From contig NZ_FOWR01000031.1 in assembly GCF_900115495.1 (NCBI RefSeq), positions 1-62,916 of the forward strand: a DNA stretch of 62,916 bases, read 5' to 3'. The DNA is from Enterovibrio norvegicus DSM 15893 (GTDB lineage: Bacteria; Pseudomonadota; Gammaproteobacteria; Enterobacterales; Vibrionaceae). The stretch's first letter is position 1, and each line of letters opens with the position of its first letter. Under the pieces are notes generated by a model. That model was given only the letters and a program-made list of their open reading frames with translations. It was not told the origin of the DNA and made no database searches. The translations under genes were made by a program, and so were the position numbers. Of this stretch, positions 1 to 62,916 are shown piece after piece.

Positions 1-3000
1 CTTCGTCTTTGTTGACGCCGTCAGCGGCTTCCGGGATTGCCACGAGAGGGACTTCATCTGCGCCCCCAGCGCCCGTGCCTTCGCCCGGTGCCGTGGTATC
101 GACGGTAAAGTTGGATGCTTCACTCGGTGAAGAGGTGTTACCGGCACTGTCAGTGACGGTGGCGGTGAGGGTGTAATCGCCTTCGTCCGGCAGTTCGCCT
201 TTGCTGCCACCCAAATCTTCCGGTGAGACAGTGACAGGCACACTGGTGCCGCCGGTCCAGCCGTCAGGAACCGTGGTGGTCACATCTGTCGTTGAACCGT
301 CCGGCTGGGTAACCGTGACAGTGATAGTATCGCCCGGCTCTGTGCCCGTCGGCGGGGTGACCAGTACTTCCACGCCATCGTTAAGTTCGTTTTCTCCAAC
401 GCCGCCACTCGCTTCAGGGATCTCTACAAGGGGTAATTCATCAGTGCCGTTTGGACCGGTGCCTTCACCCGGTGCGGTGGTATCAATAGTGATCTCGACG
501 GACTCACTGGGTGAGGAGGTATTACCGGCACTGTCTGTGACGGTGGTGGTGATGGTGTAATCACCTTCGTCCGGCAGCTCGCCGTTCTCACCACCCAAAT
601 CTTCCGGTGAGACGTTGACAGGCACACTGGTGCCGCTGGTCCAGCCGTCAGGGACCGTGGTGGTCACGTCTGTACTTGAACCGCCCGGTTGGGTAACCGT
701 GACAGTGATGGTATCGCCGGGCTCAGTGCCGGTCGTTGGGGTGACCAGTACTTCCACGCCATCGGTGAGTTCATCTTCTCCGACGCCACCGGAGGCTTCT
801 GGCACTTCAACCAGCGGCAGCTCATCGGTGCCATTGGGGCCGGTGCCTTCACCCGGTGCCGAAGTATCAATGGTGATCTCGATTGACTCACTCGGTGAAG
901 AGGTATTACCTGCGCTGTCAGTGACGGTGGTGGTGATGGTGTAATCCCCTTCATCCGGCAGCTCGCCGTTCTCGCCGCCCAAGTCTTCCGGTGACACAGT
1001 GACAGGCACCGAGGTGCCGCCAGTCCATCCGTCAGGAACCGTGGTGGTCACGTCCGCACTTGAGCCATCCGGTTGGGTAACGGTCACCGTGATGGTATCG
1101 CCCGGCTCAGTGCCGGTTGGTGGGGTGACCAGCACCTCCACGCCGTCAGTGAGTTCGTCCTCCCCGACGCCGCCAGAGGCTTCAGGGATCTCAACGAGGG
1201 GCAGTTCATCGGTGCCGTTCGGGCCGGTGCCTTCACCCGGTGCCGTGGTGTCAACCGTAATGTCGATGGGATCACTGGGCGATGAGGTATTCCCTGCGCT
1301 GTCAGTCACCGTGGTGGTGATGGTGTAATCCCCTTCATCCGGCAGCTCGCCGTTCTCGCCGCCTAAATCTTCGGGTGAGACCGTGACAGGCACAGGGTTG
1401 CCGCCGGTCCAGCCGTCAGGAACCGTGGCGGTCACGTCCGTACTTGAGCCATCCGGTTGGGTAACAGCCACCGTGATGGTATCGCCCGGCTCAGTGCCGG
1501 TTGGTGGGGTGACCAGCACCTCCACGCCGTCAGTGAGTTCGTCTTCCCCGACGCCGCCAGAGGCTTCAGGGATCTCAACGAGGGGCAGTTCATCAGTGCC
1601 GTTCGGGCCGGTGCCTTCACCCGGTGCCGTGGTGTCAACCGTAATGTCGATGGGATCACTGGGCGATGAGGTATTCCCGGCGCTGTCAGTCACCGTGGTG
1701 GTGATGGTGTAATCCCCTTCATCCGGCAGCTCGCCGTTCTCGCCGCCTAAATCTTCGGGTGAGACCGTGACAGGCACAGGGTTGCCGCCGGTCCAGCCGT
1801 CAGGAACCGTGGCGGTCACGTCCGTACTTGAGCCATCCGGTTGGGTAACAGCCACCGTGATGGTATCGCCCGGCTCAGTGCCGGTTGGTGGGGTGACCAG
1901 CACCTCCACGCCGTCAGTGAGTTCGTCTTCCCCGACGCCGCCAGAGGCTTCAGGGATCTCAACGAGGGGCAGTTCATCAGTGCCGTTCGGGCCGGTGCCT
2001 TCACCCGGTGCCGTGGTGTCAACCGTAATGTCGATGGGATCACTGGGCGATGAGGTATTCCCTGCGCTGTCAGTCACCGTGGTGGTGATGGTGTAATCGC
2101 CTTCGTCCGGCAGTTCGTTGTTTTCGCCGCCCAGGTCTTCCGGTGAGACCGTAACAGGTACCGAGGTGCCGCCGGTCCAGCCGTCAGGGACTGTGGTGGT
2201 GACGTCGGTGCTCGAGCCATCCGGTTGGGTGATTGTTACAGTAATGGTATCGCCCGGCTCAGTGCCGGTCGGTGGGTTGACCAACACCCCCACGCCGTCA
2301 GTGAGTTCGTCTTCACCAACGCCGCCACTCGCTTCAGGGATTTCAACAAGAGGCAGTTCATCGGTGCCGTTCGGGCCGGTGCCTTCGCCGGGGGCGATAG
2401 TGTCAACGATGCCATTTGTTGAAGATGTTGCTGTGTTCCCTTGATTGTCAGATATGAGCGCGACCACCGAAAAAGTACCATCCGCTAACGCTTGAGGTGC
2501 GTCGACAGTGAAGCTACCACCAATTTGAACAATAGTATTGATGATCAGAACAATTCCGTTTGCGTCAGTGATTGTTAGCTGAACGCTGGTTCCGGGTAAT
2601 AAATTTGTTGTTCCGTTTATTGTCGGCGTGTTGTCGTTTGTTTTTGATTCTACGGATATGTCGATCGATGGATTGTCAAAAAGGGGAGCATCCTCATTTG
2701 CTAATTGGTCTGCTGAACCGTTTAATGACGTGTATTCACTGGTGTCAAAACCTGCGGTAGCGATCGTTTCGTTGGCAGAGCGACTCAACGTAAAAAAACC
2801 ATGTGTCCCAGAGCTTGATAGATTCTGGCCAGCTGAAGTGGCATTTTCTTCGTTTTGAGTGGGATCTAAACCAAGCTCAATAGATCGAATAATAGCGCTT
2901 ATATCATCAACATTCTGATTTTCATCGGTATTTGTCAGATTTTTTAATGCATCTACATCATTGCTGTTGTAAAAAAAATGCTTCCCATTATCGTCCTCGA

Positions 3001-3154
3001 ATTCAATTAGCGTATTTTCCGCAACCTCAAGGATATCGCCTCGATTCAACTGGTCCCCAGCAGTAATATCACTCTTTCCCTGTGGAGATATGAGTGAGGC
3101 TAAACCATTAATTTTTATTGTTTTTAAGTTGGCCGGGATGCGTACTTCGCTCAT
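1..3154 (-). CDS. Giant repeat adhesin (LapA/Bap-like), N-terminal part, cut by window edge
   Basis: The minus-strand frame is open from an ATG at 3154 to the left edge, so the C-terminus is missing. The start is preceded by a GGTGGAG-type ribosome binding site. The first ~75 residues (MSEVRIPANLKTIKING...) have no signal peptide and resemble the N-terminal retention module of type I-secreted LapA-like adhesins, with a 'GD-L-RGD-L' segment. A linker rich in N, D, S and T follows (to about residue 170), then one divergent Ig-like domain, then near-identical 128-residue Bap-type Ig-like repeats carrying 'DTTAPGEGTGPNGTD', 'EIPEASGGVGEDE' and 'PPTGTEPGDTITVT' motifs. The family is surface-retained or secreted by an ABC/MFP/TolC-type apparatus and works in biofilm formation or attachment. 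The C-terminal RTX signal and the cognate transporter are not in the window. Family assignment is fairly sure; the ligand is unknown. Confidence 0.85.
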   Translation of the reverse strand, partial: MSEVRIPANLKTIKINGLASLISPQGKSDITAGDQLNRGDILEVAENTLIEFEDDNGKHFFYNSNDVDALKNLTNTDENQNVDDISAIIRSIELGLDPTQNEENATSAGQNLSSSGTHGFFTLSRSANETIATAGFDTSEYTSLNGSADQLANEDAPLFDNPSIDISVESKTNDNTPTINGTTNLLPGTSVQLTITDANGIVLIINTIVQIGGSFTVDAPQALADGTFSVVALISDNQGNTATSSTNGIVDTIAPGEGTGPNGTDELPLVEIPEASGGVGEDELTDGVGVLVNPPTGTEPGDTITVTITQPDGSSTDVTTTVPDGWTGGTSVPVTVSPEDLGGENNELPDEGDYTITTTVTDSAGNTSSPSDPIDITVDTTAPGEGTGPNGTDELPLVEIPEASGGVGEDELTDGVEVLVTPPTGTEPGDTITVAVTQPDGSSTDVTATVPDGWTGGNPVPVTVSPEDLGGENGELPDEGDYTITTTVTDSAGNTSSPSDPIDITVDTTAPGEGTGPNGTDELPLVEIPEASGGVGEDELTDGVEVLVTPPTGTEPGDTITVAVTQPDGSSTDVTATVPDGWTGGNPVPVTVSPEDLGGENGELPDEGDYTITTTVTDSAGNTSSPSDPIDITVDTTAPGEGTGPNGTDELPLVEIPEASGGVGEDELTDGVEVLVTPPTGTEPGDTITVTVTQPDGSSADVTTTVPDGWTGGTSVPVTVSPEDLGGENGELPDEGDYTITTTVTDSAGNTSSPSESIEITIDTSAPGEGTGPNGTDELPLVEVPEASGGVGEDELTDGVEVLVTPTTGTEPGDTITVTVTQPGGSSTDVTTTVPDGWTSGTSVPVNVSPEDLGGENGELPDEGDYTITTTVTDSAGNTSSPSESVEITIDTTAPGEGTGPNGTDELPLVEIPEASGGVGENELNDGVEVLVTPPTGTEPGDTITVTVTQPDGSTTDVTTTVPDGWTGGTSVPVTVSPEDLGGSKGELPDEGDYTLTATVTDSAGNTSSPSEASNFTVDTTAPGEGTGAGGADEVPLVAIPEAADGVNKDE
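174..2477 (-). repeat. Tandem 384-bp repeats in adhesin gene
   Basis: The same boundary sequence (taatc...tccggcag) recurs at 174, 558, 942, 1326, 1710 and 2094, giving an exact 384-bp period, or 128 codons. A partial unit also runs into the left edge and the unit nearest the N-terminus is more divergent. The units at 1326-1709 and 1710-2093 differ by only a few bases, which points to recent duplication or gene conversion. Each unit encodes one Ig-like domain. Confidence 0.92.
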
Positions 3155-3735
3155 AATTCTCCACCTAATTAAACTAACGATAGAATTCACGTACTAATAA
3201 TAAGACGATGTTTTACTTATGATATTGATTCGTAAATATAGTATAAAAAATGACATGTGGTCATTTTATTAGACACTGTTCTGTATTTTAATTTTCCATA
3301 TAATTTATATCGACTTAGCTTTAAGGTACTGATTGAATATGCATGTAGTTTTACTGTGATTGGATGAGTTCTAATCGAGTGATTTTTGAGGTTTTCTTTG
3401 GGTAAGCAACACGCGTAATTGACAGACATCAGTGTGTTATCAGGGCGGGCTTTTATCGATGGGGGAGCGCTATAAGAGAAATGCTGAGTTTCCAATGTTA
3501 AGAATTGTGAGTTTCTTATCCATGCCATATGAGGTGAACTTACGAAGCGTTTTCTGTATCACCTTTGACCGGAAACAGCATTGAAAAGCGTGTAACGTTA
3601 CGGGAATATGTAATTGAATAAATGTCATTTATTTTTCTATTACATAGAGACGTTATTTAAAAGGTAGCGGTGTAAAATATAAAGACTTCCTAAAGCGAAG
3701 CCTTTATGAATTACGTTAAAAATAAACGATTGTAA
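3155..3735. other. AT-rich intergenic region between adhesin and speG
   Basis: This stretch of about 580 bases lies upstream of the minus-strand adhesin and downstream of speG. It is AT-rich and must hold the adhesin promoter. I see no convincing gene: a 103-codon minus frame at 3217-3528 has no ribosome binding site and a composition unlike protein. No clear terminator hairpin was found. Confidence 0.5.
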
Positions 3736-4263
3736 TTACGGTTGTTTGCGGTTTATTAGATAGGTATCTTGAAGAATGTACATACGCTTGATGTCGCAGT
3801 ATTCGCCGTTGACGAAGATCTCCTTTACCAAGTGACCTTCTTCGATAAAGCCGCTCTTTTCATAAAGGTGGATGGCTTTTTCGTTATTCACTGCAACGTT
3901 TAAATACACCTTGTGCAAGTTCAGGATTGTAAAGGCATAGTTCAGCGCTTTGTTGATCAGTTTGCGCGCGTAGCCGCAGCCTTGATAGTCAGGTGCAATA
4001 ATGATTTGGAATTCGGCGTTGCGGTGAATTGAGTTGATTTCAACCAATTCAACCAAACCGACTTGCTGCTTTTCGCCATTTTCCGCGATAAAACGACGTT
4101 CATTGCTGTCGTGGATGTGTTTGCGGAACAACTCTTCCAATTCATAGTAAGACTCATAGGGCTCTTCGAACCAATAAGACATGATTGAACGGTTGTTGTT
4201 GAGTTGGTGAATAAAGCGAAGGTCGGTTTGCTCTAAAGCGCGTAGTCGGATTTCATTATCCAT
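3736..4263 (-). CDS. speG: Spermidine N1-acetyltransferase SpeG
   Basis: This is a GNAT-fold enzyme of 175 residues that transfers acetyl from acetyl-CoA to spermidine or spermine, relieving polyamine toxicity in the cytoplasm. The sequence closely follows the Vibrio SpeG pattern: 'LRALE..DLRFIH.LNNN', '[12 protein letters not shown]' near the N-terminus, and the acetyl-CoA loop '[13 protein letters not shown]' around residues 94-106. The ATG at 4263 was chosen over one six codons upstream because it has GGAAAG at the right distance. It is monocistronic as far as can be seen. Confidence 0.93.
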
Positions 4264-4445
4264 GTCACTTTCCATTAACAAATAATAATATTGCCTATAG
4301 CATCATGTATAGATGCTTGTGCTGGATTTGAAACATATCACCATAATGTGAAGTGGGAAATAAATATTTCAACGCGTTCGTTTCAATGCTGGTTATGTGA
4401 ACGAATAGGTCAAAAACGCGCAAGGAAACGCAGAGTGAAAGCAAA

Positions 4446-4468
4446 AAAACCACCCAAAGGTGGTTTCT
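4446..4468 (-). terminator. Rho-independent terminator after csgI homolog
   Basis: The stem AAACCACC/GGTGGTTT is followed, in the minus direction, by a run of seven T. It lies about 35 bases past the stop codon of the DUF2057 gene. Confidence 0.8.
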
Positions 4469-4500
4469 TAATCACGTTATAAATATGCGCTAAAAGACGA

Positions 4501-5148
4501 TCAGTTTGCGTTGATAAACGCTCTGAATCGATTTTTCGTTTCTTGGTCGGCTTTTTGGTACCAGTAATGCAATTGGTACTCTTCTTCGTTTTTACCCACG
4601 CTATCAACGACAACCACTTTGCCACTGCGAACTGTTGGCACAGGCGCTACAACTTGGGTCGCTGATAGCTGCAGAGAAGCAGGCTCTGTGGTTTGATTGA
4701 AACGTTGTAGTTCCGACACATAATCACGGCTTAACTGAAAGCCGTTTTTTTCCAATGTGCCTTTTGCAAAAGGCATGACGCTGTCGCTGCCATCAAGCAA
4801 TTGGAATTCTGGGTTCTTGCGGAATTCACGGGCTTGTTTGGTGGTGCGAACATCTGGGAAATCAAAGTGGATTTCTTCATCGTCTGCATCAAACTTCGCG
4901 ACAATAACGTCAGACTTTACGAAGGTAACGTCTTTGCCTTCTTCAATACTTGCCACATAGCGAAACGCGATTTGTTGCGTACCGTTTTCCAACACGATCG
5001 GCTCTTCTGTGCCGAATACAGTGCCTTTGTGCGCTTGGCCGTTGAAGGCAAGCAGCTCAACATTGTTATTTAGGTGAAGCGTAACATCCGCGTGTGCGCT
5101 CACTGGAAGCATCATGGCGAACAGAGATGCGAGAATAGGCTTTCTCAT
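4501..5148 (-). CDS. csgI: DUF2057 periplasmic protein (YccT/CsgI-like)
   Basis: The product has 215 residues with a clear Sec signal peptide (MRKPILASLFAMMLPVSAHA, cleavage after about residue 20). The 'ADVTLHLNNNVELLAFNGQ' start, the '...VLENGTQQIAFRY' segment and the C-terminal 'LHYWYQKADQETKNRF' are typical of the YccT/DUF2057 family. The E. coli member was renamed CsgI, an inhibitor of curli subunit assembly in the periplasm. No curli genes are visible here, so the role in this organism may differ. It lies beside rlmI, as in E. coli. Confidence 0.8.
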   Translation of the reverse strand: MRKPILASLFAMMLPVSAHADVTLHLNNNVELLAFNGQAHKGTVFGTEEPIVLENGTQQIAFRYVASIEEGKDVTFVKSDVIVAKFDADDEEIHFDFPDVRTTKQAREFRKNPEFQLLDGSDSVMPFAKGTLEKNGFQLSRDYVSELQRFNQTTEPASLQLSATQVVAPVPTVRSGKVVVVDSVGKNEEEYQLHYWYQKADQETKNRFRAFINAN

Positions 5149-5226
5149 CGGTATCCCTTTTGGTTATTTCTTTACGGCTTGGCGTGTAGGTAGTTATTCA
5201 CTTCATACACGCCAAACAACGTTGTC

Positions 5227-6414
5227 TTATTTTACGTAGCACGCAAACCCTTTCAGGTAGAAACCTTCTGGGTAAGCACTGTCAATTGGGTGGTCAGCAG
5301 CTTGCTCAAAACGCTCAACGAATTGGACGCTTCTGTGTGCATCAAGTGCAGCATCGGCGATGATTTTCTGGAACAAACCGTTATCCATCAATCCTGAACA
5401 CGAGTAAGTCAGCAAGGTGCCGCCTGGATTCAGAATTTGCATCGCCAGCATGTTGATGTCTTTGTAACCACGGCACGCGCCAGTCAGCTGAGATTTAGAT
5501 TCAGCAAACTTTGGTGGGTCCATGATCACAACGTCGAATTTCTCGCCTTTTTCGCGGTATTCACGAAGCAGCTTGAACACATCCGCGTTGACGAACTTGG
5601 CTTTAGATACATCAAAGCCATTCATTTCAGCGTTGGTTTTTGCGATGTCTAGAGCCGGCTGAGAAACGTCAACGTTGATCACTTCAGCTGCGTTACCTTT
5701 CAGCGAGTAAAGACCGAAACCGCCGGTGTAGCAGAAACAGTTCAGTACACGTTTACCGTTAACGTATTTCACTGCTGCTTCACGGCTGTCACGTTGGTCG
5801 AGGTAGAAACCGGTTTTGTGGCCACCCGTGATATCAACACTGATTTTGATGCCGTTCTCTTCAATAACAACGGAAGCAGGTGGCATGTCACCGTGTAGAA
5901 CGCCTGTGCGCTCTTTAAGGCCTTCTTTCTTACGAACTGACACATCAGAACGTTCGTAGATGCTGCACTTTGGGTACAGGGCCACAAGCGCTTCTACCAG
6001 ATTTTTTTTTTGTGTTTCTGCACCTGCACTTAGCAATTGACACACCATGAAATCGCCGTAACGGTCAATGGTGATACCAGGTAGGCCGTCAGATTCCGCG
6101 GCAATCAAGCGGTAGCCAGTTAAGCCATCGCGTGCAGCAAGAACATCACGCAGACCTTGGGCTTCTTGCAGACGTTTTTGGAAGAAGGCGACATCTATCT
6201 CTTCTTGCTCGAAGCTCCATACGCGCACGCGGATTTGAGAATTAGGAGAAAACGCACCACGAGCCATCCATTGACCTTGATGATCATACACGTCCACTGT
6301 TTGGCCTAAAGAAGGTTTACCTTCAACACGCTGAATACCGCGAGAGAAGATCCAAGGGTGGCGACGGCGCAGTGATTTTTCACGGCCTTTTACCAAGTAA
6401 ACAGACGGATTCAT
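5227..6414 (-). CDS. rlmI: 23S rRNA (cytosine-1962-C5) methyltransferase RlmI
   Basis: This 395-residue, full-length protein is a SAM-dependent methyltransferase that modifies C1962 of 23S rRNA. An N-terminal PUA domain (about residues 1-80, starting '[20 protein letters not shown]') is followed by a central RlmI-like domain and a Rossmann methyltransferase domain. That domain has '[16 protein letters not shown]' (SAM loop), '[15 protein letters not shown]' (DPPK motif IV) and 'LTYSCSGLM', whose Cys is the likely catalytic residue. It sits in the conserved yccT-rlmI-acyP-tusE-yccA neighbourhood. Confidence 0.95.
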
Positions 6415-6512
6415 TGGTTTTTCCTAATGTCTGAAAGAGAGACAACCGCACGGTGAGAAGCAGCCGACACAATATGGAAGCGTATTGTGTGAGATGAGGG
6501 GCAAATTTGCAA

Positions 6513-6541
6513 TCGGCCGCTGAGTGAGCGGCCGTTTTTTC
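6513..6541. terminator. GC-rich hairpin between rlmI and chemoreceptor
   Basis: CGGCCGCT/AGCGGCCG forms a perfect 8-bp stem with a run of T on the plus-strand side and a run of A before it on the minus strand. It lies 3' of the chemoreceptor gene and probably ends that transcript, although the T-run faces the other way. Confidence 0.55.
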
Positions 6542-6588
6542 ATCAAAATGCTGATGGTTTTTTGGATCGATTGGTGTCGTTGGCGTGA

Positions 6589-8007
6589 TTACTCTGTGCG
6601 TAAACCGTCAACTAACGTAGAGAGGCTGCTTGATTGCTTTTGCAGGTTGCTCACTTCATTTGCTGATTGCTGGATCATTTCGCTCATTTGCCATGCTTGT
6701 TGGCGTACTTTTTCCACATCTGCAGAAAGGGTGCTCGCCACGCTGCCTTGTTGGTTTGCGGCAGTGGCAATTTCGGTGCTGCGATCGGTAATTCGCAGGC
6801 TTCGTTCTGTGACGGAATTGATCTCTGATTCGATGTGTTGCATCAGAGATTCACTCGCAGTCGCGTTATCAACCGTGCCTTGCATTACGCTGCGAAGGTG
6901 ACCGGTGTTGCCTTCCAAATCTTGGATCATACGTTGAATTTCGACGGTGGCTTGCTGCGTTCTGCCCGCAAGCGTGCGTACTTCATCTGCGACAACAGCA
7001 AAGCCTCGGCCTTGCTCACCGGCACGGGCAGCTTCGATGGCAGCATTGAGTGCAAGCAGGTTGGTTTGCTCTGAAATTGCGCTGATGGTTGCCACCATAC
7101 TGCCGATTTCTTGAGAATTATGTTCAAGTGCACACACGGCTTCTGATGCCTGTTGAATTTCCGTGGTCAAGGCTTGAATGGCATGAAGTGTCTGGCTGAC
7201 TTGCTGAGCGCTTTGTTCTGATGCCTCCCCCGCAATCTTGATTTCGCCAGAGGTGTTTTCAGCATGAGCAGCCACATCACGAATTGAGCCTGCCATTTCT
7301 TCCGTCGCGCTAGCCAGTGAATCAAGGTAGCCGCGTTGTTCGGTAGACAGTTTTTCGCTTTCAGCGCTGCGACGATTCAGATCGGCGGATAAACCTTCCA
7401 TTAGCGTGGAGGCATTTTTAATGGCGTGGACTAAGCTGTGTTCGCGGTCAGCGATATTGTCGACGGTATTCGCAATCACACTGAACTCATCACGTACGCG
7501 GAAGAAGTTCATACGGCTTGTGAGGTCACCGTCTAACATGCGTTGAAGTGCAGCGTTCATGGTGAACATCGCACCACCGATGAAGCTAGACACATAGTGC
7601 GATGCCATCAAACCGAGAGCAAAAAGTACCGTTAACAGCGTCCATGATGTTGCACTGATGTAGGACCAAAGGCTTGGCGCTTTGACATGGTAAGTGGTTG
7701 CTGAGCCATACGTCGACGAGGAGATGACACCATGGCTTACCAGGATGTTTGTAGCTTGTAGTGGATCAATGTCGTACTGAGACAACACAGCATTCAGTGC
7801 TGCGCTATGTTTTTCTTGTACTTGGTCGATCTGGGTTTGAGATGCGGAATATAAAATGGAACCCGTTGCGATGGTCAGGGCAAAAAGAAAAGCATAAAGA
7901 AAGGTGAATTTTTCTTTAAGACTCAGTTTGATCAGGTACTGATCGATCCAGCGAAATGGCGTTTCTTTCAAGATACGAGCTCCAAGGTTTAGTGTGGGCG
8001 AATGCAT
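6589..8007 (-). CDS. Methyl-accepting chemotaxis protein
   Basis: This is a 472-residue inner-membrane chemoreceptor that would signal through CheW/CheA. TM1 lies at about residues 36-56 and TM2 at about 115-138, enclosing a periplasmic domain of only about 55-60 residues, too short for a full dCache or four-helix sensor. A HAMP-like segment with '[10 protein letters not shown]' follows. The cytoplasmic signalling domain carries the conserved hairpin tip '[19 protein letters not shown]' and '[18 protein letters not shown]'. No C-terminal CheR/CheB pentapeptide is seen. The ligand is unknown. The gene interrupts the otherwise conserved rlmI-acyP neighbourhood. Confidence 0.93.
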
Positions 8008-8078
8008 ATATACCGCATGTCATGTTACACGGTTTATATTGTGAGAGATGCAGAACACCAATAGAGGGTTGTTGATTA

Positions 8079-8351
8079 ATGTCACAATTATGCGTCATAG
8101 CTTCAGTTTCGGGACACGTTCAAGGTGTCGGTTTTCGTTTTCATACTGCGCATGAAGGGTTGAAGCGCTCGCTAACGGGTTATGCCCGCAATGAATCAGA
8201 TGGCAAAGTCACTGTGCTGATGTGCGGAAAAGAAGAGGACGTGCATGCCTTGCTGGAATGGCTTGAACAAGGGCCACCATCGTCGCGAGTGGTAGACGTA
8301 ACGTATGAGCAGGTGGAGTGGCAAGCTATCGACGGTTTTTCAATCCGCTAG
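8079..8351 (+). CDS. acyP: Acylphosphatase
   Basis: A small cytoplasmic enzyme of 90 residues that hydrolyses acyl phosphates. It has the family signature 'GHVQGVGFRF' with the catalytic Arg at residue 20, and 'GYARNESDGKV' with the catalytic Asn at residue 38. The length is normal for the family (about 90). It is transcribed opposite to its neighbours and is E. coli yccX in the same neighbourhood. Confidence 0.95.
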   Translation: MSQLCVIASVSGHVQGVGFRFHTAHEGLKRSLTGYARNESDGKVTVLMCGKEEDVHALLEWLEQGPPSSRVVDVTYEQVEWQAIDGFSIR

Positions 8352-8473
8352 TGCAAACCGCCAGTACAAACCGTCAGCGCAAATCCTAGCAGGTACGCTT
8401 TTAAAAAACGTTTAATGAGTGCTGTGCATGTTGCGAGTGTATTGTGTTAACGCTCATTAGGCGGGATAAAACG

Positions 8474-8505
8474 AAAAAGAGGTGGTTAAACCACCTCTTT
8501 TTTAA
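8474..8505. terminator. Bidirectional terminator between acyP and tusE
   Basis: AAAGAGGTGGT/ACCACCTCTTT has a TAA loop and is flanked by an A-run and a T-run, so it can end transcripts from both convergent genes. It abuts the stop codon of tusE. Confidence 0.85.
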
Positions 8506-8831
8506 AGACATTTTGCAGGTTTTGGTAAGCCAGCAAGTTTGGTGGCTTGTTTTGCAGGCCCTTTTGGAAAGAGTTTGAACAGGTAACGGCTGTTGCCTTT
8601 TTCTGGTCCATACTTCTTTTCCATGGCCTTCACCAGCATGCGAACAGCCGGTGAGGTGTTGAACTCTTTATAGAATTCCTGCACAAAGTAAATCACTTCC
8701 CAATGTGCTTCTGTCACCGTGATTTTTTCTTGCTCAGCGAGCAAAGGCACTAACGCTTCACACCAATCAGAAAAGTTCTTCAAATAGCCTTGGGCGTCGG
8801 TATCAATGTGCTTACCGTTTACTTCCAACAT
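8502..8831 (-). CDS. tusE: Sulfurtransferase TusE
   Basis: A DsrC/TusE-family protein of 109 residues, the last persulfide carrier of the TusABCDE relay that delivers sulfur to MnmA for 2-thiouridine in tRNA. It has '[12 protein letters not shown]', 'ITEAHWEVI'-like '[16 protein letters not shown]' and the C-terminal 'GLPKPAKCL' with the conserved penultimate Cys108. This matches E. coli yccK in length and position. It has its own ribosome binding site (GAGGTAATCC) ahead of the ATG. Confidence 0.94.
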
Positions 8832-8924
8832 GGATTACCTCGTTCTTCGATCGCGCAAAGCATATCGGCTTGTCGCCTTGTCATCAAGGCGGAGAACAGC
8901 ACAAAGACAGATCGCAGAGAAATA

Positions 8925-8950
8925 AAAAAGCGCCCGTAGGCGCTTTTCAA
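8925..8950 (-). terminator. Terminator after yccA
   Basis: The stem AAAAGCGCC/GGCGCTTTT lies about 30 bases after the yccA stop codon, with a T-run in the minus direction. Confidence 0.8.
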
Positions 8951-8975
8951 ATCTTACTCTCACGTCGAAGTGAGA

Positions 8976-9644
8976 TTAATCATCACCGCCGCCGAAGATA
9001 CCCAGCAGCTGCAACAAGCTTAGGAACAAGTTGTAGATGGATACGTATAGGCTGATGGTTGCTGAGATGTAGTTAGTCTCGCCGCCACGGATGATTGATT
9101 GTGTGGTTAGAAGAATTACGCCTGTTGAGAACAGAACGAATGCGCCGCTAATTGCCACTGAAATCATTGGCATTTGAAGGAAGATATTGGCAATCATTCC
9201 CACTACGATAACCACGAAACCTGCCAAAAGCATACCGTTCAGGAATGACAGATCACGCTTCGTTGTTAGAGCGTAGGCTGAACATGCCATGAAGGTCAGT
9301 GCGGTGCCGCCTAGCGCTGGAGCAATTGCCCAACCGAGGCCCGCGCCAATGTACATGTTAAGAATTGGACCGAGGGTATAACCCAAGAAACCTGTGAACA
9401 AGAAGGTGAACACAAGACCCATTGAGTTGTTTTTGTTTTTCTCGGTCAAGAAAAGCAAGCCGTAAAAACCAACCAGCGTGATAATGATGCCAGGGTAAGG
9501 CATGTTCGCTGCCATTGACACACCAGCGACAACCGCTGACCACACAAGGGTAAGTGACAATAGGAAGTAGGTGTTGCGTAATACTCTGTTGGTTACTAAC
9601 TGACTCTCTTGCGAGTATTCATTAGCAACAAAACGATCGTTCAT
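8976..9644 (-). CDS. yccA: BAX inhibitor-1 family inner-membrane protein YccA
   Basis: The 222-residue product has seven predicted membrane segments and the UPF0005/BI-1 pattern: 'NRVLRNTYFLLSLTL' at the N-terminus, 'GYTLGPILNMYI' in the middle and 'ATISLYVSIYNLFLSLLQLLG' at the end. E. coli YccA is a substrate and modulator of the membrane protease FtsH that protects SecY at jammed translocons. In E. coli yccA lies next to a tRNA-Ser gene; here the amino-acid ABC operon sits between yccA and the tRNA-Ser gene. Confidence 0.92.
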   Translation of the reverse strand: MNDRFVANEYSQESQLVTNRVLRNTYFLLSLTLVWSAVVAGVSMAANMPYPGIIITLVGFYGLLFLTEKNKNNSMGLVFTFLFTGFLGYTLGPILNMYIGAGLGWAIAPALGGTALTFMACSAYALTTKRDLSFLNGMLLAGFVVIVVGMIANIFLQMPMISVAISGAFVLFSTGVILLTTQSIIRGGETNYISATISLYVSIYNLFLSLLQLLGIFGGGDD

Positions 9645-9747
9645 AGCTTTCTCCCAATGGGGTACGAATATTTTCTATTACGACAGTTATTGCGTCTTTG
9701 GCTCAATATTTCAAGTCGCAAGTGTCGCATTAGTGATAATAAAACAG

Positions 9748-9790
9748 CTTAGCCGTTGAGAATACTAATATATCCTCTTGGCTAAGCCTG
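9748..9790 (-). terminator. Probable terminator of the aap operon
   Basis: CTTAGCC and GGCTAAG pair across an AT-rich loop, and a T-rich stretch follows in the minus direction. A second hairpin (GCGAGTTG/CAACTCGC, 9814-9843) lies between it and the aapP stop. Together they close the four-gene operon before yccA. Confidence 0.55.
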
Positions 9791-9854
9791 TGTGAGTTTG
9801 TAAATGGATGTTAATGGCGAGTTGGCGATGTCGCACAACTCGCTCATGAGCACG

Positions 9855-10604
9855 TTAGTGGCTCAAAATCTGACTCAAGAACAACTGAGTGCGGTCAGAT
9901 TGTGGGTTATTAAAGAACTGTTCTGGTTCATTTTCTTCAATAATTTCCCCTGCATCCATAAAGATGACGCGATCCGCGACTTCTTTGGCAAAGCCCATTT
10001 CGTGTGTTACACATAACATGGTCATGCCTTCTTCAGCAAGTTCCACCATAACATCTAACACTTCGCGCACCATTTCTGGGTCAAGTGCAGAGGTGGGCTC
10101 ATCAAACAACATCACATTCGGGTTCATGCAAAGTGAACGCGCGATCGCAACACGTTGCTGCTGACCACCAGATAGCTGACCAGGGTATTTGTTGGCTTGC
10201 TCTGGAATTTTTACGCGCTCTAGGTATTTCATTGCAATCGCTTCTGCTTCCTCTTTCGGCATTTTCTTTACCCAAATCGGCGCAAGCGTGCAGTTTTCAA
10301 GCACGGTTAGGTGAGGGAAGAGGTTGAAATGCTGGAAACACATGCCGACTTCTTTTCTCACAAGCTCAATGTTTTTAAGGTCATCGGTCAACTCTGTACC
10401 GCCAACCATGATCGAACCTTGCTGGTGTTCTTCCAAGCGGTTGATACAGCGGATCATGGTTGATTTACCTGAACCAGAAGGGCCACAGATAACGATTTTT
10501 TCGCCTTTTGCGACCGTCAGGTTGATGTTTTTCAACACATGGAACTGACCGTACCACTTGTTCATGTCTGTCAGCTTAATCACTGGGGTGTCTTGTTGCG
10601 TCAT
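9855..10604 (-). CDS. aapP: General L-amino-acid ABC transporter, ATP-binding protein
   Basis: A 249-residue ABC ATPase that energises uptake of polar amino acids. It has Walker A 'GPSGSGKST', Q-loop '[10 protein letters not shown]', signature '[15 protein letters not shown]', Walker B '[14 protein letters not shown]' and the H-loop '[15 protein letters not shown]'. It is the last gene of aapJQMP, 17 bases after aapM. Sequence, order and length fit the AapP/GlnQ branch; the exact amino-acid range is inferred from family only. Confidence 0.93.
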
Positions 10605-10621
10605 AATACAATCCTTGTTCT

Positions 10622-11722
10622 TTATCGCTTGTGGCCAGTGTGAAGTTTATTTTCTAGGTAGATGCTGTATCGAGACATCCCGAAACAGAAAACCCAGAAC
10701 ACCAGAGCGACAAACACATAGCTTTCTGTCGCGAAGCCAAGCCATTTCGGATCCGTATTGGCGGCTTGCCCAATACCAAGTACATCAAACATACCGATGA
10801 TGAGTACAAGGCTTGTATCTTTAAACAGACCAATGAAGGTGTTAACGATAGACGGAATGGTAATCTTCAATGCCTGCGGCAAGATGATAAAGCCCATTTT
10901 CTTCCAGTACGTTAAACCCAGCGCATCAGCAGCTTCATATTGGCCTTTTGGAATCGCTTGTAAGCCACCACGAATGACTTCTGCCATGTACGCGGAAGCA
11001 AACATCACCACACCAATCAGTGCACGCACCAATTTGTTGGTTTCAGATTCGCCTGACATGAACAGTGGCAGCATCACCGATGCCATGAAGAGAACCGTGA
11101 TAAGTGGAACACCACGCCATACTTCAATATAAACCGTGCTCAGGCTGCGAATAATAGGCATGTCTGAACGACGTCCTAAGGCAAGCACAACACCGATTGG
11201 CAAAGATATCACAATACCCACAATCGCAATGATCATGGTGATCAGTAGGCCGCCCCAAAGGTGAGTTTCCACTTTCGGCAAACCGGCAACACCACCAAGC
11301 AGCAGGTAGATTGCCATCAGCGGGAACGCGATAACGAACAGCAGCAAAATCCACGGACGTTTTGGCGTTTTCTCATACACAAGTAAAGCGACAAACACAG
11401 CGAGAATTGCGTAGAACAATTTCGGACGCCAGAGTTCTTCTGACGGATAAAAGCCGAACATAAACTGATCGAATCGGACGTTAATAAACACCCAACAAGC
11501 ACCTTCACGAGAACATGCGTCACGCGTTGCGCCGACCCAGTCTGCATTGATGAATGCCCAATCAATCACAGCCCAGACACCATTCAATGCGATGAACGCA
11601 AGTACAAGGGTCATGACCGAATTAAGTGGTGACGAAAATAGATTCTTTTTCATCCAACCAATCACACCCACCGTGTTCGGTGGTGGTGGCAGGTCTGGCT
11701 GAAACTCATGTTGTTTTGTCAT
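10622..11722 (-). CDS. aapM: General L-amino-acid ABC transporter permease AapM
   Basis: The 366-residue inner-membrane permease has a long N-terminal extension typical of AapM and a C-terminal BPD_transp_1 domain with the EAA loop '[25 protein letters not shown]'. It pairs with AapQ to form the heterodimeric channel. It is separated by 3 bases from the upstream aapQ stop, so the genes are translationally linked. Confidence 0.92.
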
Positions 11723-11725
11723 GGG

Positions 11726-12934
11726 TTACCTCTCTACCAGAGCCACTTTGGCGTTATAAATATTCATCAGCATCGATGTCAGCAAGCTTAAGGTGAGATA
11801 AACACCCATCGTCATTGCAATGATTTCGATCGCCTGACCGGTTTGGTTCAGTGTCGTACCCGCAAACACGGAAACAAGGTCTGGATAACCAATGGCCATT
11901 GCCAACGACGAGTTTTTCGTCAAGTTCAAGTATTGGCTGGTGAGTGGCGGAATGATGATGCGCATTGCCTGTGGAATAACGACCAAACGCAACGTTCTAT
12001 TGCGTGGCAAACCCAAGGCCATTGCCGCTTCGGTTTGACCATGACTCACCGCATTGATACCTGAACGTACGATCTCAGCGATGAAAGAAGCGGTATAAAT
12101 CGCAAGTGCCAGCATCAATGCTGCCAGCTCAGGGATGATGGAGAAACCACCTCGGAAGTTGAAGCCTTTCAACACAGGGTATTCCAGTGAAACAGGCATG
12201 CCTGAAACAAAGAAAGCGATGAGTGGCAAGCCAACAATGGCCGCGAGCGAAATGCTTAATACGGGTGTTTGTACGCCCGTTGTTTCTTGTTTGCGTTTCG
12301 CCCAACGAGAGAACACAAAACTGAACACAAGTGCCGCAATGAGTGCAACAAAGATGATGGTTGAACCTTCCTCAAACACGGGGCGAGTGAAATACAAGCC
12401 ACGGACATTTAGGAAAAGCGATTCACCGATGCTCAAACTTTCTTTTGGTGAGGGTAATGCTTGGAGTACCGCGAAGTACCAGAAAAAGATTTGAAGTAGA
12501 AGAGGGATGTTCCTAAATGTTTCGATGTACACCGCGGCAAAACGACTGAGTAACCAGTTGTTCGACAATCGTGCGATACCAATCAAGAACCCTAAAACGG
12601 TAGCAAGAAGGATACCCAGCACAGAAACCAGTGCCGTATTAAGAAGCCCAACAAAGAAGGTTCTTCCGTAGGAATATGTTTCATCATATTCGATCAATGT
12701 TAAGCCAATGCCGAAACCGGCCTCTTGGCTCAAGAACCCAAACCCGGTAGCGATCCCTCGTGCATCGAGATTCGTCAGTGCGTTGTCTACGATAGTAAAA
12801 ACAAAGAATACCAGTGCGACAATGGCGACAAATTGAAAGACGACAGAGCGGAAAGTCGGGTTGTAGAAAATATTTTGCTTCTTCTCTGGGCGAGCGCTCG
12901 CCTCTGAATTCAGCGCATTTTCTTTAGATGCCAT
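11726..12934 (-). CDS. aapQ: General L-amino-acid ABC transporter permease AapQ
   Basis: The 402-residue permease partner of AapM has about eight membrane segments. The EAA loop reads 'EAAMALGLPRNRTLRLVVIPQAMRI', and 'VYIETFRNIPLLLQIFFWYF' is typical of the HisM/GlnP-like fold. The order J-Q-M-P matches the rhizobial and marine aap operons. An 84-base gap separates it from aapJ, enough for an attenuating structure, though none is obvious. Confidence 0.92.
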   Translation of the reverse strand: MASKENALNSEASARPEKKQNIFYNPTFRSVVFQFVAIVALVFFVFTIVDNALTNLDARGIATGFGFLSQEAGFGIGLTLIEYDETYSYGRTFFVGLLNTALVSVLGILLATVLGFLIGIARLSNNWLLSRFAAVYIETFRNIPLLLQIFFWYFAVLQALPSPKESLSIGESLFLNVRGLYFTRPVFEEGSTIIFVALIAALVFSFVFSRWAKRKQETTGVQTPVLSISLAAIVGLPLIAFFVSGMPVSLEYPVLKGFNFRGGFSIIPELAALMLALAIYTASFIAEIVRSGINAVSHGQTEAAMALGLPRNRTLRLVVIPQAMRIIIPPLTSQYLNLTKNSSLAMAIGYPDLVSVFAGTTLNQTGQAIEIIAMTMGVYLTLSLLTSMLMNIYNAKVALVER

Positions 12935-13018
12935 ACAACTGCACCCCTATCCGTTGATAGTGAAACAAAGGGGCACAACAAGGTGCCCCAGCGTATGTCA
13001 GAGGTAGTAATGAACTAC

Positions 13019-14161
13019 TTAACGGATAGGTGGCGCGTACAAGATACCGCCATTGCTCCATAGTGCGTTTACACCACGTTGAATATTCAGTGGTGAACCT
13101 GTGCCTACAGTGCGTTGGAAGCTCTCGTCGTAGTTACCGACTTGTTTGATCACTTGGTAACCCCAGTCATCATTCAAGCCAAGACCTTTACCTTTAGGAC
13201 CATCCAAACCAAGAATGCGGCGGATGTTTGGATCTTTAGAGTTCTTCATCTCATCAACATTTGCTGATGTGATGTTGAATTCTTCACCATTGATCATGGT
13301 GTTTAACGTCCATTTAGCGATGTTGAACCAGTTGTCATCGCCTTGGCGAACAACAGGGCCCAATGGCTCTTTAGAAATGATTTCTGGAAGTACAACTGCG
13401 CTTGTCGGATCGGCAAGCTTGATGCGAGATGCATACAGACCAGATTGGTCAGTCGTCAGTGTGTCACAACGGCCAGATTCAAAACCTTTCACCGTTGCAT
13501 CATACGTATCGTAAACCACTGGCTTGAACGACATACCGTTTGAACGGAAGTAGTCAGACAGGTTTAGCTCGGTAGTGGTACCTGATTGAACACATACCGA
13601 TGCGCCATCAAGGTCCAATGCGCTTTCTACGCCTAGGTCTTTCTTCACCATGAAGCCTTGACCATCGTAGTAGTTAACACCCACGAAGTTCAGACCGAGC
13701 GTGCCGTCACGTTGTAGCGTCCACGTTGTGTTACGTGAAAGTACATCGATTTCACCAGACTGAAGGGCAGTGAAACGTTCTTTCGCCGTTAGCGGTACAA
13801 ATTTAACTTTCGATTTGTCACCCAGAACAGCAGCAGCCATTGCCTGACAGAACTCAACGTCAATGCCTTCCCACTCACCGTTAGAGTTCGGGTTAGAGAA
13901 ACCTGGAAGGCCGGTACTTACGCCACAGCTGATAACGCCAGCGTTTTTCACGCGATCTAGCGTGTTTGCGCCTTGAGCAGACGGAGCAGGTGCCTGAGCA
14001 GAGCCAGCTTTTGCCTCAGAGAGTTGCTTCTCTAAAGAGGCGACTTGCTGGTTTAGACCGTCAATTTGCTTTTGGCTATCCGCGTTTCCGCCGCTGTCAC
14101 AGCCCGCGAGCAAAAGTGCTGACAGCACTGCAAGCCCCAATGTCGACTTTTTATTAACCAT
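13019..14161 (-). CDS. aapJ: Amino-acid-binding lipoprotein AapJ with coiled-coil stalk
   Basis: The 380-residue substrate-binding subunit starts with a lipoprotein signal peptide ending in the lipobox 'LLLAGC' (Cys21). About 45 residues follow that are rich in Q, E, K, A and P ('IDGLNQQVASLEKQLSEAK'), predicting a short coiled coil and flexible linker before the SBP_bac_3 domain. The domain begins near residue 65 with 'TLDRVKNAGVISCGVSTGLPGFS'. Classical AapJ is a soluble periplasmic protein, so membrane anchoring with a stalk is a variation. It binds polar amino acids in the family; the exact ligand is not readable. Confidence 0.9.
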   Translation of the reverse strand: MVNKKSTLGLAVLSALLLAGCDSGGNADSQKQIDGLNQQVASLEKQLSEAKAGSAQAPAPSAQGANTLDRVKNAGVISCGVSTGLPGFSNPNSNGEWEGIDVEFCQAMAAAVLGDKSKVKFVPLTAKERFTALQSGEIDVLSRNTTWTLQRDGTLGLNFVGVNYYDGQGFMVKKDLGVESALDLDGASVCVQSGTTTELNLSDYFRSNGMSFKPVVYDTYDATVKGFESGRCDTLTTDQSGLYASRIKLADPTSAVVLPEIISKEPLGPVVRQGDDNWFNIAKWTLNTMINGEEFNITSANVDEMKNSKDPNIRRILGLDGPKGKGLGLNDDWGYQVIKQVGNYDESFQRTVGTGSPLNIQRGVNALWSNGGILYAPPIR

Positions 14162-14750
14162 ACCTATTAATCCTTTGTGGGTTATTACTGGTTGCTATTC
14201 ATGGACGAGAGTCATTTGAGACAAGCTGCCTAAAAAAGGGTGTGAATCTCGTAAAACCATGTCAAAGCGTTCGTTAACGTCAAAAAGTTTGCTAATCGAA
14301 AGCGCTCCGTTAACACTGCATTAACAAAGCCCAGTATAGGACTTGGGATTTTGGCTGCAAATTGAACGAGTAAGAGGTGTGATCTATGCAATGATCTTCG
14401 CGAATAATCTCAGAATTTCTTAAGAAAATATGAATAAATGATTTTGTAACACATTGTTTTTACATTACTGATGGCGTTTTTGCGTGCTGATTATGTAACA
14501 TGCACGAGCATTCGCGCTTTGGCATTGTTTTTATCGGTTTACTTTTGACCAGAATATTAGAACTATCTTGATTAAATGTTTATGCAGTACACCATGCGTA
14601 TCAAAGATTAATTTCAATCAACTGTTTGAAATTAATCCAAGATTGGCACGGGATATGCGCATGGTGGCGCAATAATGCGCGAACGAACAAGAATGCATAA
14701 TTAGTGGGTTTACAAGCCTCGAACTCCCTATTAATATACGGCTCAACCAC
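14162..14750. other. Intergenic region between aapJ and tRNA-Ser
   Basis: This 590-base AT-rich region holds the aapJ promoter on the minus strand and the tRNA-Ser promoter on the plus strand. A perfect 11-bp inverted repeat ATTAATTTCAA...TTGAAATTAAT with an 8-base loop lies at 14607-14636, about 115 bases before the tRNA. No protein gene is seen. Confidence 0.6.
14607..14636. promoter_or_regulatory. Inverted repeat, candidate operator
   Basis: The perfect 11-bp inverted repeat (ATTAATTTCAA / TTGAAATTAAT, 8-base spacer) could be a regulator binding site or a small AT hairpin. No regulator can be assigned. Confidence 0.35.
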
Positions 14751-14841
14751 GGAGAGATGGCTGAGTGGTTGAAAGCACCGGTCTTGAAAACCGGCGTGCG
14801 TTTATAGCGCACCTAGGGTTCAAATCCCTATCTCTCCGCCA
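14751..14841 (+). tRNA. tRNA-Ser (UGA)
   Basis: Acceptor GGAGAGA pairs with TCTCTCC, the discriminator base is G and CCA is encoded. The D arm contains GGCTGAGTGGTTGA. The anticodon stem CCGGT/ACCGG encloses CTTGAAA, giving anticodon TGA. The long variable arm (GTGCG...CGCAC) is typical of serine tRNA, and the T arm is AGGGTTCAAATCCCT. It lies on the same flank of yccA as E. coli serT. Confidence 0.96.
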
Positions 14842-14900
14842 AATTAGATTAAGCCCGCCAGCTCTGACAATAAAGAGCGAGCGGGCTTTTTCGTATCTGG
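14834..14900 (+). repeat. Left copy of 67-bp direct repeat (tRNA-Ser 3' end plus terminator)
   Basis: This segment starts in the last bases of the tRNA-Ser acceptor (CTCCGCC) and runs through the tRNA terminator to TATCTGG. By eye it matches 45100-45166 at 64 of 67 positions in the same orientation. This is the pattern of an attachment-site duplication at a tRNA gene. Confidence 0.8.
14851..14893 (+). terminator. Terminator of tRNA-Ser
   Basis: AAGCCCGC/GCGGGCTT forms the outer stem, with an inner GCTCT/AGAGC pairing, followed by a T-run. It starts 10 bases after the encoded CCA. Confidence 0.85.
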
Positions 14901-14953
14901 GATTTGTCTAAGTCATGCAGCAGACGGAGAGTCGGCATAGAACTGATTGCAAT

Positions 14954-15928
14954 TTAGTGCTTAAAGAGTGTGGCGTCCTTTCTGTAATCTCTCGGTGTAC
15001 AACCAAATTGGTCTCGGAAACTGCGTGAGAAATGCTGCAAGTTATTCATTCCCCATTTAAGAGCAATTTCGCTAACACCAGCACGGGCGAAACGCTCGTC
15101 CGTTAGATCGCTAGCAATTCTCTGCATTCGACTCTCTTTTACAAAGCTGCATATCGTTTCCCCATTCTTTGCAAACACTTCGCTTAGGCGGCGGACAGAC
15201 AACCCAAGGTTGGAGGAAATACTTTCACGATTGAGTTGGGCATCTTGTAAATGAGCAAGAATGTATGACTTCGCCCTAATAAGCAGTTGTTGCTCTGGCT
15301 GAGACAATTCGACTCTGGATCCTCTCAAGGGGGCGAGCGATGTGGCGATCAAATCAATCAGGGTTTCTTGTAGCAGTACTTTGCAATCAGAGGCCTGAGT
15401 GTTGATGAGAGAAGAAATACCCAATGCGGTATTGGCGACCAAGCCCCCCAATTCAGATGCGCCCACGACGGGAATGGCTGTCAGCATATTTGCGTCGGGA
15501 AGACGACTTAACAATGCTTTTTTGGGCAGCTTAATCACTAACTGCTTAAAATCTTCTTCTAAGTCAATCGAGTAGGGGTCTGTGCTGCTGTAGAGGGCGA
15601 AGTCAAATGGGGAAAGCGGCGCACTTCTTCCATGTTGTTCAATAACAGAACGTTTGTTTAATTGAATGCTGACAAGAAAATCTGAGTCATAGCTACGACC
15701 AATATCCTGAGTGCGTCTCAACACTTTGTGTTTGGATCCTGAGACGAAGGAAATGTCGACTAAATCATGCCGAGAAAGCTCAATTCTTCCCCAAAAATCC
15801 TTTTGAGATAGGGTTTCACACCCTAAATGTACATAGGCATCGCACACCGATTCACGCCAAAAAGCAAATTTTTCACTTCTATGACAAGGGGCTGTGTCAT
15901 ACGTACACTGCTTGAAAGTACTGCTCAT
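14954..15928 (-). CDS. AraC-family regulator (NitR-like), next to nitrilase
   Basis: The 324-residue product has an N-terminal AraC-binding-like domain (starting 'CHRSEKFAFWRESVCDAYVHLGCE', as in the NitR/AraC_binding_2 group) and a C-terminal double helix-turn-helix at about residues 215-320. The second HTH reads 'VSEIALKWGMNNLQHFSRSF' before 'FGCTPRDYRKD'. The ATG at 15928 has a GAGAGAAG ribosome site. It is divergent from the nitrilase, the usual arrangement of NitR regulators that activate nitrilase and aldoxime dehydratase genes with nitrile or aldoxime inducers. The inducer here is inferred. Confidence 0.85.
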   Translation of the reverse strand: MSSTFKQCTYDTAPCHRSEKFAFWRESVCDAYVHLGCETLSQKDFWGRIELSRHDLVDISFVSGSKHKVLRRTQDIGRSYDSDFLVSIQLNKRSVIEQHGRSAPLSPFDFALYSSTDPYSIDLEEDFKQLVIKLPKKALLSRLPDANMLTAIPVVGASELGGLVANTALGISSLINTQASDCKVLLQETLIDLIATSLAPLRGSRVELSQPEQQLLIRAKSYILAHLQDAQLNRESISSNLGLSVRRLSEVFAKNGETICSFVKESRMQRIASDLTDERFARAGVSEIALKWGMNNLQHFSRSFRDQFGCTPRDYRKDATLFKH

Positions 15929-16169
15929 CCATCTTCTCTCTTTCAATCGCTCTTCTACTATCTAACACCGATTTAAGTATTCATGGTGTTTCACATTTGA
16001 GTCATTCTGTTCACTGCCCTTTACGACAAATAAGGCCGCTCTCAGGTGCAAGCACGTCGTTCATTCTCCTTTTAGTGTTTTAAGTGTCACGTCAGATGCC
16101 TGTGATTTAGAAGCATAAGCACAGTGGCAAGAACCATTGTTCAAACAACGCGAAAAAGGAGAGTGCGTT

Positions 16170-17234
16170 ATGTCAGAAGTATTCAAAGTGGCTGCGGTAC
16201 AGGCAGCACCATCGTTTTTGAATCTTGATGAAGGAGTCACGAGAGCGGTGGCATTTATTGAAGAGGCCGCATCTAACGGCTGCAAGTTAGTGGTATTTCC
16301 TGAAACGTGGTTACCGGGTTATCCGAACCATATCTGGCTTGGTCCTGTTGCTTGGCAGATGCAGTTTGTTGGTCGTTATTTCGAAAACAGTATTGAAGTC
16401 GGTAGCGATCAAGACAAAACACTCGCGGAAGCGGCAAAGCGCAACAACATCCAAGTGTCTATTGGTATCAGTGAGCGAGATGGAGGCAGCCTTTACATCG
16501 CTCAATGGCATTACGGAGAAGATGGAGAAATCATCAACCGTCGACGTAAACTCAAGCCAACTCACGTGGAAAGGACGGTATTTGGTGAAGGTGACGGTAG
16601 CGACTTAGTGGTAAAAGAAACCTCGATTGGTCGCGTGGGGCAGCTTTCATGTTGGGAGCACCTTCAACCGCTCTCCAAATATGCCATGTATGCACAGAAT
16701 GAGCAGATCCACTGTGGTGTATGGCCGAATTTCTCGTTATACCGCGGCATGGCTTATGCCTTGGGCGATGTCGTGAACAATGCAGCAAGCATGATATACG
16801 CCGTAGAAGGAGGATGTTACGTCATTGCCCCTTGCGCGACGGTGAGCACCGCACAACAAGACATGTTGTGTCAGGGCGATCCGGAAAAAGAAGCCATGTG
16901 CCAAGTGGGGGGAGGATTCACCAAAATCTATGCACCAGATGGCCAATCGATTGGAAGTGAAATCGGGGAGAAAGAAGAAGGTTTAGTTTTTGCAGACATT
17001 GATCTCAGCATGATCCCTTATTCAAAGGCCGTTGCTGATCCTGCGGGTCACTACGCGAAAAAAGATGCAACTCGCCTTCTCATTAACCGCGATAAACAGC
17101 ATGCCGTGGTGGAATCAAGCGATTTAAGTGCGCAAGAAGCCATCATGCAAGTCGATCCAGACCAAGGGAGCGACAACGAAAAAAAAGAGAGAAGTGAAGG
17201 TCAAACGTTGTTTAAAAAGCTGCGTCCTTGGTGA
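16170..17234 (+). CDS. Nitrilase (probable arylacetonitrilase)
   Basis: This 354-residue cytoplasmic enzyme of the nitrilase superfamily hydrolyses a nitrile directly to acid plus ammonia. The Glu-Lys-Cys triad is visible: Glu45 in 'VVFPETWLPGYP', Lys129 in 'RRKLKPTHVERTVFGEG' and Cys161 in 'LSCWEHLQPL'. The start at 16170 has AAGGAGA and the product begins 'MSEVFKVAAVQAAP'. The gene is followed by a short open frame and then aldoxime dehydratase on the same strand, and the paa genes lie nearby. Phenylacetonitrile is therefore the most likely substrate. That preference is inferred from context. Confidence 0.92.
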   Translation: MSEVFKVAAVQAAPSFLNLDEGVTRAVAFIEEAASNGCKLVVFPETWLPGYPNHIWLGPVAWQMQFVGRYFENSIEVGSDQDKTLAEAAKRNNIQVSIGISERDGGSLYIAQWHYGEDGEIINRRRKLKPTHVERTVFGEGDGSDLVVKETSIGRVGQLSCWEHLQPLSKYAMYAQNEQIHCGVWPNFSLYRGMAYALGDVVNNAASMIYAVEGGCYVIAPCATVSTAQQDMLCQGDPEKEAMCQVGGGFTKIYAPDGQSIGSEIGEKEEGLVFADIDLSMIPYSKAVADPAGHYAKKDATRLLINRDKQHAVVESSDLSAQEAIMQVDPDQGSDNEKKERSEGQTLFKKLRPW

Positions 17235-17259
17235 GTTGTGTTTTTAAAAGGAAAGCAAT

Positions 17260-17496
17260 ATGAACTGGAAGCGATTTTGCGGCATTTTATTTGTCGTTAG
17301 TTTTGGAAGTGCTGCAGAGCAAATCAAAGACTGGGAAGTGGAAAACGTCGGGGCGACGATAAACTCGGCATACCACGAAGGGTGGGCCGTGATGACGCCA
17401 GATGGATTGACATTGCTGTTTGGTTCCAACCGACCTGGTGGTTTGTCAGAAACGAGTGCCTTTGGCAAGCCGAAGCTATCGACTAATCATCGATAA
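17260..17496 (+). CDS. Short PD40-like exported fragment, probably truncated
   Basis: The 78-residue frame has a good ribosome site (AAAGGAAAG) and a signal-peptide-like start (MNWKRFCGILFVVSFGSAA). The text 'ENVGATINSAYHEGWAVMTPDGLTLLFGSNRPGGL' is the first blade of a WD40-like/TolB-type (PD40) propeller. Full-length members continue for several hundred residues, but here the frame stops right after one blade and the aldoxime dehydratase follows 40 bases later. It is either a decayed remnant kept between two coupled genes or a small exported protein of unknown role. Confidence 0.55.
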   Translation: MNWKRFCGILFVVSFGSAAEQIKDWEVENVGATINSAYHEGWAVMTPDGLTLLFGSNRPGGLSETSAFGKPKLSTNHR

Positions 17497-17536
17497 ATGA
17501 GGTAGCTCAACACCATAGAAACAAGGAGTAATGACT

Positions 17537-18556
17537 ATGGACTTAACTACGAATGAAAGAAAGCTCGCCCTCAAAATGCCGCCGAATTGGGTGCCACCTG
17601 TGCCTGCATGGGGTTCTGTTTTTTCTGAGGACGTTCAGCAAGTCAGTATGTGTATCATCGGTTGTCAGCACAAAGATGATGCAGATATCAGTGATTTTAT
17701 CGAAGCCTTGAACAACCTTTCAACAAAGGCAGATGTTTGTGACTTTGCGACGTGCGAAGACAAAGACGGATTGTACCAAACGTTAGCGACGATTTATTGG
17801 GCCGATGGCAAAGCCTGTGCTGACTGGTTAGATAGCGATGCATTCGCTTTATTTTGGGAGCTGTATTCAGATGAAAAGTGGGGCTTCGGTATTTTCAGAG
17901 AAGTGTTTAACATTCCTTTAGAACGCTTGGAAACACTCTTTTCTGGCCCAATTCATAACCATGGTATGAGCCAAATTCGCAAAGACATTGAAGGACCGAT
18001 CGAACACCATGGATATTGGGGAGGAATGCGTGATCGGATCCCACTTTCAGCAGATGATGCGTTCGATACTCATCAGTGTTTGGATGTGATTGAACAAAAC
18101 GGAAACCGCATTGTAGTGGGGGCTCACGAAAACCTCTGCATCATTCGTTCGGGTCAAGATTGGACACTGACGAAGGGAGAGCAAAGGGAAGAGTACCTTA
18201 ATCAAATCGAACCAGTACTGAAAGCGGGCATGAATTTTTTGCGCGATGAAGGGGAGGAAGTTAACTGCTATAGCTGTCGCTATATGACACAATTCTCGCC
18301 CTATAAAGGCAAAAAAGAGTGCACGTTTGGCCTCGCATTTTTCCGAACCATGGCGGATTTGGAAGCATGGGCTGAAAGCCATCCAACACACCTTGCCATT
18401 TTTAATACCTTTCTTGAAATCGCCCCTAAATATGGCCCTGAACTTCAGCTTCAACTTTGGCATGAAGTGTCGGTACTTCCCGCGGGTAACCAGTTTGGTG
18501 AATATATAAATTGTACAAAAGGTACTGGCCTGTTAGCCGGGTTATTATCTGCTTAG
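17537..18556 (+). CDS. oxd: Aldoxime dehydratase (haem enzyme)
   Basis: The 339-residue product dehydrates an aldoxime (R-CH=NOH) to a nitrile, using ferrous haem b that binds the substrate directly. It matches the Oxd family along its length. Visible landmarks are 'PPNWVPPVPAW' near the N-terminus, 'GPIEHHGYWGGMRDRIPLS' in the middle, 'ESHPTHLAIF' (His285, candidate proximal haem ligand) and 'LQLWHEVSVLP' (His309, candidate distal catalytic His), ending 'EYINCTKGTGLLAG'. The ATG at 17537 is preferred to that at 17531 because the AAGGAG site then has 8-base spacing. It lies after the nitrilase as in Rhodococcus, Bacillus and Pseudomonas clusters. Confidence 0.92.
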   Translation: MDLTTNERKLALKMPPNWVPPVPAWGSVFSEDVQQVSMCIIGCQHKDDADISDFIEALNNLSTKADVCDFATCEDKDGLYQTLATIYWADGKACADWLDSDAFALFWELYSDEKWGFGIFREVFNIPLERLETLFSGPIHNHGMSQIRKDIEGPIEHHGYWGGMRDRIPLSADDAFDTHQCLDVIEQNGNRIVVGAHENLCIIRSGQDWTLTKGEQREEYLNQIEPVLKAGMNFLRDEGEEVNCYSCRYMTQFSPYKGKKECTFGLAFFRTMADLEAWAESHPTHLAIFNTFLEIAPKYGPELQLQLWHEVSVLPAGNQFGEYINCTKGTGLLAGLLSA

Positions 18557-18579
18557 TTGATGTGGGAATAAATATATAT

Positions 18580-18618
18580 AGCAATTCTCCTTAATATTGA
18601 GGATTGCTCATTTTCTTA
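18580..18618 (+). terminator. Possible terminator after aldoxime dehydratase
   Basis: GCAATTCTC/GAGGATTGC pairs with one G-U, followed by a T-rich tail. It would separate the nitrilase-Oxd transcript from the porin gene. Confidence 0.5.
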
Positions 18619-18790
18619 ATAATGCCCATTCTTGATATTTGAAAATAAAGAGTAGATTTTCTTTTTCCATTCCTTGATGGGAGCTTTGTTATATCTGTCG
18701 GATTGAAATGTCACCTAGGATGTTTGATGTCTGGGGTGTAACTGCATGATCTTTGTAAAGTAAGCGAATAAATACATAAAGGAAAGTAGT

Positions 18791-20119
18791 ATGAAACTAA
18801 AAAGGAATATATTAGGTCTTTCAGTCTCTTTTGCATTAATGGTTCCTGCAATAGGAATGGCAAACGCTGAGCCTGCGGGTGGTTCGTTATTTCGCGCAGC
18901 AACAAACAATGAATTGGATAAATATGACATCACGGTTGCTGGTTGGGCTGGTGTCACCGCACTCTATGCATCCGATAAGACGGATGATGGGAATATTAGC
19001 AATGGAGCATTTCTAAACCAAGAAGACGGTATTGGTCTTGATCAAATTGGCTTAATGCTTTGCAAAGGCATGGGTTGTCTGCCTACTAGTTCGTTTGCCC
19101 CTGCACAAAATGTATTGAGTCGCGTAGGTCCATTTCCTGGACCGCTTGGTGAAGTGCAGGTGGGCTTTAATGTCACCGCCATGTACGGGCAAGACATTCA
19201 GTTCTTTCGCGTTGCCGGTATTGACGATTACACATTTGACCAAGACGACGAGAACAAATTTGCCGTTCCGCAATTTTATATTGATGCTTATATCCCCGCA
19301 TTTGATGGCATGACATTGATGCTAGGTAGCTTCTTCACTTTTATCGGCAATGAAATCGGTGCTCCGTTTACTCCACCTAATTGGTTTTCCACTCTCACTT
19401 ATGCCGCACAGCATGGGCCTTCAAAGCATGTCGGGGCATTGGCGAGTATCAAAGTGCCAACCTCTGAAGATTTTGGATTGTTGAGTTTTGATGCTGGTTT
19501 GGTGGCGGGTTGGAATAACTGGGATGAAAAACGGCCTACGTTGATTGGTGCTGCTCGCTGGCGTAGCCCGGATTTAGCTACTTGGTTGGATGTTGAATTT
19601 ATCTATGGTGATGGAGAAGGCGATGCGTTTGGCGCGGCGAAAGGGGGCTCTCCTTACATTGCGGTGAGCTCAACAGGAGACACGCTCAATCGTTTTCATT
19701 CATCAACAACGTTAACGCATGCTCTTAACCCAGATCTTCAATTGGCGGCTGAGTTTATTTATGGTTTTCAGGAAGCGGGTGATGTATCTGCTGCACCTGT
19801 GTTCATCACTGAAGACAGTGGGTGGATGGGGTTAAATGTTGCGGCGAGATATAAGCTGGATGATAACCTTCATATGGGTGTGCGTGCCGAATGGTTTGAT
19901 GACGAAAACGCGGCAAACGTGCTGTGGAGTTCGGTTGGTGCAACGGGCGGAGATGTCTATTCACTGACAGCAAATTTAAGTTGGAGTGCGAATCAGTACA
20001 TCAAAATCAGCCCTGAACTACGTTATGACACTTACAAGGGACAAGGAGCAGGACTGTTTGCTGGTGGTAAATCAGACGATCAATTTATCGCATTACTTAA
20101 TGCTGTCACTTATTTCTAG
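18791..20119 (+). CDS. Outer-membrane beta-barrel porin (BBP2-like)
   Basis: The 442-residue product has a signal peptide (cleavage near 'GMANA-EPAGG') and ends in Tyr-Phe, the usual last strand of a Gram-negative porin. Alternating hydrophobic strands run throughout, and 'FTFIGNEIGAP' and 'NWFSTLTYAAQHGPSKHVGALA' resemble the OmpL-like putative porin-2 family. Between the aldoxime/nitrile genes and the paa cluster it may let aromatic acids, nitriles or oximes through the outer membrane. That role is inferred from position. It has a GGAAAG ribosome site and its own terminator. Confidence 0.75.
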   Translation: MKLKRNILGLSVSFALMVPAIGMANAEPAGGSLFRAATNNELDKYDITVAGWAGVTALYASDKTDDGNISNGAFLNQEDGIGLDQIGLMLCKGMGCLPTSSFAPAQNVLSRVGPFPGPLGEVQVGFNVTAMYGQDIQFFRVAGIDDYTFDQDDENKFAVPQFYIDAYIPAFDGMTLMLGSFFTFIGNEIGAPFTPPNWFSTLTYAAQHGPSKHVGALASIKVPTSEDFGLLSFDAGLVAGWNNWDEKRPTLIGAARWRSPDLATWLDVEFIYGDGEGDAFGAAKGGSPYIAVSSTGDTLNRFHSSTTLTHALNPDLQLAAEFIYGFQEAGDVSAAPVFITEDSGWMGLNVAARYKLDDNLHMGVRAEWFDDENAANVLWSSVGATGGDVYSLTANLSWSANQYIKISPELRYDTYKGQGAGLFAGGKSDDQFIALLNAVTYF

Positions 20120-20172
20120 TTAGATGATTAACCTCTGCTTTTATTAGCCATACTTTGATAGTGAGTATGTTT

Positions 20173-20202
20173 GACCTTAACGTCAGTTAAGGTCTTTTTT
20201 TT
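20173..20202 (+). terminator. Terminator of porin gene
   Basis: GACCTTAAC/GTTAAGGTC stem followed by eight T. Confidence 0.9.
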
Positions 20203-20204
20203 CT

Positions 20205-20232
20205 AGCAAACAGCAAACAGCAAACAGCAAAT
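20205..20232. repeat. Short tandem repeat (AGCAAAC)
   Basis: The 7-base unit AGCAAAC is repeated four times, the last with one change, between two facing terminators. It is a likely slippage tract with no evident function. Confidence 0.8.
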
Positions 20233-20284
20233 AGCTCTAAAAAATAATACCGTAAGTGGATTGCGGTATTATTTTTTAGAGCTA
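20232..20284 (-). terminator. Strong terminator of the paa minus-strand operon
   Basis: A perfect 21-bp stem starting TAGCTCTAAAAAATAATACC, with a loop of about 11 bases, lies 11 bases past the stop of the last paa-operon gene. Confidence 0.8.
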
Positions 20285-20295
20285 TGCCGTATGGT

Positions 20296-22380
20296 CTACA
20301 TTTTATTTAAATAAGCGGAGGGTTCCCACCAGGGTTTGTTTTCGGACAGATGGAAGTAAGATATATTTTCAATGATCAGTTTGGTTCCCACAGATTTTGC
20401 ATAATACATAGGGCCGCCACGAAATCTTGGAAATCCGTAGCCATTTAACCAGATGGCGTCGATATCCTCGACATTTCTCGCAATGCCTTTCTCCAATAAG
20501 TTAGCGCCTTCATTCACCAATGCAAGGACAAGCCTCTTTTGAATGTCTTCATCCGAGATTTGACGAGCCTCAATACCCAATTTTTGCGCTTCTGCAGCAA
20601 CCAATGTCAGAGTCGTTGGATCAGCCAAGCGTTTCCCGTTCTCGTATCGATAAAAACCAGCCCCAGTTTTACGGCCGAGCCTTCCATGTTCAACCATCAC
20701 ATCTGCGGCACGAAAATAGGCAGGGTCATTGTAGATTGGGGGGTATTCTCGACGTGCTTTGTAAGCGATATCGATGCCAGACATGTCATTCACAGTCAGT
20801 GGACCCATCGCCATTCCCCACGCTTCCATAGCGGAATCAATTTGTTCTGGGCTTGCTCCTTCCAAAAGTAACATATTGGCTTCTCGGCCATAGGCTGCAT
20901 ACATACGATTGCCGACGAAGCCGAATCCAACACCGACACAAACGGGCACTTTTCTTAACTGCTTGGCGATATTCATTACAGCATTCACGGCATCTTCAGA
21001 TGTCGATTTCGCTTTCACCACCTCAACAAGTTTCATGATGTTTGCGGGGCTAAAGAAGTGCATGCCAATCACCAACTCAGGTCGGGTAGTCGAACTGGCG
21101 ATATCATTAATATCGAGATACGACGTATTTGTTGCGAAAATTGTGGACGGTTTGCAAACAGCATCGAGCGAGGAAAAAATCATTTTTTTGACTGACATTT
21201 TTTCGAATGCCGCTTCTACCACAAGATCGATATCAGCGAGCTTCCCATAGTCATAGGTACTGGACATCAATGATAGAGCCTGTTGCTTTTCGGCGATGGA
21301 AATTCGCCCTTTTTCATGCATTTTTTCATAGTGTTCTCGGATTTTTTTCAACCCGAGTGAGCATTGTTCTTCTGTCGTATCCACCAGAGTGACATTGAAG
21401 CCTGCATCTATAAATGCAATTGCAATGCCGATTCCCATCGTTCCTGCACCGATCACCGAAATAGATGAAATGTTCGAGGATATTGTTGAGGGTTTGTAGG
21501 CCGCTGCCGATTGTTTTTCTGCGAAGAAAGCGTAGCGCATAGAAGCAGACTGTTCCGAGTCTCGACAGGCCAGAAAAAAGCGTCTTTCCAGTTTTATTGC
21601 TTCATCAAAAGGACGCAGAGTAGCGGCCTCTATGGCGTCAATTGCACGTTGAGGGGCAAATTGTCCTTTGGCTTTCTTTGCGAGTTTACTGCGCCATTCA
21701 TCGAACGAAACATCCTTGATTGAAGGGGGAACACGTCGATGTTGGGGGGGGAGAAAGGGGTCGCTTGCGGTTCCTGCTGCAAAGCTAATCGCTGCCCGGT
21801 TCACTATTGGGGCATGTTCAGGCTTTTCTGCGTTTTTCAACCCAGAAGTGCCCTCGTCTATTTGCATGTCCACAAGATCAGGCATCGTATCTGTTGATGC
21901 CATGTTGCCGGATGTGATCATGGAAAGCGCGTTCTCTAGTCCGATATAGCGAGGTAAAAGCTGTGTACCTCCTGCGCCGGGAATGAGGCCGAGCTTAACT
22001 TCAGGCAGCCCGACGTTGGTGCCAATCATCGCGATGCGATAATGGCAAGAGAGCGCTAATTCAAAGCCTCCGCCAAGTACAGTGCCGTGAAGTGCTGCTG
22101 TAACAGGCTTTTTGCTGTTTCTGATGGCGCTTAACACCGTGGGTAAGCTTGGGGCTATGGGTGGTTGACCAAATTCTTTGATATCTGCACCAGCAATAAA
22201 GGTACTTCCTTTGCAACCTATGACGATGGCATCAATATCCGCTCGGCTATTTGCCCATTCAATACCGGCGAGAATACCGGCTCTGACAGATTGAGAAAGG
22301 GCATTGACGGGAGCATTGTAGACTTCAATGAAGCCAATGTTGTCTTGTTGAGTTAACGTGACAGTGTTAGAGAGAGACAT
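20296..22380 (-). CDS. Fused enoyl-CoA hydratase/3-hydroxyacyl-CoA dehydrogenase (PaaF/PaaH role)
   Basis: This 694-residue two-domain enzyme has an N-terminal crotonase domain (residues 1-190) with the oxyanion-hole segments 'FIAGADIKEF' and 'GTVLGGGFELALS' and the Glu in 'LPEVKLGLIPGAGG'. The dehydrogenase domain has the NAD-binding 'VIGAGTMGIGIAIAFIDAG' (from about residue 310) and the C-terminal 'NRMYAAYGREA' region. It resembles FadJ or peroxisomal bifunctional enzymes. The cluster has no separate paaF or paaH, so this one protein probably hydrates 2,3-dehydroadipyl-CoA and oxidises 3-hydroxyadipyl-CoA. It is the last gene of the paa minus operon, after a short gap. Confidence 0.88.
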   Translation of the reverse strand: MSLSNTVTLTQQDNIGFIEVYNAPVNALSQSVRAGILAGIEWANSRADIDAIVIGCKGSTFIAGADIKEFGQPPIAPSLPTVLSAIRNSKKPVTAALHGTVLGGGFELALSCHYRIAMIGTNVGLPEVKLGLIPGAGGTQLLPRYIGLENALSMITSGNMASTDTMPDLVDMQIDEGTSGLKNAEKPEHAPIVNRAAISFAAGTASDPFLPPQHRRVPPSIKDVSFDEWRSKLAKKAKGQFAPQRAIDAIEAATLRPFDEAIKLERRFFLACRDSEQSASMRYAFFAEKQSAAAYKPSTISSNISSISVIGAGTMGIGIAIAFIDAGFNVTLVDTTEEQCSLGLKKIREHYEKMHEKGRISIAEKQQALSLMSSTYDYGKLADIDLVVEAAFEKMSVKKMIFSSLDAVCKPSTIFATNTSYLDINDIASSTTRPELVIGMHFFSPANIMKLVEVVKAKSTSEDAVNAVMNIAKQLRKVPVCVGVGFGFVGNRMYAAYGREANMLLLEGASPEQIDSAMEAWGMAMGPLTVNDMSGIDIAYKARREYPPIYNDPAYFRAADVMVEHGRLGRKTGAGFYRYENGKRLADPTTLTLVAAEAQKLGIEARQISDEDIQKRLVLALVNEGANLLEKGIARNVEDIDAIWLNGYGFPRFRGGPMYYAKSVGTKLIIENISYFHLSENKPWWEPSAYLNKM

Positions 22381-22418
22381 AGCGTTTCCTTACTTGGTGA
22401 TACATTCCATGTCGCGTT

Positions 22419-23516
22419 TTAACGCTGGTCGAAATCGACAGTGACATCGTCTGATATGGGATGGGCCTGACATGTCAGGATGTAGCCAGCATCAATTTCA
22501 TGCTGTTCTAAACCGTGGCTGATATCCATGTCGACCTTACCTTTCACCAATTTAGCTTTACAGGTTGAACACACCCCTCCTTTGCAGGAGTAAGGGAGAG
22601 ACATGCCATTGTCGATGCCTGCATCAAGAATATTTTCCCCGACTGTGGCCAATTTAAATGTCAAAGAGCGACCATCAGCCGTGACGGTGACTTTGCTCAT
22701 CTTTTCTTCGCCATAATTGGCAACACGCTGTTTTGCTTTTTGCAGGGCAAGTTGAGCATCTTCGGAAGAACTCGAGAAGAGCTCATAGTGAATTTGGTCC
22801 TCTGAAAGCCCTTCAATTCGGAACCCTCGAGAGACTTCCGACATCATGGATTCAGGCCCACAGATAAATGCATGGTCAGTGCTGTTGATGTTGATAAGTC
22901 GGTGCTTTTGTAATGCAGCGCCTTTTGCCACATCGATGTAACCTGACAGCAGTTCAGATCCCTGATCCTCCTGACTCATGATGTTTATCCAACTAAATCT
23001 CATCATGTAGTGATTTTTTAGATAGCTGAGAGTGTCAGCGAACATCATGGTATTACTCTGGCGATTCCCGTAAATCAGGGTGATGCGACTGTCTGGCTCT
23101 TGTGACAACACCGTTTTGATAATGGAGAGAATAGGGGTAATACCGCTGCCCACAGCAATACACATGTAATGATGCTGATGGGATGGATCAAGCGTCGTGT
23201 AAAAGCTGCCTTGTGGGGGCATCACATCAACGCTTTGCCCAGCTTTAAACGTGTCATTGGCAAAATTTGAAAAAGCACCTCCTTCGACACGTTTGATCGC
23301 CACTTGCAAAACGCCTTCATTGGCGCCTGAGCAAATTGAATAGGCACGTCTTACTTCTTCGCCATCGATCGTGGCGCGCAATGTTACAAACTGTCCTTGA
23401 ATAAAACGAAAGGTGTCTTTTAACGCATCAGGAATATCGAACGTGACGCACAATGCGGCATCCGTTTGCTGTTGCGTTCTTTTTATTTTGATTGAATAGA
23501 ATTGGGTGTCACTCAT
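22419..23516 (-). CDS. paaE: Phenylacetyl-CoA epoxidase reductase PaaE
   Basis: The 365-residue reductase feeds electrons from NADPH to the PaaAC di-iron oxygenase. It has an N-terminal FAD domain ('RRAYSICSG') and an NAD(P)H domain ('IAVGSGITPILSIIKTVL', 'LIYGNRQSNTMMF'). The C-terminal plant-type [2Fe-2S] ferredoxin carries 'YSCKGGVCSTCKAKL' plus a distal 'ILTCQAHP'. The ATG at 23516 was chosen over an upstream TTG. It follows paaD with a 15-base gap. Confidence 0.95.
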   Translation of the reverse strand: MSDTQFYSIKIKRTQQQTDAALCVTFDIPDALKDTFRFIQGQFVTLRATIDGEEVRRAYSICSGANEGVLQVAIKRVEGGAFSNFANDTFKAGQSVDVMPPQGSFYTTLDPSHQHHYMCIAVGSGITPILSIIKTVLSQEPDSRITLIYGNRQSNTMMFADTLSYLKNHYMMRFSWINIMSQEDQGSELLSGYIDVAKGAALQKHRLININSTDHAFICGPESMMSEVSRGFRIEGLSEDQIHYELFSSSSEDAQLALQKAKQRVANYGEEKMSKVTVTADGRSLTFKLATVGENILDAGIDNGMSLPYSCKGGVCSTCKAKLVKGKVDMDISHGLEQHEIDAGYILTCQAHPISDDVTVDFDQR

Positions 23517-23531
23517 GATCAATTCCCTTTA

Positions 23532-24071
23532 CTACAAACATTTAAAGAAATCGAAGGGCTCTTGGCAGCTTTCGCAACGAAACAAGGCCTTGCAGGCCGT
23601 GGATCCAAATTCGCTGATCCTGCTTGTTTTCGCCGATCCGCAATGTGGACAACGCACTCCCTTCTTGGGCGTCATTCTTAAACAGCCACTTGGCGCGTCA
23701 CTTGGCGGGGCAATGCCGTACTCTCTGAGTTTCCGTTGACCGGATTCTGACATGTCATCTGTTGACCATGGGGGGAACAGGGTGACGTTTACCGAAACCT
23801 CTGTGTATCCGGCAGCATGCATCGCGGCATAAATGTCTTCTTTTATTGTCTCTACGGCGGGGCAACCAGAGTAGGTAGGCGTAATCGTGATGAGTATCCT
23901 CCCTTGATTTTCTGTTACATCGCGAAGGATCCCGATATCCCAAATTGATACCACGGGGATCTCAGGGTCAGTCACGCCGTCTAAAATGCGCCAAACATCA
24001 GACTGGTTGGAATGAAATCGGTTTTTAGTTCGCTCGAAACGCGCACGGGGTGTTAATGGAATGGTATTCAT
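23532..24071 (-). CDS. paaD: Phenylacetyl-CoA epoxidase maturation protein PaaD
   Basis: The 179-residue protein has an N-terminal MIP18/DUF59 domain ('LDGVTDPEIPVVSIWDIGI', 'TPTYSGCPA') and a C-terminal zinc-ribbon-like part with 'CPHCGS' and 'CESCQEPF'. PaaD is needed to assemble the iron-sulfur cluster of PaaE and is conserved in paa operons. It sits 3 bases downstream of paaC. All four C-terminal Cys of the motif are present. Confidence 0.95.
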   Translation of the reverse strand: MNTIPLTPRARFERTKNRFHSNQSDVWRILDGVTDPEIPVVSIWDIGILRDVTENQGRILITITPTYSGCPAVETIKEDIYAAMHAAGYTEVSVNVTLFPPWSTDDMSESGQRKLREYGIAPPSDAPSGCLRMTPKKGVRCPHCGSAKTSRISEFGSTACKALFRCESCQEPFDFFKCL

Positions 24072-24074
24072 GGG

Positions 24075-24836
24075 TCACCACTCACAGCCAGGGTAGGCGC
24101 GATGAACACTTTGCATGACACAAAGTAGGTGGCTCAAATGCTCAGTGTGATAACCCGCTCGGCCTCCACGAACCGCCCATTCGTCAGCGGGAACCGTCAG
24201 TGTTGCCTGCTCCAAAACGTGCGCCAGTTTTGAATGGAACAGGTTTTTTAAATTGGGCGTATTAACGGCAATCTCTGCGTTGATCAGTTGTTTTTCGCCA
24301 TCATCGGGCTCAAACAATTCGGGAATATATCCCCAAATATCGTTAAACGCGTCCTGCATACGCTGGTGGCTTTCTTCTGTGCCGTCACCCAGCTTTACAA
24401 CCCAATCCTGGCTGCGCATCAAGTGATAACGCGTTTCTTTAATGGATTTTTGTGCGATGGCAGAAAGCATCGGGATACGTGAATCGACAAGCTGAACAAG
24501 AACCAAAGATTGATAGATGTCCACAATAAGCTGCCTTGCCATCGTGAACGCGAAATCGCCACGTGGCAGCTCGTTGATTAAGTGATTGGTGTATTGTCGC
24601 TCGTCGCGAAGAAACGCGAAGTCATCTTCACTTTTCTCGCCGTTTGTCAGTTCTGAGGCATAGCCATAAAACATCCGAGCGCGGCCAAGGTAATCAAGAG
24701 CCACGTTGCCCAAGGCAATGTCTTCTTCAAGAAAAGGGCCATGGCTTGCCCATTCTGAAAGTCGGTGCCCAAGGGTTAATGCGTCATCCCCCAAGCTCAA
24801 CACATATCGTAGAAGTTCTTTTTGCTGTTCCATCAT
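24075..24836 (-). CDS. paaC: Phenylacetyl-CoA epoxidase subunit PaaC
   Basis: The 253-residue ferritin-like structural subunit stabilises PaaA and binds substrate. Motifs: 'LSLGDDALTLGHRLSEWASHGP' near the N-terminus, 'LGNVALDYLGRARMFYGYA', 'NELPRGDFAFTMARQLIVD' and 'KETRYHLMRSQDWV'. Length and order match the E. coli protein. It overlaps no neighbour, and lies 9 bases after paaB. Confidence 0.95.
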   Translation of the reverse strand: MMEQQKELLRYVLSLGDDALTLGHRLSEWASHGPFLEEDIALGNVALDYLGRARMFYGYASELTNGEKSEDDFAFLRDERQYTNHLINELPRGDFAFTMARQLIVDIYQSLVLVQLVDSRIPMLSAIAQKSIKETRYHLMRSQDWVVKLGDGTEESHQRMQDAFNDIWGYIPELFEPDDGEKQLINAEIAVNTPNLKNLFHSKLAHVLEQATLTVPADEWAVRGGRAGYHTEHLSHLLCVMQSVHRAYPGCEW

Positions 24837-24845
24837 TTTTCCTCC

Positions 24846-25133
24846 TTACATGTTGCCGGCTTCTTTTGGAAGCGGGTAGTAGGTGGCGTGGCGATAAGGC
24901 TTATCGTCTGATGGGTCGAAGAAGGCCTCGTTGTCATCTTCTTGCGAGGCTGAGATATCCGCTGAGCGCACAACCCAAATGCTTACGCCTTCACTTCGGC
25001 GTGTGTAACAATCTCGCGCGTATTGAAGCGCGTGCTCGGCATCCTCTGCGTGAAGACTGCCAACATGTTTGTGGTCGAGTCCGCGTTTGCTGCGCACAAA
25101 GACTTCGAACAGTTCTAGGTTTTCCAATGTCAT
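24846..25133 (-). CDS. paaB: Phenylacetyl-CoA epoxidase subunit PaaB
   Basis: The 95-residue bridging subunit of the epoxidase complex contains 'LFEVFVRSKRGLDHKHVGSLHA', 'EHALQYARDCYTRRSEG', 'SIWVVRSADI' and 'KPYRHATYYPLPKEA'. The start at 25133 is set by an AAGGAG ribosome site and the family length; a longer upstream frame is not coding. It is 11 bases from paaA. Confidence 0.95.
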   Translation of the reverse strand: MTLENLELFEVFVRSKRGLDHKHVGSLHAEDAEHALQYARDCYTRRSEGVSIWVVRSADISASQEDDNEAFFDPSDDKPYRHATYYPLPKEAGNM

Positions 25134-25144
25134 CGTGCTTCTCC

Positions 25145-26113
25145 TTAAGCAACTGCGTTTTGTTGACGTTGTTTGACTTTCTCCGCATGCGCATTCTGAG
25201 CATCTCGCACCCATGCACCTTCTTCATGTGCATTGACATGGTGTTGAATACGCTGGCGATTACAGTGCCCGTTGCCGTTGATAACGTTGTAAAACTCTTC
25301 CCAATCAATATCGCCGCTGTCGTAATGACCGCGCTCCTCGTTCCATTCAATTGCGCTATCCGGATGTTCAAGCCCTAAAAAGGCGATTTGTTGAACGGTT
25401 TGGTCTATGAATTTTTGTCGCAGACTGTCGTTGGTTTCGCGCTTGATTTTCCATTGCATTGAGCGTGCAGAATGCGCAGATTCAGCGTCATGTGGGCCAA
25501 ACATCATCAACGATGGCCAGTAAAAGCGATTCAGTGAGTCTTGGGCCATTTGTCGTTGTTCATCGCTGCCTTTAGCCAACGACAACATGATTTGATAGCC
25601 CTGACGCTGGTGGAAGCTTTCTTCTTTGCAAATGCGGATCATGGCGCGGGCATAAGGACCATAAGAGGTGCGTTGCAGAGACACTTGGTTGCAGATAGCA
25701 GCGCCGTCTACCAACCAGCCAATTGCACCAATGTCACCCCAGGTTTGCGTGGGGTAATTAAAGATGGATGCATACTTGGCTTTGCCCGTTTGCAATGCTT
25801 CGATCATCTCCGCGCGGCTAATTCCGAGCGTTTCTGTTGAGCTATACAGGTAAAGGCCATGACCTGCTTCATCTTGCACTTTCGCCAAAAGGACGGCTTT
25901 ACGACGCAGTGAAGGTGCTCGGGTGATCCAGTTTCCTTCTGGTTGTTCGCCAATGATCTCCGAATGTGCGTGTTGAGAGATTTGACGGATCAGGTTTTGA
26001 CGATAAGCATCAGGCATCCAATCTTTTGGTTCTATTTTCTCTTCACGGTCAATCTTCTTCTGGAAGGCTTCCAGCAGGCGTTGTTCTTGGGCTTCTTGAT
26101 GTTGTTCTTTCAT
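25145..26113 (-). CDS. paaA: Phenylacetyl-CoA epoxidase catalytic subunit PaaA
   Basis: The 322-residue di-iron monooxygenase subunit inserts one oxygen into the aromatic ring of phenylacetyl-CoA to give the 1,2-epoxide. Helices carrying the Glu/His ligands are seen in '[19 protein letters not shown]', '[20 protein letters not shown]', '[17 protein letters not shown]' and '[20 protein letters not shown]', with '[15 protein letters not shown]' near the end. It is full length and part of the ABCDE block. Confidence 0.96.
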
Positions 26114-26159
26114 TGTTTTTGCTCCCGTTGTTTCTTTTCACGTGTCAGGTGCAGAAAAA

Positions 26160-27362
26160 TCAAACGCGTTCAATGACCAGCGCGATACCTTGGCCGACAC
26201 CAATGCACATGGTGCAAAGGGCATAACGACCTTGAGTGCGTTCAAGTTGGTTTAGTGCGGTGAGCACGAGGCGAGCACCGCTGGCACCGAGCGGGTGACC
26301 TAATGCAATCGCGCCACCATTTGGATTCACCTTTTCAGAATCATCCGGTAGCCCGAGGTCACGGGTAACGGCCAATGCTTGTGCTGCAAAGGCTTCATTG
26401 AGTTCAATGGTGTCCATTTCTTCGAGTGTTAACCCTGCGCGCTTGAGCGCTTTCTTCGCTGCTGGAGAAGGGCCAAAACCCATGATGCGTGGTGGAACGC
26501 CAGCGGTGGCCATGGCGAGAATTCGCGCACGTGGCGTTAGCCCATGCTGTTTAATGGCATTTTCTGAGGCGAGAAGCAGCGCGACGGAACCGTCGTTAAC
26601 GCCAGATGCATTGCCAGCGGTGACACTGCCAGATTCGCGAAAAGGGGTAGGGAGCTGGGCTAAAGCATCTGCCGTTGTTGCGCGCAGATGTTCATCTTTG
26701 CCAAAACAAAGGGGCTCTTGTTTACGGCGTGGGATCATCACAGGGGTGATTTCAGCATCGAACACGCCGGATTGTTGCGCTTTCGCTGCGCGTTGTTGGC
26801 TGCGCAATGCAAAGGCGTCTTGATCGGCGCGGCTGACGTTGAAATCTTCTGCGACGTTTTCGGCGGTTTCAGGCATTGAATCTACGCCATATTGCTGCTT
26901 CATTTTGTCGTTAATAAAACGCCAACCAATGGTGGTGTCGTACATCTCTGCTTGTCGAGAAAAAGCAGCAGGCGCTTTTCCCACCACAAATGGTGCACGT
27001 GACATTGATTCAACCCCACCCGCAATGGCGAGTTCCAATTCACCGCAATCAATGGCTCTGGCTGCCGTGCCGATGGCATCCATCCCTGAACCGCACAGTC
27101 GATTGATCGTTGTGGCTGGCACTGATTCAGGCAAACCTGCGAGTAATGCGCTCATACGGCCGACATTGCGGTTGTCTTCTCCAGCTTGATTGGCGCAACC
27201 ATAGAAAACTTCATCAATGCACGACCAGTCTAAATGGGGATGCCGTTCCATCAGTGCGCGAATAGGGTAGGCACCAAGATCATCCGCTCTGACGGTTGAG
27301 AGGGTGCCGCCATAACGGCCAAATGCAGTACGAATACCATCGCAAATATATGCATGCTTCAT
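26160..27362 (-). CDS. paaJ: 3-oxoadipyl-CoA thiolase PaaJ
   Basis: This 400-residue thiolase would cleave 3-oxoadipyl-CoA to succinyl-CoA and acetyl-CoA and also act on 3-oxo-5,6-dehydrosuberyl-CoA. It has the nucleophilic Cys in 'TINRLCGSGMDAIGTAAR', the 'GGVESMSRAPFVVGK' loop, the His in 'NPNGGAIALGHPLGASGAR' and the second Cys in 'LCTMCIGVGQGIA'. These are the standard Cys-His-Cys residues. It lies between paaI and paaA, fitting an integrated paa operon. Confidence 0.94.
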   Translation of the reverse strand: MKHAYICDGIRTAFGRYGGTLSTVRADDLGAYPIRALMERHPHLDWSCIDEVFYGCANQAGEDNRNVGRMSALLAGLPESVPATTINRLCGSGMDAIGTAARAIDCGELELAIAGGVESMSRAPFVVGKAPAAFSRQAEMYDTTIGWRFINDKMKQQYGVDSMPETAENVAEDFNVSRADQDAFALRSQQRAAKAQQSGVFDAEITPVMIPRRKQEPLCFGKDEHLRATTADALAQLPTPFRESGSVTAGNASGVNDGSVALLLASENAIKQHGLTPRARILAMATAGVPPRIMGFGPSPAAKKALKRAGLTLEEMDTIELNEAFAAQALAVTRDLGLPDDSEKVNPNGGAIALGHPLGASGARLVLTALNQLERTQGRYALCTMCIGVGQGIALVIERV

Positions 27363-27365
27363 GAA

Positions 27366-27803
27366 TCACTCCTTCGATTCTGTTGGGAGTACAGCTTGGT
27401 TCAAGCGGGCGGATGTGCCTTTGAAAATGGCAACGAGTTCTTGCTTTTGGTTAACGATGTTGACGATGTAAACACCTGTCCGACGCCCTTGATGCATCGC
27501 AGCAGCGTGTGCTGTTAGCACATCGTTTTCTCGGGCTGGACGAAGAAAATCAATGGAGCATGCTGACGCCACTGCCGCTTCATTTTCTGAATTGCAGGCA
27601 AAGGCAAATGCGGAATCTGCCAAGCTAAAAATCATCCCACCGTGGCATGTTTTATGGCCATTCAACATGTTGGCCGTGACTCGCATAGAAACGTCGCTTT
27701 CACGGTACGACATATGTTCGATGCTCATGCCCATCTCGCGTGACACCGTGTCATGAGTGAACATTTCGTTGGCACATACTTGAGCGAGTTTGTTGGCGTT
27801 CAT
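27366..27803 (-). CDS. paaI: Hot-dog thioesterase PaaI
   Basis: This 145-residue hot-dog-fold acyl-CoA thioesterase is thought to rescue CoA trapped in ring-hydroxylated or dead-end phenylacetyl-CoA products. Family signature 'NGHKTCHGGMIFSLADSAFAFACNS' holds the active-site Gly/Asp region. Three bases separate it from paaJ and 2 from paaG, so it is translationally coupled. Confidence 0.94.
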   Translation of the reverse strand: MNANKLAQVCANEMFTHDTVSREMGMSIEHMSYRESDVSMRVTANMLNGHKTCHGGMIFSLADSAFAFACNSENEAAVASACSIDFLRPARENDVLTAHAAAMHQGRRTGVYIVNIVNQKQELVAIFKGTSARLNQAVLPTESKE

Positions 27804-27805
27804 GT

Positions 27806-28606
27806 TTATTCTCCCTTGAACTCAGGCGCGCGCTTTTCGAGAAATGCCGCCACGCCCTCGGCGTAATCCTGAGAGTAGCCAAGATGTCGCATGGTTTCTT
27901 TTTCCAACTCAAGCTGGTGGTCGAGTGTGTTCGCGAACGACCCATTGAGTAATCGTTTTATATTGGCGAGCGCCAACGTGGGTTGTGACGCCAAATTCTC
28001 AGCCACTGCTGAGGCTTCTTGCATCAGCTGATCATCATCGACGCAACGCCAGATCATTCCCCATTGCTCAGCTTGTTCTGCGGTGAGTTTTTCGCCCAAT
28101 AATGCCAACGCTTTTGCTCTCGGCAGGCCGAGTGCACGGGTAAGGCTCCATGTGCCGCCAGAATCTGGGATCAGCCCTATCCTGGCGAAAGACTGAATAA
28201 AGCTTGCTGAGTAACCCGCAAAAACAATGTCGCAAGCCATTGCTATGTTGGCTCCCGCACCAGCGGCAACACCGTTAACGGCGCAAATTACGGGTACGTT
28301 TAAGGTGCTGATGGCGCGGATCAATGGGTTGTAATTACGTTCGACCGAATCCCCCAAATCCACAGGGCGACTGGCATCGTTGACGGCGCGATCATTAAGG
28401 TCTTGCCCTGCGCAGAAACCGCGACCATTGCCAGTAATCAATAGGCAGCGAATGTCTTTGTTTTCTCTGACTTCTCGAATGGCCGTTTTCACTTCGTCAT
28501 GCATTTGGGCATTAAAGCTATTGAGTGATTCCGGGCGGTTTAGCGTTAGCGTCGCGACGCCTTTGTCGACACTGAAAATAACGGTGTGAAAATCCTGAAA
28601 GCTCAT
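27806..28606 (-). CDS. paaG: 1,2-epoxyphenylacetyl-CoA isomerase PaaG
   Basis: This 266-residue crotonase-family enzyme rearranges the ring epoxide to the seven-membered oxepin-CoA and also isomerises later double bonds. Motifs 'NGRGFCAGQDLNDR' and 'GVAAGAGANIAMACDIVFA' form the oxyanion hole, and 'FARIGLIPDSGGTWSL' carries the catalytic acidic residue. It matches PaaG rather than PaaF, and overlaps paaZ by 4 bases. Confidence 0.93.
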   Translation of the reverse strand: MSFQDFHTVIFSVDKGVATLTLNRPESLNSFNAQMHDEVKTAIREVRENKDIRCLLITGNGRGFCAGQDLNDRAVNDASRPVDLGDSVERNYNPLIRAISTLNVPVICAVNGVAAGAGANIAMACDIVFAGYSASFIQSFARIGLIPDSGGTWSLTRALGLPRAKALALLGEKLTAEQAEQWGMIWRCVDDDQLMQEASAVAENLASQPTLALANIKRLLNGSFANTLDHQLELEKETMRHLGYSQDYAEGVAAFLEKRAPEFKGE

Positions 28607-30657
28607 TGAGATGCCTCCTTGCGCTCAACCAATGTCATGATGTCGTAGACCGCTACGGTTTCGTCATTTTGGTTACGCACCAGCACATCCCAGACAACGA
28701 CGCCAGTTGCACGCGCTTCGTCCGGTCGACGTGTTTTCTTAATTTTCTGCTTCACGGTGATGTCGGCTTGAATCGTGTCACCGATGGCAACGGGCGCAAT
28801 GAAACGTAAGTTTTCGAGACCATAGTTCGCGAGTACAGGCCCCGGTGCAGGATCAACGAACAAGCCCGCCGCCGCAGAGAGCACGAAGTAACCGTGTGCC
28901 ACACGTTGACCGAACAACGAATCTTTAGCGGCTATATCATCAAAGTGTGCGTAGAAGTGATCGCCAGACAGGCACCCAAAGTTCACAATGTCAGCTTCGG
29001 TGACTGTGCGTCTGTGGGTTGTGAGACTCTCGCTAATTTGCAGTTCATCGAAGTATTTTCGAAACGGATGGATGGGTGAGCGGATTTTATCTGCACCAGC
29101 GGTGTATTCGCGTGTCATTGCCGTCAACATACTTGGCGAACCTTGCAATGCCGTGCGCTGCATATAGTGTTTTATGGCGCGAACGCCCCCTAATTCTTCA
29201 CCACCACCGGCTCGGCCGGGGCCGCCGTGAACGAGTGGTGCAAGTGGCGAACCATGGCCGGTAGACGCCTTGGCATTGTCACGGTTAAGCACCAATATTC
29301 GGCCATGATAAGGTGCTGCGTTGAGCACTAATTCCGCCGCCTCAGTCGCATTGTGAGTGATGACAGAGCCAACGAGGCTGCCTCGACCTAAGGCTGCAAT
29401 TTCAATGGCTTGGGAAACACTGTCATAAGGGAGTAAGGTACATACAGGCCCAAAGGCTTCAACGCTATGTACATAGCCATCTTCGGAAGGGTTTTTCGAC
29501 AGTAATACGGTGGGCGGGTAGAACGCGTCGGCAGAGCAGTGATCACCGATAATTGTCATTGGTGCATCGTTGCCCCCGAGAAGCACATCGGCTTGTTCAC
29601 AAAGCTTACTGACTTGTGATGCCACGTCTTCACGTTGACCTTTGCCGATAAGCGGCCCCATTTTTACGCCTTCAACGGACGGATCGCCGATAGCAACGCC
29701 GGATAGGCGGGTTTTTAAGGCGTCATTCACGGCATTAATCATTGAACGAGGCACAAGCGCCCGACGAATCGCGGTGCATTTCTGACCTGCTTTAATCGTC
29801 ATCTCGCGCGTGATTTCTTTGATGAAAAGGCCGAATTCCGGGTCTTCTTCCTTAACGCTTTCACCCAAAATACTGCAATTCAGGGAATCCGCTTCCATGT
29901 TGAAAGGAATACTATTGGCCACAATATTGGGGTGTACCTTGAGCATTTGGCCCGTGGATGCTGAACCGGTAAACGTGACACAGTCCTGTTCCCGTAAGTG
30001 ATCTAACAGATCTCCCACACTGCCACAGATCAATTGAATCGCCCCTTTTGGCAATAAGCCGCTTTCTACCATATCTTCAACCATCGCCTGCGTAAGATAC
30101 GCAGACTGTGTGGCGGGTTTTACAATGACAGGTACACCTGCAATGAGGCTTGGGGCGATTTTTTCCAACATGCCCCAGCAAGGAAAATTGAAGGCATTGA
30201 TGTGAACGGAAACACCAGGCTTTGACGTGAGAATGTGCCGGCCAACAAATGAACCGTCAGCAGAAAGCGGTTGAGCCGCGTCTTCAACAATAAAAGGCTC
30301 GTTTCCTAGCTCTCTTCGGGCAATGCTGGAATAACTCAGCATGGTGCCTAAACCGCCTTCAATATCGACCCAACTGTCCGCTTTCGTCGCGCCAGTCCAT
30401 TGAGAGATGTCGTAAAACCGCTTTTTATTGTCGAGAAGTTTTAAGCCCAATGCTTTGAGCATTTCAGCCCGCTCGTGAATGGTCATTGCGCGAAGTGCCG
30501 GACCACCTACCTCTTTGCCGAACCGCACAACTTGCTCGAAATCGATACCGTCGGAACTGACGGAACAAATGGGTTCTCCTGTGATGGCATTCGCGACAGA
30601 AACACCTTCCGCGTCTCCCTGATGCCATGCGCCGTAAACATAACTTTTCGCTTTCAT
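28603..30657 (-). CDS. paaZ: Oxepin-CoA hydrolase/aldehyde dehydrogenase PaaZ
   Basis: This bifunctional ring-opening enzyme of 684 residues has an N-terminal aldehyde dehydrogenase domain (to about 520), with 'GVSVHINAFNFPCWGMLEK', 'FTGSASTGQML' and the catalytic Cys in 'KAGQKCTAIRR'. The C-terminal MaoC-like hydratase domain carries 'DFGCLSGDHFYAHFDD'-like text ('NFGCLSGDHFYAHFDD') and 'GQRVAHGYFVLS'. It hydrolyses oxepin-CoA and oxidises the semialdehyde. First gene of the minus operon, divergent from paaK across 244 bases. Confidence 0.96.
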   Translation of the reverse strand: MKAKSYVYGAWHQGDAEGVSVANAITGEPICSVSSDGIDFEQVVRFGKEVGGPALRAMTIHERAEMLKALGLKLLDNKKRFYDISQWTGATKADSWVDIEGGLGTMLSYSSIARRELGNEPFIVEDAAQPLSADGSFVGRHILTSKPGVSVHINAFNFPCWGMLEKIAPSLIAGVPVIVKPATQSAYLTQAMVEDMVESGLLPKGAIQLICGSVGDLLDHLREQDCVTFTGSASTGQMLKVHPNIVANSIPFNMEADSLNCSILGESVKEEDPEFGLFIKEITREMTIKAGQKCTAIRRALVPRSMINAVNDALKTRLSGVAIGDPSVEGVKMGPLIGKGQREDVASQVSKLCEQADVLLGGNDAPMTIIGDHCSADAFYPPTVLLSKNPSEDGYVHSVEAFGPVCTLLPYDSVSQAIEIAALGRGSLVGSVITHNATEAAELVLNAAPYHGRILVLNRDNAKASTGHGSPLAPLVHGGPGRAGGGEELGGVRAIKHYMQRTALQGSPSMLTAMTREYTAGADKIRSPIHPFRKYFDELQISESLTTHRRTVTEADIVNFGCLSGDHFYAHFDDIAAKDSLFGQRVAHGYFVLSAAAGLFVDPAPGPVLANYGLENLRFIAPVAIGDTIQADITVKQKIKKTRRPDEARATGVVVWDVLVRNQNDETVAVYDIMTLVERKEASQ

Positions 30658-30901
30658 GTCACGTGTCCTTCTACGTATTCGCGTTCCGAATCGACCTTGA
30701 ATCTTCCTTGTGGGAGTGACTCGTTTGTTGTCGATATTTGATAAATGTGTTTATGATTGGTTAAATTTTATGATACACAATAAATGTAAATGATCAATAA
30801 TGTGTAACATGAATAAATAATCGAATTGGCGACTACGCTTTAATAGGTCACCCTTGAAAAGCGATGGAGCCGTAAGTAAAGCCTTGAAAGGAGAGAGCAA
30901 G
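30658..30901. promoter_or_regulatory. Divergent promoter region of paaZ... and paaK
   Basis: This AT-rich 244-base gap holds the promoters of both paa transcripts. It contains imperfect dyads, for example ATACACAATAA near 30772 facing TAATGTGTAAC near 30800. PaaX operators in other bacteria are imperfect palindromes in this position, relieved by phenylacetyl-CoA. No exact consensus site could be fixed by eye. Confidence 0.5.
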
Positions 30902-32188
30902 ATGAGCAGTAAGGTAGGGATGCACGCGATTGAAAATGCCAGCATTGATGAGTTACGCGGACTTCAGCTATCACGTCTTAAACACACCCTGAATCATGTC
31001 TACGAAAACTCGCCGGTCTATCGTGAGAAGTTCAAGGCGCACGGTGTTCACCCTGATGACCTGAAAACATTGTCAGATCTCAGTAAGTTTCCAATGACGA
31101 CGAAAGCTGACCTTCGGGACAATTATCCGTTTGGTATGTTTTGTACACCCATGGAAGACATTGTTCGTGTACACGCCTCGAGTGGTACGACGGGTAAACC
31201 TACCGTGGTGGGATACACGCAAAACGACATTAATGTGTGGGCTGATGTGGTGGCACGATCGATTTATGCTGCGGGTGGACGACCAAAAGACAAAGTGCAT
31301 GTTTCCTACGGATATGGGCTCTTTACTGGTGGGCTAGGTGCCCACTACGGCGCTGAAAGGCTGGGGTGTACAGTGATCCCCATGAGTGGTGGTCAAACAG
31401 AGAAACAAGTACAGCTCATTCGTGATTTTAATCCCGATATCATCATGGTTACCCCCTCTTACATGCTTAATCTCGCGGATGAAATGGCAAGGCAAGGTTT
31501 AGACCCAGAGAAGCTCGCTCTGCGTGTGGGTATATTCGGCGCAGAGCCTTGGACCGAAGCGATGCGTGAGGAAATGCAACGTCGTCTATCAATGGATGCC
31601 GTTGATATCTATGGTTTGTCAGAAGTGATTGGCCCTGGGGTCGCGCAGGAATGTGTGGAATCCAAAGATGGGCCGACATTGTGGGAAGACCATTTCTATC
31701 CAGAAATCATTGATCCTCTGACGGGTGAAGTCTTGCCTGATGGTGAGGAAGGGGAATTGGTTTTCACCAGCCTGACCAAAGAAGCGATGCCCATCATTCG
31801 CTACCGCACTCGTGATTTAACCCGACTCTTGCCAGGCACAGCCAGAACCATGCGTCGTATGGGGAAGATTACTGGGCGTAGTGATGACATGTTGATTATT
31901 CGTGGGGTTAACGTTTTCCCCACCCAAATTGAAGAGCAAATTTGTCATGTACGAGGTCTCTCGCCGCACTATCAGATCGAGCTATTCAAGCAAGGGAATA
32001 TGGATTGTGTGATCGTGCGTGTTGAGCAGCAGCCAGAAGTACACAGTGAACAGCTTTCGGCGATTGCAGGGGAATTGTCCGGAAAAATCAAAACCTTTAT
32101 CGGTATTTCTTCAAAAATTGATGTTGTACCTGCAGGGGCATTGCCACGTTCAGAAGGCAAAGCGCAGCGTGTGATTGACAAGCGATAA
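30902..32188 (+). CDS. paaK: Phenylacetate-CoA ligase PaaK
   Basis: The 428-residue AMP-forming ligase activates phenylacetate to phenylacetyl-CoA, the entry step and the inducer. Motifs: P-loop 'RVHASSGTTGKPTVVGYT' (about 90-107), 'SYGYGLFTGGLGAHYG', 'DIYGLSEVIGPGVAQEC' and the hinge 'YRTRDLTRLLPG' with 'ITGRSDDMLIIRGVNVFPTQIE'. The ATG at 30902 has an AAGGAGAG site. Followed on the same strand by paaX and paaY. Confidence 0.96.
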   Translation: MSSKVGMHAIENASIDELRGLQLSRLKHTLNHVYENSPVYREKFKAHGVHPDDLKTLSDLSKFPMTTKADLRDNYPFGMFCTPMEDIVRVHASSGTTGKPTVVGYTQNDINVWADVVARSIYAAGGRPKDKVHVSYGYGLFTGGLGAHYGAERLGCTVIPMSGGQTEKQVQLIRDFNPDIIMVTPSYMLNLADEMARQGLDPEKLALRVGIFGAEPWTEAMREEMQRRLSMDAVDIYGLSEVIGPGVAQECVESKDGPTLWEDHFYPEIIDPLTGEVLPDGEEGELVFTSLTKEAMPIIRYRTRDLTRLLPGTARTMRRMGKITGRSDDMLIIRGVNVFPTQIEEQICHVRGLSPHYQIELFKQGNMDCVIVRVEQQPEVHSEQLSAIAGELSGKIKTFIGISSKIDVVPAGALPRSEGKAQRVIDKR

Positions 32189-32312
32189 GTCAAAATAGAG
32201 AAGTAACGCGATCTTGCCTAACAATTTGGTTCATTTTTTTGCGGTCTTGTTATTTTTGTGTAGCATGAATTCATGGTCATAGATTGACATGATTTAACAA
32301 GGCTCTTAATAC

Positions 32313-33242
32313 ATGGACCAAAAATTAGGAAAATTGCTTTCCGACATCCTCGCTGCAGATTCGGTGAGCGGCACTTCTCTTATCATGACCGTTTTCGGTG
32401 ATATTTTGGCGCGCCGGGGAGGGTCGATCAGTCTTTCAAGCCTGATTGAGCTACTGAGCGTGTTTAATGTGTCTGATCGCTTTGTCAGAACCTCGGTGTT
32501 TCGCTTAGTGAAAGATGGATGGTTAGTCGCTGAGCGAAGCGGGCGTTACAGCTTTTATCACGTAACCGAAGAGGCGATGGAACGATTTACCGAGGCGGAA
32601 GAGCGTATTTATAGTGCGCACGATGCAGAGTGGAATCGCAAATGGCAAATGATCTCTCTACCCAATGTAAGTGGTAGCGAACTGATGGAAGCACGTAAGC
32701 ACCTCGAAAGTGCAGGCTATGCAATTTTGTCTACTTCAGTGATGCTTTATCCTCGCGCCGACAAAGTGATGACCCGCCACTTGCTGAATAGATACGCATT
32801 AGGTGACAAAGCGCTTGTGTTTGAGGCCGAGTCCTGTGACTTAATGGATGCGAATGAAGGGAATCTAAAATCGCTGGTGGCCAGACTTTGGTTGCTTGAC
32901 GAGGTGGAAGAGCGTTTCCAAACGCTATTGAGTCAGTTTAGGCCTGTGCTCGCTATGTTAGAAAATGGTAACGGTATTGAGCCTGCTCAAGCGTTTCAAG
33001 TTCGAACCTTATTGATCCATATCTATCGCCGTGCGTTGTTGAAATATCCCCCCTTGCCGGAAGAGTTATTGCCAAGTCATTGGCCTGGAAAAGCAGCACG
33101 AACACTAACGCACAATATTTATAATTTGGTGGTGTATTCAGCAGAACAACACGTTGATGCAGTCGCCCGTGCAGCCGATGGTGCGCTACCGAAAGCTGAC
33201 AAGCAGTTTTGTGAGCGTTTTGGAGGCATCACACTGCGTTGA
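32313..33242 (+). CDS. paaX: Transcriptional repressor PaaX
   Basis: The 309-residue regulator has an N-terminal winged helix ('SVSGTSLIMTVFGDILARRGGSISLSSL', 'NVSDRFVRTSVFRLVKDGWL') and a C-terminal effector domain ('LLIHIYRRALLKYPPLPEELLP'). PaaX represses paa promoters and is released by phenylacetyl-CoA. The last residues 'QFCERFGGI' are typical. It lies 124 bases after paaK and 19 bases before paaY. Confidence 0.95.
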   Translation: MDQKLGKLLSDILAADSVSGTSLIMTVFGDILARRGGSISLSSLIELLSVFNVSDRFVRTSVFRLVKDGWLVAERSGRYSFYHVTEEAMERFTEAEERIYSAHDAEWNRKWQMISLPNVSGSELMEARKHLESAGYAILSTSVMLYPRADKVMTRHLLNRYALGDKALVFEAESCDLMDANEGNLKSLVARLWLLDEVEERFQTLLSQFRPVLAMLENGNGIEPAQAFQVRTLLIHIYRRALLKYPPLPEELLPSHWPGKAARTLTHNIYNLVVYSAEQHVDAVARAADGALPKADKQFCERFGGITLR

Positions 33243-33261
33243 TATGACAAAGGAGTCAGTC

Positions 33262-33861
33262 ATGCCCTGTTATGCTTTGGACGGAATATCGCCCGTCGTT
33301 GAAAAAGGTGCGTATGTGCACCCTGAAGCGGTACTGATTGGTGATGTTATTGTTGAACGGGGTAGCTACATTGCACCGTTTGCCAGTCTACGTGGAGACT
33401 TTGGTAGAATTCACATCAAGGCCAATGCCAACGTGCAGGACAATTGTGTCATTCATGCTTTTCCCGGCGTTGATGTTGTTGTGCATGAAAGAGGGCACAT
33501 TGGTCACAGCGCAATATTGCACGGCTGCATAGTGGAAGAGGGAGCACTTGTTGGCATGAATACCGTGGTGATGGATGGCGCGGTTATCGGCGCACACAGC
33601 ATTGTCGCTGCCCATTCTCTTGTCGTGTCTCAGCAAACGATCCCTACAAAAATGCTCGCACTTGGTAGCCCAGCCAACGTTGTCCGTGAACTGAGAGAGG
33701 AAGAGGTTACCTGGAAAAGCCTCGGGACGAATGGTTATATTGAGCTGACCGAGCGTTGCCTTGCCAGCATGCAAGAAGTAGAGCCTCTTAACGCCGTTGA
33801 GCCAGATCGTAAGCGGATGGTCATTGATGAAAGCATCAAGCCGAAATTTGCGGACAAATGA
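33262..33861 (+). CDS. paaY: Hexapeptide-repeat thioesterase PaaY
   Basis: The 199-residue gamma-carbonic-anhydrase-like left-handed beta-helix starts 'MPCYALDGISPVVEKGAYVHPEAVLIGDVIV' in family fashion. Three His for the metal site are plausible in 'CVIHAFPG', 'GHIGHSAILHGC'. PaaY hydrolyses stalled CoA intermediates of the pathway. The ATG was chosen from its AAGGAG site 19 bases after paaX. Confidence 0.94.
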   Translation: MPCYALDGISPVVEKGAYVHPEAVLIGDVIVERGSYIAPFASLRGDFGRIHIKANANVQDNCVIHAFPGVDVVVHERGHIGHSAILHGCIVEEGALVGMNTVVMDGAVIGAHSIVAAHSLVVSQQTIPTKMLALGSPANVVRELREEEVTWKSLGTNGYIELTERCLASMQEVEPLNAVEPDRKRMVIDESIKPKFADK

Positions 33862-33966
33862 TAAGCGAGCTTCTTTGCTCTGCGAGCCGATGAACTGAGC
33901 TGTTGAAATCGCGTTTTTGGCGAAGTGGAACCATTTAACTCAATAAATTCAGGGGTGAGAAAAGGG

Positions 33967-33996
33967 AAAAATCGCCTACATTGGGCGACTTTTCGA
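33967..33996. terminator. Terminator between paaY and NTF2-like gene
   Basis: AAATCGCC faces GGGCGACTTTT with a six-base loop, flanked by A-run and T-run. It serves the convergent ends. Confidence 0.6.
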
Positions 33997-34004
33997 TTGC
34001 ATGA

Positions 34005-34424
34005 TTAAACCCAACCAAGTTCTGCTAGTGCCCAGCCATCATTCCAAATCTTGGTCATGTGCGTGATCTTTCCTTCGTCCGATAATCGCATGACGTACAC
34101 ATAATGACTTGCGCATTTCTTTCCGGTAGGGGCAATTGGGCCGCCTTCACCGCTGTGTACACCGAAAAAAGTACCGAAGAAAATGGCGGTATTGTTTTCG
34201 TTGTCGTAAGTCGCTTCGTTTAATTCGTATTGGCTACCCGAAAGGGGGCCATGAATGATGTCGTGCATCCAATGGGTATAGGCTTCAAGCGTACTGATAT
34301 CCGTTAGTGCCGTTGCTTGAGAGTCAAAGCCAGCATCATGCTCAGCAAAGCCTCTACAAGCCTCCCACCCACGACCCGATTCACAAGCATGGAAAAATTC
34401 TGTCGCGTTCTGAAAAGCTGACAT
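34005..34424 (-). CDS. NTF2-like (SnoaL-type) protein
   Basis: The 139-residue protein begins 'MSAFQNATEFFHACESGRGWEAC' and ends 'KITHMTKIWNDGWALAELGWV'. The cone-shaped NTF2/SnoaL fold is suggested by the N-terminal helix-helix-strand pattern and the C-terminal Lys-Ile-Trp strand. Members are small isomerases, cyclases or stress-induced proteins; no catalytic residues can be singled out. The ATG at 34424 has a GGAGG site; an earlier start is less likely. It faces paaY and is divergent from the TRAP genes. Confidence 0.7.
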   Translation of the reverse strand: MSAFQNATEFFHACESGRGWEACRGFAEHDAGFDSQATALTDISTLEAYTHWMHDIIHGPLSGSQYELNEATYDNENNTAIFFGTFFGVHSGEGGPIAPTGKKCASHYVYVMRLSDEGKITHMTKIWNDGWALAELGWV

Positions 34425-35020
34425 ATTGCCTCCGTACGTAAAAACATCTAAATGTCGTTGTATTCCGTCGGTCATTCGTCATCCAACCTTACACCCACTC
34501 TTGAATATTCTTTCGCTTCTGAATGGACGTTTGGTTAAATCATATCGTGACGGTTGATGCAGATTGAGCAACATTCGAGACGTTTCATTACATTAGTTGT
34601 TGCTTTGATAGTGGATGACCACACTGATGTCAGCGAAACGAGATAAGACTGTGATGCTCTTTGGCATTCAATATAGTAAGTGATCACTCATTACTTTAGT
34701 TGGTTTTAGAAAAAATGAGTCATGAGGTCATCTCTAATACTGGAAACCTCAAATTTCTCGCGCAAATCCCGCATAAAATTCGGTTTTGATTATCGACATT
34801 TTTACGCCTAAGCACCTATCAAGCTCACAAATTAAGCACCTTTATTCCCCCTTATTCACAGCGAGTAATGTATTAAGTTTATGAGATTTAATGTGTTTAT
34901 TCTGTTTTGTTTCAGTAAAGAGAAGATTCACATTTATTGCCATGTTGCTGTTTTGTTATGACGTGTTACGTTATATGTTAAATATACGCATTAAATGTAT
35001 CATATTGTCTGTGGGGTTCT
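34425..35020. other. Long intergenic region upstream of TRAP operon
   Basis: About 600 bases, AT-rich, between divergent genes. The TRAP promoter is probably in the last 150 bases, which are very AT-rich. No gene or clear operator was seen. Confidence 0.5.
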
Positions 35021-36043
35021 ATGAAGAAGGTATTTTTGCTTGTGATGGTAATGGGGTTCTTACTGCCCATGAGCGCGATGGCGAATGTCGAACTCAAAAT
35101 CGCGACGTGGTTATCTCCTGCCGCAGCAATGAATAAAACGGTATTGCCGACGTGGGGGAAATGGATTGAAGAGGCTACTGATGGGCGTGTAAAAATTTCA
35201 TTGGTTTACGATCTCGGTAGCCCGAACAGCCTTATTGATTTGGTTGAAGACGGTGCCGTTGACGGTGCATGGACGTATCACGGGTATTTCCCAGGACAGT
35301 TCAAGCTAACCAGTTTGGCAGAGTTACCCAATCATCATGCCGGTGCAGAAGCCGTTTCTGTTGCGCACTGGCGTATTCACCAAAAGTACCTTGCGAGTGC
35401 GGGTGAGCATGAGGGTGTTGAATTGGTGGGTGTGTTTACTCACGGTCCAGGTCAAATACACATGCGTGAACCTTTGCCCAACCTTGAAGCAATAAAGGGC
35501 AAAAAAATCCGGGTAGGTGGTGGTATCCAATCTGCGATTGGTGAGCGCCTTGGTGTGACGGGGGTTGCTGCACCTGCCAATAAAATCTACGAAATGCTTA
35601 CCCAAGGTGTGGTTGATGGTGTTTTCAATCCTATGTTTACAAAAACTGCACTCAAACTCCACGAAGTCGCCCCTTACACGTTAAAACTGCCACATGGTAT
35701 GTACCTTGGAAGCTTCGGCATCTTTTTAAATGAAGACGTGTTGAGCGAACTTTCAGAGCGTGACCGAAAAGCCATTTTGGCCGTGTCGGGTGAAAAACTG
35801 TCCGCCATGGCAGCCAAAGCGTGGGAAGCTGCAGATGATCAGGCGGAACGCGTAGCGCGTGAAAATGGCAACCAGATTGTGGAAGCCTCAAATCAGGATT
35901 TGGCGTATTTCACTGCGATCACCCAAGACCTTGATAGCACGTGGATAACGTCTGTTAGTGATCGCGATGTGGATGCCGAAGCGGCGCTCAAAGTATTTCG
36001 TGAGACCGCTAAGGCATACGAGGTGAGCAATGACCCGCAGTAA
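35021..36043 (+). CDS. TRAP transporter substrate-binding protein (DctP family)
   Basis: The 340-residue periplasmic receptor has a Sec signal peptide (MKKVFLLVMVMGFLLPMSAMA, cleavage at about residue 21). The TRAP signature Arg lies in 'GKKIRVGGGIQSA', followed by 'MLTQGVVDGVFNPMFT'. TRAP receptors bind organic acids by an Arg-carboxylate bridge and deliver them to DctQM, driven by a sodium gradient. Ligand not readable; a carboxylate related to the aldoxime/phenylacetate route is a reasonable guess from context. Overlaps the next gene by 14 bases. Confidence 0.9.
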   Translation: MKKVFLLVMVMGFLLPMSAMANVELKIATWLSPAAAMNKTVLPTWGKWIEEATDGRVKISLVYDLGSPNSLIDLVEDGAVDGAWTYHGYFPGQFKLTSLAELPNHHAGAEAVSVAHWRIHQKYLASAGEHEGVELVGVFTHGPGQIHMREPLPNLEAIKGKKIRVGGGIQSAIGERLGVTGVAAPANKIYEMLTQGVVDGVFNPMFTKTALKLHEVAPYTLKLPHGMYLGSFGIFLNEDVLSELSERDRKAILAVSGEKLSAMAAKAWEAADDQAERVARENGNQIVEASNQDLAYFTAITQDLDSTWITSVSDRDVDAEAALKVFRETAKAYEVSNDPQ

Positions 36044-36584
36044 TACGAAAATTGGACAGCACTACTGGCTGCTGTTTCAAGACGGGTGTTGCTACTTATT
36101 TCCTGCTATCACGTGGACAAGCGCGTTGGCCTTGTTCGGCATGATGCTACTCACCGTGTTGGATGTATTAGGGCGTTACGTTTTGGGTACACCTATTCTG
36201 GGAGGGAGTGAGTTAACGGGCTTTATGTTGCTCGTACTCGTGATGTTAATGCTCCCTCTGTTGGTGTTTAAAGATGATCAGATCAGAGTGGATTTGCTCA
36301 CCGATGCCATCAGCCCTGGTGTTGCTAAGTGGATCGAGCGTATTTATGCGTTAGGTTTGAGTGCAGGGTGCGTGTATCTCGCCATGACGGTATTTAAATT
36401 GGCAACGCGAGCTGATCGAAAACGCCTTGTCACTGAATACTTGGAAATACCTGCGTCTTGGGCAATGTATGCGATTGCTGCCTGTTTATTCTTGAGTGCG
36501 TTTGCATTCTTCCTTCGCGCTGTTTGCACCACGGCTGTATTGGAACATCGCCTCCAATCGATGGAGGGAGATCGTCATGATTAG
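36030..36584 (+). CDS. TRAP transporter small permease (DctQ family)
   Basis: The 184-residue inner-membrane protein has four predicted helices. It contains 'TVLDVLGRYVLGTPILGGSELTGFMLL', the common DctQ motif in helices 1-2. It forms the membrane complex with DctM. Overlaps both the upstream receptor gene and the downstream large permease gene, so the three are translationally coupled. Confidence 0.9.
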   Translation: MTRSNTKIGQHYWLLFQDGCCYLFPAITWTSALALFGMMLLTVLDVLGRYVLGTPILGGSELTGFMLLVLVMLMLPLLVFKDDQIRVDLLTDAISPGVAKWIERIYALGLSAGCVYLAMTVFKLATRADRKRLVTEYLEIPASWAMYAIAACLFLSAFAFFLRAVCTTAVLEHRLQSMEGDRHD

Positions 36585-37878
36585 TGCATTCATTGGTTTG
36601 GTCTTGGTGCTATTGCTTTGTGTGCTTCGCATGCCCCTCGCTTATGCCATGACCTTGGTAGGGGTTGTTGGCTATGCCTCTTTGCTTGATTTCAACTTTA
36701 CAGCAGCCCTTTCTATCAGTGCGCGGAGAATGATCGACACACTGCAAGATCCCGCGTTGAGTGTGATTCCTTTGTTTATCTTGATGGGAAACCTTATCAG
36801 CCGATCGGGCATGTCCATTGAACTGTTTCGGGCATCAAATGCGTTAGTGGGGCATCATCGTGGTGGTATGGCGATGGCCACCATTACCGCGTGTGGCGGG
36901 TTCTCTGCGATTTGTGGTTCAAGCCTTGCGACCGCCGCAACAATGGGGCGTGTCGCCATTCCTTCCATGCGCCGTTTCGGGTATGCCGACAGCCTTGCTT
37001 CTGCCTGCATCGCAGCCGGTGGCACTCTCGGTATTTTGATTCCTCCCAGCGTGGCGTTGATCATCTACGGTATTTTGACTGAGCAAAGTATCCGTGAGCT
37101 GTTTGCTGCTGGATTTGTGCCTGGCGTCATGGGAATTGTTTTGTATCTGGTTGCGGTCAAATTTGTGGTTTGGCGTTCTCCAGAATCAGGCCCGAGAGGG
37201 CATGAGATGACTGCCGCGGAAAAGCGGGAGGCCTACAAAGGAATAAGCGGTATTGCCGCGTTGTTCACCGTGATCATGGGGGGCATTTATCTGGGTGTTT
37301 TCACCCCGACAGAAGCGGCGGGTATCGGAAGTTTCGGTGCGTTAGTGATTGTTTATTTGCGTGATTTATTGACCAAAGCGTTGCTGAAAGAGGTGCTGTT
37401 TGAAACGGCAACGATGAGTGCGAAAATCTTTTTTGTCGTACTGGGTGCGTTGATATTTTCTAATTTTATCAATCTCGCAGGGCTTCCTGAAGGCTTAGTG
37501 CACTTTCTGACCACGCAAGATCTCGAACCCATGTTGGTCTTCCTGATGATCATCGTGATTTACCTGATGCTTGGCACCGTATTGGAAAGTATGTCGATGA
37601 TGTTGCTCACTGTGCCCGTTTTCTACCCTGTGGTGCAGAGCATGGGGTTTGACTTGATATGGTTTGGCATTGTGGTGGTGGTGGTGACTGAGATCAGTCT
37701 GATCACGCCACCAGTGGGGATGAACGTCTTTGTACTCAGCGGCATGTTTAAAGATTTAAGTAGCCGCACTGTGTTTCGTGGCGTTATGCCCTTTTGGGTG
37801 GCCGACATTGCTCGTCTGTTAGCCATTATCTTTATTCCAGCCTTGGCGTTGGGTTTACCTGATTTCTTATATGGATGA
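36577..37878 (+). CDS. TRAP transporter large permease (DctM family)
   Basis: The 433-residue, about 12-helix transport subunit has 'RMPLAYAMTLVG', 'IPLFILMGNLISRSGM', 'GGFSAICGSSLATAATMGRVAIPSM' and 'GILIPPSVALIIYGILTE', all characteristic. It is a sodium-coupled elevator-type transporter. The ATG at 36577 is inside the end of the dctQ gene with GGAGGG ahead. A LuxR-type regulator gene follows 54 bases later. Confidence 0.92.
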   Translation: MISAFIGLVLVLLLCVLRMPLAYAMTLVGVVGYASLLDFNFTAALSISARRMIDTLQDPALSVIPLFILMGNLISRSGMSIELFRASNALVGHHRGGMAMATITACGGFSAICGSSLATAATMGRVAIPSMRRFGYADSLASACIAAGGTLGILIPPSVALIIYGILTEQSIRELFAAGFVPGVMGIVLYLVAVKFVVWRSPESGPRGHEMTAAEKREAYKGISGIAALFTVIMGGIYLGVFTPTEAAGIGSFGALVIVYLRDLLTKALLKEVLFETATMSAKIFFVVLGALIFSNFINLAGLPEGLVHFLTTQDLEPMLVFLMIIVIYLMLGTVLESMSMMLLTVPVFYPVVQSMGFDLIWFGIVVVVVTEISLITPPVGMNVFVLSGMFKDLSSRTVFRGVMPFWVADIARLLAIIFIPALALGLPDFLYG

Positions 37879-37932
37879 CAGAGATTAAGTACACCTTAAA
37901 CGCCCGATAAACCGGTACTACAGGGGGATGTT

Positions 37933-38721
37933 ATGAACCTGTCTATGCGTGAAACTCACACTGTTTTTCAGATTGCAGAATGCCTCAATGCGGGCATGGA
38001 ATGTTCGGAAATGCGGCAACAAGTTGGGATGTATTTGCTGAACTTGCTTGATGCTGACTATTTCGCTTCTTATGTTTGGGATGGTCCTCGAGTCGGTTTT
38101 TTACACCGCGTTGCTATCAACATGTCAGAAGACAATCTCACGCACTACGAGGCGTATTTTCAGTATCACGACCCGATAACGCCGAAGCTGCAACGACGAA
38201 AGCAAGCGACAGCTGTTAGCCAAATTATGCCTCACAGTGCGTTGAAGCAAACAGAGTTTTTTAATGAATTTCTGTCTGTTGATGGTCTGACATATGGATT
38301 GAATTTTCATGCGCATGACGGTGTAAATAATATTGGTGATTTGAGAATTTGGCGGAGCCGAAAACGCAACGATTTCACCAAAAGAGACATCGAGATTGTC
38401 AATGCACTTGGCAATGTCTTTACCAATGGAATGAAGATAGCCAAATCAAAGAGGGAGGTCATTGACGAGTTAAAAACCGACCTCGAGAGTGAAACAAAGC
38501 ATAGTTTGGCGATGAACCCGGATTTTTTAGTTCGGGAATATCACTTAACGTCGCGAGAAGTTGATGTATGTATGGCTTTGATTCAAGGGTTGTCGGACAA
38601 AGAAATTGCCCGACGGTACAGTGTGTCCTTCACAACAGTGCGTACCCACATTAAACATCTCTTTGAGAAGCTGCATGTGAGCGGGCGAACCCAACTGATT
38701 CATAAAGTGCTGACTCACTGA
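37933..38721 (+). CDS. LuxR-type transcriptional regulator
   Basis: The 262-residue protein ends in a GerE/LuxR helix-turn-helix (about 195-260): 'LTSREVDVCMALIQGLSDKEIARRYSVSFTTVRTHIKHLFEKLHVSGRTQLI'-type sequence, here quoted in part as 'LTSREVDVCMALIQGL' and 'VRTHIKHLFEKLHV'. The N-terminal ~170 residues are not a response-regulator receiver and lack the full acyl-homoserine-lactone pocket motif, so ligand sensing is unknown. Lying between the TRAP and amidase operons, it probably controls one of them. GGGGG site lies ahead of the ATG. Confidence 0.85.
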   Translation: MNLSMRETHTVFQIAECLNAGMECSEMRQQVGMYLLNLLDADYFASYVWDGPRVGFLHRVAINMSEDNLTHYEAYFQYHDPITPKLQRRKQATAVSQIMPHSALKQTEFFNEFLSVDGLTYGLNFHAHDGVNNIGDLRIWRSRKRNDFTKRDIEIVNALGNVFTNGMKIAKSKREVIDELKTDLESETKHSLAMNPDFLVREYHLTSREVDVCMALIQGLSDKEIARRYSVSFTTVRTHIKHLFEKLHVSGRTQLIHKVLTH

Positions 38722-38737
38722 CGAGTGATAGACATAA

Positions 38738-38772
38738 GGCGGGCAATCTAGGGGGGCTAGATTGCCCGCGTC
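38738..38772 (+). terminator. Hairpin after LuxR-type gene
   Basis: Perfect 13-bp stem GCGGGCAATCTAG / CTAGATTGCCCGC followed by a T-rich stretch, 17 bases after the stop. Confidence 0.75.
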
Positions 38773-38973
38773 TATTTTTATCACTTGTTGCGAATTAATG
38801 ACTCCGTTGCTTTTCTAGATGCCTCTTTCTGTCTTTCCAAACCCTTCAAAACCGCGAACAACACCTCCAATCAGCTCACCGTGGTGCCGATATCCTCATT
38901 GTTGAGGATGGCGGTTCTTATTCATTCGTCTCATGCTAATAGGTAAAGGAATGTGAAATCTCAGGAGTAAGAG

Positions 38974-40380
38974 ATGGTGGAAAGTAAAGGGATGCCGTTA
39001 ACCATAGAGTCGCTGAAAACTGCCTTTAAATCGGGTGATTTAACGTGTGAAGCTTACGTGAACACCGTGATAGAACGGGCTGAAAACCTGAAGCACCTCA
39101 ATGCATTGATATCGGTTGATTGGGAACAGTTACGACTGGCTGCGAAAGCCGTGGACGAAAGTGGTGGCGCTGGAGATGCGCTTAACGGAATACCGATTTG
39201 CTTTAAAGACAATATTCAAACGGGCGTGCTTCCTGCTTCTGCGGCCACGAAAGCATTGGCAGGAAAGAGAACGTGTGCCTCTGAGGTCGCCACGAGACTG
39301 ATGGGTCAAGGCGCGTTGGTGGGAGGCATGGGTAACATGCACGAACTCGCGTTCGGCATTACCACTAACAATGGGTATAGCGGTGCATCGAAAAACCCGT
39401 GGAATGAACATCGTATCCCAGGGGGATCTAGTGGCGGCGTTGCGGCGGCAGTGGCGGCGGGAATCATGCCCGCAGGTATTGGGACAGACACTGGCGGATC
39501 GGTCAGACTCCCCGCGGCCTTGTGCGGTATTGTTGGTTTTCGTCCATCGGTAGGGCGTTATCCATTAACAGGTATGGTGCCAGTAAGCCATACGCGTGAT
39601 ACCGCAGGCCCAATGGCGAATACCGTAAGAGACTGTCGAATTCTTGACCGTATCATGGCGGATAAACGCGATGTGTCTATCGATAAAACAAAAGAGGTTT
39701 CATCCATTAGATTGGGGGTGCCCCGCGCATATTTTTACGACAACCTTGATCAAGACGTCGCGTGGTTAACCGAAAAAGCCTTAAACACTTTGTCAGACAT
39801 GGGCGTGACGTTGATTGACGCTGATATTCCCAATGTCGGTGAACTCAATGAAGGTTGTAGCTTCCCGATCGCGCTCTATGAATTTATGCAGAACCTTCCT
39901 GAATACCTGAGTGCCAATGTACCCGATGTGAGTGTTAAGGATGTTGCGGATAACACCTTAAGTCCTGATGTCAGAGGATTAATGGCCTCATTATTATCAG
40001 ATGGAGCGATGCCAACGTCGGTGTATCGAGAAGCCATTGATGTGGTGCGCCCTCAATTACAAAACGCCTATAAAGAATACTTTGATAAATATGGTGTAGA
40101 CGCGGTCATTTTTCCAACAACCGCACTTCCCGCTGCGCCGATTGGTGACGATGAAACCGTTGAATTAAACGGTGAACGCCTTCCTACCTTTTCTACCTTC
40201 ATTCATAACACTGACCCTGCCAGTAACGCGGGGATACCGGGCATTAGCATGCCCATCGGCTTGACGCGAGATGGCCTCCCTGTCGGTATTGAAATTGATG
40301 GCCCCTACGGCAGCGATGAGCAACTGCTTGCCATCGCAGAGGCGCTTGAAGCCGTTTTCGCCTTTCAACAAAGGGCGTAA
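38974..40380 (+). CDS. Amidase (amidase-signature family)
   Basis: The 468-residue serine amidase hydrolyses R-CONH2 to acid and ammonia. Ser-cisSer-Lys residues are visible: Lys78 in 'PICFKDNIQT', Ser152/153 in 'PGGSSGGVAAAVAAG' and Ser176 in 'GTDTGGSVRLPAALCGIVG'. 'GPMANTVRDC' and 'NTDPASNAGIPGISMPIG' are also typical. It precedes the ABC transporter genes. Together they suggest import and hydrolysis of an amide; phenylacetamide is a possibility from the paa context. The start has AGGAG 6 bases upstream. Confidence 0.92.
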   Translation: MVESKGMPLTIESLKTAFKSGDLTCEAYVNTVIERAENLKHLNALISVDWEQLRLAAKAVDESGGAGDALNGIPICFKDNIQTGVLPASAATKALAGKRTCASEVATRLMGQGALVGGMGNMHELAFGITTNNGYSGASKNPWNEHRIPGGSSGGVAAAVAAGIMPAGIGTDTGGSVRLPAALCGIVGFRPSVGRYPLTGMVPVSHTRDTAGPMANTVRDCRILDRIMADKRDVSIDKTKEVSSIRLGVPRAYFYDNLDQDVAWLTEKALNTLSDMGVTLIDADIPNVGELNEGCSFPIALYEFMQNLPEYLSANVPDVSVKDVADNTLSPDVRGLMASLLSDGAMPTSVYREAIDVVRPQLQNAYKEYFDKYGVDAVIFPTTALPAAPIGDDETVELNGERLPTFSTFIHNTDPASNAGIPGISMPIGLTRDGLPVGIEIDGPYGSDEQLLAIAEALEAVFAFQQRA

Positions 40381-40426
40381 TTCGCCCTCATACAACGCTA
40401 CTTCCATAGATGTAAGGAACACAACA

Positions 40427-41596
40427 ATGAAAAGACGCGAATTTTTAACTTCGTCGATGAGTGCTGCCTTGTTGGTGGCGATGTCTCCCGCTTTTGTGTC
40501 TACCAAAGCATTAGCGACAGACACAATAAAGCTCGGAGTCATGATCACGTTATCTGGCCCAGCAGGCTTGTTTGGACCATCTTGCAAAAACTGCACGCAA
40601 CTGGCGGTGGACGAAATCAACAAAGCGGGAGGGGTGCTTGGTAAGCAGATAGAAGTGATTTATGCCGATGCGGGAGGCTCGCCCTCTGAGGCACTGAAAA
40701 ACGCAGTTCGACTTTATAAGGGAGAGAAAGTCGATGCTGTGATCGGTATGCATGACAGTGCCGTTCGCGGTGCATTGACTGATTTATTTAAAGGCAAAAT
40801 ACCGTATATCTATACGCCTATTTATGAAGGCGGAGAATGCGCGCCGGGTACCTATGTGATCGGTGAAACCCCCGCTCAACAGTTATCGCCTGTTATACCG
40901 TGGTTGATGGAAAATCAGACCGTCAGTAAATGGTATCTGATTGGCAACGATTATAACTGGCCTCGCGACACGAACACGGCTGCAAAAGGCTACATAAAGG
41001 CCGCGGGTGGAGAAGTGGTAGGGGAAGATTACTTACCTTTCTCAGCTGATAACTTTGATGCGAGCTTGGCGAAGATAAAAGCGAGCGGGGCAGATGCGGT
41101 ATTAGTCACCCTAGTGGGTGGTGCGTCTGTTGGCTTTAATCGAGCATTTTCCAGCTTTGGACTCGATAAACAAGCACTGCGACTGGGCACCTTGATTGAA
41201 GAGAATACGTTAGCCGGTATTGGTGCTGAAAATGCGGCGCGACTTTATTCGTCATCGGGTTATTTCCAAAACATCAGGTCGCCGGAAGCTGCCGCCTTTT
41301 CCAAGCGTTATTACCAAAAATTTGGTGACGACGCGCCTGTATTGAATGCACTGGGTGAGTCTTGTTATGACGGTGTATTGCTGCTCAATGCACTTGCAAA
41401 CAATGCAAAATCTCTATCTGCGAGCAGTATTGCGAAGGTCTCTGAAGGGACCTCATTTTCCTCTCCTCGTGGCGAGATGACACTGATAAATGGCCATGTG
41501 GACAAAGACATCTATCTGGCAAAAGCCGTGGATGGTGTTTTTCAGGTTGTCGAAACGTTCAACGACGTATCAAGCGACAGCACTTGCCGTGGATGA
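40427..41596 (+). CDS. Amide/urea-type ABC transporter substrate-binding protein
   Basis: The 389-residue type I periplasmic binding protein belongs to the AmiC/FmdD/UrtA group (Peripla_BP_5): 'KLGVMITLSGPAGLFGPSCKNCTQLAVDEINKAGGVLG', quoted in part as 'LGVMITLSGPAGLFGPS' and 'AVDEINKAGGVLGK'. The N-terminus MKRREFLTSSMSAALLV carries a twin-arginine-like 'RREFL' before a hydrophobic stretch, so Tat export is possible. 'YIYTPIYEGGECAPGTYVIGE' is typical of amide binders. The ATG has a TAAGGA site. Directly follows the amidase gene. Confidence 0.88.
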   Translation: MKRREFLTSSMSAALLVAMSPAFVSTKALATDTIKLGVMITLSGPAGLFGPSCKNCTQLAVDEINKAGGVLGKQIEVIYADAGGSPSEALKNAVRLYKGEKVDAVIGMHDSAVRGALTDLFKGKIPYIYTPIYEGGECAPGTYVIGETPAQQLSPVIPWLMENQTVSKWYLIGNDYNWPRDTNTAAKGYIKAAGGEVVGEDYLPFSADNFDASLAKIKASGADAVLVTLVGGASVGFNRAFSSFGLDKQALRLGTLIEENTLAGIGAENAARLYSSSGYFQNIRSPEAAAFSKRYYQKFGDDAPVLNALGESCYDGVLLLNALANNAKSLSASSIAKVSEGTSFSSPRGEMTLINGHVDKDIYLAKAVDGVFQVVETFNDVSSDSTCRG

Positions 41597-41646
41597 ATAA
41601 CAACGCAATGTATCAATTGAAATTGACTTAGGAGTGAGCGACGCAT

Positions 41647-42498
41647 ATGGATGTGTTCACTTTGTACGGATTGAATGTGATTTATAGCCTTTCTGTGCTG
41701 GCGCTCGTGGCAATAGGCTTGGCAGCTGTGTTTGGGTTGCTCGGTGTCATGAACATGGCGCACGGCGAGTTTGTCATGTTGGGTGGGTACAGCGCAGTAC
41801 TCGCGAGCCAGTGGTCTTTGCCCTGGCCTGCGGGCCTTTTACTGGCTGTTTTTGTGAGTGCAATGGTTGGTGCTTTGATAGAGAGGGGCATCATTAAGCA
41901 CTTATACCAACGCCCCTTCGATACCCTGTTGGCGACCTGGGGTATCGCGATGTTAATAAGAAAAGGGGTTGAAGCGCTGTTTGGTCGAGAGTACCAAAAT
42001 GTCCCTCAGTATATTCCTGGAACCTTGGACGTCATCGGCGTGGACTATCCCGCTTACCGACTCGTTTTGATCGTTTTGATTACGGTCTTGGTGGGAGCCC
42101 TCTACATTTGGTTTCGCAAAAGCCCGGCCAGTTTAAAAATTCGCGCAATGGTGGACAACCCATCGCTAGCACAAGCCATGGGCATCAATACGCAAAGGCT
42201 CGCATCGTATACGTTTATTTTTGGTGTTAGCACAGCAGGCCTAGCCGGTGCGCTGATTGCGCCGTTAGTCAGAGTTGATCCCTATATGGGATTGGATTAC
42301 TTACTTTCTTCATTTTTTGCCCTCGTGATTGGTGGGTTAGGCAGTGTTGAAGGTGTGATCTTGGGGAGTGGCATGATTGGTGGATTGAATCAGACGCTTT
42401 CTAATATCTTTGACAATGTCGTTGGATATACCGGCGTTTTGTTGCTATCGATTTTCTTTTTATGGTGGAAACCCAATGGCATTATTTCGCAACGTTAA
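41647..42498 (+). CDS. Branched-chain/urea-type ABC permease (LivH/UrtB-like)
   Basis: The 283-residue inner-membrane permease has 'ALVAIGLAAVFGLLGVMNMAHGEFVMLGGY' at the N-terminus (quoted in part, 'GVMNMAHGEFVMLGGY') and the ATPase-contact loop 'NPSLAQAMGINTQRLASYTF'. 'LVIGGLGSVEGVILGSGMIGG' near the end is typical. It pairs with the fused LivM-LivG protein, whose gene starts 23 bases before this one ends. Confidence 0.92.
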   Translation: MDVFTLYGLNVIYSLSVLALVAIGLAAVFGLLGVMNMAHGEFVMLGGYSAVLASQWSLPWPAGLLLAVFVSAMVGALIERGIIKHLYQRPFDTLLATWGIAMLIRKGVEALFGREYQNVPQYIPGTLDVIGVDYPAYRLVLIVLITVLVGALYIWFRKSPASLKIRAMVDNPSLAQAMGINTQRLASYTFIFGVSTAGLAGALIAPLVRVDPYMGLDYLLSSFFALVIGGLGSVEGVILGSGMIGGLNQTLSNIFDNVVGYTGVLLLSIFFLWWKPNGIISQR

Positions 42499-44200
42499 CA
42501 CCTACGCGGTGGCAGCACTGTTCGGGTTGCCATTGTTCATTGATAGCTATACAGCTTATGAAGTTGGTCTTTACCTTATTTTTGGTTTAGCCGCTTTAAG
42601 CGTGTCACTGTGTTGGGGTAAAGCGGGTTTTCTACCTCTTGGACAAGCGGTATTTTTTGGTCTTGGGGCGTATGCGTTTGGTTACGTCAACCAAGGTGAA
42701 GCCACCGTCCCGTCCGCATTATTGGGGACTGTCTATGCGTTGCTACTTCCGGCGCTTGCGGCTTATTTATTGGGAAGGTTGGTGTTTTCTCGAACCGCCA
42801 GTGCGGGTCCCTACTTTTCATTGATCACGCTTGCGGTGGCCATGCTTGCGACACAACTCGCCCTGGTGTTTGATGGCGTGACAGGCGGGTTTAATGGCCT
42901 CAATAGCATCAGTGACCTCCCTGGAACCGATCGTTATGAAAACCTCTATTGGGTGATTGCTGCCGTTGTTGGTGTGATTTTGTTGGTCATGCAATACATG
43001 GATAACACGCCGTTTGGCCTGTTGCTGAATGCAATAAGAGACAACGAACAGCGTGTTGATCTTCTGGGGTATAAAAGTGATCACCTCAAAAGTGCAGTTT
43101 TCGCCATCAGTGCTGCTGTTTCTGGTTTAGCTGGTGCACTCTACGCTGCACACCAAGGCATTGTCACTCCAACCGCATTAGGCTTTTTTCTTTCCGCTGA
43201 ATTCGTTATTTGGGCGGCAGTCGGCGGGCGATTTATTCTTATTGGCCCCATCGCTGGTGCAGTGGTCATGGGAATGGTGTCGAGTGAATTGAAAGAAACC
43301 TTCCCTTATTGGGAGGTCATCGTTGCGACCATTTTTATCCTAGTGGTTCTCTTTTTACCCAAGGGATTGCTCGGGTGGTTACCGACATGTAAATCACGAA
43401 AATATGCGGATAACTCTGCGGCGGTGGTTTGTGAGTCAACCCCTCCTGATGGCTGCGCCGAATTGGAAATGGACAATGCCTGTGTGTCGATAGGCGAAGT
43501 CTCGATTCTTTCTACGCTGCAAATGCGTTTAGGCGGGAAAGGGGTGCAGTGTTTGATCGGTCCAAATGGTGCGGGTAAAACCTCTGCGTTTAATACCATG
43601 ACGGGGGTGCTCCCACTTTCCTCTGGTAGCCTCATTTGGAAAGGCGAACGGTTCCATCCTAAAAAAGCCTATGATGCAGCATGCCAAGGTATTGGTAGAA
43701 AGCTTCAAATTCCCTCGGTGTTTCCCACGTTAACTGTTGAAGAAAACATTCACCTTGCGCTATGGGCGCGACGTTCTTATTCGCGTTCGATGTATCTTTC
43801 TGCGGAATATGGACACGTCACCGCCTCACTGGCCGCGTTTTATGATGCCATTCCATTTCTTAAGGAAGGTAAGGTATCTGCGGGGGAGTTGTCAGTGGGT
43901 CAGCGTCAACTTCTTGATTTTGTCATGACATGTGTGTCTGAGCCCGACCTCTTGCTGTTGGATGAACCCTGTGCGGGGCTGTCTCCCGTCGAAACAACGT
44001 CGCTTATCAACATCATCAAAGACTACGTCGAAAGGGAAGAAAAACCGTGCGTCATCATTGAACACGACATGCAGGTTGTAGAAAAACTTGCAGATGAAGT
44101 GCTGGTGATGAATCACGGTTCCATGTTGTGCCTTGGCAGTTTTGAGTCTGTTCGCGCGAATACGGATGTTCGCAGTATTTATGCAGGAGGAACCAAGTAA
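42476..44200 (+). CDS. Fused LivM-type permease and LivG-type ATPase
   Basis: The single 574-residue protein combines an N-terminal permease of about 310 residues with 9-10 helices ('GKAGFLPLGQAVFFGLGAYAF', 'RDNEQRVDLLGYKSDHLKSA') with a C-terminal ABC ATPase. The ATPase has Walker A 'GPNGAGKTSAF', the UrtD-like 'GIGRKLQIPSVFPTLTVEEN', signature 'LSVGQRQLLDFVMT', Walker B 'LLLLDEPCAGLS' and the His-loop 'IEHDM'. Normally these are two proteins. No stop codon or frameshift separates them. The start ATG at 42476 overlaps the upstream permease gene. Confidence 0.93.
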   Translation: MALFRNVNTYAVAALFGLPLFIDSYTAYEVGLYLIFGLAALSVSLCWGKAGFLPLGQAVFFGLGAYAFGYVNQGEATVPSALLGTVYALLLPALAAYLLGRLVFSRTASAGPYFSLITLAVAMLATQLALVFDGVTGGFNGLNSISDLPGTDRYENLYWVIAAVVGVILLVMQYMDNTPFGLLLNAIRDNEQRVDLLGYKSDHLKSAVFAISAAVSGLAGALYAAHQGIVTPTALGFFLSAEFVIWAAVGGRFILIGPIAGAVVMGMVSSELKETFPYWEVIVATIFILVVLFLPKGLLGWLPTCKSRKYADNSAAVVCESTPPDGCAELEMDNACVSIGEVSILSTLQMRLGGKGVQCLIGPNGAGKTSAFNTMTGVLPLSSGSLIWKGERFHPKKAYDAACQGIGRKLQIPSVFPTLTVEENIHLALWARRSYSRSMYLSAEYGHVTASLAAFYDAIPFLKEGKVSAGELSVGQRQLLDFVMTCVSEPDLLLLDEPCAGLSPVETTSLINIIKDYVEREEKPCVIIEHDMQVVEKLADEVLVMNHGSMLCLGSFESVRANTDVRSIYAGGTK

Positions 44201-44895
44201 TGCCTGTATCACTGATGGATGTAAAAAACCTTTCTGGAGGATACGGTGATATCACCGTGGTGAAAGACGTGACGTTGGCTGTGGAAAAAGGCGAGGTGGT
44301 TTGTCTGGCGGGGCGCAATGGCGTTGGGAAAACAACCTTGTTGAAGCTACTTTCGGGTGCTTTACCGATAACGAAAGGAAGTATTTCTCTTACTGGGAGT
44401 GATGTATCACGATGTAACGCTTTCGAACGCCAACAAAAACACATCACCCATGGATTACAAGAGCAGACCGTGTTTAGTGGGTTGAGTGTGTATGACAATC
44501 TCTCACTCACCGGGATGTGGGGGGATAACCCTATTTCCAAGCGGTTAGTCGAGGCATTTCCCATCATTGAAAGGCGTTATAAAGTGCTGGCTGGAAAGCT
44601 GTCAGGGGGCGAAAGGAAGTTGGTGTCTTTTTGCCGGGCGATCGCAGAAGGAGGGCTTATAACCTTGCTTGATGAACCGACCGAAGGTGTGCAACCTGAG
44701 AATATTCAAAAAATGGGTGACATTATTATCGAGCAGGCACGTGCAGGTCATAGCTTTATTGTGGCGGAGCAAAATCTGACCTTGATTGAGCAAATAGCCA
44801 GTGCTTGTTGGGTGATAGACCATGGAGAGTTGATCTCGCGTTATCCGGCTTCTCCAACCTTAAGAGAGTCAATTGTGAAGGAGTTGGTCATTTAG
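44200..44895 (+). CDS. ABC transporter ATPase (LivF/UrtE-like)
   Basis: The 231-residue ATPase has Walker A 'GRNGVGKTTLLKLLSG', 'HGLQEQTVFSGLSVYDNL', signature 'LSGGERKLVSFCRA', Walker B 'GLITLLDEPTEGVQPE' and 'VAEQNLTLIEQ'. It is the second ATPase of the amide-type transporter. The UrtE signature Q-loop differs from LivF proper, consistent with the urea/amide branch. Its ATG overlaps the stop of the fusion gene (TAATG). Confidence 0.93.
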   Translation: MPVSLMDVKNLSGGYGDITVVKDVTLAVEKGEVVCLAGRNGVGKTTLLKLLSGALPITKGSISLTGSDVSRCNAFERQQKHITHGLQEQTVFSGLSVYDNLSLTGMWGDNPISKRLVEAFPIIERRYKVLAGKLSGGERKLVSFCRAIAEGGLITLLDEPTEGVQPENIQKMGDIIIEQARAGHSFIVAEQNLTLIEQIASACWVIDHGELISRYPASPTLRESIVKELVI

Positions 44896-44932
44896 AGCCG
44901 CGTTATCCATCTCATTCGCAATGACACAATCG

Positions 44933-44952
44933 GCGGCAAGTTAACTTGCCGC
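44933..44952 (+). terminator. Palindromic terminator of ABC operon
   Basis: GCGGCAAG TTAA CTTGCCGC is a perfect 20-bp palindrome 37 bases after the last stop codon. The T-run after it is weak. Confidence 0.6.
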
Positions 44953-45099
44953 GTTGCATCTTTCTATCTCAATCTGCTTTCGCTTTTCGCCTCTATCTCT
45001 CGGCTATACAAGCTAAAGCCGCAACGTAGTTGGAAAAGGCGACAGCCCAAAAGGCGTGAGCGAAGTGAGAGGTAAATACCGCTTTCGTATTTCTCTTGG

Positions 45100-45166
45100 C
45101 TCCGCCAAATAAGGTTAAGCCCGCCTGCTCTGACAATAAAGAGCGAGCGGGCTTTTTCGTATCTGG
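45100..45166 (+). repeat. Right copy of 67-bp direct repeat
   Basis: This copy has 64 of 67 bases in common with 14834-14900: the last bases of the tRNA-Ser acceptor plus its terminator stem and loop. No tRNA body precedes it, so it is a detached 3' end, as expected at the far end of an element inserted in tRNA-Ser. Confidence 0.8.
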
Positions 45167-45245
45167 ATTAATGCTATTGAGATAGGGATACAGGACCCTA
45201 GTCAGGGTTCATTCAGCCGAGCGAACCAAGATAACTTGCTTGTAG

Positions 45246-45641
45246 TTACTTTCCCCAGAACTGATCTTCGGCGGCTTGATCATCAGAGAAAAGCCAAACA
45301 CCGACAATTTTATTGTCTTTGAGTTGGAATAAATCAACGCCAGTCATGTCAATAGAAGACGTTTGGGTTTTACCAGAGAATGTCACTGCAATAGAGACAA
45401 AATCGCCATTTGCCATTGGATTACTCGTCGGCTTCACGACAAAACTGCCGCCTGATGCCTCCATCATACCACCCACCATTGCGCCAACTTCATTGAAGCC
45501 TTTTTTTATACCTGAAAATGCATTGTTACCGGGTTGGACCCATACAACGTCATCTGCGAAAAGGCTTGAAAATGTTGCCATGTCTCCTGTCGCCAAGGCT
45601 GAAAAGTAGGTTTCTATTGTTTTAATGTTTTGAGCTTCCAT
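45246..45641 (-). CDS. NTF2-like (SnoaL-type) protein
   Basis: The 131-residue protein starts 'MEAQNIKTIETYFSALATGDMATFSSLFADDVVWVQPG' (quoted in part: 'FSALATGDMATFSSLFADD') and ends 'IVGVWLFSDDQAAEDQFWG'. This is the classic SnoaL/ketosteroid-isomerase-like layout. Function cannot be named; the family ranges from polyketide cyclases to stress-related proteins. The start at 45641 has a GAGG site. It lies just outside the right repeat, so outside the proposed island. Confidence 0.75.
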   Translation of the reverse strand: MEAQNIKTIETYFSALATGDMATFSSLFADDVVWVQPGNNAFSGIKKGFNEVGAMVGGMMEASGGSFVVKPTSNPMANGDFVSIAVTFSGKTQTSSIDMTGVDLFQLKDNKIVGVWLFSDDQAAEDQFWGK

Positions 45642-45979
45642 GTTGTTTTGCCTCGCATGAATATGAAGTAATTGCGCCGCAGAAAGCGACACTGCATTGA
45701 TACTTACAGTTTTCTCAAGTGCGATAGAAGCTTAGATGTAATCATCTTGATGAACTAGAGGGCTGTTATGGTTCTCATTGGTACTAAAAAATGACCAATA
45801 AAACACTTTCAGGCTTCATTGTATTGCTTATGTGACGGTTTTGTTCAGGTGAGGGTCAGGTTGGGGGATTGGTATAGATGTCAGGGGGATCGTTGCGGTC
45901 CTCTTCGGTTCCGTATCAACAGATTCAAGGCAAGTCACAGAGGCGAGTCACAGAGCTGAGTGTGCAGTCGCCCCTTTTC
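45642..45979. other. Intergenic region downstream of hybrid kinase
   Basis: About 340 bases upstream of the NTF2-like gene and downstream of the kinase gene. No gene, convincing terminator or strong motif was seen. Confidence 0.5.
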
Positions 45980-48310
45980 TCAATTAATTTGTTTTTCCGC
46001 TTTGTCCGCTGTGTGCAAGTCTAAAATACGGTTCGCTTGTTGGATATTTACCGACATCAGGTTGAGGATCTTCTGTAAGGTTGTCGATCCTGGTGAAATG
46101 TTCATTCTGGCCTTTTCTTCGTTCTCTTTAGCGAGTTTAGCCAAGCTTGGCATATCCAAATTCAATGCAGTCCCTTTTACCACATGCAAGGCATTGAAGA
46201 GCATATCAAGATCCCCGCGACTAAAGGCGTTAATGAGGTTGTCAGAGGCTTTTTCAAACTCCTCTATCATGAGTAAAATTAAGCAGCGTTGCTCTTCTTT
46301 ATCGTCATCGAAAACCGCGAGCGTAGAGCTAGATGACAGTTCTTCTTCCGTCATCGGCAGTGCGCTTTTCGGCATTCTCGATAAACAAACGACATTCGAG
46401 GTTTCGGCACCTTGTGTGGTGATACCACGAGCATTTCGTAGTCGTTCGAAATCATTCATAAAATGTTGAATGGCGCTTTCAATGCTGCTTTTTTGGATCG
46501 GTTTAGTGAGGACATGATTAGCACCAATGTCCAAGAATTCGTCGTGGGCTTCTTTAAACACATCAGCCGTGCAGGCAAAAATGATAACGGGAGAGCGCAT
46601 TTTTTGACGGATATAATGGATGGCGCCAATGCCGTCGAGCTCAGGCATGTGTTTGTCCATAAGAATCAGGTCATAGGGTTTTGCTTCTAGTGCCTCAATG
46701 GATTTTTGCCCGTCCACAGCAATATCTACTTGGTGCCCCATTTTTTCACATAAACGTTTAGCGACCATGGCATTCACAGCGTTGTCATCTGTAATTAGGA
46801 TATCAAGCGATTCAATGGCAGAAATACGGGGCTTTGCTGCAAGTACTTCGACGTCTTCTACACATTCGTCAATAACATCCAGTGGCACGGTGATGACAAA
46901 GGTACTGCCTTGGCCTTCATCACTGACCACACTAATGGCGCCTTTCATGGTTTCGATGATATTTTTCACGATCGACAAACCTAACCCTGTCCCCCCAAAT
47001 TTGCGTGTGGTTGACGACTCTGCCTGACGGAAAGGTTCAAAGATATCGGTGAGCTTGTCCTTCGAAATACCCACCCCTGTGTCTTGTATCCACATTCCCA
47101 GTTGGTTTTCACTTACTTTATAATCGCAGATGATTTTCACACTGCCTTTGTTGGTGAACTTGATGGCATTACCCACAAGGTTAAAAAGTACTTGGCGAAA
47201 GCGAGAACTGTCACCAATAAAGGTGATGTCTTCGGAAATATTACTTTTTACTTCGAGAATAATATCTTTTTCGTTGGCAATAGGACGCAGCGCATTGGTC
47301 ACGGGATCAATGAGTTGATGGAACTTGAAAGGGTGATATTCAATTTCGATAAGCCCCTGTTCGACCTTAGAAAAATCCAAAATATCATTGAGGATGGTGA
47401 CCAAATACTCGCCAGAATCGTTGATGATCTGAATGTTTTTCTTCGTTGATAATTCCTGTGTTTCATCCGCGATAAGTTGTGCCATGCCGAGCACGCCATT
47501 CATGGGTGTTCTGAGTTCATGGCTCATTGTGGCCAAGAAAAGTGATTTGGCTTGATTAGCGCGCTCAGCATTTTCTGTCATTTCAGTCAGTTTCTGGTTT
47601 AACTCATTCAATTTATCAACACGATGCCATGAAGATAAGAGAATGAAACCAATGAGGCTTAAAAGTGAAAGACTGAATAACACCACAGACATCTGAAAAG
47701 TGTGAAATTCCATTTCTTTTAACTCACTTTCCGTCGCTTCGACAAACTCTCCGCGATGGCCAATTACCATGTCGTTAATCAGCAGTGAGATTTCTTTGTT
47801 CAATGCATTGTATCGCTCTATAAAGTGCATGTTTTGCTCGTTTGAAAGGTGCAAACTGGCAGCGATTTCTGCGGGTAAAGTGTTAATAGATTTATCGCGT
47901 TCTGAGAGAGTATGAAGGGCACTGTTTCGCGTGATGATTAACGCAATAAGGTTGTCGATAGACTGTGTAAGGTGTCGAAATTCTTCGGAAAAGTAATCTA
48001 TAGCACTGTCGATGCGTTGCGTATTTTGATTAAAAACTTCGACGTGAGACCCGTGAGTATTTGATACAAAGCTTTCCAGCCTTCTTTCTGTGTTAACTAC
48101 GCCACGTGTGATCACATGAGGCGTGACAGAATGACCAGAATTGAATGCGATAGCTTCATCGCGCAAATACAAGATTTCATGGCCTAGCGTCGTTACCTCA
48201 ATGTTGAGGTGAGTCAATTGATTCTTCACGTTGTAACCGTTTGTCGCTATTAGCAATAACACGGCAAACAAAACGAGAAAAGCATACCGGAGATGAGCAA
48301 GTTTATTCAC
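45980..48310 (-). CDS. Hybrid sensor histidine kinase with receiver and Hpt domain
   Basis: The 776-residue kinase has TM1 at about 8-25, a periplasmic helical domain of about 180 residues, and TM2 at about 207-227. A coiled coil follows, then HisKA ('[18 protein letters not shown]', phospho-His near 265), HATPase ('[13 protein letters not shown]', '[11 protein letters not shown]', '[10 protein letters not shown]'), a receiver ('[15 protein letters not shown]', phospho-Asp about 560) and a C-terminal Hpt domain ('[14 protein letters not shown]'). It is a self-contained His-Asp-His phosphorelay like ArcB/BarA, so it needs a separate response regulator, not visible here. Its ATG lies inside the end of the peroxidase gene (8-base overlap). 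Confidence 0.93.
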
Positions 48311-49355
48311 GTTCTAGTATCTCCAGAACCTGTGGCCTTGGCGCACTGAGTGAATGCAGAAAAGCAGATAAATCGTTTATTACCGTTGGTTCTATGGCGT
48401 GTCCTAATTGAACCTTCGCCATGATCTCTATGGCTTCTTCTAAATTGCTTGTTCTGCCGTCATGAAAGTAGGGCGGTGTATCGGCAACATTTCTCAAGCT
48501 GGCAACGCGAAACAGGTATTTATCTGCATTTTGTTGGGTGATGAGATAACGGCCCATGTCTTTTTCATTGGCTTTTTTCCCGTCTGAAGTGGCGTTGTCA
48601 TAATAGCCAAAACGTTGCATCAAGCTTCCACCGATATTTTGTCCCTGATGGCAGTTAATGCACCCTAACTTTTGAAAGGCTATCCAACCTTGTTTGGCCG
48701 ATGAGTCAATGGCGTATTGCTCACCGTTAAGATAGCGGTCAAAAGGAGAGTTTGGGGTCAGTAGTGATTCTTGAAAGGCAACAAGCGCATGCTGAATGGA
48801 ATCAGCGCTGATGGGTAAAATGTTTGCCTCATCGAACAGGGTTCTGTACTCGGGTTTAGAAGCAACATAGTCAACAATGGCAGCCCAAGACGACGCCATT
48901 TCTAACGGCGCGTGGACAGGACCGTCCATTTGTTTCTTCAAGCTATTTGTTCTTCCATCCCAAAAGAATCGGTAGTTCAGCGCGGCATTGAAAACCGTCA
49001 ATGAATTTCGTGAGCCTGCCCCGCCCACGCCAACAGAGACGGGCGTGATTTCAGCGCCGTTTGTTTGAAGATTGTGGCAACTGTTACAGCTTACGCTGTT
49101 GTTTGATGAGAGACCCTCGTCTCTGAATAAGGTCCAGCCTACTCTGATCAGTGGGAGGTCATAATCAAAGTGACTTGGAATGGGAAAAACGAGTGCGTTT
49201 TGGTAGAGGGAGTTTATGTCTGCATTTGTTCCGTGACTGTGTGAATCATGCTCTTGTCTGTCTATGAGCGAACTAACAGGTGCAAAGAGAATCCCTACAC
49301 CTATTGCGATAATGAGGGACAGCAACCCGATAAGCAAAACTCGACGATAAACCAT
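48303..49355 (-). CDS. Di-haem cytochrome c peroxidase, membrane-anchored
   Basis: The 350-residue protein has an N-terminal signal or anchor (residues 5-26), two c-type haem sites CNSCH (90-94) and CINCH (232-236), and '[14 protein letters not shown]' / '[14 protein letters not shown]', the usual MauG/CcpA segments. It reduces H2O2 with electrons from small c-type cytochromes in the periplasm, or oxidises a partner protein as MauG does. A His-rich stretch follows the anchor ('HDSHSHG'). Co-transcribed with the overlapping kinase gene downstream. Confidence 0.9.
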
Positions 49356-49520
49356 ATGCTTTATGTGTATGAAAGTTCATGCATAAAGCATAGTTCAACA
49401 TCTATGTTTGTCTAATCTGTTTTCTTCTAAATACTGTTATAAATATTTATAAAATAATGAATTTATTGTCACGGATGTTCCAGATCAATCAAGGCGTCAT
49501 GTATTTGTATTTGCCAATTA

Positions 49521-49542
49521 AACGGCAAGCTCAGCTTGCCGT
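49521..49542 (-). terminator. Terminator of biosynthesis/export operon
   Basis: AACGGCAAGC/GCTTGCCGTT hairpin lies 13 bases after the RND gene stop, with a short T-rich tail in the minus direction. Confidence 0.65.
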
Positions 49543-49554
49543 TTTTGTGCGTAT

Positions 49555-52500
49555 TTAAATAGGTCGTGCTTTATGGCCTTGAATTACGTGTTCATTGGCG
49601 GTGTTTACATACCCTAGCAAGGTGTTGTACGCGCGTTTTGGCATACTCATCATCACTAAAGGCACTAAGTACAATACGGTGAAGAACGACGTGGTCATGC
49701 AGAACACAATCACCACCGCGATGTTGTATTTAGCCACTGCGCCAAAGTTAAATTGAAACACCAACGGCAGCACACCAAGGATCAGCGAAAACGAGGTCAT
49801 AAACACCGCATTAAAGCGCTGAGAGCAGCCTTCAATAATGGCGTCTTTCAGCTTAGCTGGGTCTGCATGCTCACGCGCAATACGAATCACTTCATACACC
49901 ATGATCACCGCTTGTTTCGACGATAAACCCACCGCCGTCAGAATCGACAACCGCGTATAAATGTTGTCGGACAGACCAAACATATCCAGCGCGATATACC
50001 CCGAAAAGTAGGTCACTGGCACCGTGGAAAGCACGATGATCAGCGGCGCGACCACAGAATCAAACAGCACCGTCAGTAGCAAGAAAATCAGCAGTAGCGA
50101 GAACAAGGTAATGTTCATGTGCTCGGTCACTGACGACGAAATCGAGCGGCTTGAGCCAATAAAGGTGATGTTGTGTTCTGCAATGCCTTTCGACATCAGA
50201 ATGTCTTTCAAGGTATGAATTGCATCGTACTTGTTCACGCCAGACAACGTAATACCGCGAATTTGAACACTTGGCAGGCCGTTGGTTTTATTGATGTTAA
50301 GCGGTTCAAAAGACGGCTCAACATGCTGAATCGCACTTTTCATGATTTTACGGTAGCCATCGTCATACAAGGTGTAGTCATCGATGGTGGTTGTGCCTTC
50401 TACCATGCTTTGACGATCTGACGGGCTGACGCCGAGATACACTTTTACGTTGTCGTTCGCATGAGGTGTTTTGCCAATATAGTTTGGTTGGGAAAACGCC
50501 GCGATGAGTGACGCAAAGTAGCGACGTTCCGCACTGCCGTAGGTTGTGGTATCCACTAAGGTATCGATGTTGAATTGGTTCGACACATACTTGGCATCGT
50601 GTACCAAGAACTCGTAAAGCCCGGTGGCACGCGCTTCTCTCAATGCCGCTTCGACTTTATCTAGCACTTGTTCTGTGTCGCTGCCCATGATCGCCATGTC
50701 GATAGGGAAGGTGGATGCGCCTGGAATGTCCGTTGGCAAAATCACAAACGAACGGCTCAAGGTTTCTTGGGCGAGCAGTGACGCCAAGCGCTTAGACTGT
50801 TCCACCAGAAGGTTATTCTTCTGAGGATTATCGACGAACTGTTGAGCTGTTTCTTGAATGGGTTTTGTGATGTGTTCCCACCACACAAGATTGTCGCCGT
50901 TTTCCTGCGAGCCAGAGACTGGCTCTTTCAGGCGGACATAATGGGTGATCATATTGCTGTCAGGCAGGCCAGTGACATAGTTGGTGGAATCCACCCAATC
51001 CAGCGCCAAAATACGTTGCGTCAGTTTGCTGGCTTGTGCCTGAACGTCTGATGACGTTGCATTCGGGCTGACTTCACTCAGTACCAACAACAAACGTTTG
51101 TCTTCCGGTGGCGCGACTTCGCTGTCGCTGTTTTGCCATGAAAAGAACCCCGCGACTAACACACCCATGATGACCACAGCAGTCAGCGACCGGATCACGC
51201 GGCTTTCTGCGAAAAGGCACAGGGATTGGTGATACGCGCGTAACACTGGGTTTTGGTACGCCTCGCTTTTGGCGTTGCTTGCTGTGTTATGTGGTGTGTT
51301 ATTTGCCACTTGATTGACATGAGCGCGAGCGCTCGGCAACAGCTTGGGTGTGATAAGCACAGAAACAAACAAAGAACACAGCAGGGCGATGGAAATGGCG
51401 ATGCCGAACTCTTTGCTGACCACACTGTAATCGGCACTTGAGAAAATATACGGTAAATACACAACCACCAATGTAAGCGTGATAGCAACCAATACCATCA
51501 AGATGGCGCGTAATCGCATCAGTTGGCTGCTAGATTGCGTGCTGGCTGTGGTTGGCGCTGCACTGTGTCCGTTCAAGTAATCTGTCACCACAATGGAATC
51601 ATCCACCACGAGGCCAATGGCGATGATAAGCGCAGTAATCGTGATCAGGTTGATGGACTCGAGCGACACGGAATAGAACGCAAAGGCCAACAGTAACGAA
51701 AGGGGAATCGACAGAGAAATGGCAAAGGCCGAGGCCACAGAGCGTGTCGTGAAATACACGATCAAACACGTCACGGCGATAGACAAGATAATCGACAGCA
51801 GGGTTTCCTTGATAGAGCCATACAGCATCACGGTGCTGTCCATGATTTCCTGCGCTTTGATGTCAGGCTCACCGACCAGAAAATCGGTGATCATGGTTTT
51901 GACTTCGGTTGAAACGGAAAGCGGGTTTGCGCGGCCATCGAAGGTCGCCAGCATCACCACGCCGTCTTTGTCGTTGAACTTGGCTTTTACGCGGGTGTAT
52001 TCGTTGGCAACGCGAAACGTCGCGATATCGGATAAGGCGTGAACCCCTTGCGCGCCATCATCTTCAAGGCGCAAGGTCGCCATTTTTTGAATGCCGTTAT
52101 CGACGTCTTTGTGGTGATAAATCTCGTAGTTTTCACCGTCCACCAAATAGCTCGCAGGCTGGGTAAATGCCGACTGCACGGTGTCATATACTTGGTTCAG
52201 TGCTAGACCTGCCGCGTTTAAACGGTCTTGATCCACATCGATGTAAATCGCATCGCTCGGGCCATAAAGGGCGACCGATTGAATGCCGGGTAAGCTGCGA
52301 AGAATGGGGGTGATTTCACTTTCCAACAGTCGACTGACCAATGAGTCTGAACGTGCGTTAGAGGTAAATACGTACCCCAAATCAGGGGCGAAATCACCTT
52401 TGTCTAAGCCGGATGTCAGCTCATCAAGGTTGTTTTGCACCATAGGGCGGTTGGTGAGCTGGTTGCTGATATCGCGGGCGACGGCATCAATGTCCACGCT

Positions 52501-52833
52501 TTTGTCGAACTTCCCCGTAACGCGCAGTGAATTGTTGCCCACGGTTAAGCGGGTATATTCCAGCCCGTCTTGTTCCGCGAAAATGTCTTCAATGTCGCTC
52601 GCCACGTGAGTGGCGATGTACTTCGCAGGCTTATCGTAAAATTGGGCGGAAACAAAAATGGTGCTGCTGCGCGAGTAGGGGAAGGACGTTAGCGTGACGA
52701 ATTTCAGTGCGGCCAATCCACACATTGTGATGAGCAACATCAGAATGATGTAGCCCATGCGCGATTCGAAATAGCGTCCTAGCCAAGAGGTCGCTGGGTT
52801 CTCCATGCTCTTTTTCATCGCATCAGGTTTCAT
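49555..52833 (-). CDS. RND-family efflux permease
   Basis: This 1092-residue inner-membrane pump has the N-terminal helix after 'FESRMGYIILMLLITMCGL', two large periplasmic loops and 12 helices. The proton relay is intact: Asp-Asp in 'IAIGLVVDDSIVVTDYLNG' (TM4) and Lys in 'AVGLSSKQAVIMVYEVI' (TM10). Asn/Pro motifs 'FPYSRSSTIFVSAQFY' in the first porter segment suggest the HAE1-like branch with divergent specificity. It ends the operon and its ATG overlaps the stop of the MFP gene. No outer-membrane channel gene is present, so a chromosomal TolC would be used. Confidence 0.92.
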   Translation of the reverse strand: MKPDAMKKSMENPATSWLGRYFESRMGYIILMLLITMCGLAALKFVTLTSFPYSRSSTIFVSAQFYDKPAKYIATHVASDIEDIFAEQDGLEYTRLTVGNNSLRVTGKFDKSVDIDAVARDISNQLTNRPMVQNNLDELTSGLDKGDFAPDLGYVFTSNARSDSLVSRLLESEITPILRSLPGIQSVALYGPSDAIYIDVDQDRLNAAGLALNQVYDTVQSAFTQPASYLVDGENYEIYHHKDVDNGIQKMATLRLEDDGAQGVHALSDIATFRVANEYTRVKAKFNDKDGVVMLATFDGRANPLSVSTEVKTMITDFLVGEPDIKAQEIMDSTVMLYGSIKETLLSIILSIAVTCLIVYFTTRSVASAFAISLSIPLSLLLAFAFYSVSLESINLITITALIIAIGLVVDDSIVVTDYLNGHSAAPTTASTQSSSQLMRLRAILMVLVAITLTLVVVYLPYIFSSADYSVVSKEFGIAISIALLCSLFVSVLITPKLLPSARAHVNQVANNTPHNTASNAKSEAYQNPVLRAYHQSLCLFAESRVIRSLTAVVIMGVLVAGFFSWQNSDSEVAPPEDKRLLLVLSEVSPNATSSDVQAQASKLTQRILALDWVDSTNYVTGLPDSNMITHYVRLKEPVSGSQENGDNLVWWEHITKPIQETAQQFVDNPQKNNLLVEQSKRLASLLAQETLSRSFVILPTDIPGASTFPIDMAIMGSDTEQVLDKVEAALREARATGLYEFLVHDAKYVSNQFNIDTLVDTTTYGSAERRYFASLIAAFSQPNYIGKTPHANDNVKVYLGVSPSDRQSMVEGTTTIDDYTLYDDGYRKIMKSAIQHVEPSFEPLNINKTNGLPSVQIRGITLSGVNKYDAIHTLKDILMSKGIAEHNITFIGSSRSISSSVTEHMNITLFSLLLIFLLLTVLFDSVVAPLIIVLSTVPVTYFSGYIALDMFGLSDNIYTRLSILTAVGLSSKQAVIMVYEVIRIAREHADPAKLKDAIIEGCSQRFNAVFMTSFSLILGVLPLVFQFNFGAVAKYNIAVVIVFCMTTSFFTVLYLVPLVMMSMPKRAYNTLLGYVNTANEHVIQGHKARPI

Positions 52834-53978
52834 CGGATCATTCCCACCAGTTGTTCAGTGTCATTGGTTTCCGTGCTTGTCGGCGTGTCGCGTTTTGGTT
52901 CAGGTCTTTTTACGCGAACCAATTCGTTATCAAGTAACTTGAATGATCCTGCGGTGGCGATGCGGTCGCCCTCGGAAACACCGCTTTCCAGCTCTAACAC
53001 CCCGTCGTCATACCAACTGACTTGCACGTAGTTCTTCTTCACGCGGCGACCATCAAGCTTGAACACATAGAAGCCTTTGTAATCCAAATGCACATACTTG
53101 TTTTCAAGGAAAATGCCTTGATCAGCATGTTGCAGCGGCAAGTTAGATGTGCAGCGTTCGAACAGCGAATGGTTCACCAAACTTGCGGGTGTGCCTGTGC
53201 TTTCCATCACCACGTCATCAGGCGTCAATGTGCCGTAAAGAGTGACAAACTCACCGTTGTCTTCCGGCTCATGATGGCTGTATTGCGCCGTGGCAATTAC
53301 GTCACCGTTATCGACGGAGCGCAGGGCGATTTCATCCCGTAGCGCGATAGACGAGAAAATATGGAGTGGGATTTTCGAGGTGAACTCGAAAGTTTGGTTA
53401 CCGTAAAACGTCAGGACAGACACGCCAGGGTTTACGCGATCATATTGCTTCACAGACGGCGTTTCGAATACGCCGTCTTCCGGCGCGTAGAACTTGAAAG
53501 ACTCAAACAGTGAACGTTGATACGCCACTTCTGCGCGAAGGTTATCCACCTTCAATTGCAGTTCATCGGTTTCTTGTTTCGAATTTTTCACGCGGAGTGA
53601 ACGGTAGCGTTTCAGGTTCAGTTCATTGAGGCGCAAATTGTTTTGCGCCACTTGGTAGTGATAACGCACCGATTCGTTTTCAATCTCGAGCAACAACTCG
53701 CCCTTCTTCACCCGATGGCCGCCTTTGCGTACATACACCACTTCCCCTTCCACCTTGGGGGCAAGGTGGTAAATGTTCTGTGGGGCAATCATGCAAGCGG
53801 ATTGATACATCTTGTTGCGGTGTTCCGTCTGTACCAACAGGCTTTCCACGGTTTTCATTTGAAAGCCTGCGGGAATATCGGTGTCAGGTGCTTTTTTCTT
53901 CACGCCCGCCACAGAATAGACGGAGACACCGAGTGCCACGGTTAACACCGGGATAAGAAGCGCGAGTTTATTGTTCAT
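52830..53978 (-). CDS. Membrane fusion protein (HlyD/RND periplasmic adaptor)
   Basis: The 382-residue adaptor has an N-terminal membrane anchor (residues 4-24) and lipoyl halves around 'APKVEGEVVYVRKGGHRVKKGELLLEIEN' (quoted: 'GEVVYVRKGGHRVKKGELL') and 'FYAPEDGVF'. A short coiled coil ('NNLRLNELNLKRYRSLRVKN') and beta-barrel domain follow. It couples the RND pump to TolC. The start at 53978 overlaps the ligase stop (ATGA); an upstream longer frame is not real. Confidence 0.9.
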   Translation of the reverse strand: MNNKLALLIPVLTVALGVSVYSVAGVKKKAPDTDIPAGFQMKTVESLLVQTEHRNKMYQSACMIAPQNIYHLAPKVEGEVVYVRKGGHRVKKGELLLEIENESVRYHYQVAQNNLRLNELNLKRYRSLRVKNSKQETDELQLKVDNLRAEVAYQRSLFESFKFYAPEDGVFETPSVKQYDRVNPGVSVLTFYGNQTFEFTSKIPLHIFSSIALRDEIALRSVDNGDVIATAQYSHHEPEDNGEFVTLYGTLTPDDVVMESTGTPASLVNHSLFERCTSNLPLQHADQGIFLENKYVHLDYKGFYVFKLDGRRVKKNYVQVSWYDDGVLELESGVSEGDRIATAGSFKLLDNELVRVKRPEPKRDTPTSTETNDTEQLVGMIR

Positions 53979-55576
53979 AGTGTCTCTGCTAACTGTCTTG
54001 GTTGAACATGAGTGATTGGCTCTGGCAGTTGCCATTCAACGAGGTCACCGTCGAGCAGGGCTTGCTTCAGCTTTTGCTTGTTGTGCTTGCCGTTGTCGTT
54101 GATAGGAATGTCCACCAAGCGTTCGACACGTTTCGGCAAATGCGATGACAAGGCAGAGCGTTTCAACAGGCGTTCGCGCAGCAATTCGTCAGACATTGAT
54201 TCGCCCACTTCTTCCACAATAAAGGCCGTGATCGCCATGGTGTCGGCATTCACTAAAATGCAGGCATCGCGAAGTTCAGGCTGCGATTTCAACCACTGCT
54301 CGTGCTCTTTGCAGGAATATTTCAAGCCATCAATCTTGAACACTTCGTCTTTGCGGCCACTGAGGTAGAGATAACCGTCGCTGTCCATGCGTCCGAAATC
54401 ACCAGTCGCGAGTTTCTTCTGGCGGTCATTTTCATCAAAGAAAATCGCCTTACGCGTTGCGTCTGGGTTATCCAAATACTCCGTCATCACATGCGGGCCA
54501 GACACCACGATTTGACCTTCGGTGCCAGCCGGAACAGGTTGGTTGTTCTCATCCAAGATCTCGATGCGTGTACCGGGAATGGCAATGCCCACGCTGTCCG
54601 GTTTCTTCGCGTATTCGTCAGGGTGTAGCCAGGTGGTGCGCTTGCACTCGGTTAAGCCGTACATGGAGAAGAAACGGCAGTTTGTGAAAATGGTCTGCAT
54701 GTATTCCACTTCACCGCGGTGAATCGCTTCGCCGGTATTGGTGATGGTGGTGACCGATTCCAGTTGCTTGGCACTGCCGAATTGCTTAATCAAACGCGCC
54801 ATCGACGGCACGATAGGGAAATGGGTCGCGCTGATTTTCTGCACTTCCATCAAGTTCTTCTGCGGGATCATGAAAGAGTTAGTCAAGAAGGTCTGACAGC
54901 CCGTGAACAGTGGGAACAGGATTTGATAGAAGCCATAATCGAAGTTCAGCGGCAGCGCGTTATAAATCACGTCATCGCCACTAATTTCCAAATACTCGAT
55001 GATGGATTGCGCCGCAAACAACACATTGGAATGGCTCAGTGCCACGCCTTTAGAACGGCCTGTAGAACCTGATGTGAAGAACACCAAACCAATGTCGCTC
55101 GCCACAGGTTTGCGGTTGCGTTGCTGTGCAGGCACATTGGTTTCGTTTACGCCAGTAGCGCGGTCATTTCTGATCCAACCAGGCGCATCCAACGAGGCGG
55201 TGTCCAACGCGCGATAGTAGCTCAACTGATAGCTGGCCTTTGCTGCATGCTCCGGCGCAATCAGCAGTATGTCCGCTTCGTACTGGTCGATGATGGATTG
55301 GTTTTTCAACTGATCGGCACGTGCATCAATGGTCGCGAACAGCACACCCAGTTTGTTGGCCGCCAGCAGCAACGGCAAGGTGTTCATGCCGCGACCAGCA
55401 ATGTATAGCAGGCGATCGCCCAGCCCTAAGCCTTCTTTTGCGAGTGCTTCTGCATGGCTGTTGGTTTTGTCGAGCAAATCTGTGAACGTCCAATTGTTCT
55501 TCGCGTCGCTCAGACAAACCTTGCTCGGTTGCTGTTGTTGGATTTGTACCAACTGATCGTAAAGTGTCGTTTTCAT
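53975..55576 (-). CDS. AMP-forming acyl/aminoacyl ligase, carrier-protein loading type
   Basis: The 533-residue adenylate-forming enzyme has A3 'VFFTSGSTGRSKGVALSH' (about 165-182), A5 'MYGLTECKRTTW' (about 305-316), 'TGDFGRMDSDGYLYLSGRKDEVFKIDG' (quoted as 'TGDFGRMDSDG', 'LYLSGRKDEVF') and the C-terminal Lys in 'NDNGKHNKQKLK'. It resembles stand-alone ligases such as PltF, PigI and CloN4 that load proline on a carrier protein. No carrier or condensation domain is fused. It would load the acid onto the operon's own ACP. Substrate is not readable. Twelve bases separate it from the MATE gene. Confidence 0.88.
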   Translation of the reverse strand: MKTTLYDQLVQIQQQQPSKVCLSDAKNNWTFTDLLDKTNSHAEALAKEGLGLGDRLLYIAGRGMNTLPLLLAANKLGVLFATIDARADQLKNQSIIDQYEADILLIAPEHAAKASYQLSYYRALDTASLDAPGWIRNDRATGVNETNVPAQQRNRKPVASDIGLVFFTSGSTGRSKGVALSHSNVLFAAQSIIEYLEISGDDVIYNALPLNFDYGFYQILFPLFTGCQTFLTNSFMIPQKNLMEVQKISATHFPIVPSMARLIKQFGSAKQLESVTTITNTGEAIHRGEVEYMQTIFTNCRFFSMYGLTECKRTTWLHPDEYAKKPDSVGIAIPGTRIEILDENNQPVPAGTEGQIVVSGPHVMTEYLDNPDATRKAIFFDENDRQKKLATGDFGRMDSDGYLYLSGRKDEVFKIDGLKYSCKEHEQWLKSQPELRDACILVNADTMAITAFIVEEVGESMSDELLRERLLKRSALSSHLPKRVERLVDIPINDNGKHNKQKLKQALLDGDLVEWQLPEPITHVQPRQLAETL

Positions 55577-55588
55577 CGGGATATTCCT

Positions 55589-56944
55589 TTAAAGAGTCAC
55601 AGACTGCATTTTCTGCATGAGATGGTATTCGTAGCGTGAGCGACCGATTTCAAACAGGATGAAAATAGCGGACGCGAAGAAGGCCACGGCAAGTAAGGCA
55701 TAAAGCTCAGAGCTGGTGGTGCAATAAGGACGCACCATTTCAATCAGCGCGACTTCTCCGCCAAGGTAGAGCGCGTTGTAGATAAAGGCGCGACGTGAGC
55801 GGAAGGTTTGCTCCATGTACACCGTCATGCCGACATAGGTGGAAAGCACCAACAACGCTGGCGAGATCATGCGCAGGTATTCGGCACATTCCGCGGCAAT
55901 GGATGGCTCGTTAACCAGCCACAGTGCAATGTTTTCACTGAAGATAAACACGGCCAGCAACACAGGGATTTGGTACAGAATCGATTGGCTCACGAACTGC
56001 GTCACGCTGTTTTTCAACATGCTGTAGTCGTAGTCTGCCGAGTTTTTGTTGAAGCGAATCGCTTGGCTGACACCTACCGCAATCGACAACATGATGATGA
56101 GGTTCTGAATACGTGCATAAAGCGGGAAGGCAGAAGCCGCAGCATCGCTGTATTGCAGCAAGATGTAAGTGATGTAGAACAGCCACGCAATCAGGAGTAA
56201 GTAGCTGGAAAATATAGGCACAATAATGGACAGCAGCTGCTTCACTTGGGTTTGCATAGCGGAGAAATACGCCAGTGCGCGAGGCGCGATAATTTGGCGT
56301 AACGTGGGTGACAGTGTCAGCCCCATGGTGATGGCAACCAATGTTGAACATGCCGCCGCATAAGGCATCGACATCACGCCGTGGCCTTGCTTGGCGAAGA
56401 TGAAAATCAAGCTGAGTTGCAACACGTTGGCGACAACCACAATGCTGGTGGCGAGCGCGTTTTTCTCTTTCGCAAACAAACAGGTCGTCAGAATCGAAGA
56501 GACGGTGATTGGCAAGAACACCAAGGTCATGGCGAGCAGCAAATCAGAGAAATCGAGATAGGCGACGATAGGCAAGTGGAAATAAGATTGGAGCAGGGGC
56601 ATCAGCCCCCACACCATCGCGCCTAATCCACCAAACAGCACCACGGCCATGCCAAACAAGGTGGCAACCGCGCTGTGAACCTCGGCTGCCCCTGCATCTT
56701 CATGGCTTGATACGATAGGCAATGCGCCAGCACGTAACGCGTCAGACAAGGCTGACAAGGTGAAGCCAAACGGCATAAACACCGTGAGGATAAGCAGCGC
56801 GCGTTGGTCTTCTTGGCTGATTAACCACACCGCCAGCAATTGCGTGACAAACGTGGAAGATGACGACGCGAAAATGGACAGCGTCGATCCAACCGAGGAG
56901 AAGGTAGGGCCAACCGAAGAAAGGATAGAGGCGATATTTTTCAT
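55589..56944 (-). CDS. MATE-type multidrug/flippase exporter
   Basis: The 451-residue protein has about 12 hydrophobic helices arranged in two halves: 'ILTVFMPFGFTLSALSDALRAGALPIV', quoted as 'MPFGFTLSALSDALRAG', and 'MISPALLVLSTYVGMTVYMEQTFR' in the C-half. It has the feel of MatE/DinF proteins that export organic compounds by sodium or proton antiport. No lipid-II-flippase motif stands out. Its ATG overlaps the stop of the dehydrogenase gene. With a second exporter (RND) in the same operon, the product may be exported stepwise. Confidence 0.83.
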   Translation of the reverse strand: MKNIASILSSVGPTFSSVGSTLSIFASSSSTFVTQLLAVWLISQEDQRALLILTVFMPFGFTLSALSDALRAGALPIVSSHEDAGAAEVHSAVATLFGMAVVLFGGLGAMVWGLMPLLQSYFHLPIVAYLDFSDLLLAMTLVFLPITVSSILTTCLFAKEKNALATSIVVVANVLQLSLIFIFAKQGHGVMSMPYAAACSTLVAITMGLTLSPTLRQIIAPRALAYFSAMQTQVKQLLSIIVPIFSSYLLLIAWLFYITYILLQYSDAAASAFPLYARIQNLIIMLSIAVGVSQAIRFNKNSADYDYSMLKNSVTQFVSQSILYQIPVLLAVFIFSENIALWLVNEPSIAAECAEYLRMISPALLVLSTYVGMTVYMEQTFRSRRAFIYNALYLGGEVALIEMVRPYCTTSSELYALLAVAFFASAIFILFEIGRSRYEYHLMQKMQSVTL

Positions 56945-58053
56945 AGTCCGCTCCATGGGCTCACGTAATCGTTCCGCTTCAGGATGTTGACCAAGTTATG
57001 TTTTTGGATAACGTGCGTGCCTTCCATAAAGTCAAAGGCATAGCTATCGCGCATAAACTTGCGAACATGGGTGAAATGGTCAGATTGAAGTTTGCTGAAG
57101 TGCTGGAACAAGAAAGGACGCATTTGCTTCACTAAATCATCCAATTCAATTTTCGCCAGCGACGAATACGCCATGTTGTCCGGTTCTTTGTCGGCGGTTT
57201 TTGCCGCCACCAAGTTCACTGCCCGAATGGTTGAAAGAATGGTGTTGAAGTGGCGACAGGCATCTTGCGAAATACCTGCGTCTTTACCGTGGTCGAGCAG
57301 CACATCCACCGCGGCTTGTGCATAGCCGATGCTCAGGCCAACCACGCACGGGCGCATTTTGTTGAAGGTGCGGATCATCGAAAACAAGCCGCGCTCACAA
57401 GGGTGAAGGTGTTCACCGAGCAACTGCTCTTGGGGGATGGGTAGCTCATCAAACTTCAAGTAAGACAAGCGCGCACCACGCAAACAATGTTGCTTCAACA
57501 AACGACGTTTCACCTGCGGCGAGTCGATCATGTCTTTGGTGACCAGAGCGGCACGTGTTGCCAATGGGCTTGCCCCTGTTTTGAACAGCACCACGCCAAT
57601 GTCACCGCGCGCTCCGTTGCCAATTAACCACTTTTCCCCGCTTAATGTGCCGTTGGTGTAGCGTGATTCTAAACGCCCAGCATCACTGCCTTTACTTGGC
57701 TCTGTTACAGCAAAGAAGGTGCGGCAGTTATGTTCTTTTAAGTAGTCATAGAAATGGGCTTTCTGTTCTTCCGAGCCTGCTTCATTCAAGATGACGCCAG
57801 ACAGACTTGGGCCAGGTGAAAACAGCAATGCACCGGGGTCGCCGTAAGAAAGCTGCTCAAACATGCGAACGCGCTCTTCTGTTGTCATGGAAAAACTGCT
57901 CAGGAGCAGCGCATCCAATTGTTCGTTGCGAAAATCCGTGTTGCTGTGAATGTCTTGGTAGTTATCAACCGCGCTGGCCACTTCGCGAAGCCACTCAATG
58001 TGTTCGCCGTATTTCTCGCCGTAGGTTGCGGCATATCTGTCTAAATTGATCAT
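56941..58053 (-). CDS. Acyl-CoA-dehydrogenase-like flavoenzyme
   Basis: The 370-residue protein keeps 'FFAVTEPSKGSDAGR' (117-125, FAD/substrate loop) and 'RDSYAFDFMEGTHVIQKHN' with Glu344 as the likely catalytic base of the 'EGT' motif. The mid-region 'YaRxRxQFG' motif is absent, so it is a divergent member. It probably makes a double bond in an acyl or prolyl group bound to the operon's carrier protein, as PltE, PigA and CloN3 do. The ATG at 58053 is preferred because it overlaps the upstream stop (ATGA) and has GGAG 8 bases before. Confidence 0.85.
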   Translation of the reverse strand: MINLDRYAATYGEKYGEHIEWLREVASAVDNYQDIHSNTDFRNEQLDALLLSSFSMTTEERVRMFEQLSYGDPGALLFSPGPSLSGVILNEAGSEEQKAHFYDYLKEHNCRTFFAVTEPSKGSDAGRLESRYTNGTLSGEKWLIGNGARGDIGVVLFKTGASPLATRAALVTKDMIDSPQVKRRLLKQHCLRGARLSYLKFDELPIPQEQLLGEHLHPCERGLFSMIRTFNKMRPCVVGLSIGYAQAAVDVLLDHGKDAGISQDACRHFNTILSTIRAVNLVAAKTADKEPDNMAYSSLAKIELDDLVKQMRPFLFQHFSKLQSDHFTHVRKFMRDSYAFDFMEGTHVIQKHNLVNILKRNDYVSPWSGL

Positions 58054-58682
58054 CGCCATTGCTCCAAATCGTTCAGTAAAAGGGCATATTGCAGGTGATG
58101 TTCGACGCCGCTTCCGGCAAGAATGGAAATGCCGCCTTGCAGGTTCGAAATGATGTTTGAAGCCAAAAGCACGCGCTCTGACAGAGGCACGAGCGAATCA
58201 GGCAATGTTTCAGAGGCAAGCTGGAGTTGGAAAAGAAAACGGTGATAGTCGGTGATAGACAAACTCACGTTCTCAATGTCTAGCAAGGTGTTATCGCCGA
58301 CCTTTTTGGTTTTCAAACGCGCAACGAGGTGGCGGAAAAACACCGACATCTCCGTGTGAAAGCAAGAGAGGGACTGTTGAACGAAACCTTCCCAGGAGAA
58401 TTGTTGTTTGCTGGAAGATGCCAATGCAGACAGGGCAAGGGCGGGTAAGGCTCTCCCTGAACGTGTTGAAACCTTCACGATGTAAGTGTTGGGAAGGGCG
58501 ATGAGGTTTTCAGCCTCAATCGCATCCATGCTGACGGGTTGACCGCTGACATTTCCTCGGCGATCTATCATCACGAAGGTGCTTTCCGCACCGTGAAAAA
58601 CAGATACCAAGGTTCCTTTTAGCTGCTCTTCTTGCAGATCATCAATGATGCTGCAATTGTTTTCGAAATCGAGACGATACAT
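58050..58682 (-). CDS. Unrecognised protein with ACAD-like C-terminus
   Basis: The 210-residue protein gives no confident family. Its N-terminal half is beta-rich ('TLVSVFHGAESTFVMIDRRGNVSG'; quoted 'FHGAESTFVMIDRRGN') and its C-terminal ~90 residues are helical. The end 'SNLQGGISILAGSGVEHHLQ' before 'NDLEQW' recalls the last helices of acyl-CoA dehydrogenases ('GG-G...verl-RD'), so it may be half an ACAD or a helper of the neighbouring enzyme. Translation is coupled to both neighbours (TAATG before, ATGA after). Function unknown. Confidence 0.75.
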   Translation of the reverse strand: MYRLDFENNCSIIDDLQEEQLKGTLVSVFHGAESTFVMIDRRGNVSGQPVSMDAIEAENLIALPNTYIVKVSTRSGRALPALALSALASSSKQQFSWEGFVQQSLSCFHTEMSVFFRHLVARLKTKKVGDNTLLDIENVSLSITDYHRFLFQLQLASETLPDSLVPLSERVLLASNIISNLQGGISILAGSGVEHHLQYALLLNDLEQWR

Positions 58683-59572
58683 TACAACGGCCTCAACAAG
58701 CTGATGGTTGTGTTTAGCGATTCGGCATCTTCGTCAATGAAAACCCAAATACTGCTGCGGAATGAATCGGGGTTTTTCTGATATTCATCTAAAAGCTTCG
58801 GTAAGGTATTTACGGAATACTCTGGCGATAAATAGTGTGCGTTCTTCAGTAAATCAGGCGAGATGTCACGCTTGTCCGACAAATAATCCAACTGCTTAAA
58901 CGCCGCAGTATTTCGGTGAAGAAACAAGGTGCAATCACCCGCGCCGAGTTTGTGTTTCTCCAGCAGGGTTTTGATTTCTTCTGCCAGCGCAAAGCTCGAC
59001 GAATAGATCTTGTTTTCATTCAAGAACACGGAGTCTTCAAGTTTGAAAAGCGCACCGTCGTTGTTGGCTTGGCTGACGAACAACGCAGAGCCACTAGAAC
59101 TGACCGGCATGATGTTGTGATCAGGCAGGTAACGTGGCACAGCATTTTGCTCCATGCCCACCAATATCTTGGTGCGGGAATCGTCCAAACTGTCGGTGTT
59201 GAAAAGGATGTGAAGTGCTGTTGTGGTTGCGATTGAACCCACATCGCACACGTCAATGATCTCAGCCTCTAAGTCGCTTTTCCAAAGGAAGTAGGTCGCA
59301 AAGGCGGAGTACTCTGGGTCCCACTCGGGTGTCCAATAGCTAAAGGCCACATCAGAAATGTCAGGGTAAGCTGCAAACGGTAAATCGCTCTCAAGCACCG
59401 TATCAATGATGTTGGTGTAGCTATATTGGTCACCCGTCAAAAAGGTTTCTTGCGACAGGTCCTTATCGGAAATTCGGTATAAATCCTTAAAGTAGGTCGT
59501 ATACCGATCCCGGGGTTCCTGTCGTAGGCTCCTTTTTTCAAGTGGGAAATATTGGCAATAATTAATGTACAT
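58682..59572 (-). CDS. Divergent KAS III-like (thiolase-fold) protein
   Basis: The 296-residue product resembles FabH by eye. 'ISDVAFSYWTPEWDPEYSAFATYFLWKSDLEAEIIDVCDVGSIATTTAL' (72-120) parallels the FabH 'tp..p..a.....dv.aaCaGf.yAL' region; quoted here in pieces 'SYWTPEWDPEYSAFATYF' and 'IIDVCDVGSIATTTAL'. 'PVSSSGSALFV' fits FabH 'FGDGAGAAVL', 'LFLHRNTAAF' fits 'LVPHQANLRI' and 'YSVNTLPKLLDE' fits the C-terminal helix. The nucleophile Cys aligns with Ser113, and the third triad Asn is displaced. It may act as an acyl transferase, like CloN2. It is shorter than FabH (about 317). Confidence 0.65.
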   Translation of the reverse strand: MYINYCQYFPLEKRSLRQEPRDRYTTYFKDLYRISDKDLSQETFLTGDQYSYTNIIDTVLESDLPFAAYPDISDVAFSYWTPEWDPEYSAFATYFLWKSDLEAEIIDVCDVGSIATTTALHILFNTDSLDDSRTKILVGMEQNAVPRYLPDHNIMPVSSSGSALFVSQANNDGALFKLEDSVFLNENKIYSSSFALAEEIKTLLEKHKLGAGDCTLFLHRNTAAFKQLDYLSDKRDISPDLLKNAHYLSPEYSVNTLPKLLDEYQKNPDSFRSSIWVFIDEDAESLNTTISLLRPL

Positions 59573-59574
59573 AA

Positions 59575-59844
59575 TTAAGCAGCCGGTGCGAGTTCTACAT
59601 TTTCGACAATGTAATCAACCATTGCGCCAATAGAACTGAAATGACGTTCTTCCAAGCTTTCAGGGTTAATCGAAAAACCATCAATGGATTCCTCAAGCTC
59701 CATTAAGAACGTCAGTGACCCCAATGAATCCATCCCCAGATCGTCACGCAGGCTCGTATTTTCAGTGAGTACAACATCCTCTGGAATTGTGATGGTTGAT
59801 TTCAGGATGGCTACCATATTTTGATACGCGTTATCTCTTTGCAT
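59575..59844 (-). CDS. Acyl carrier protein
   Basis: The 89-residue carrier protein contains 'LRDDLGMDSLGSLTFL', with Ser40 as the phosphopantetheine attachment site, and the acidic helix II 'MELEESIDGFSINPESL'. It is the first gene of the operon and would carry the intermediate between ligase, dehydrogenase and KAS-like protein. The DSLGSL pattern is nearer stand-alone ACP/PCPs of secondary metabolism than housekeeping AcpP (DSLDTVE). The ATG at 59844 follows a GGAG site; the ATG at 59856 overlaps that site and is unlikely. No phosphopantetheinyl transferase is present here. Confidence 0.93.
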   Translation of the reverse strand: MQRDNAYQNMVAILKSTITIPEDVVLTENTSLRDDLGMDSLGSLTFLMELEESIDGFSINPESLEERHFSSIGAMVDYIVENVELAPAA

Positions 59845-60087
59845 AATTAACTCCATTTACGTGCTTTGGTTAGGTTGTGTGTTGCCATAAATCCATGAGT
59901 TCAAATTAAGCGTGGGAGGGCGATTTGATAACCTGACACTTATAACAGTAAGGGGGAGGGACGAAAGGTTAGAACGGATTGTTTGCTTTTATTTGTATGA
60001 AAAATAAAGGGAATAAATAAAAATGATGGTTGGTGTGGGTGTGAGGTGAAAGCGGTACTGTCATTTGTGACAGGCGAGCGGGTGCAT

Positions 60088-60200
60088 AATGCTTAAGAGC
60101 AGGGAGAGCAGGGAGATCAGAAAGAGGAGCAGGAAAAGCAAAAAGAGCAGAGTGGAGTTTTGAGAGTGCTAGATAAGAGCGAAAGATAAGAGCAGGGAGT
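60088..60200 (+). repeat. Purine-rich degenerate tandem repeat
   Basis: The plus strand reads as repeated AGAGCAGGGAG-like units (for example AGAGCAGGGAGAGCAGGGAG near 60097), strongly purine-biased. Non-coding; it could come from slippage and lies just upstream of the carrier-protein operon. Confidence 0.6.
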
Positions 60201-60204
60201 GTAG

Positions 60205-60365
60205 TGGTTTAATGAATCCGGACACCATTTATGGTGGTAAGGTGATCACCAAAGAAAGAGGTGCTCCATGACAATACAACGACTCCCACCATCCCGATTT
60301 TCGTTTCTGGCGTGTGCATTTGTATCGCGTGTCGGACCGGGTGCGGGAGGTGTTAAGGCGTCTAC
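60205..60365 (+). mobile_element. Possible insertion-sequence remnant
   Basis: The run from AATGAATCCGGACACC to GCGTCTAC contains a GAGGTGCTCC-ATG start with a short (36-codon) frame beginning 'MTIQRLPPSRF' that soon stops. A TGAATCCGGACACC-like end and a decayed small frame suggest an old IS fragment. No family could be named. Confidence 0.3.
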
Positions 60366-60377
60366 ATATTCGCTTTG

Positions 60378-60464
60378 AAACTATTTCGAACAAAAAAGGC
60401 CTAACAGATGCCTACCCATTGAATTTCCTATTCGATAGTATTGGCGGTGTCTTCGAAATAGTTT
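60378..60464. promoter_or_regulatory. 13-bp inverted repeat around promoter of VC0807-like gene
   Basis: AAACTATTTCGAA (60378-60390) and TTCGAAATAGTTT (60452-60464) are perfect complements 61 bases apart, and each includes the TTCGAA palindrome. The right arm ends 13 bases before the ATG at 60478, so it may be an operator or the ends of a lost small element. Confidence 0.4.
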
Positions 60465-60477
60465 GGAAAACGAAACA

Positions 60478-61182
60478 ATGAAGAGTGTTCCTACACACAA
60501 GCCACGTCCTATGGTTGACCTTCTGGTCAGTATTGTTGTCCCTGCATTTATTCTCATGAAATTGAGTGGCGATAACGAATTAGGCGCAAGTGGCGGTTTG
60601 ATTCTAGCGTTGAGCTTCCCATTGGGATGGGGCTTGTTTGAGCTAGTGAAATACAGAAAGTTTAACTTCATCGCCTTACTGGGTTTAGTGAACGTTCTGC
60701 TTACGGGCGGCATTGGCTTGCTCGAGCTTGATACCAAATGGTTAGCCATCAAAGAAGCAGCCATTCCTGGGGTTATCGGCCTTGCGGTTCTCGCCTCAAC
60801 CTTTACCTCTTCACCCCTGATCAAAGCCTTGCTGTTCAACCCATCAGTGATGGACGTTGAGAAAATCAACGAACGTCTGCAATTGCGCAACAGCATGGCC
60901 GCGTTTGAAGCGCGTTTGCTAAAAGCCACGTACTTTGTAGCCGGTTCGTTTGCTTTCTCTTCCACCATGAATTATATCCTGGCGAAATGGCTCGTCACCA
61001 GCCCAGCAGGAACGCCAGAGTTTAACGAGCAGTTGGGTCAACTCACGCTTTACAGCTACCCGATGATCGCACTGCCATCGACAGTGATGATGATGGCCAT
61101 TTTCTATTACCTATGGCGTACCATTCATGGTTTGACGGGATTGAAACTGGAAGAAGTGCTTGCGAACAAATCTGCGGGTTAA
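60478..61182 (+). CDS. VC0807-family inner-membrane protein
   Basis: The 234-residue protein starts 'MKSVPTHKPRPMVDLLVSIVVPAFILMKL' and has about 5-6 predicted helices. 'FPLGWGLFELVKYRKFNFIALLG', 'TGGIGLLELDTKWLAIKEAA' and 'IVTSPAGTPEFNEQLGQLT'-like 'LVTSPAGTPEFNEQLGQLT' are the pattern of the VC0807 family, of unknown function, loosely related to septation-protein-A-like proteins. The ATG at 60478 is chosen over a TTG five codons upstream. It has its own terminator. Confidence 0.75.
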   Translation: MKSVPTHKPRPMVDLLVSIVVPAFILMKLSGDNELGASGGLILALSFPLGWGLFELVKYRKFNFIALLGLVNVLLTGGIGLLELDTKWLAIKEAAIPGVIGLAVLASTFTSSPLIKALLFNPSVMDVEKINERLQLRNSMAAFEARLLKATYFVAGSFAFSSTMNYILAKWLVTSPAGTPEFNEQLGQLTLYSYPMIALPSTVMMMAIFYYLWRTIHGLTGLKLEEVLANKSAG

Positions 61183-61216
61183 GTTTGTATACGTGATATC
61201 GACATCGATGAAACAT

Positions 61217-61249
61217 AAAAAGGCCGCTGAATGATCAGCGGCCTTTTTT
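61217..61249 (+). terminator. Terminator of VC0807-like gene
   Basis: AAAAGGCCGCTGA/TCAGCGGCCTTTTT stem with a loop of four and T-run, 34 bases after the stop. Confidence 0.9.
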
Positions 61250-61601
61250 AGAATGTGCTTTACAGGCTCCACCGTAAATAAGGTCTCCTAACTTCTTCTG
61301 TTTAGTATTTGAATACTATTGCTATTAATTCTCATTAATAAGGCCGAAATAAGGAAGCTTTGTATTTTATCAAATCCTTATATTCATTAATCAAAAATAA
61401 CCTTCTATTTCTGATAGTTGAAATGGATAGTGTCTTTATAATATCCATAAATCGCTCAAGTAATCTAAGAGGTAATACTAATAAGAATGGTTATCGTTAA
61501 CTAAATTGTTGATAATATTTAGTTTTTTTGTTGCTAAATCAAGGGTTGTTAATTAATATTTTCACCACGTTGATAATATGTTTAACAAAAGGAACATCTT
61601 T
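61250..61601 (+). promoter_or_regulatory. Regulatory region upstream of bacterioferritin genes
   Basis: AT-rich 350 bases upstream of the bacterioferritin pair. The segment TAAGAATGGTTATCG (61482-61496) matches a 7-1-7 Fur-type site (TGATAAT-N-ATTATCA) at 11 of 14 positions on the minus strand. Bacterioferritin genes are often under Fur or small-RNA control. No gene is seen. Confidence 0.45.
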
Positions 61602-62072
61602 ATGAAAGGGCATAAAGAGGTCGTGGTTGAGCTCAACAGAATATTGACCTCAGAGTTGACGGCGATAAATCAGTATTTTCTTCATGCAAGAGTGTTTAGG
61701 CACTGGGGGCTGGAGGCTCTCAATGAAGTGGAATACAAAAAATCCATTCAAGATATGAAGCATGCAGACAAACTCATTGAAAGAATCCTATTTTTAGATG
61801 GTTTACCGAATCTACAGCATCTAGAAAGTCTGCGTATTGGTGAAGATGCCGAAGAGATGATGAGTTGCGACAAAGAAATGCTTGCGGACGAGCTGGTACA
61901 GCTCCGTGCAGCCATTGCCATCTGTGAAGACAAACAAGACTATGTATCTCGAGATATTCTCAACGAACTTTTGGAAGACGAGGAAGAGCATCTTGATTGG
62001 CTGGAAGCACAATTTGAATTGATTGGAATGACAGGAATACAAAACTATCTCCAATCTCATATGGACGACTAG
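61602..62072 (+). CDS. bfr: Bacterioferritin subunit with haem ligand, degenerate ferroxidase site
   Basis: The 156-residue ferritin-like protein stores iron in 24-mers. Like E. coli Bfr it has Glu18, Tyr25, Met52 (haem ligand at the dimer interface, in 'IQDMKHADK') and His54. Position 51 is Asp instead of the ferroxidase Glu, and position 94 is Leu instead of Glu; Glu127 and His130 remain ('EDEEEHLDW'). The di-iron centre is therefore incomplete while haem binding is kept. The ATG at 61602 ('MKGHKEVVVELNRIL') is the family start. A TTG/ATG upstream is less likely. It precedes its partner gene by 8 bases. Confidence 0.92.
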   Translation: MKGHKEVVVELNRILTSELTAINQYFLHARVFRHWGLEALNEVEYKKSIQDMKHADKLIERILFLDGLPNLQHLESLRIGEDAEEMMSCDKEMLADELVQLRAAIAICEDKQDYVSRDILNELLEDEEEHLDWLEAQFELIGMTGIQNYLQSHMDD

Positions 62073-62080
62073 GTGAAATC

Positions 62081-62560
62081 ATGAAAGGCAATCAAGACGT
62101 AATTTCGGCACTCAACCACCTGTTGGCGCATGAGTTGTCAGCAATGGACCAGTATTTTGTTCATGCTCGCATGTATGAAGATTGGGGTTTGCAAGAACTG
62201 TATGAGCGCATCAACCATGAGTCAGACGATGAGCGTGAACATGCCTCGTTGCTGATCAACCGCATCTTATTTTTAGAGGGCACACCAGATGTGAGTGCTC
62301 GCGAAGCACTGACAATCGGTAGTAGCGTTGAAGAGATGCTGCACAATGATTTGCAGTATGAATACAAGGTGGCGGAAGTACTTCGTAAGGTGATCGCGCT
62401 ATGCGAGGAAAAGCAAGACTACCAAACGCGTGAAATTCTTTTGCAATTGTTGGATGACACCGAATCAGACCATATGTATTGGCTAGAGAAGCAACTGCGA
62501 CTTATCAAGAGCGTGGGGCTTCAGAACTACATCCAATCCAAAATGGGCAAACCCGCTTAA
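62081..62560 (+). CDS. bfr: Bacterioferritin subunit with intact ferroxidase, no haem Met
   Basis: The 159-residue second subunit starts 'MKGNQDVISALNHLLAHELSAMDQYFVHARMYEDWGLQELY' (first 20 quoted: 'MKGNQDVISALNHLLAHELS'). All ferroxidase ligands are present: Glu18, Glu51, His54, Glu94, Glu128, His131. The residue at position 52 is Arg instead of the haem Met, and one extra residue lies before Glu128. It is complementary to the upstream subunit, as in BfrA/BfrB pairs of Neisseria and Pseudomonas. It ends just before a strong terminator. No bfd gene is seen. Confidence 0.92.
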   Translation: MKGNQDVISALNHLLAHELSAMDQYFVHARMYEDWGLQELYERINHESDDEREHASLLINRILFLEGTPDVSAREALTIGSSVEEMLHNDLQYEYKVAEVLRKVIALCEEKQDYQTREILLQLLDDTESDHMYWLEKQLRLIKSVGLQNYIQSKMGKPA

Positions 62561-62584
62561 TCTTAATGGGTATACCATCCAATG

Positions 62585-62612
62585 AAATCACCTGCATTGC
62601 AGGTGATTTTTT
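62585..62612 (+). terminator. Terminator of bacterioferritin operon
   Basis: AAATCACCTGC/GCAGGTGATTT with a loop of three, ending in a run of T, 25 bases after the stop. The insertion sequence begins right after it. Confidence 0.93.
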
Positions 62613-62916
62613 GAGACTGTAACTAATTTTGTGTAACTGGCTATCACACCATACTCTAATGAGAGTTAAGGATAGGCAGATGCGCATGAACAAGAAAGAA
62701 CTCGAAGCTTTCGCAAAGGAAGCAGCCAAAGGTATCAAAACACCTGAGGACTTGAACGAATTTAGCCAGATGTTGAAAAAAATCACCGTCGAAGCAGCGT
62801 TGAATGCTGAAATGGATGAGCACCTAGGCTACGAAAAACATCAAAAGTCGCCATCAAACAACAGTCGGAATGGCACGAGCAGCAAACGTGTCAAAACCGA
62901 AGAGGGCGAGTTTGAC
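62613..62916 (+). mobile_element. IS256-family insertion sequence, left end (cut by window)
   Basis: Begins at GAGACTGTAACTAATTTTGT, a likely terminal inverted repeat of IS256/mutator-type elements, immediately after the terminator, and contains the 5' part of the transposase gene. The other end is outside the window, so intactness is unknown. Confidence 0.7.
62680..62916 (+). CDS. IS256-family (mutator) transposase, N-terminal part
   Basis: The 79-codon open frame runs off the right edge. 'FSQMLKKITVEAALNAEMDEHLGYEKH' (quoted as 'KITVEAALNAEMDEHLGYEK') is the well-known N-terminus of IS256/Mutator-like transposases, followed by an 'SRNGTSSK' stretch. A TAAGGA site is ahead of ATG at 62680; ATG at 62686 is also possible. 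Catalytic DDE residues lie outside the window. Confidence 0.9.
   Translation, partial: MRMNKKELEAFAKEAAKGIKTPEDLNEFSQMLKKITVEAALNAEMDEHLGYEKHQKSPSNNSRNGTSSKRVKTEEGEFD

Follow-up and report, generated by a model that had tools for sequence, protein, structure and literature searches.

The window analysed here (the whole 62,916-nucleotide stretch of contig NZ_FOWR01000031.1 of Enterovibrio norvegicus DSM 15893) carries a row of eight minus-strand genes between positions 49555 and 59844, with two palindromic sites upstream of the first of them. The features, with the genes in gene order, are:

59575..59844, minus strand: ACP, an 89-aa stand-alone carrier protein with its phosphopantetheine serine S40 in GMDSL (PF00550)
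58682..59572, minus strand: KASD, a 296-aa KAS-like protein with a thiolase fold in the predicted model, no conserved His and C109 as its sole invariant Cys
58050..58682, minus strand: UNK210, a 210-aa protein with no assigned function and no Pfam or NCBIfam match
56941..58059, minus strand: ACAD, a 372-aa acyl-CoA-dehydrogenase-like flavoenzyme with TEPxKGSD and Glu346 (MEG) (PF02770, PF00441)
55589..56956, minus strand: MATE, a 455-aa MATE-family exporter (PF01554)
53975..55576, minus strand: LIGC, a 533-aa AMP-forming ligase resembling VinN (beta-amino-acid type)
52830..53978, minus strand: MFP, a 382-aa periplasmic adaptor with its start moved from 54035 (TIGR01730 below cut-off)
49555..52833, minus strand: RND, a 1092-aa efflux permease (PF00873)
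60058..60073, no strand assigned: palindrome CTGTCA-N4-TGACAG, which lies 213 bases 5' of the ACP start and is a possible LuxR-type box
59933..59948, minus strand: imperfect further copy of this palindrome, with 2 mismatches

All eight open reading frames reported by the first-pass annotation were found in the order that it gave, and its description of overlaps or gaps of at most 12 bases agrees with the measured junctions (+2, −1, −10, −16, +12, −4 and −4 bases, in gene order). In-frame ATGs at codon 3 of ACAD and codon 5 of MATE, if used, would make the overlaps of 10 and 16 bases smaller, GGAG lies 5' of the ACP start, and 53978 was preferred to the first ATG (54035) as the MFP start because the proteins of relatives begin with MNNKLAL. 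Pfam matches above cut-off were obtained for ACP (32.8 bits, cut-off 20.8), MATE (37 bits, cut-off 24.9), LIGC (PF00501, 203.6 bits, cut-off 29.9), RND (352.8 bits, cut-off 28) and ACAD (PF02770, 38.3 bits, cut-off 33.3; PF00441, 29.6 bits, cut-off 22.4), the N-terminal ACAD domain PF02771 falling below its cut-off. MFP reached no Pfam cut-off (25.4 of 30) and narrowly missed the TIGR01730 one (89.1 of 94.9), and neither KASD nor UNK210 had a match in the Pfam search. The D39-S40 pair of ACP is unchanged in 6/6 aligned sequences.

The same eight-gene order recurs in all nine KASD-bearing relatives, which belong to Enterovibrio, Grimontia, Photorhabdus, Xenorhabdus and Vibrio ruber. Since it is kept in both locus sets compared (5/5 and 4/4) while KASD identity falls to 31–33%, the layout is not attributable to chance. 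UNK210 of V. ruber was not matched by the sequence from the window and was identified from its position; outside Enterovibrio and Grimontia such positional equivalents are 17–19% identical (alignment of ten). The MATE match of Photorhabdus akhurstii falls in two pieces. Among sampled genomes, matches were found in 6 of 197 from the family (the present genome included) and, as the present genome only, in one of 369 from the class and one of 394 from the order; Photorhabdus and Xenorhabdus were missed by these samples and found by another search. KASD of V. ruber had no match in a plasmid search. The pathway is rare and is found in some marine relatives of the vibrios and in some insect-pathogen symbionts. 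MauG-like and histidine-kinase genes downstream were rejected as members: although present behind the operon in E. baiacu, they were unmatched in the E. norvegicus, Grimontia and V. ruber stretches.

The eight genes make up roughly half of a larger set. In this genome, contig C61 carries genes for a BtrK-like decarboxylase, three KASIII-like enzymes (KASA, KASB and KASC), two amino-acid ligases (LIGA and LIGB), a transglutaminase-like protein and a hydrolase-like protein, together with luxI and luxR, and this second half adjoins the operon in several relatives (E. norvegicus, G. indica, V. ruber, X. mauleonii and P. noenieputensis). In the present assembly the halves lie on separate contigs. 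Close relatives have the halves either split or joined, which shows that annotating the window alone captures half of the pathway; the second half, with its decarboxylase and quorum-sensing genes, was missed by the first-pass annotation because it lies outside the window. The best PDB match of the decarboxylase is BtrK, an L-glutamyl-ACP decarboxylase (1.9e-51), whereas no diaminopimelate decarboxylase did better than 6.8e-36, and against TIGR03099 (cut-off 478.45) it scored 301.7 bits and its V. ruber counterpart 587.6. In KASA, KASB and KASC, C130 and H247 are invariant (11/11), and H278 aligns with the FabH Asn, so that these enzymes depart from the KASIII Cys-His-Asn triad at its third position. 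A scan of 14 loci (L046–L048 left out) for open reading frames shorter than 140 aa that contain GxDS[LM] turned up no second ACP, and no polyketide synthase was noticed among the open reading frames listed around the cluster in this genome and its relatives.

VinN, VinL, VinO and VinM of vicenistatin biosynthesis and FlvN of fluvirucin B2 biosynthesis supply the beta-amino-acid starter units of macrolactams, and it is VinN that LIGC most resembles. VinN (3WVN) is its best PDB chain (211.7 bits, 1.7e-61), compared with 89.5 bits for the prolyl ligase 6O6E, and the beta-aminoacyl-ACP synthetase 7DQ5 (140.4 bits) is among the best of its other single-module matches. At the five pocket positions named in PMC11253843, LIGC D213, Y214, T281, K312 and R313 align with VinN D230, F231, S299, K330 and R331. 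VinN Asp230 binds the beta-amino group, and an Asp is also found in alpha types, so that D213, present in 5/5 LIGC sequences, is by itself not specific. VinN K330 and R331 lie in a beta13-beta14 loop that is shorter by one residue than its counterpart in alpha types (PMC11253843). LIGC K312 and R313 align with this pair without a gap, and four residues separate TEC from the next aromatic residue in LIGC, as against 6–10 in the six other ligases of the clusters. The motifs FDYG, NTG and TECKR occur in 5/5 LIGC sequences and in 0/6 of those other ligases. Opposite this loop, the bulky F231 and S299 of VinN are replaced by Tyr and Thr, likewise bulky, and the pocket is therefore similar but not identical. 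We conclude that LIGC resembles VinN and is a predicted beta-amino-acid-type ligase.

ACAD retains Glu346, which aligns with the EGT of medium-chain acyl-CoA dehydrogenase and is invariant in 8/8 sequences. UNK210, whose C-terminus had raised the suspicion of a split ACAD half, was rejected as such by profile comparison (0.04% probability). KASD, which had been called KAS III-like, matched no KASIII by sequence, PDB chains of the PqsBC/KASIII family included, and its profile comparison with KASA–C gave a probability of 0.30% (0.08% for the unrelated ACAD as control). An AlphaFold2 model from six sequences was poor (pLDDT 47.5); one from ten sequences was usable (pLDDT 75.0, with residues 14–38 and three shorter stretches below 50), and its best VIA-align matches were type III polyketide synthases, with no FabH among the best 50. 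The model supports a thiolase-superfamily fold. No His is invariant in 10/10 KASD sequences, C109 ends a strand in the model, and a very-low-probability profile alignment places S113 at the FabH Cys and R220 at the His. KASD lacks the Cys-His-Asn triad of KASIII (FabH) condensing enzymes and is not an ordinary KAS III.

The exact palindrome occurs at five sites in the 5.45-Mb genome, two of which precede the two halves, the C61 copy lying 62 bases upstream of KASA. It stands before KASA in 4/4 Enterovibrio and Grimontia loci and before ACP in 3/3 Enterovibrio, and is missing before ACP in 2/2 Grimontia. The second copy is weak alone, because sites with 2 mismatches occur elsewhere in the window; the corresponding place in the E. 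norvegicus relative has one mismatch. With up to 3 mismatches allowed, the palindrome showed no significant excess in the window, where 11 sites compare with an expected mean of 6.3 and 6 of 100 shuffles reach 11, and imperfect dyads matching several of those seen also arise in shuffled sequence; the claim rests on the exact arms, which were picked after the sites had been seen and so do not amount to a blind test. In the five Enterovibrio and Grimontia genomes, the only luxI of each lies at the other half of this cluster. V. ruber and 3/3 Photorhabdus and Xenorhabdus genomes searched have no luxI. Given these absences and that of the palindrome before ACP in Grimontia, quorum control is not general.

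We posit, at a probability of about 0.5, that the operon represents the carrier, oxidation and export half of a gene cluster in which a small molecule is assembled from a beta-aminoacyl-ACP. The pathway probably loads an aspartate-type amino acid onto the carrier, modifies it there and exports the product. The earlier proposal of a carrier-protein-based small-molecule pathway with exporters is supported. PMC11284099 describes loading by VinN, decarboxylation on the ACP by VinO, transfer of L-Ala to the beta-aminoacyl-ACP by VinM and the use of Asp by FlvN. By analogy with VinN and FlvN, LIGC would adenylate an aspartate-like amino acid and attach it to ACP in the form of a beta-amino acid, and the BtrK/TIGR03099-type PLP decarboxylase would remove the second carboxylate while the acid is carrier-bound; with Asp as substrate, this would yield beta-alanyl-ACP. 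One or both of LIGA and LIGB, as alpha-amino-acid ligases, may then aminoacylate the amine directly in the manner of VinM, which would account for several ligases but one ACP. On chemical grounds, we infer that ACAD, perhaps with UNK210, could dehydrogenate the carrier-bound acyl group, with an N-acyl-3-aminoacrylyl (enamide) thioester as a plausible product; no aminoacrylyl-carrier intermediate was found among the open-access papers listed (12 of 119). The KASIII-like enzymes (with Cys and His, and His for Asn), the transglutaminase-like and the hydrolase-like proteins may transfer, join or release the product, KASD perhaps pairing with the KASIII-like enzymes as PqsB does with PqsC. MATE and MFP/RND would export the product, and in Enterovibrio LuxI and LuxR may control both halves through the common palindrome. 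Weighing against this reading are the placement of the decarboxylase outside the window, on another contig of the assembly, the Tyr and Thr that LIGC has for VinN F231 and S299, and the exosortase-associated ligase as its best NCBIfam model.

The gene classes (ligase, carrier, ACAD, KASIII-like protein and hydrolase) are also those of pyrrole-2-carboxyl formation (PltF/PltE/PltL, the CloN set, PigI/PigA/PigG), in which the ligase loads L-proline, the ACAD oxidises it to a pyrrolyl-carrier and a KASIII-like protein transfers it. This route, suggested at first pass, is very improbable here: prolyl-carrier dehydrogenase and PigA models do appear among the weak ACAD matches, but at 33.2 bits for NF045652 (cut-off 650) and 33.1 for NF053553 (cut-off 500), and these scores, with the VinN-over-6O6E preference of LIGC and its VinN-like Lys and Arg, place both enzymes outside the prolyl families and led us to reject the route. 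The accompanying carrier-type decarboxylase and alpha-amino-acid ligases, and the missing conserved His of KASD, likewise speak against it. Alternatively, LIGC might activate a fatty or keto acid that ACAD desaturates at the 2,3-position on ACP and KASIII-like enzymes turn into a PQS-like or cyclic signal. The Cys and His of those enzymes, the acyl-CoA enzymes that head the weak ACAD matches and the luxI/luxR beside the other half would suit such a signal or lipid. We nevertheless regard it as quite unlikely, since LIGC retains the amino-binding Asp and the Lys-Arg pair, none of which would be required in a fatty-acyl pocket, and the substrates of the decarboxylase family are amino acids.

A third explanation sees in the ligase, decarboxylase and ACP an exosortase-A-type module (TIGR03098/TIGR03099) that has been displaced and acts on a polymer of the cell surface or one that is exported, yielding no free metabolite and leaving the pumps to envelope assembly. 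These two models are the best NCBIfam matches of LIGC (TIGR03098, an exosortase-associated acyl-CoA ligase) and the decarboxylase, the V. ruber decarboxylase exceeds its cut-off, and LuxI gives a weak match (43.2 of 111.95 bits) to an acyltransferase model of the exosortase system. LIGC, however, stays below the TIGR03098 cut-off (238 and 368 of 592), the genome has no PF09721 match and hence no exosortase, and the accompanying genes differ. Alpha-amino-acid ligases, a transglutaminase-like protein and three KASIII-like enzymes are not known to belong to the exosortase-A system, which also counts against an explanation that we consider distinctly unlikely.

The beta-aminoacyl-ACP reading shares with vicenistatin and fluvirucin biosynthesis the ligase pocket positions, the extra alpha-amino-acid ligases without their own carrier, and the stand-alone ACP and carrier-type PLP decarboxylase of a vicenistatin-type starter module, both of which are present. 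Unlike those systems, the cluster occurs in gammaproteobacterial hosts with no polyketide synthase noticed nearby, and adds ACAD, KASD, several KASIII-like enzymes, a transglutaminase-like protein, and MATE and RND pumps. With the carrier-bound amino-acid decarboxylation of butirosin BtrI/BtrK it has in common a decarboxylase that is nearest BtrK in the PDB, but its ligase is beta-amino-acid-like and no aminoglycoside genes were noticed. PqsBC of Pseudomonas aeruginosa combines a KASIII-fold subunit without catalytic residues and a Cys-His subunit (according to PMC4807248, none of the three FabH residues is present in PqsB, and Asn is missing from PqsC), much as the short thiolase-fold KASD without a conserved His stands beside Cys-His KASIII-like enzymes without Asn; KASD differs in that its sequence matched none of the PDB chains of this family.

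The view that the gene set is undescribed is borne out by the open-access literature, outside which most subscription-journal papers lie: the set was found in no characterised pathway there, nor was a product of the cluster. The main text of PMC9177418 (Photorhabdus and Xenorhabdus gene clusters) contains none of the terms 'transglutaminase', 'acyl-CoA dehydrogenase', 'ketoacyl', 'mauleonii' and 'decarboxylase'. As this compact set, with no described product found, is carried by strains that are in culture and have been sequenced (V. ruber CECT 7878T, G. indica AK16, G. celer CECT 9029 and X. mauleonii DSM 17908), product discovery is directly feasible. A wider proposal, which we regard as doubtful, is that a polyketide-synthase-free beta-aminoacyl-ACP line produces enamide-type (dehydro-beta-alanyl) metabolites that are exported and form a new class, with a catalytically altered KASIII-fold protein and Cys-His KASIII-like partners, a transglutaminase-like amide former, AHL control in Enterovibrio, and exchange between marine Vibrionaceae and nematode-borne insect pathogens. 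The gene set would extend the beta-aminoacyl-ACP logic of actinomycete macrolactams to polyketide-synthase-free Gram-negative bacteria, bring in an ACAD step that acts on a carrier-bound beta-aminoacyl group, and provide a further KASIII-fold protein retained in a pathway without the usual catalytic residues.

The first-pass annotation had described eight adjoining minus-strand genes as one operon, and the ORFs of the window and their junctions bear this out: the set is real, contiguous and in a single direction.

Genes of the operon
59575-59844, minus strand: carrier protein (ACP), domain assigned by family search
58682-59572, minus strand: 296-aa KAS-like, thiolase-fold protein (KASD), no domain assignment
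58050-58682, minus strand: 210-aa protein (UNK210), no domain assignment
56941-58059, minus strand: ACAD, domain assigned by family search
55589-56956, minus strand: MATE, domain assigned by family search
53975-55576, minus strand: AMP-forming ligase (LIGC), domain assigned by family search
52830-53978, minus strand: MFP, start corrected
49555-52833, minus strand: RND, domain assigned by family search

Domain searches returned no family for either the KAS-like or the 210-aa protein. The G+C content of the operon is 0.50 versus 0.476 in the part of the window preceding it. Downstream of the RND gene (45980-49355), an MbnH/MauG-like di-heme protein (CCP_MauG, 160.8 bits in a family search) overlaps a hybrid histidine kinase, a pair that is kept in E. 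baiacu (78-80%) and was unmatched next to the operon in four other relatives. Elsewhere in the window lie two tandem ORFs that read as bacterioferritin-like in translation (61578-62560), a stretch presumably resembling a phenylacetate degradation (paa) operon (20296-33861) in which one ORF (30854-32188) has an AMP-binding match, and what we take to be a nitrilase-like ORF adjoining an aldoxime-dehydratase-like one (16137-18556).

The KAS-like protein was chosen as tracer because it is rare: it was matched in 6 of 197 sampled family genomes, this one included, and in this genome alone among samples of 369 class genomes and, by profile search, 394 order genomes. A contig scan with the six-sequence KAS-like alignment gave 34 pattern stretches, nine of them relatives, namely Enterovibrio norvegicus, E. 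baiacu, Grimontia indica, G. celer and Vibrio ruber, together with Photorhabdus akhurstii, P. noenieputensis, Photorhabdus sp. and Xenorhabdus mauleonii. E. baiacu is nearest (KASD 95% identical). The eight-gene order is identical throughout two sets of relative loci (5/5 and 4/4), with UNK210 of V. ruber assigned by position. The MATE match in Photorhabdus akhurstii (L029:6316-8205) falls into two pieces with ~590 bases between them, and the gene may be interrupted there.

A second half accompanies the operon. In the E. norvegicus relative it runs luxI, an unknown 331-aa protein, luxR, a PLP decarboxylase, the KASIII-like KASA, the amino-acid ligase LIGA, KASB, LIGB, a hydrolase-like protein, a transglutaminase-like protein, KASC and a second hydrolase, followed by the operon; one additional ORF ahead of ACP (L016:4358-5356), possibly an insertion and resembling TIR-type nucleotide-binding proteins, separates the halves. 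In G. indica the gene kinds are the same, KASB included, and the stretch covered in G. celer extends from LIGB onward. E. baiacu carries both halves on a single contig, ~10 kb apart, and in the genome studied here the second half is located on contig C61. V. ruber places these enzymes after the RND gene instead of before the operon (KAS1, LIG1, KAS2, LIG2, hydrolase, transglutaminase-like protein, KAS3, decarboxylase), and X. mauleonii and P. noenieputensis have a smaller set (KAS1, LIG1, hydrolase, transglutaminase-like protein, KAS3, decarboxylase). Beside the P. noenieputensis decarboxylase are ORFs that we take to resemble type I CRISPR-Cas genes (L048:218-7608).

The C61 copies were assigned as LuxI (autoinducer synthase PF00765), LuxR (PF03472/PF00196), decarboxylase (PF02784/PF00278), transglutaminase core (PF01841), and KASB and KASC (ACP_syn_III_C, PF08541); KASA reached 15 bits against PF08541, below the cut-off, and is alignable with the other KASIII-like enzymes. 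PF03403 was matched slightly above cut-off by the second Enterovibrio hydrolase and the V. ruber hydrolase, and 'hydrolase-like' is our own reading for the first Enterovibrio protein since it had no Pfam match. A 328-344-aa protein adjoins luxI/luxR (L023:6992-8026, L022:5290-6285, L021:6391-7377), its copy in this genome matching neither Pfam nor NCBIfam. We conclude that the operon and second half very probably form a biosynthetic gene cluster (probability about 0.93), split in this genome, which most likely uses beta-aminoacyl-ACP chemistry.

Among solved structures, LIGC is closest to VinN from the vicenistatin pathway (3WVN, 211.7 bits), with 140.4 bits against the beta-aminoacyl-ACP synthetase 7DQ5 and 89.5 against the prolyl ligase 6O6E. 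A review (PMC11253843) attributes beta-amino-acid recognition by VinN to residues D230, F231, S299, K330 and R331 and a one-residue-shorter loop; the five residues align to D213, Y214, T281, K312 and R313 of LIGC, two of them not identical. Its FDYG, NTG and TECKR motifs are identical in all five sequences compared (this genome, Grimontia, V. ruber, Photorhabdus and Xenorhabdus), and six other cluster ligases have differing motifs and a longer stretch following TE(C/A). If the substrate were an aspartate-like amino acid, a Lys-Arg pair opposite its acidic group would be expected. This reading is weakened by the two non-identical positions and by the top NCBIfam score of LIGC, that of an exosortase-associated acyl-CoA ligase model, itself far under its cut-off. 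That score counts in favour of an exosortase-type module, an alternative we consider improbable and whose already low standing was lowered slightly further when a search of this genome for an exosortase (PF09721) gave no match. Loading of a beta-amino dicarboxylate by LIGC remains the probable function.

The decarboxylase, LIGC and ACP repeat the VinN-VinL-VinO arrangement of vicenistatin, where decarboxylation comes after loading, VinM exemplifies a ligase aminoacylating beta-aminoacyl-ACP, and the substrate of the fluvirucin B2 ligase FlvN is Asp (PMC11284099). In the PDB the decarboxylase matches best to the butirosin enzyme BtrK (1.9e-51), by name an L-glutamyl-[BtrI acyl-carrier protein] decarboxylase; the highest-scoring diaminopimelate decarboxylase reaches 6.8e-36. 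We favour action on the carrier. LIGA was nearest to alpha-amino-acid modules, e.g. linear gramicidin synthase.

In ACAD, a TEPxKGSD stretch is invariant in 8/8 sequences, as is a Glu aligned to the medium-chain acyl-CoA dehydrogenase EGT motif, in which it is presumably the catalytic base; every listed NCBIfam ACAD family scored far under cut-off. ACAD might oxidise an N-acylated beta-alanyl-ACP to an enamide, a step we propose tentatively.

A palindrome, CTGTCA-N4-TGACAG, which in form we take to resemble LuxR-type boxes, has five exact copies across the 5.45 Mb of the genome, against none for the reversed control, counts that are not a blind test because sites were noticed before the pattern was fixed. 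One copy lies 62 bases ahead of KASA on C61 and another, within the window, 213 bases ahead of ACP; the other three are at C16:71385, C26:109574 and C55:38878, and the genes there are possible further members of the same regulon. The exact palindrome precedes KASA in 4/4 Enterovibrio/Grimontia loci and ACP in 3/3 Enterovibrio and 0/2 Grimontia loci; a one-mismatch form precedes luxI in this genome and the E. norvegicus relative, and a two-mismatch form in G. indica. None of the stretches scanned from V. ruber, Photorhabdus and Xenorhabdus contains an exact copy, and a luxI search gave no match in V. ruber and three Photorhabdus/Xenorhabdus genomes. All five Enterovibrio/Grimontia genomes have one luxI match each, always at the other half of the cluster (here C61:12214-12732). 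This distribution of luxI slightly raises our confidence that in Enterovibrio the cluster is under quorum control, which we regard as reasonably likely.
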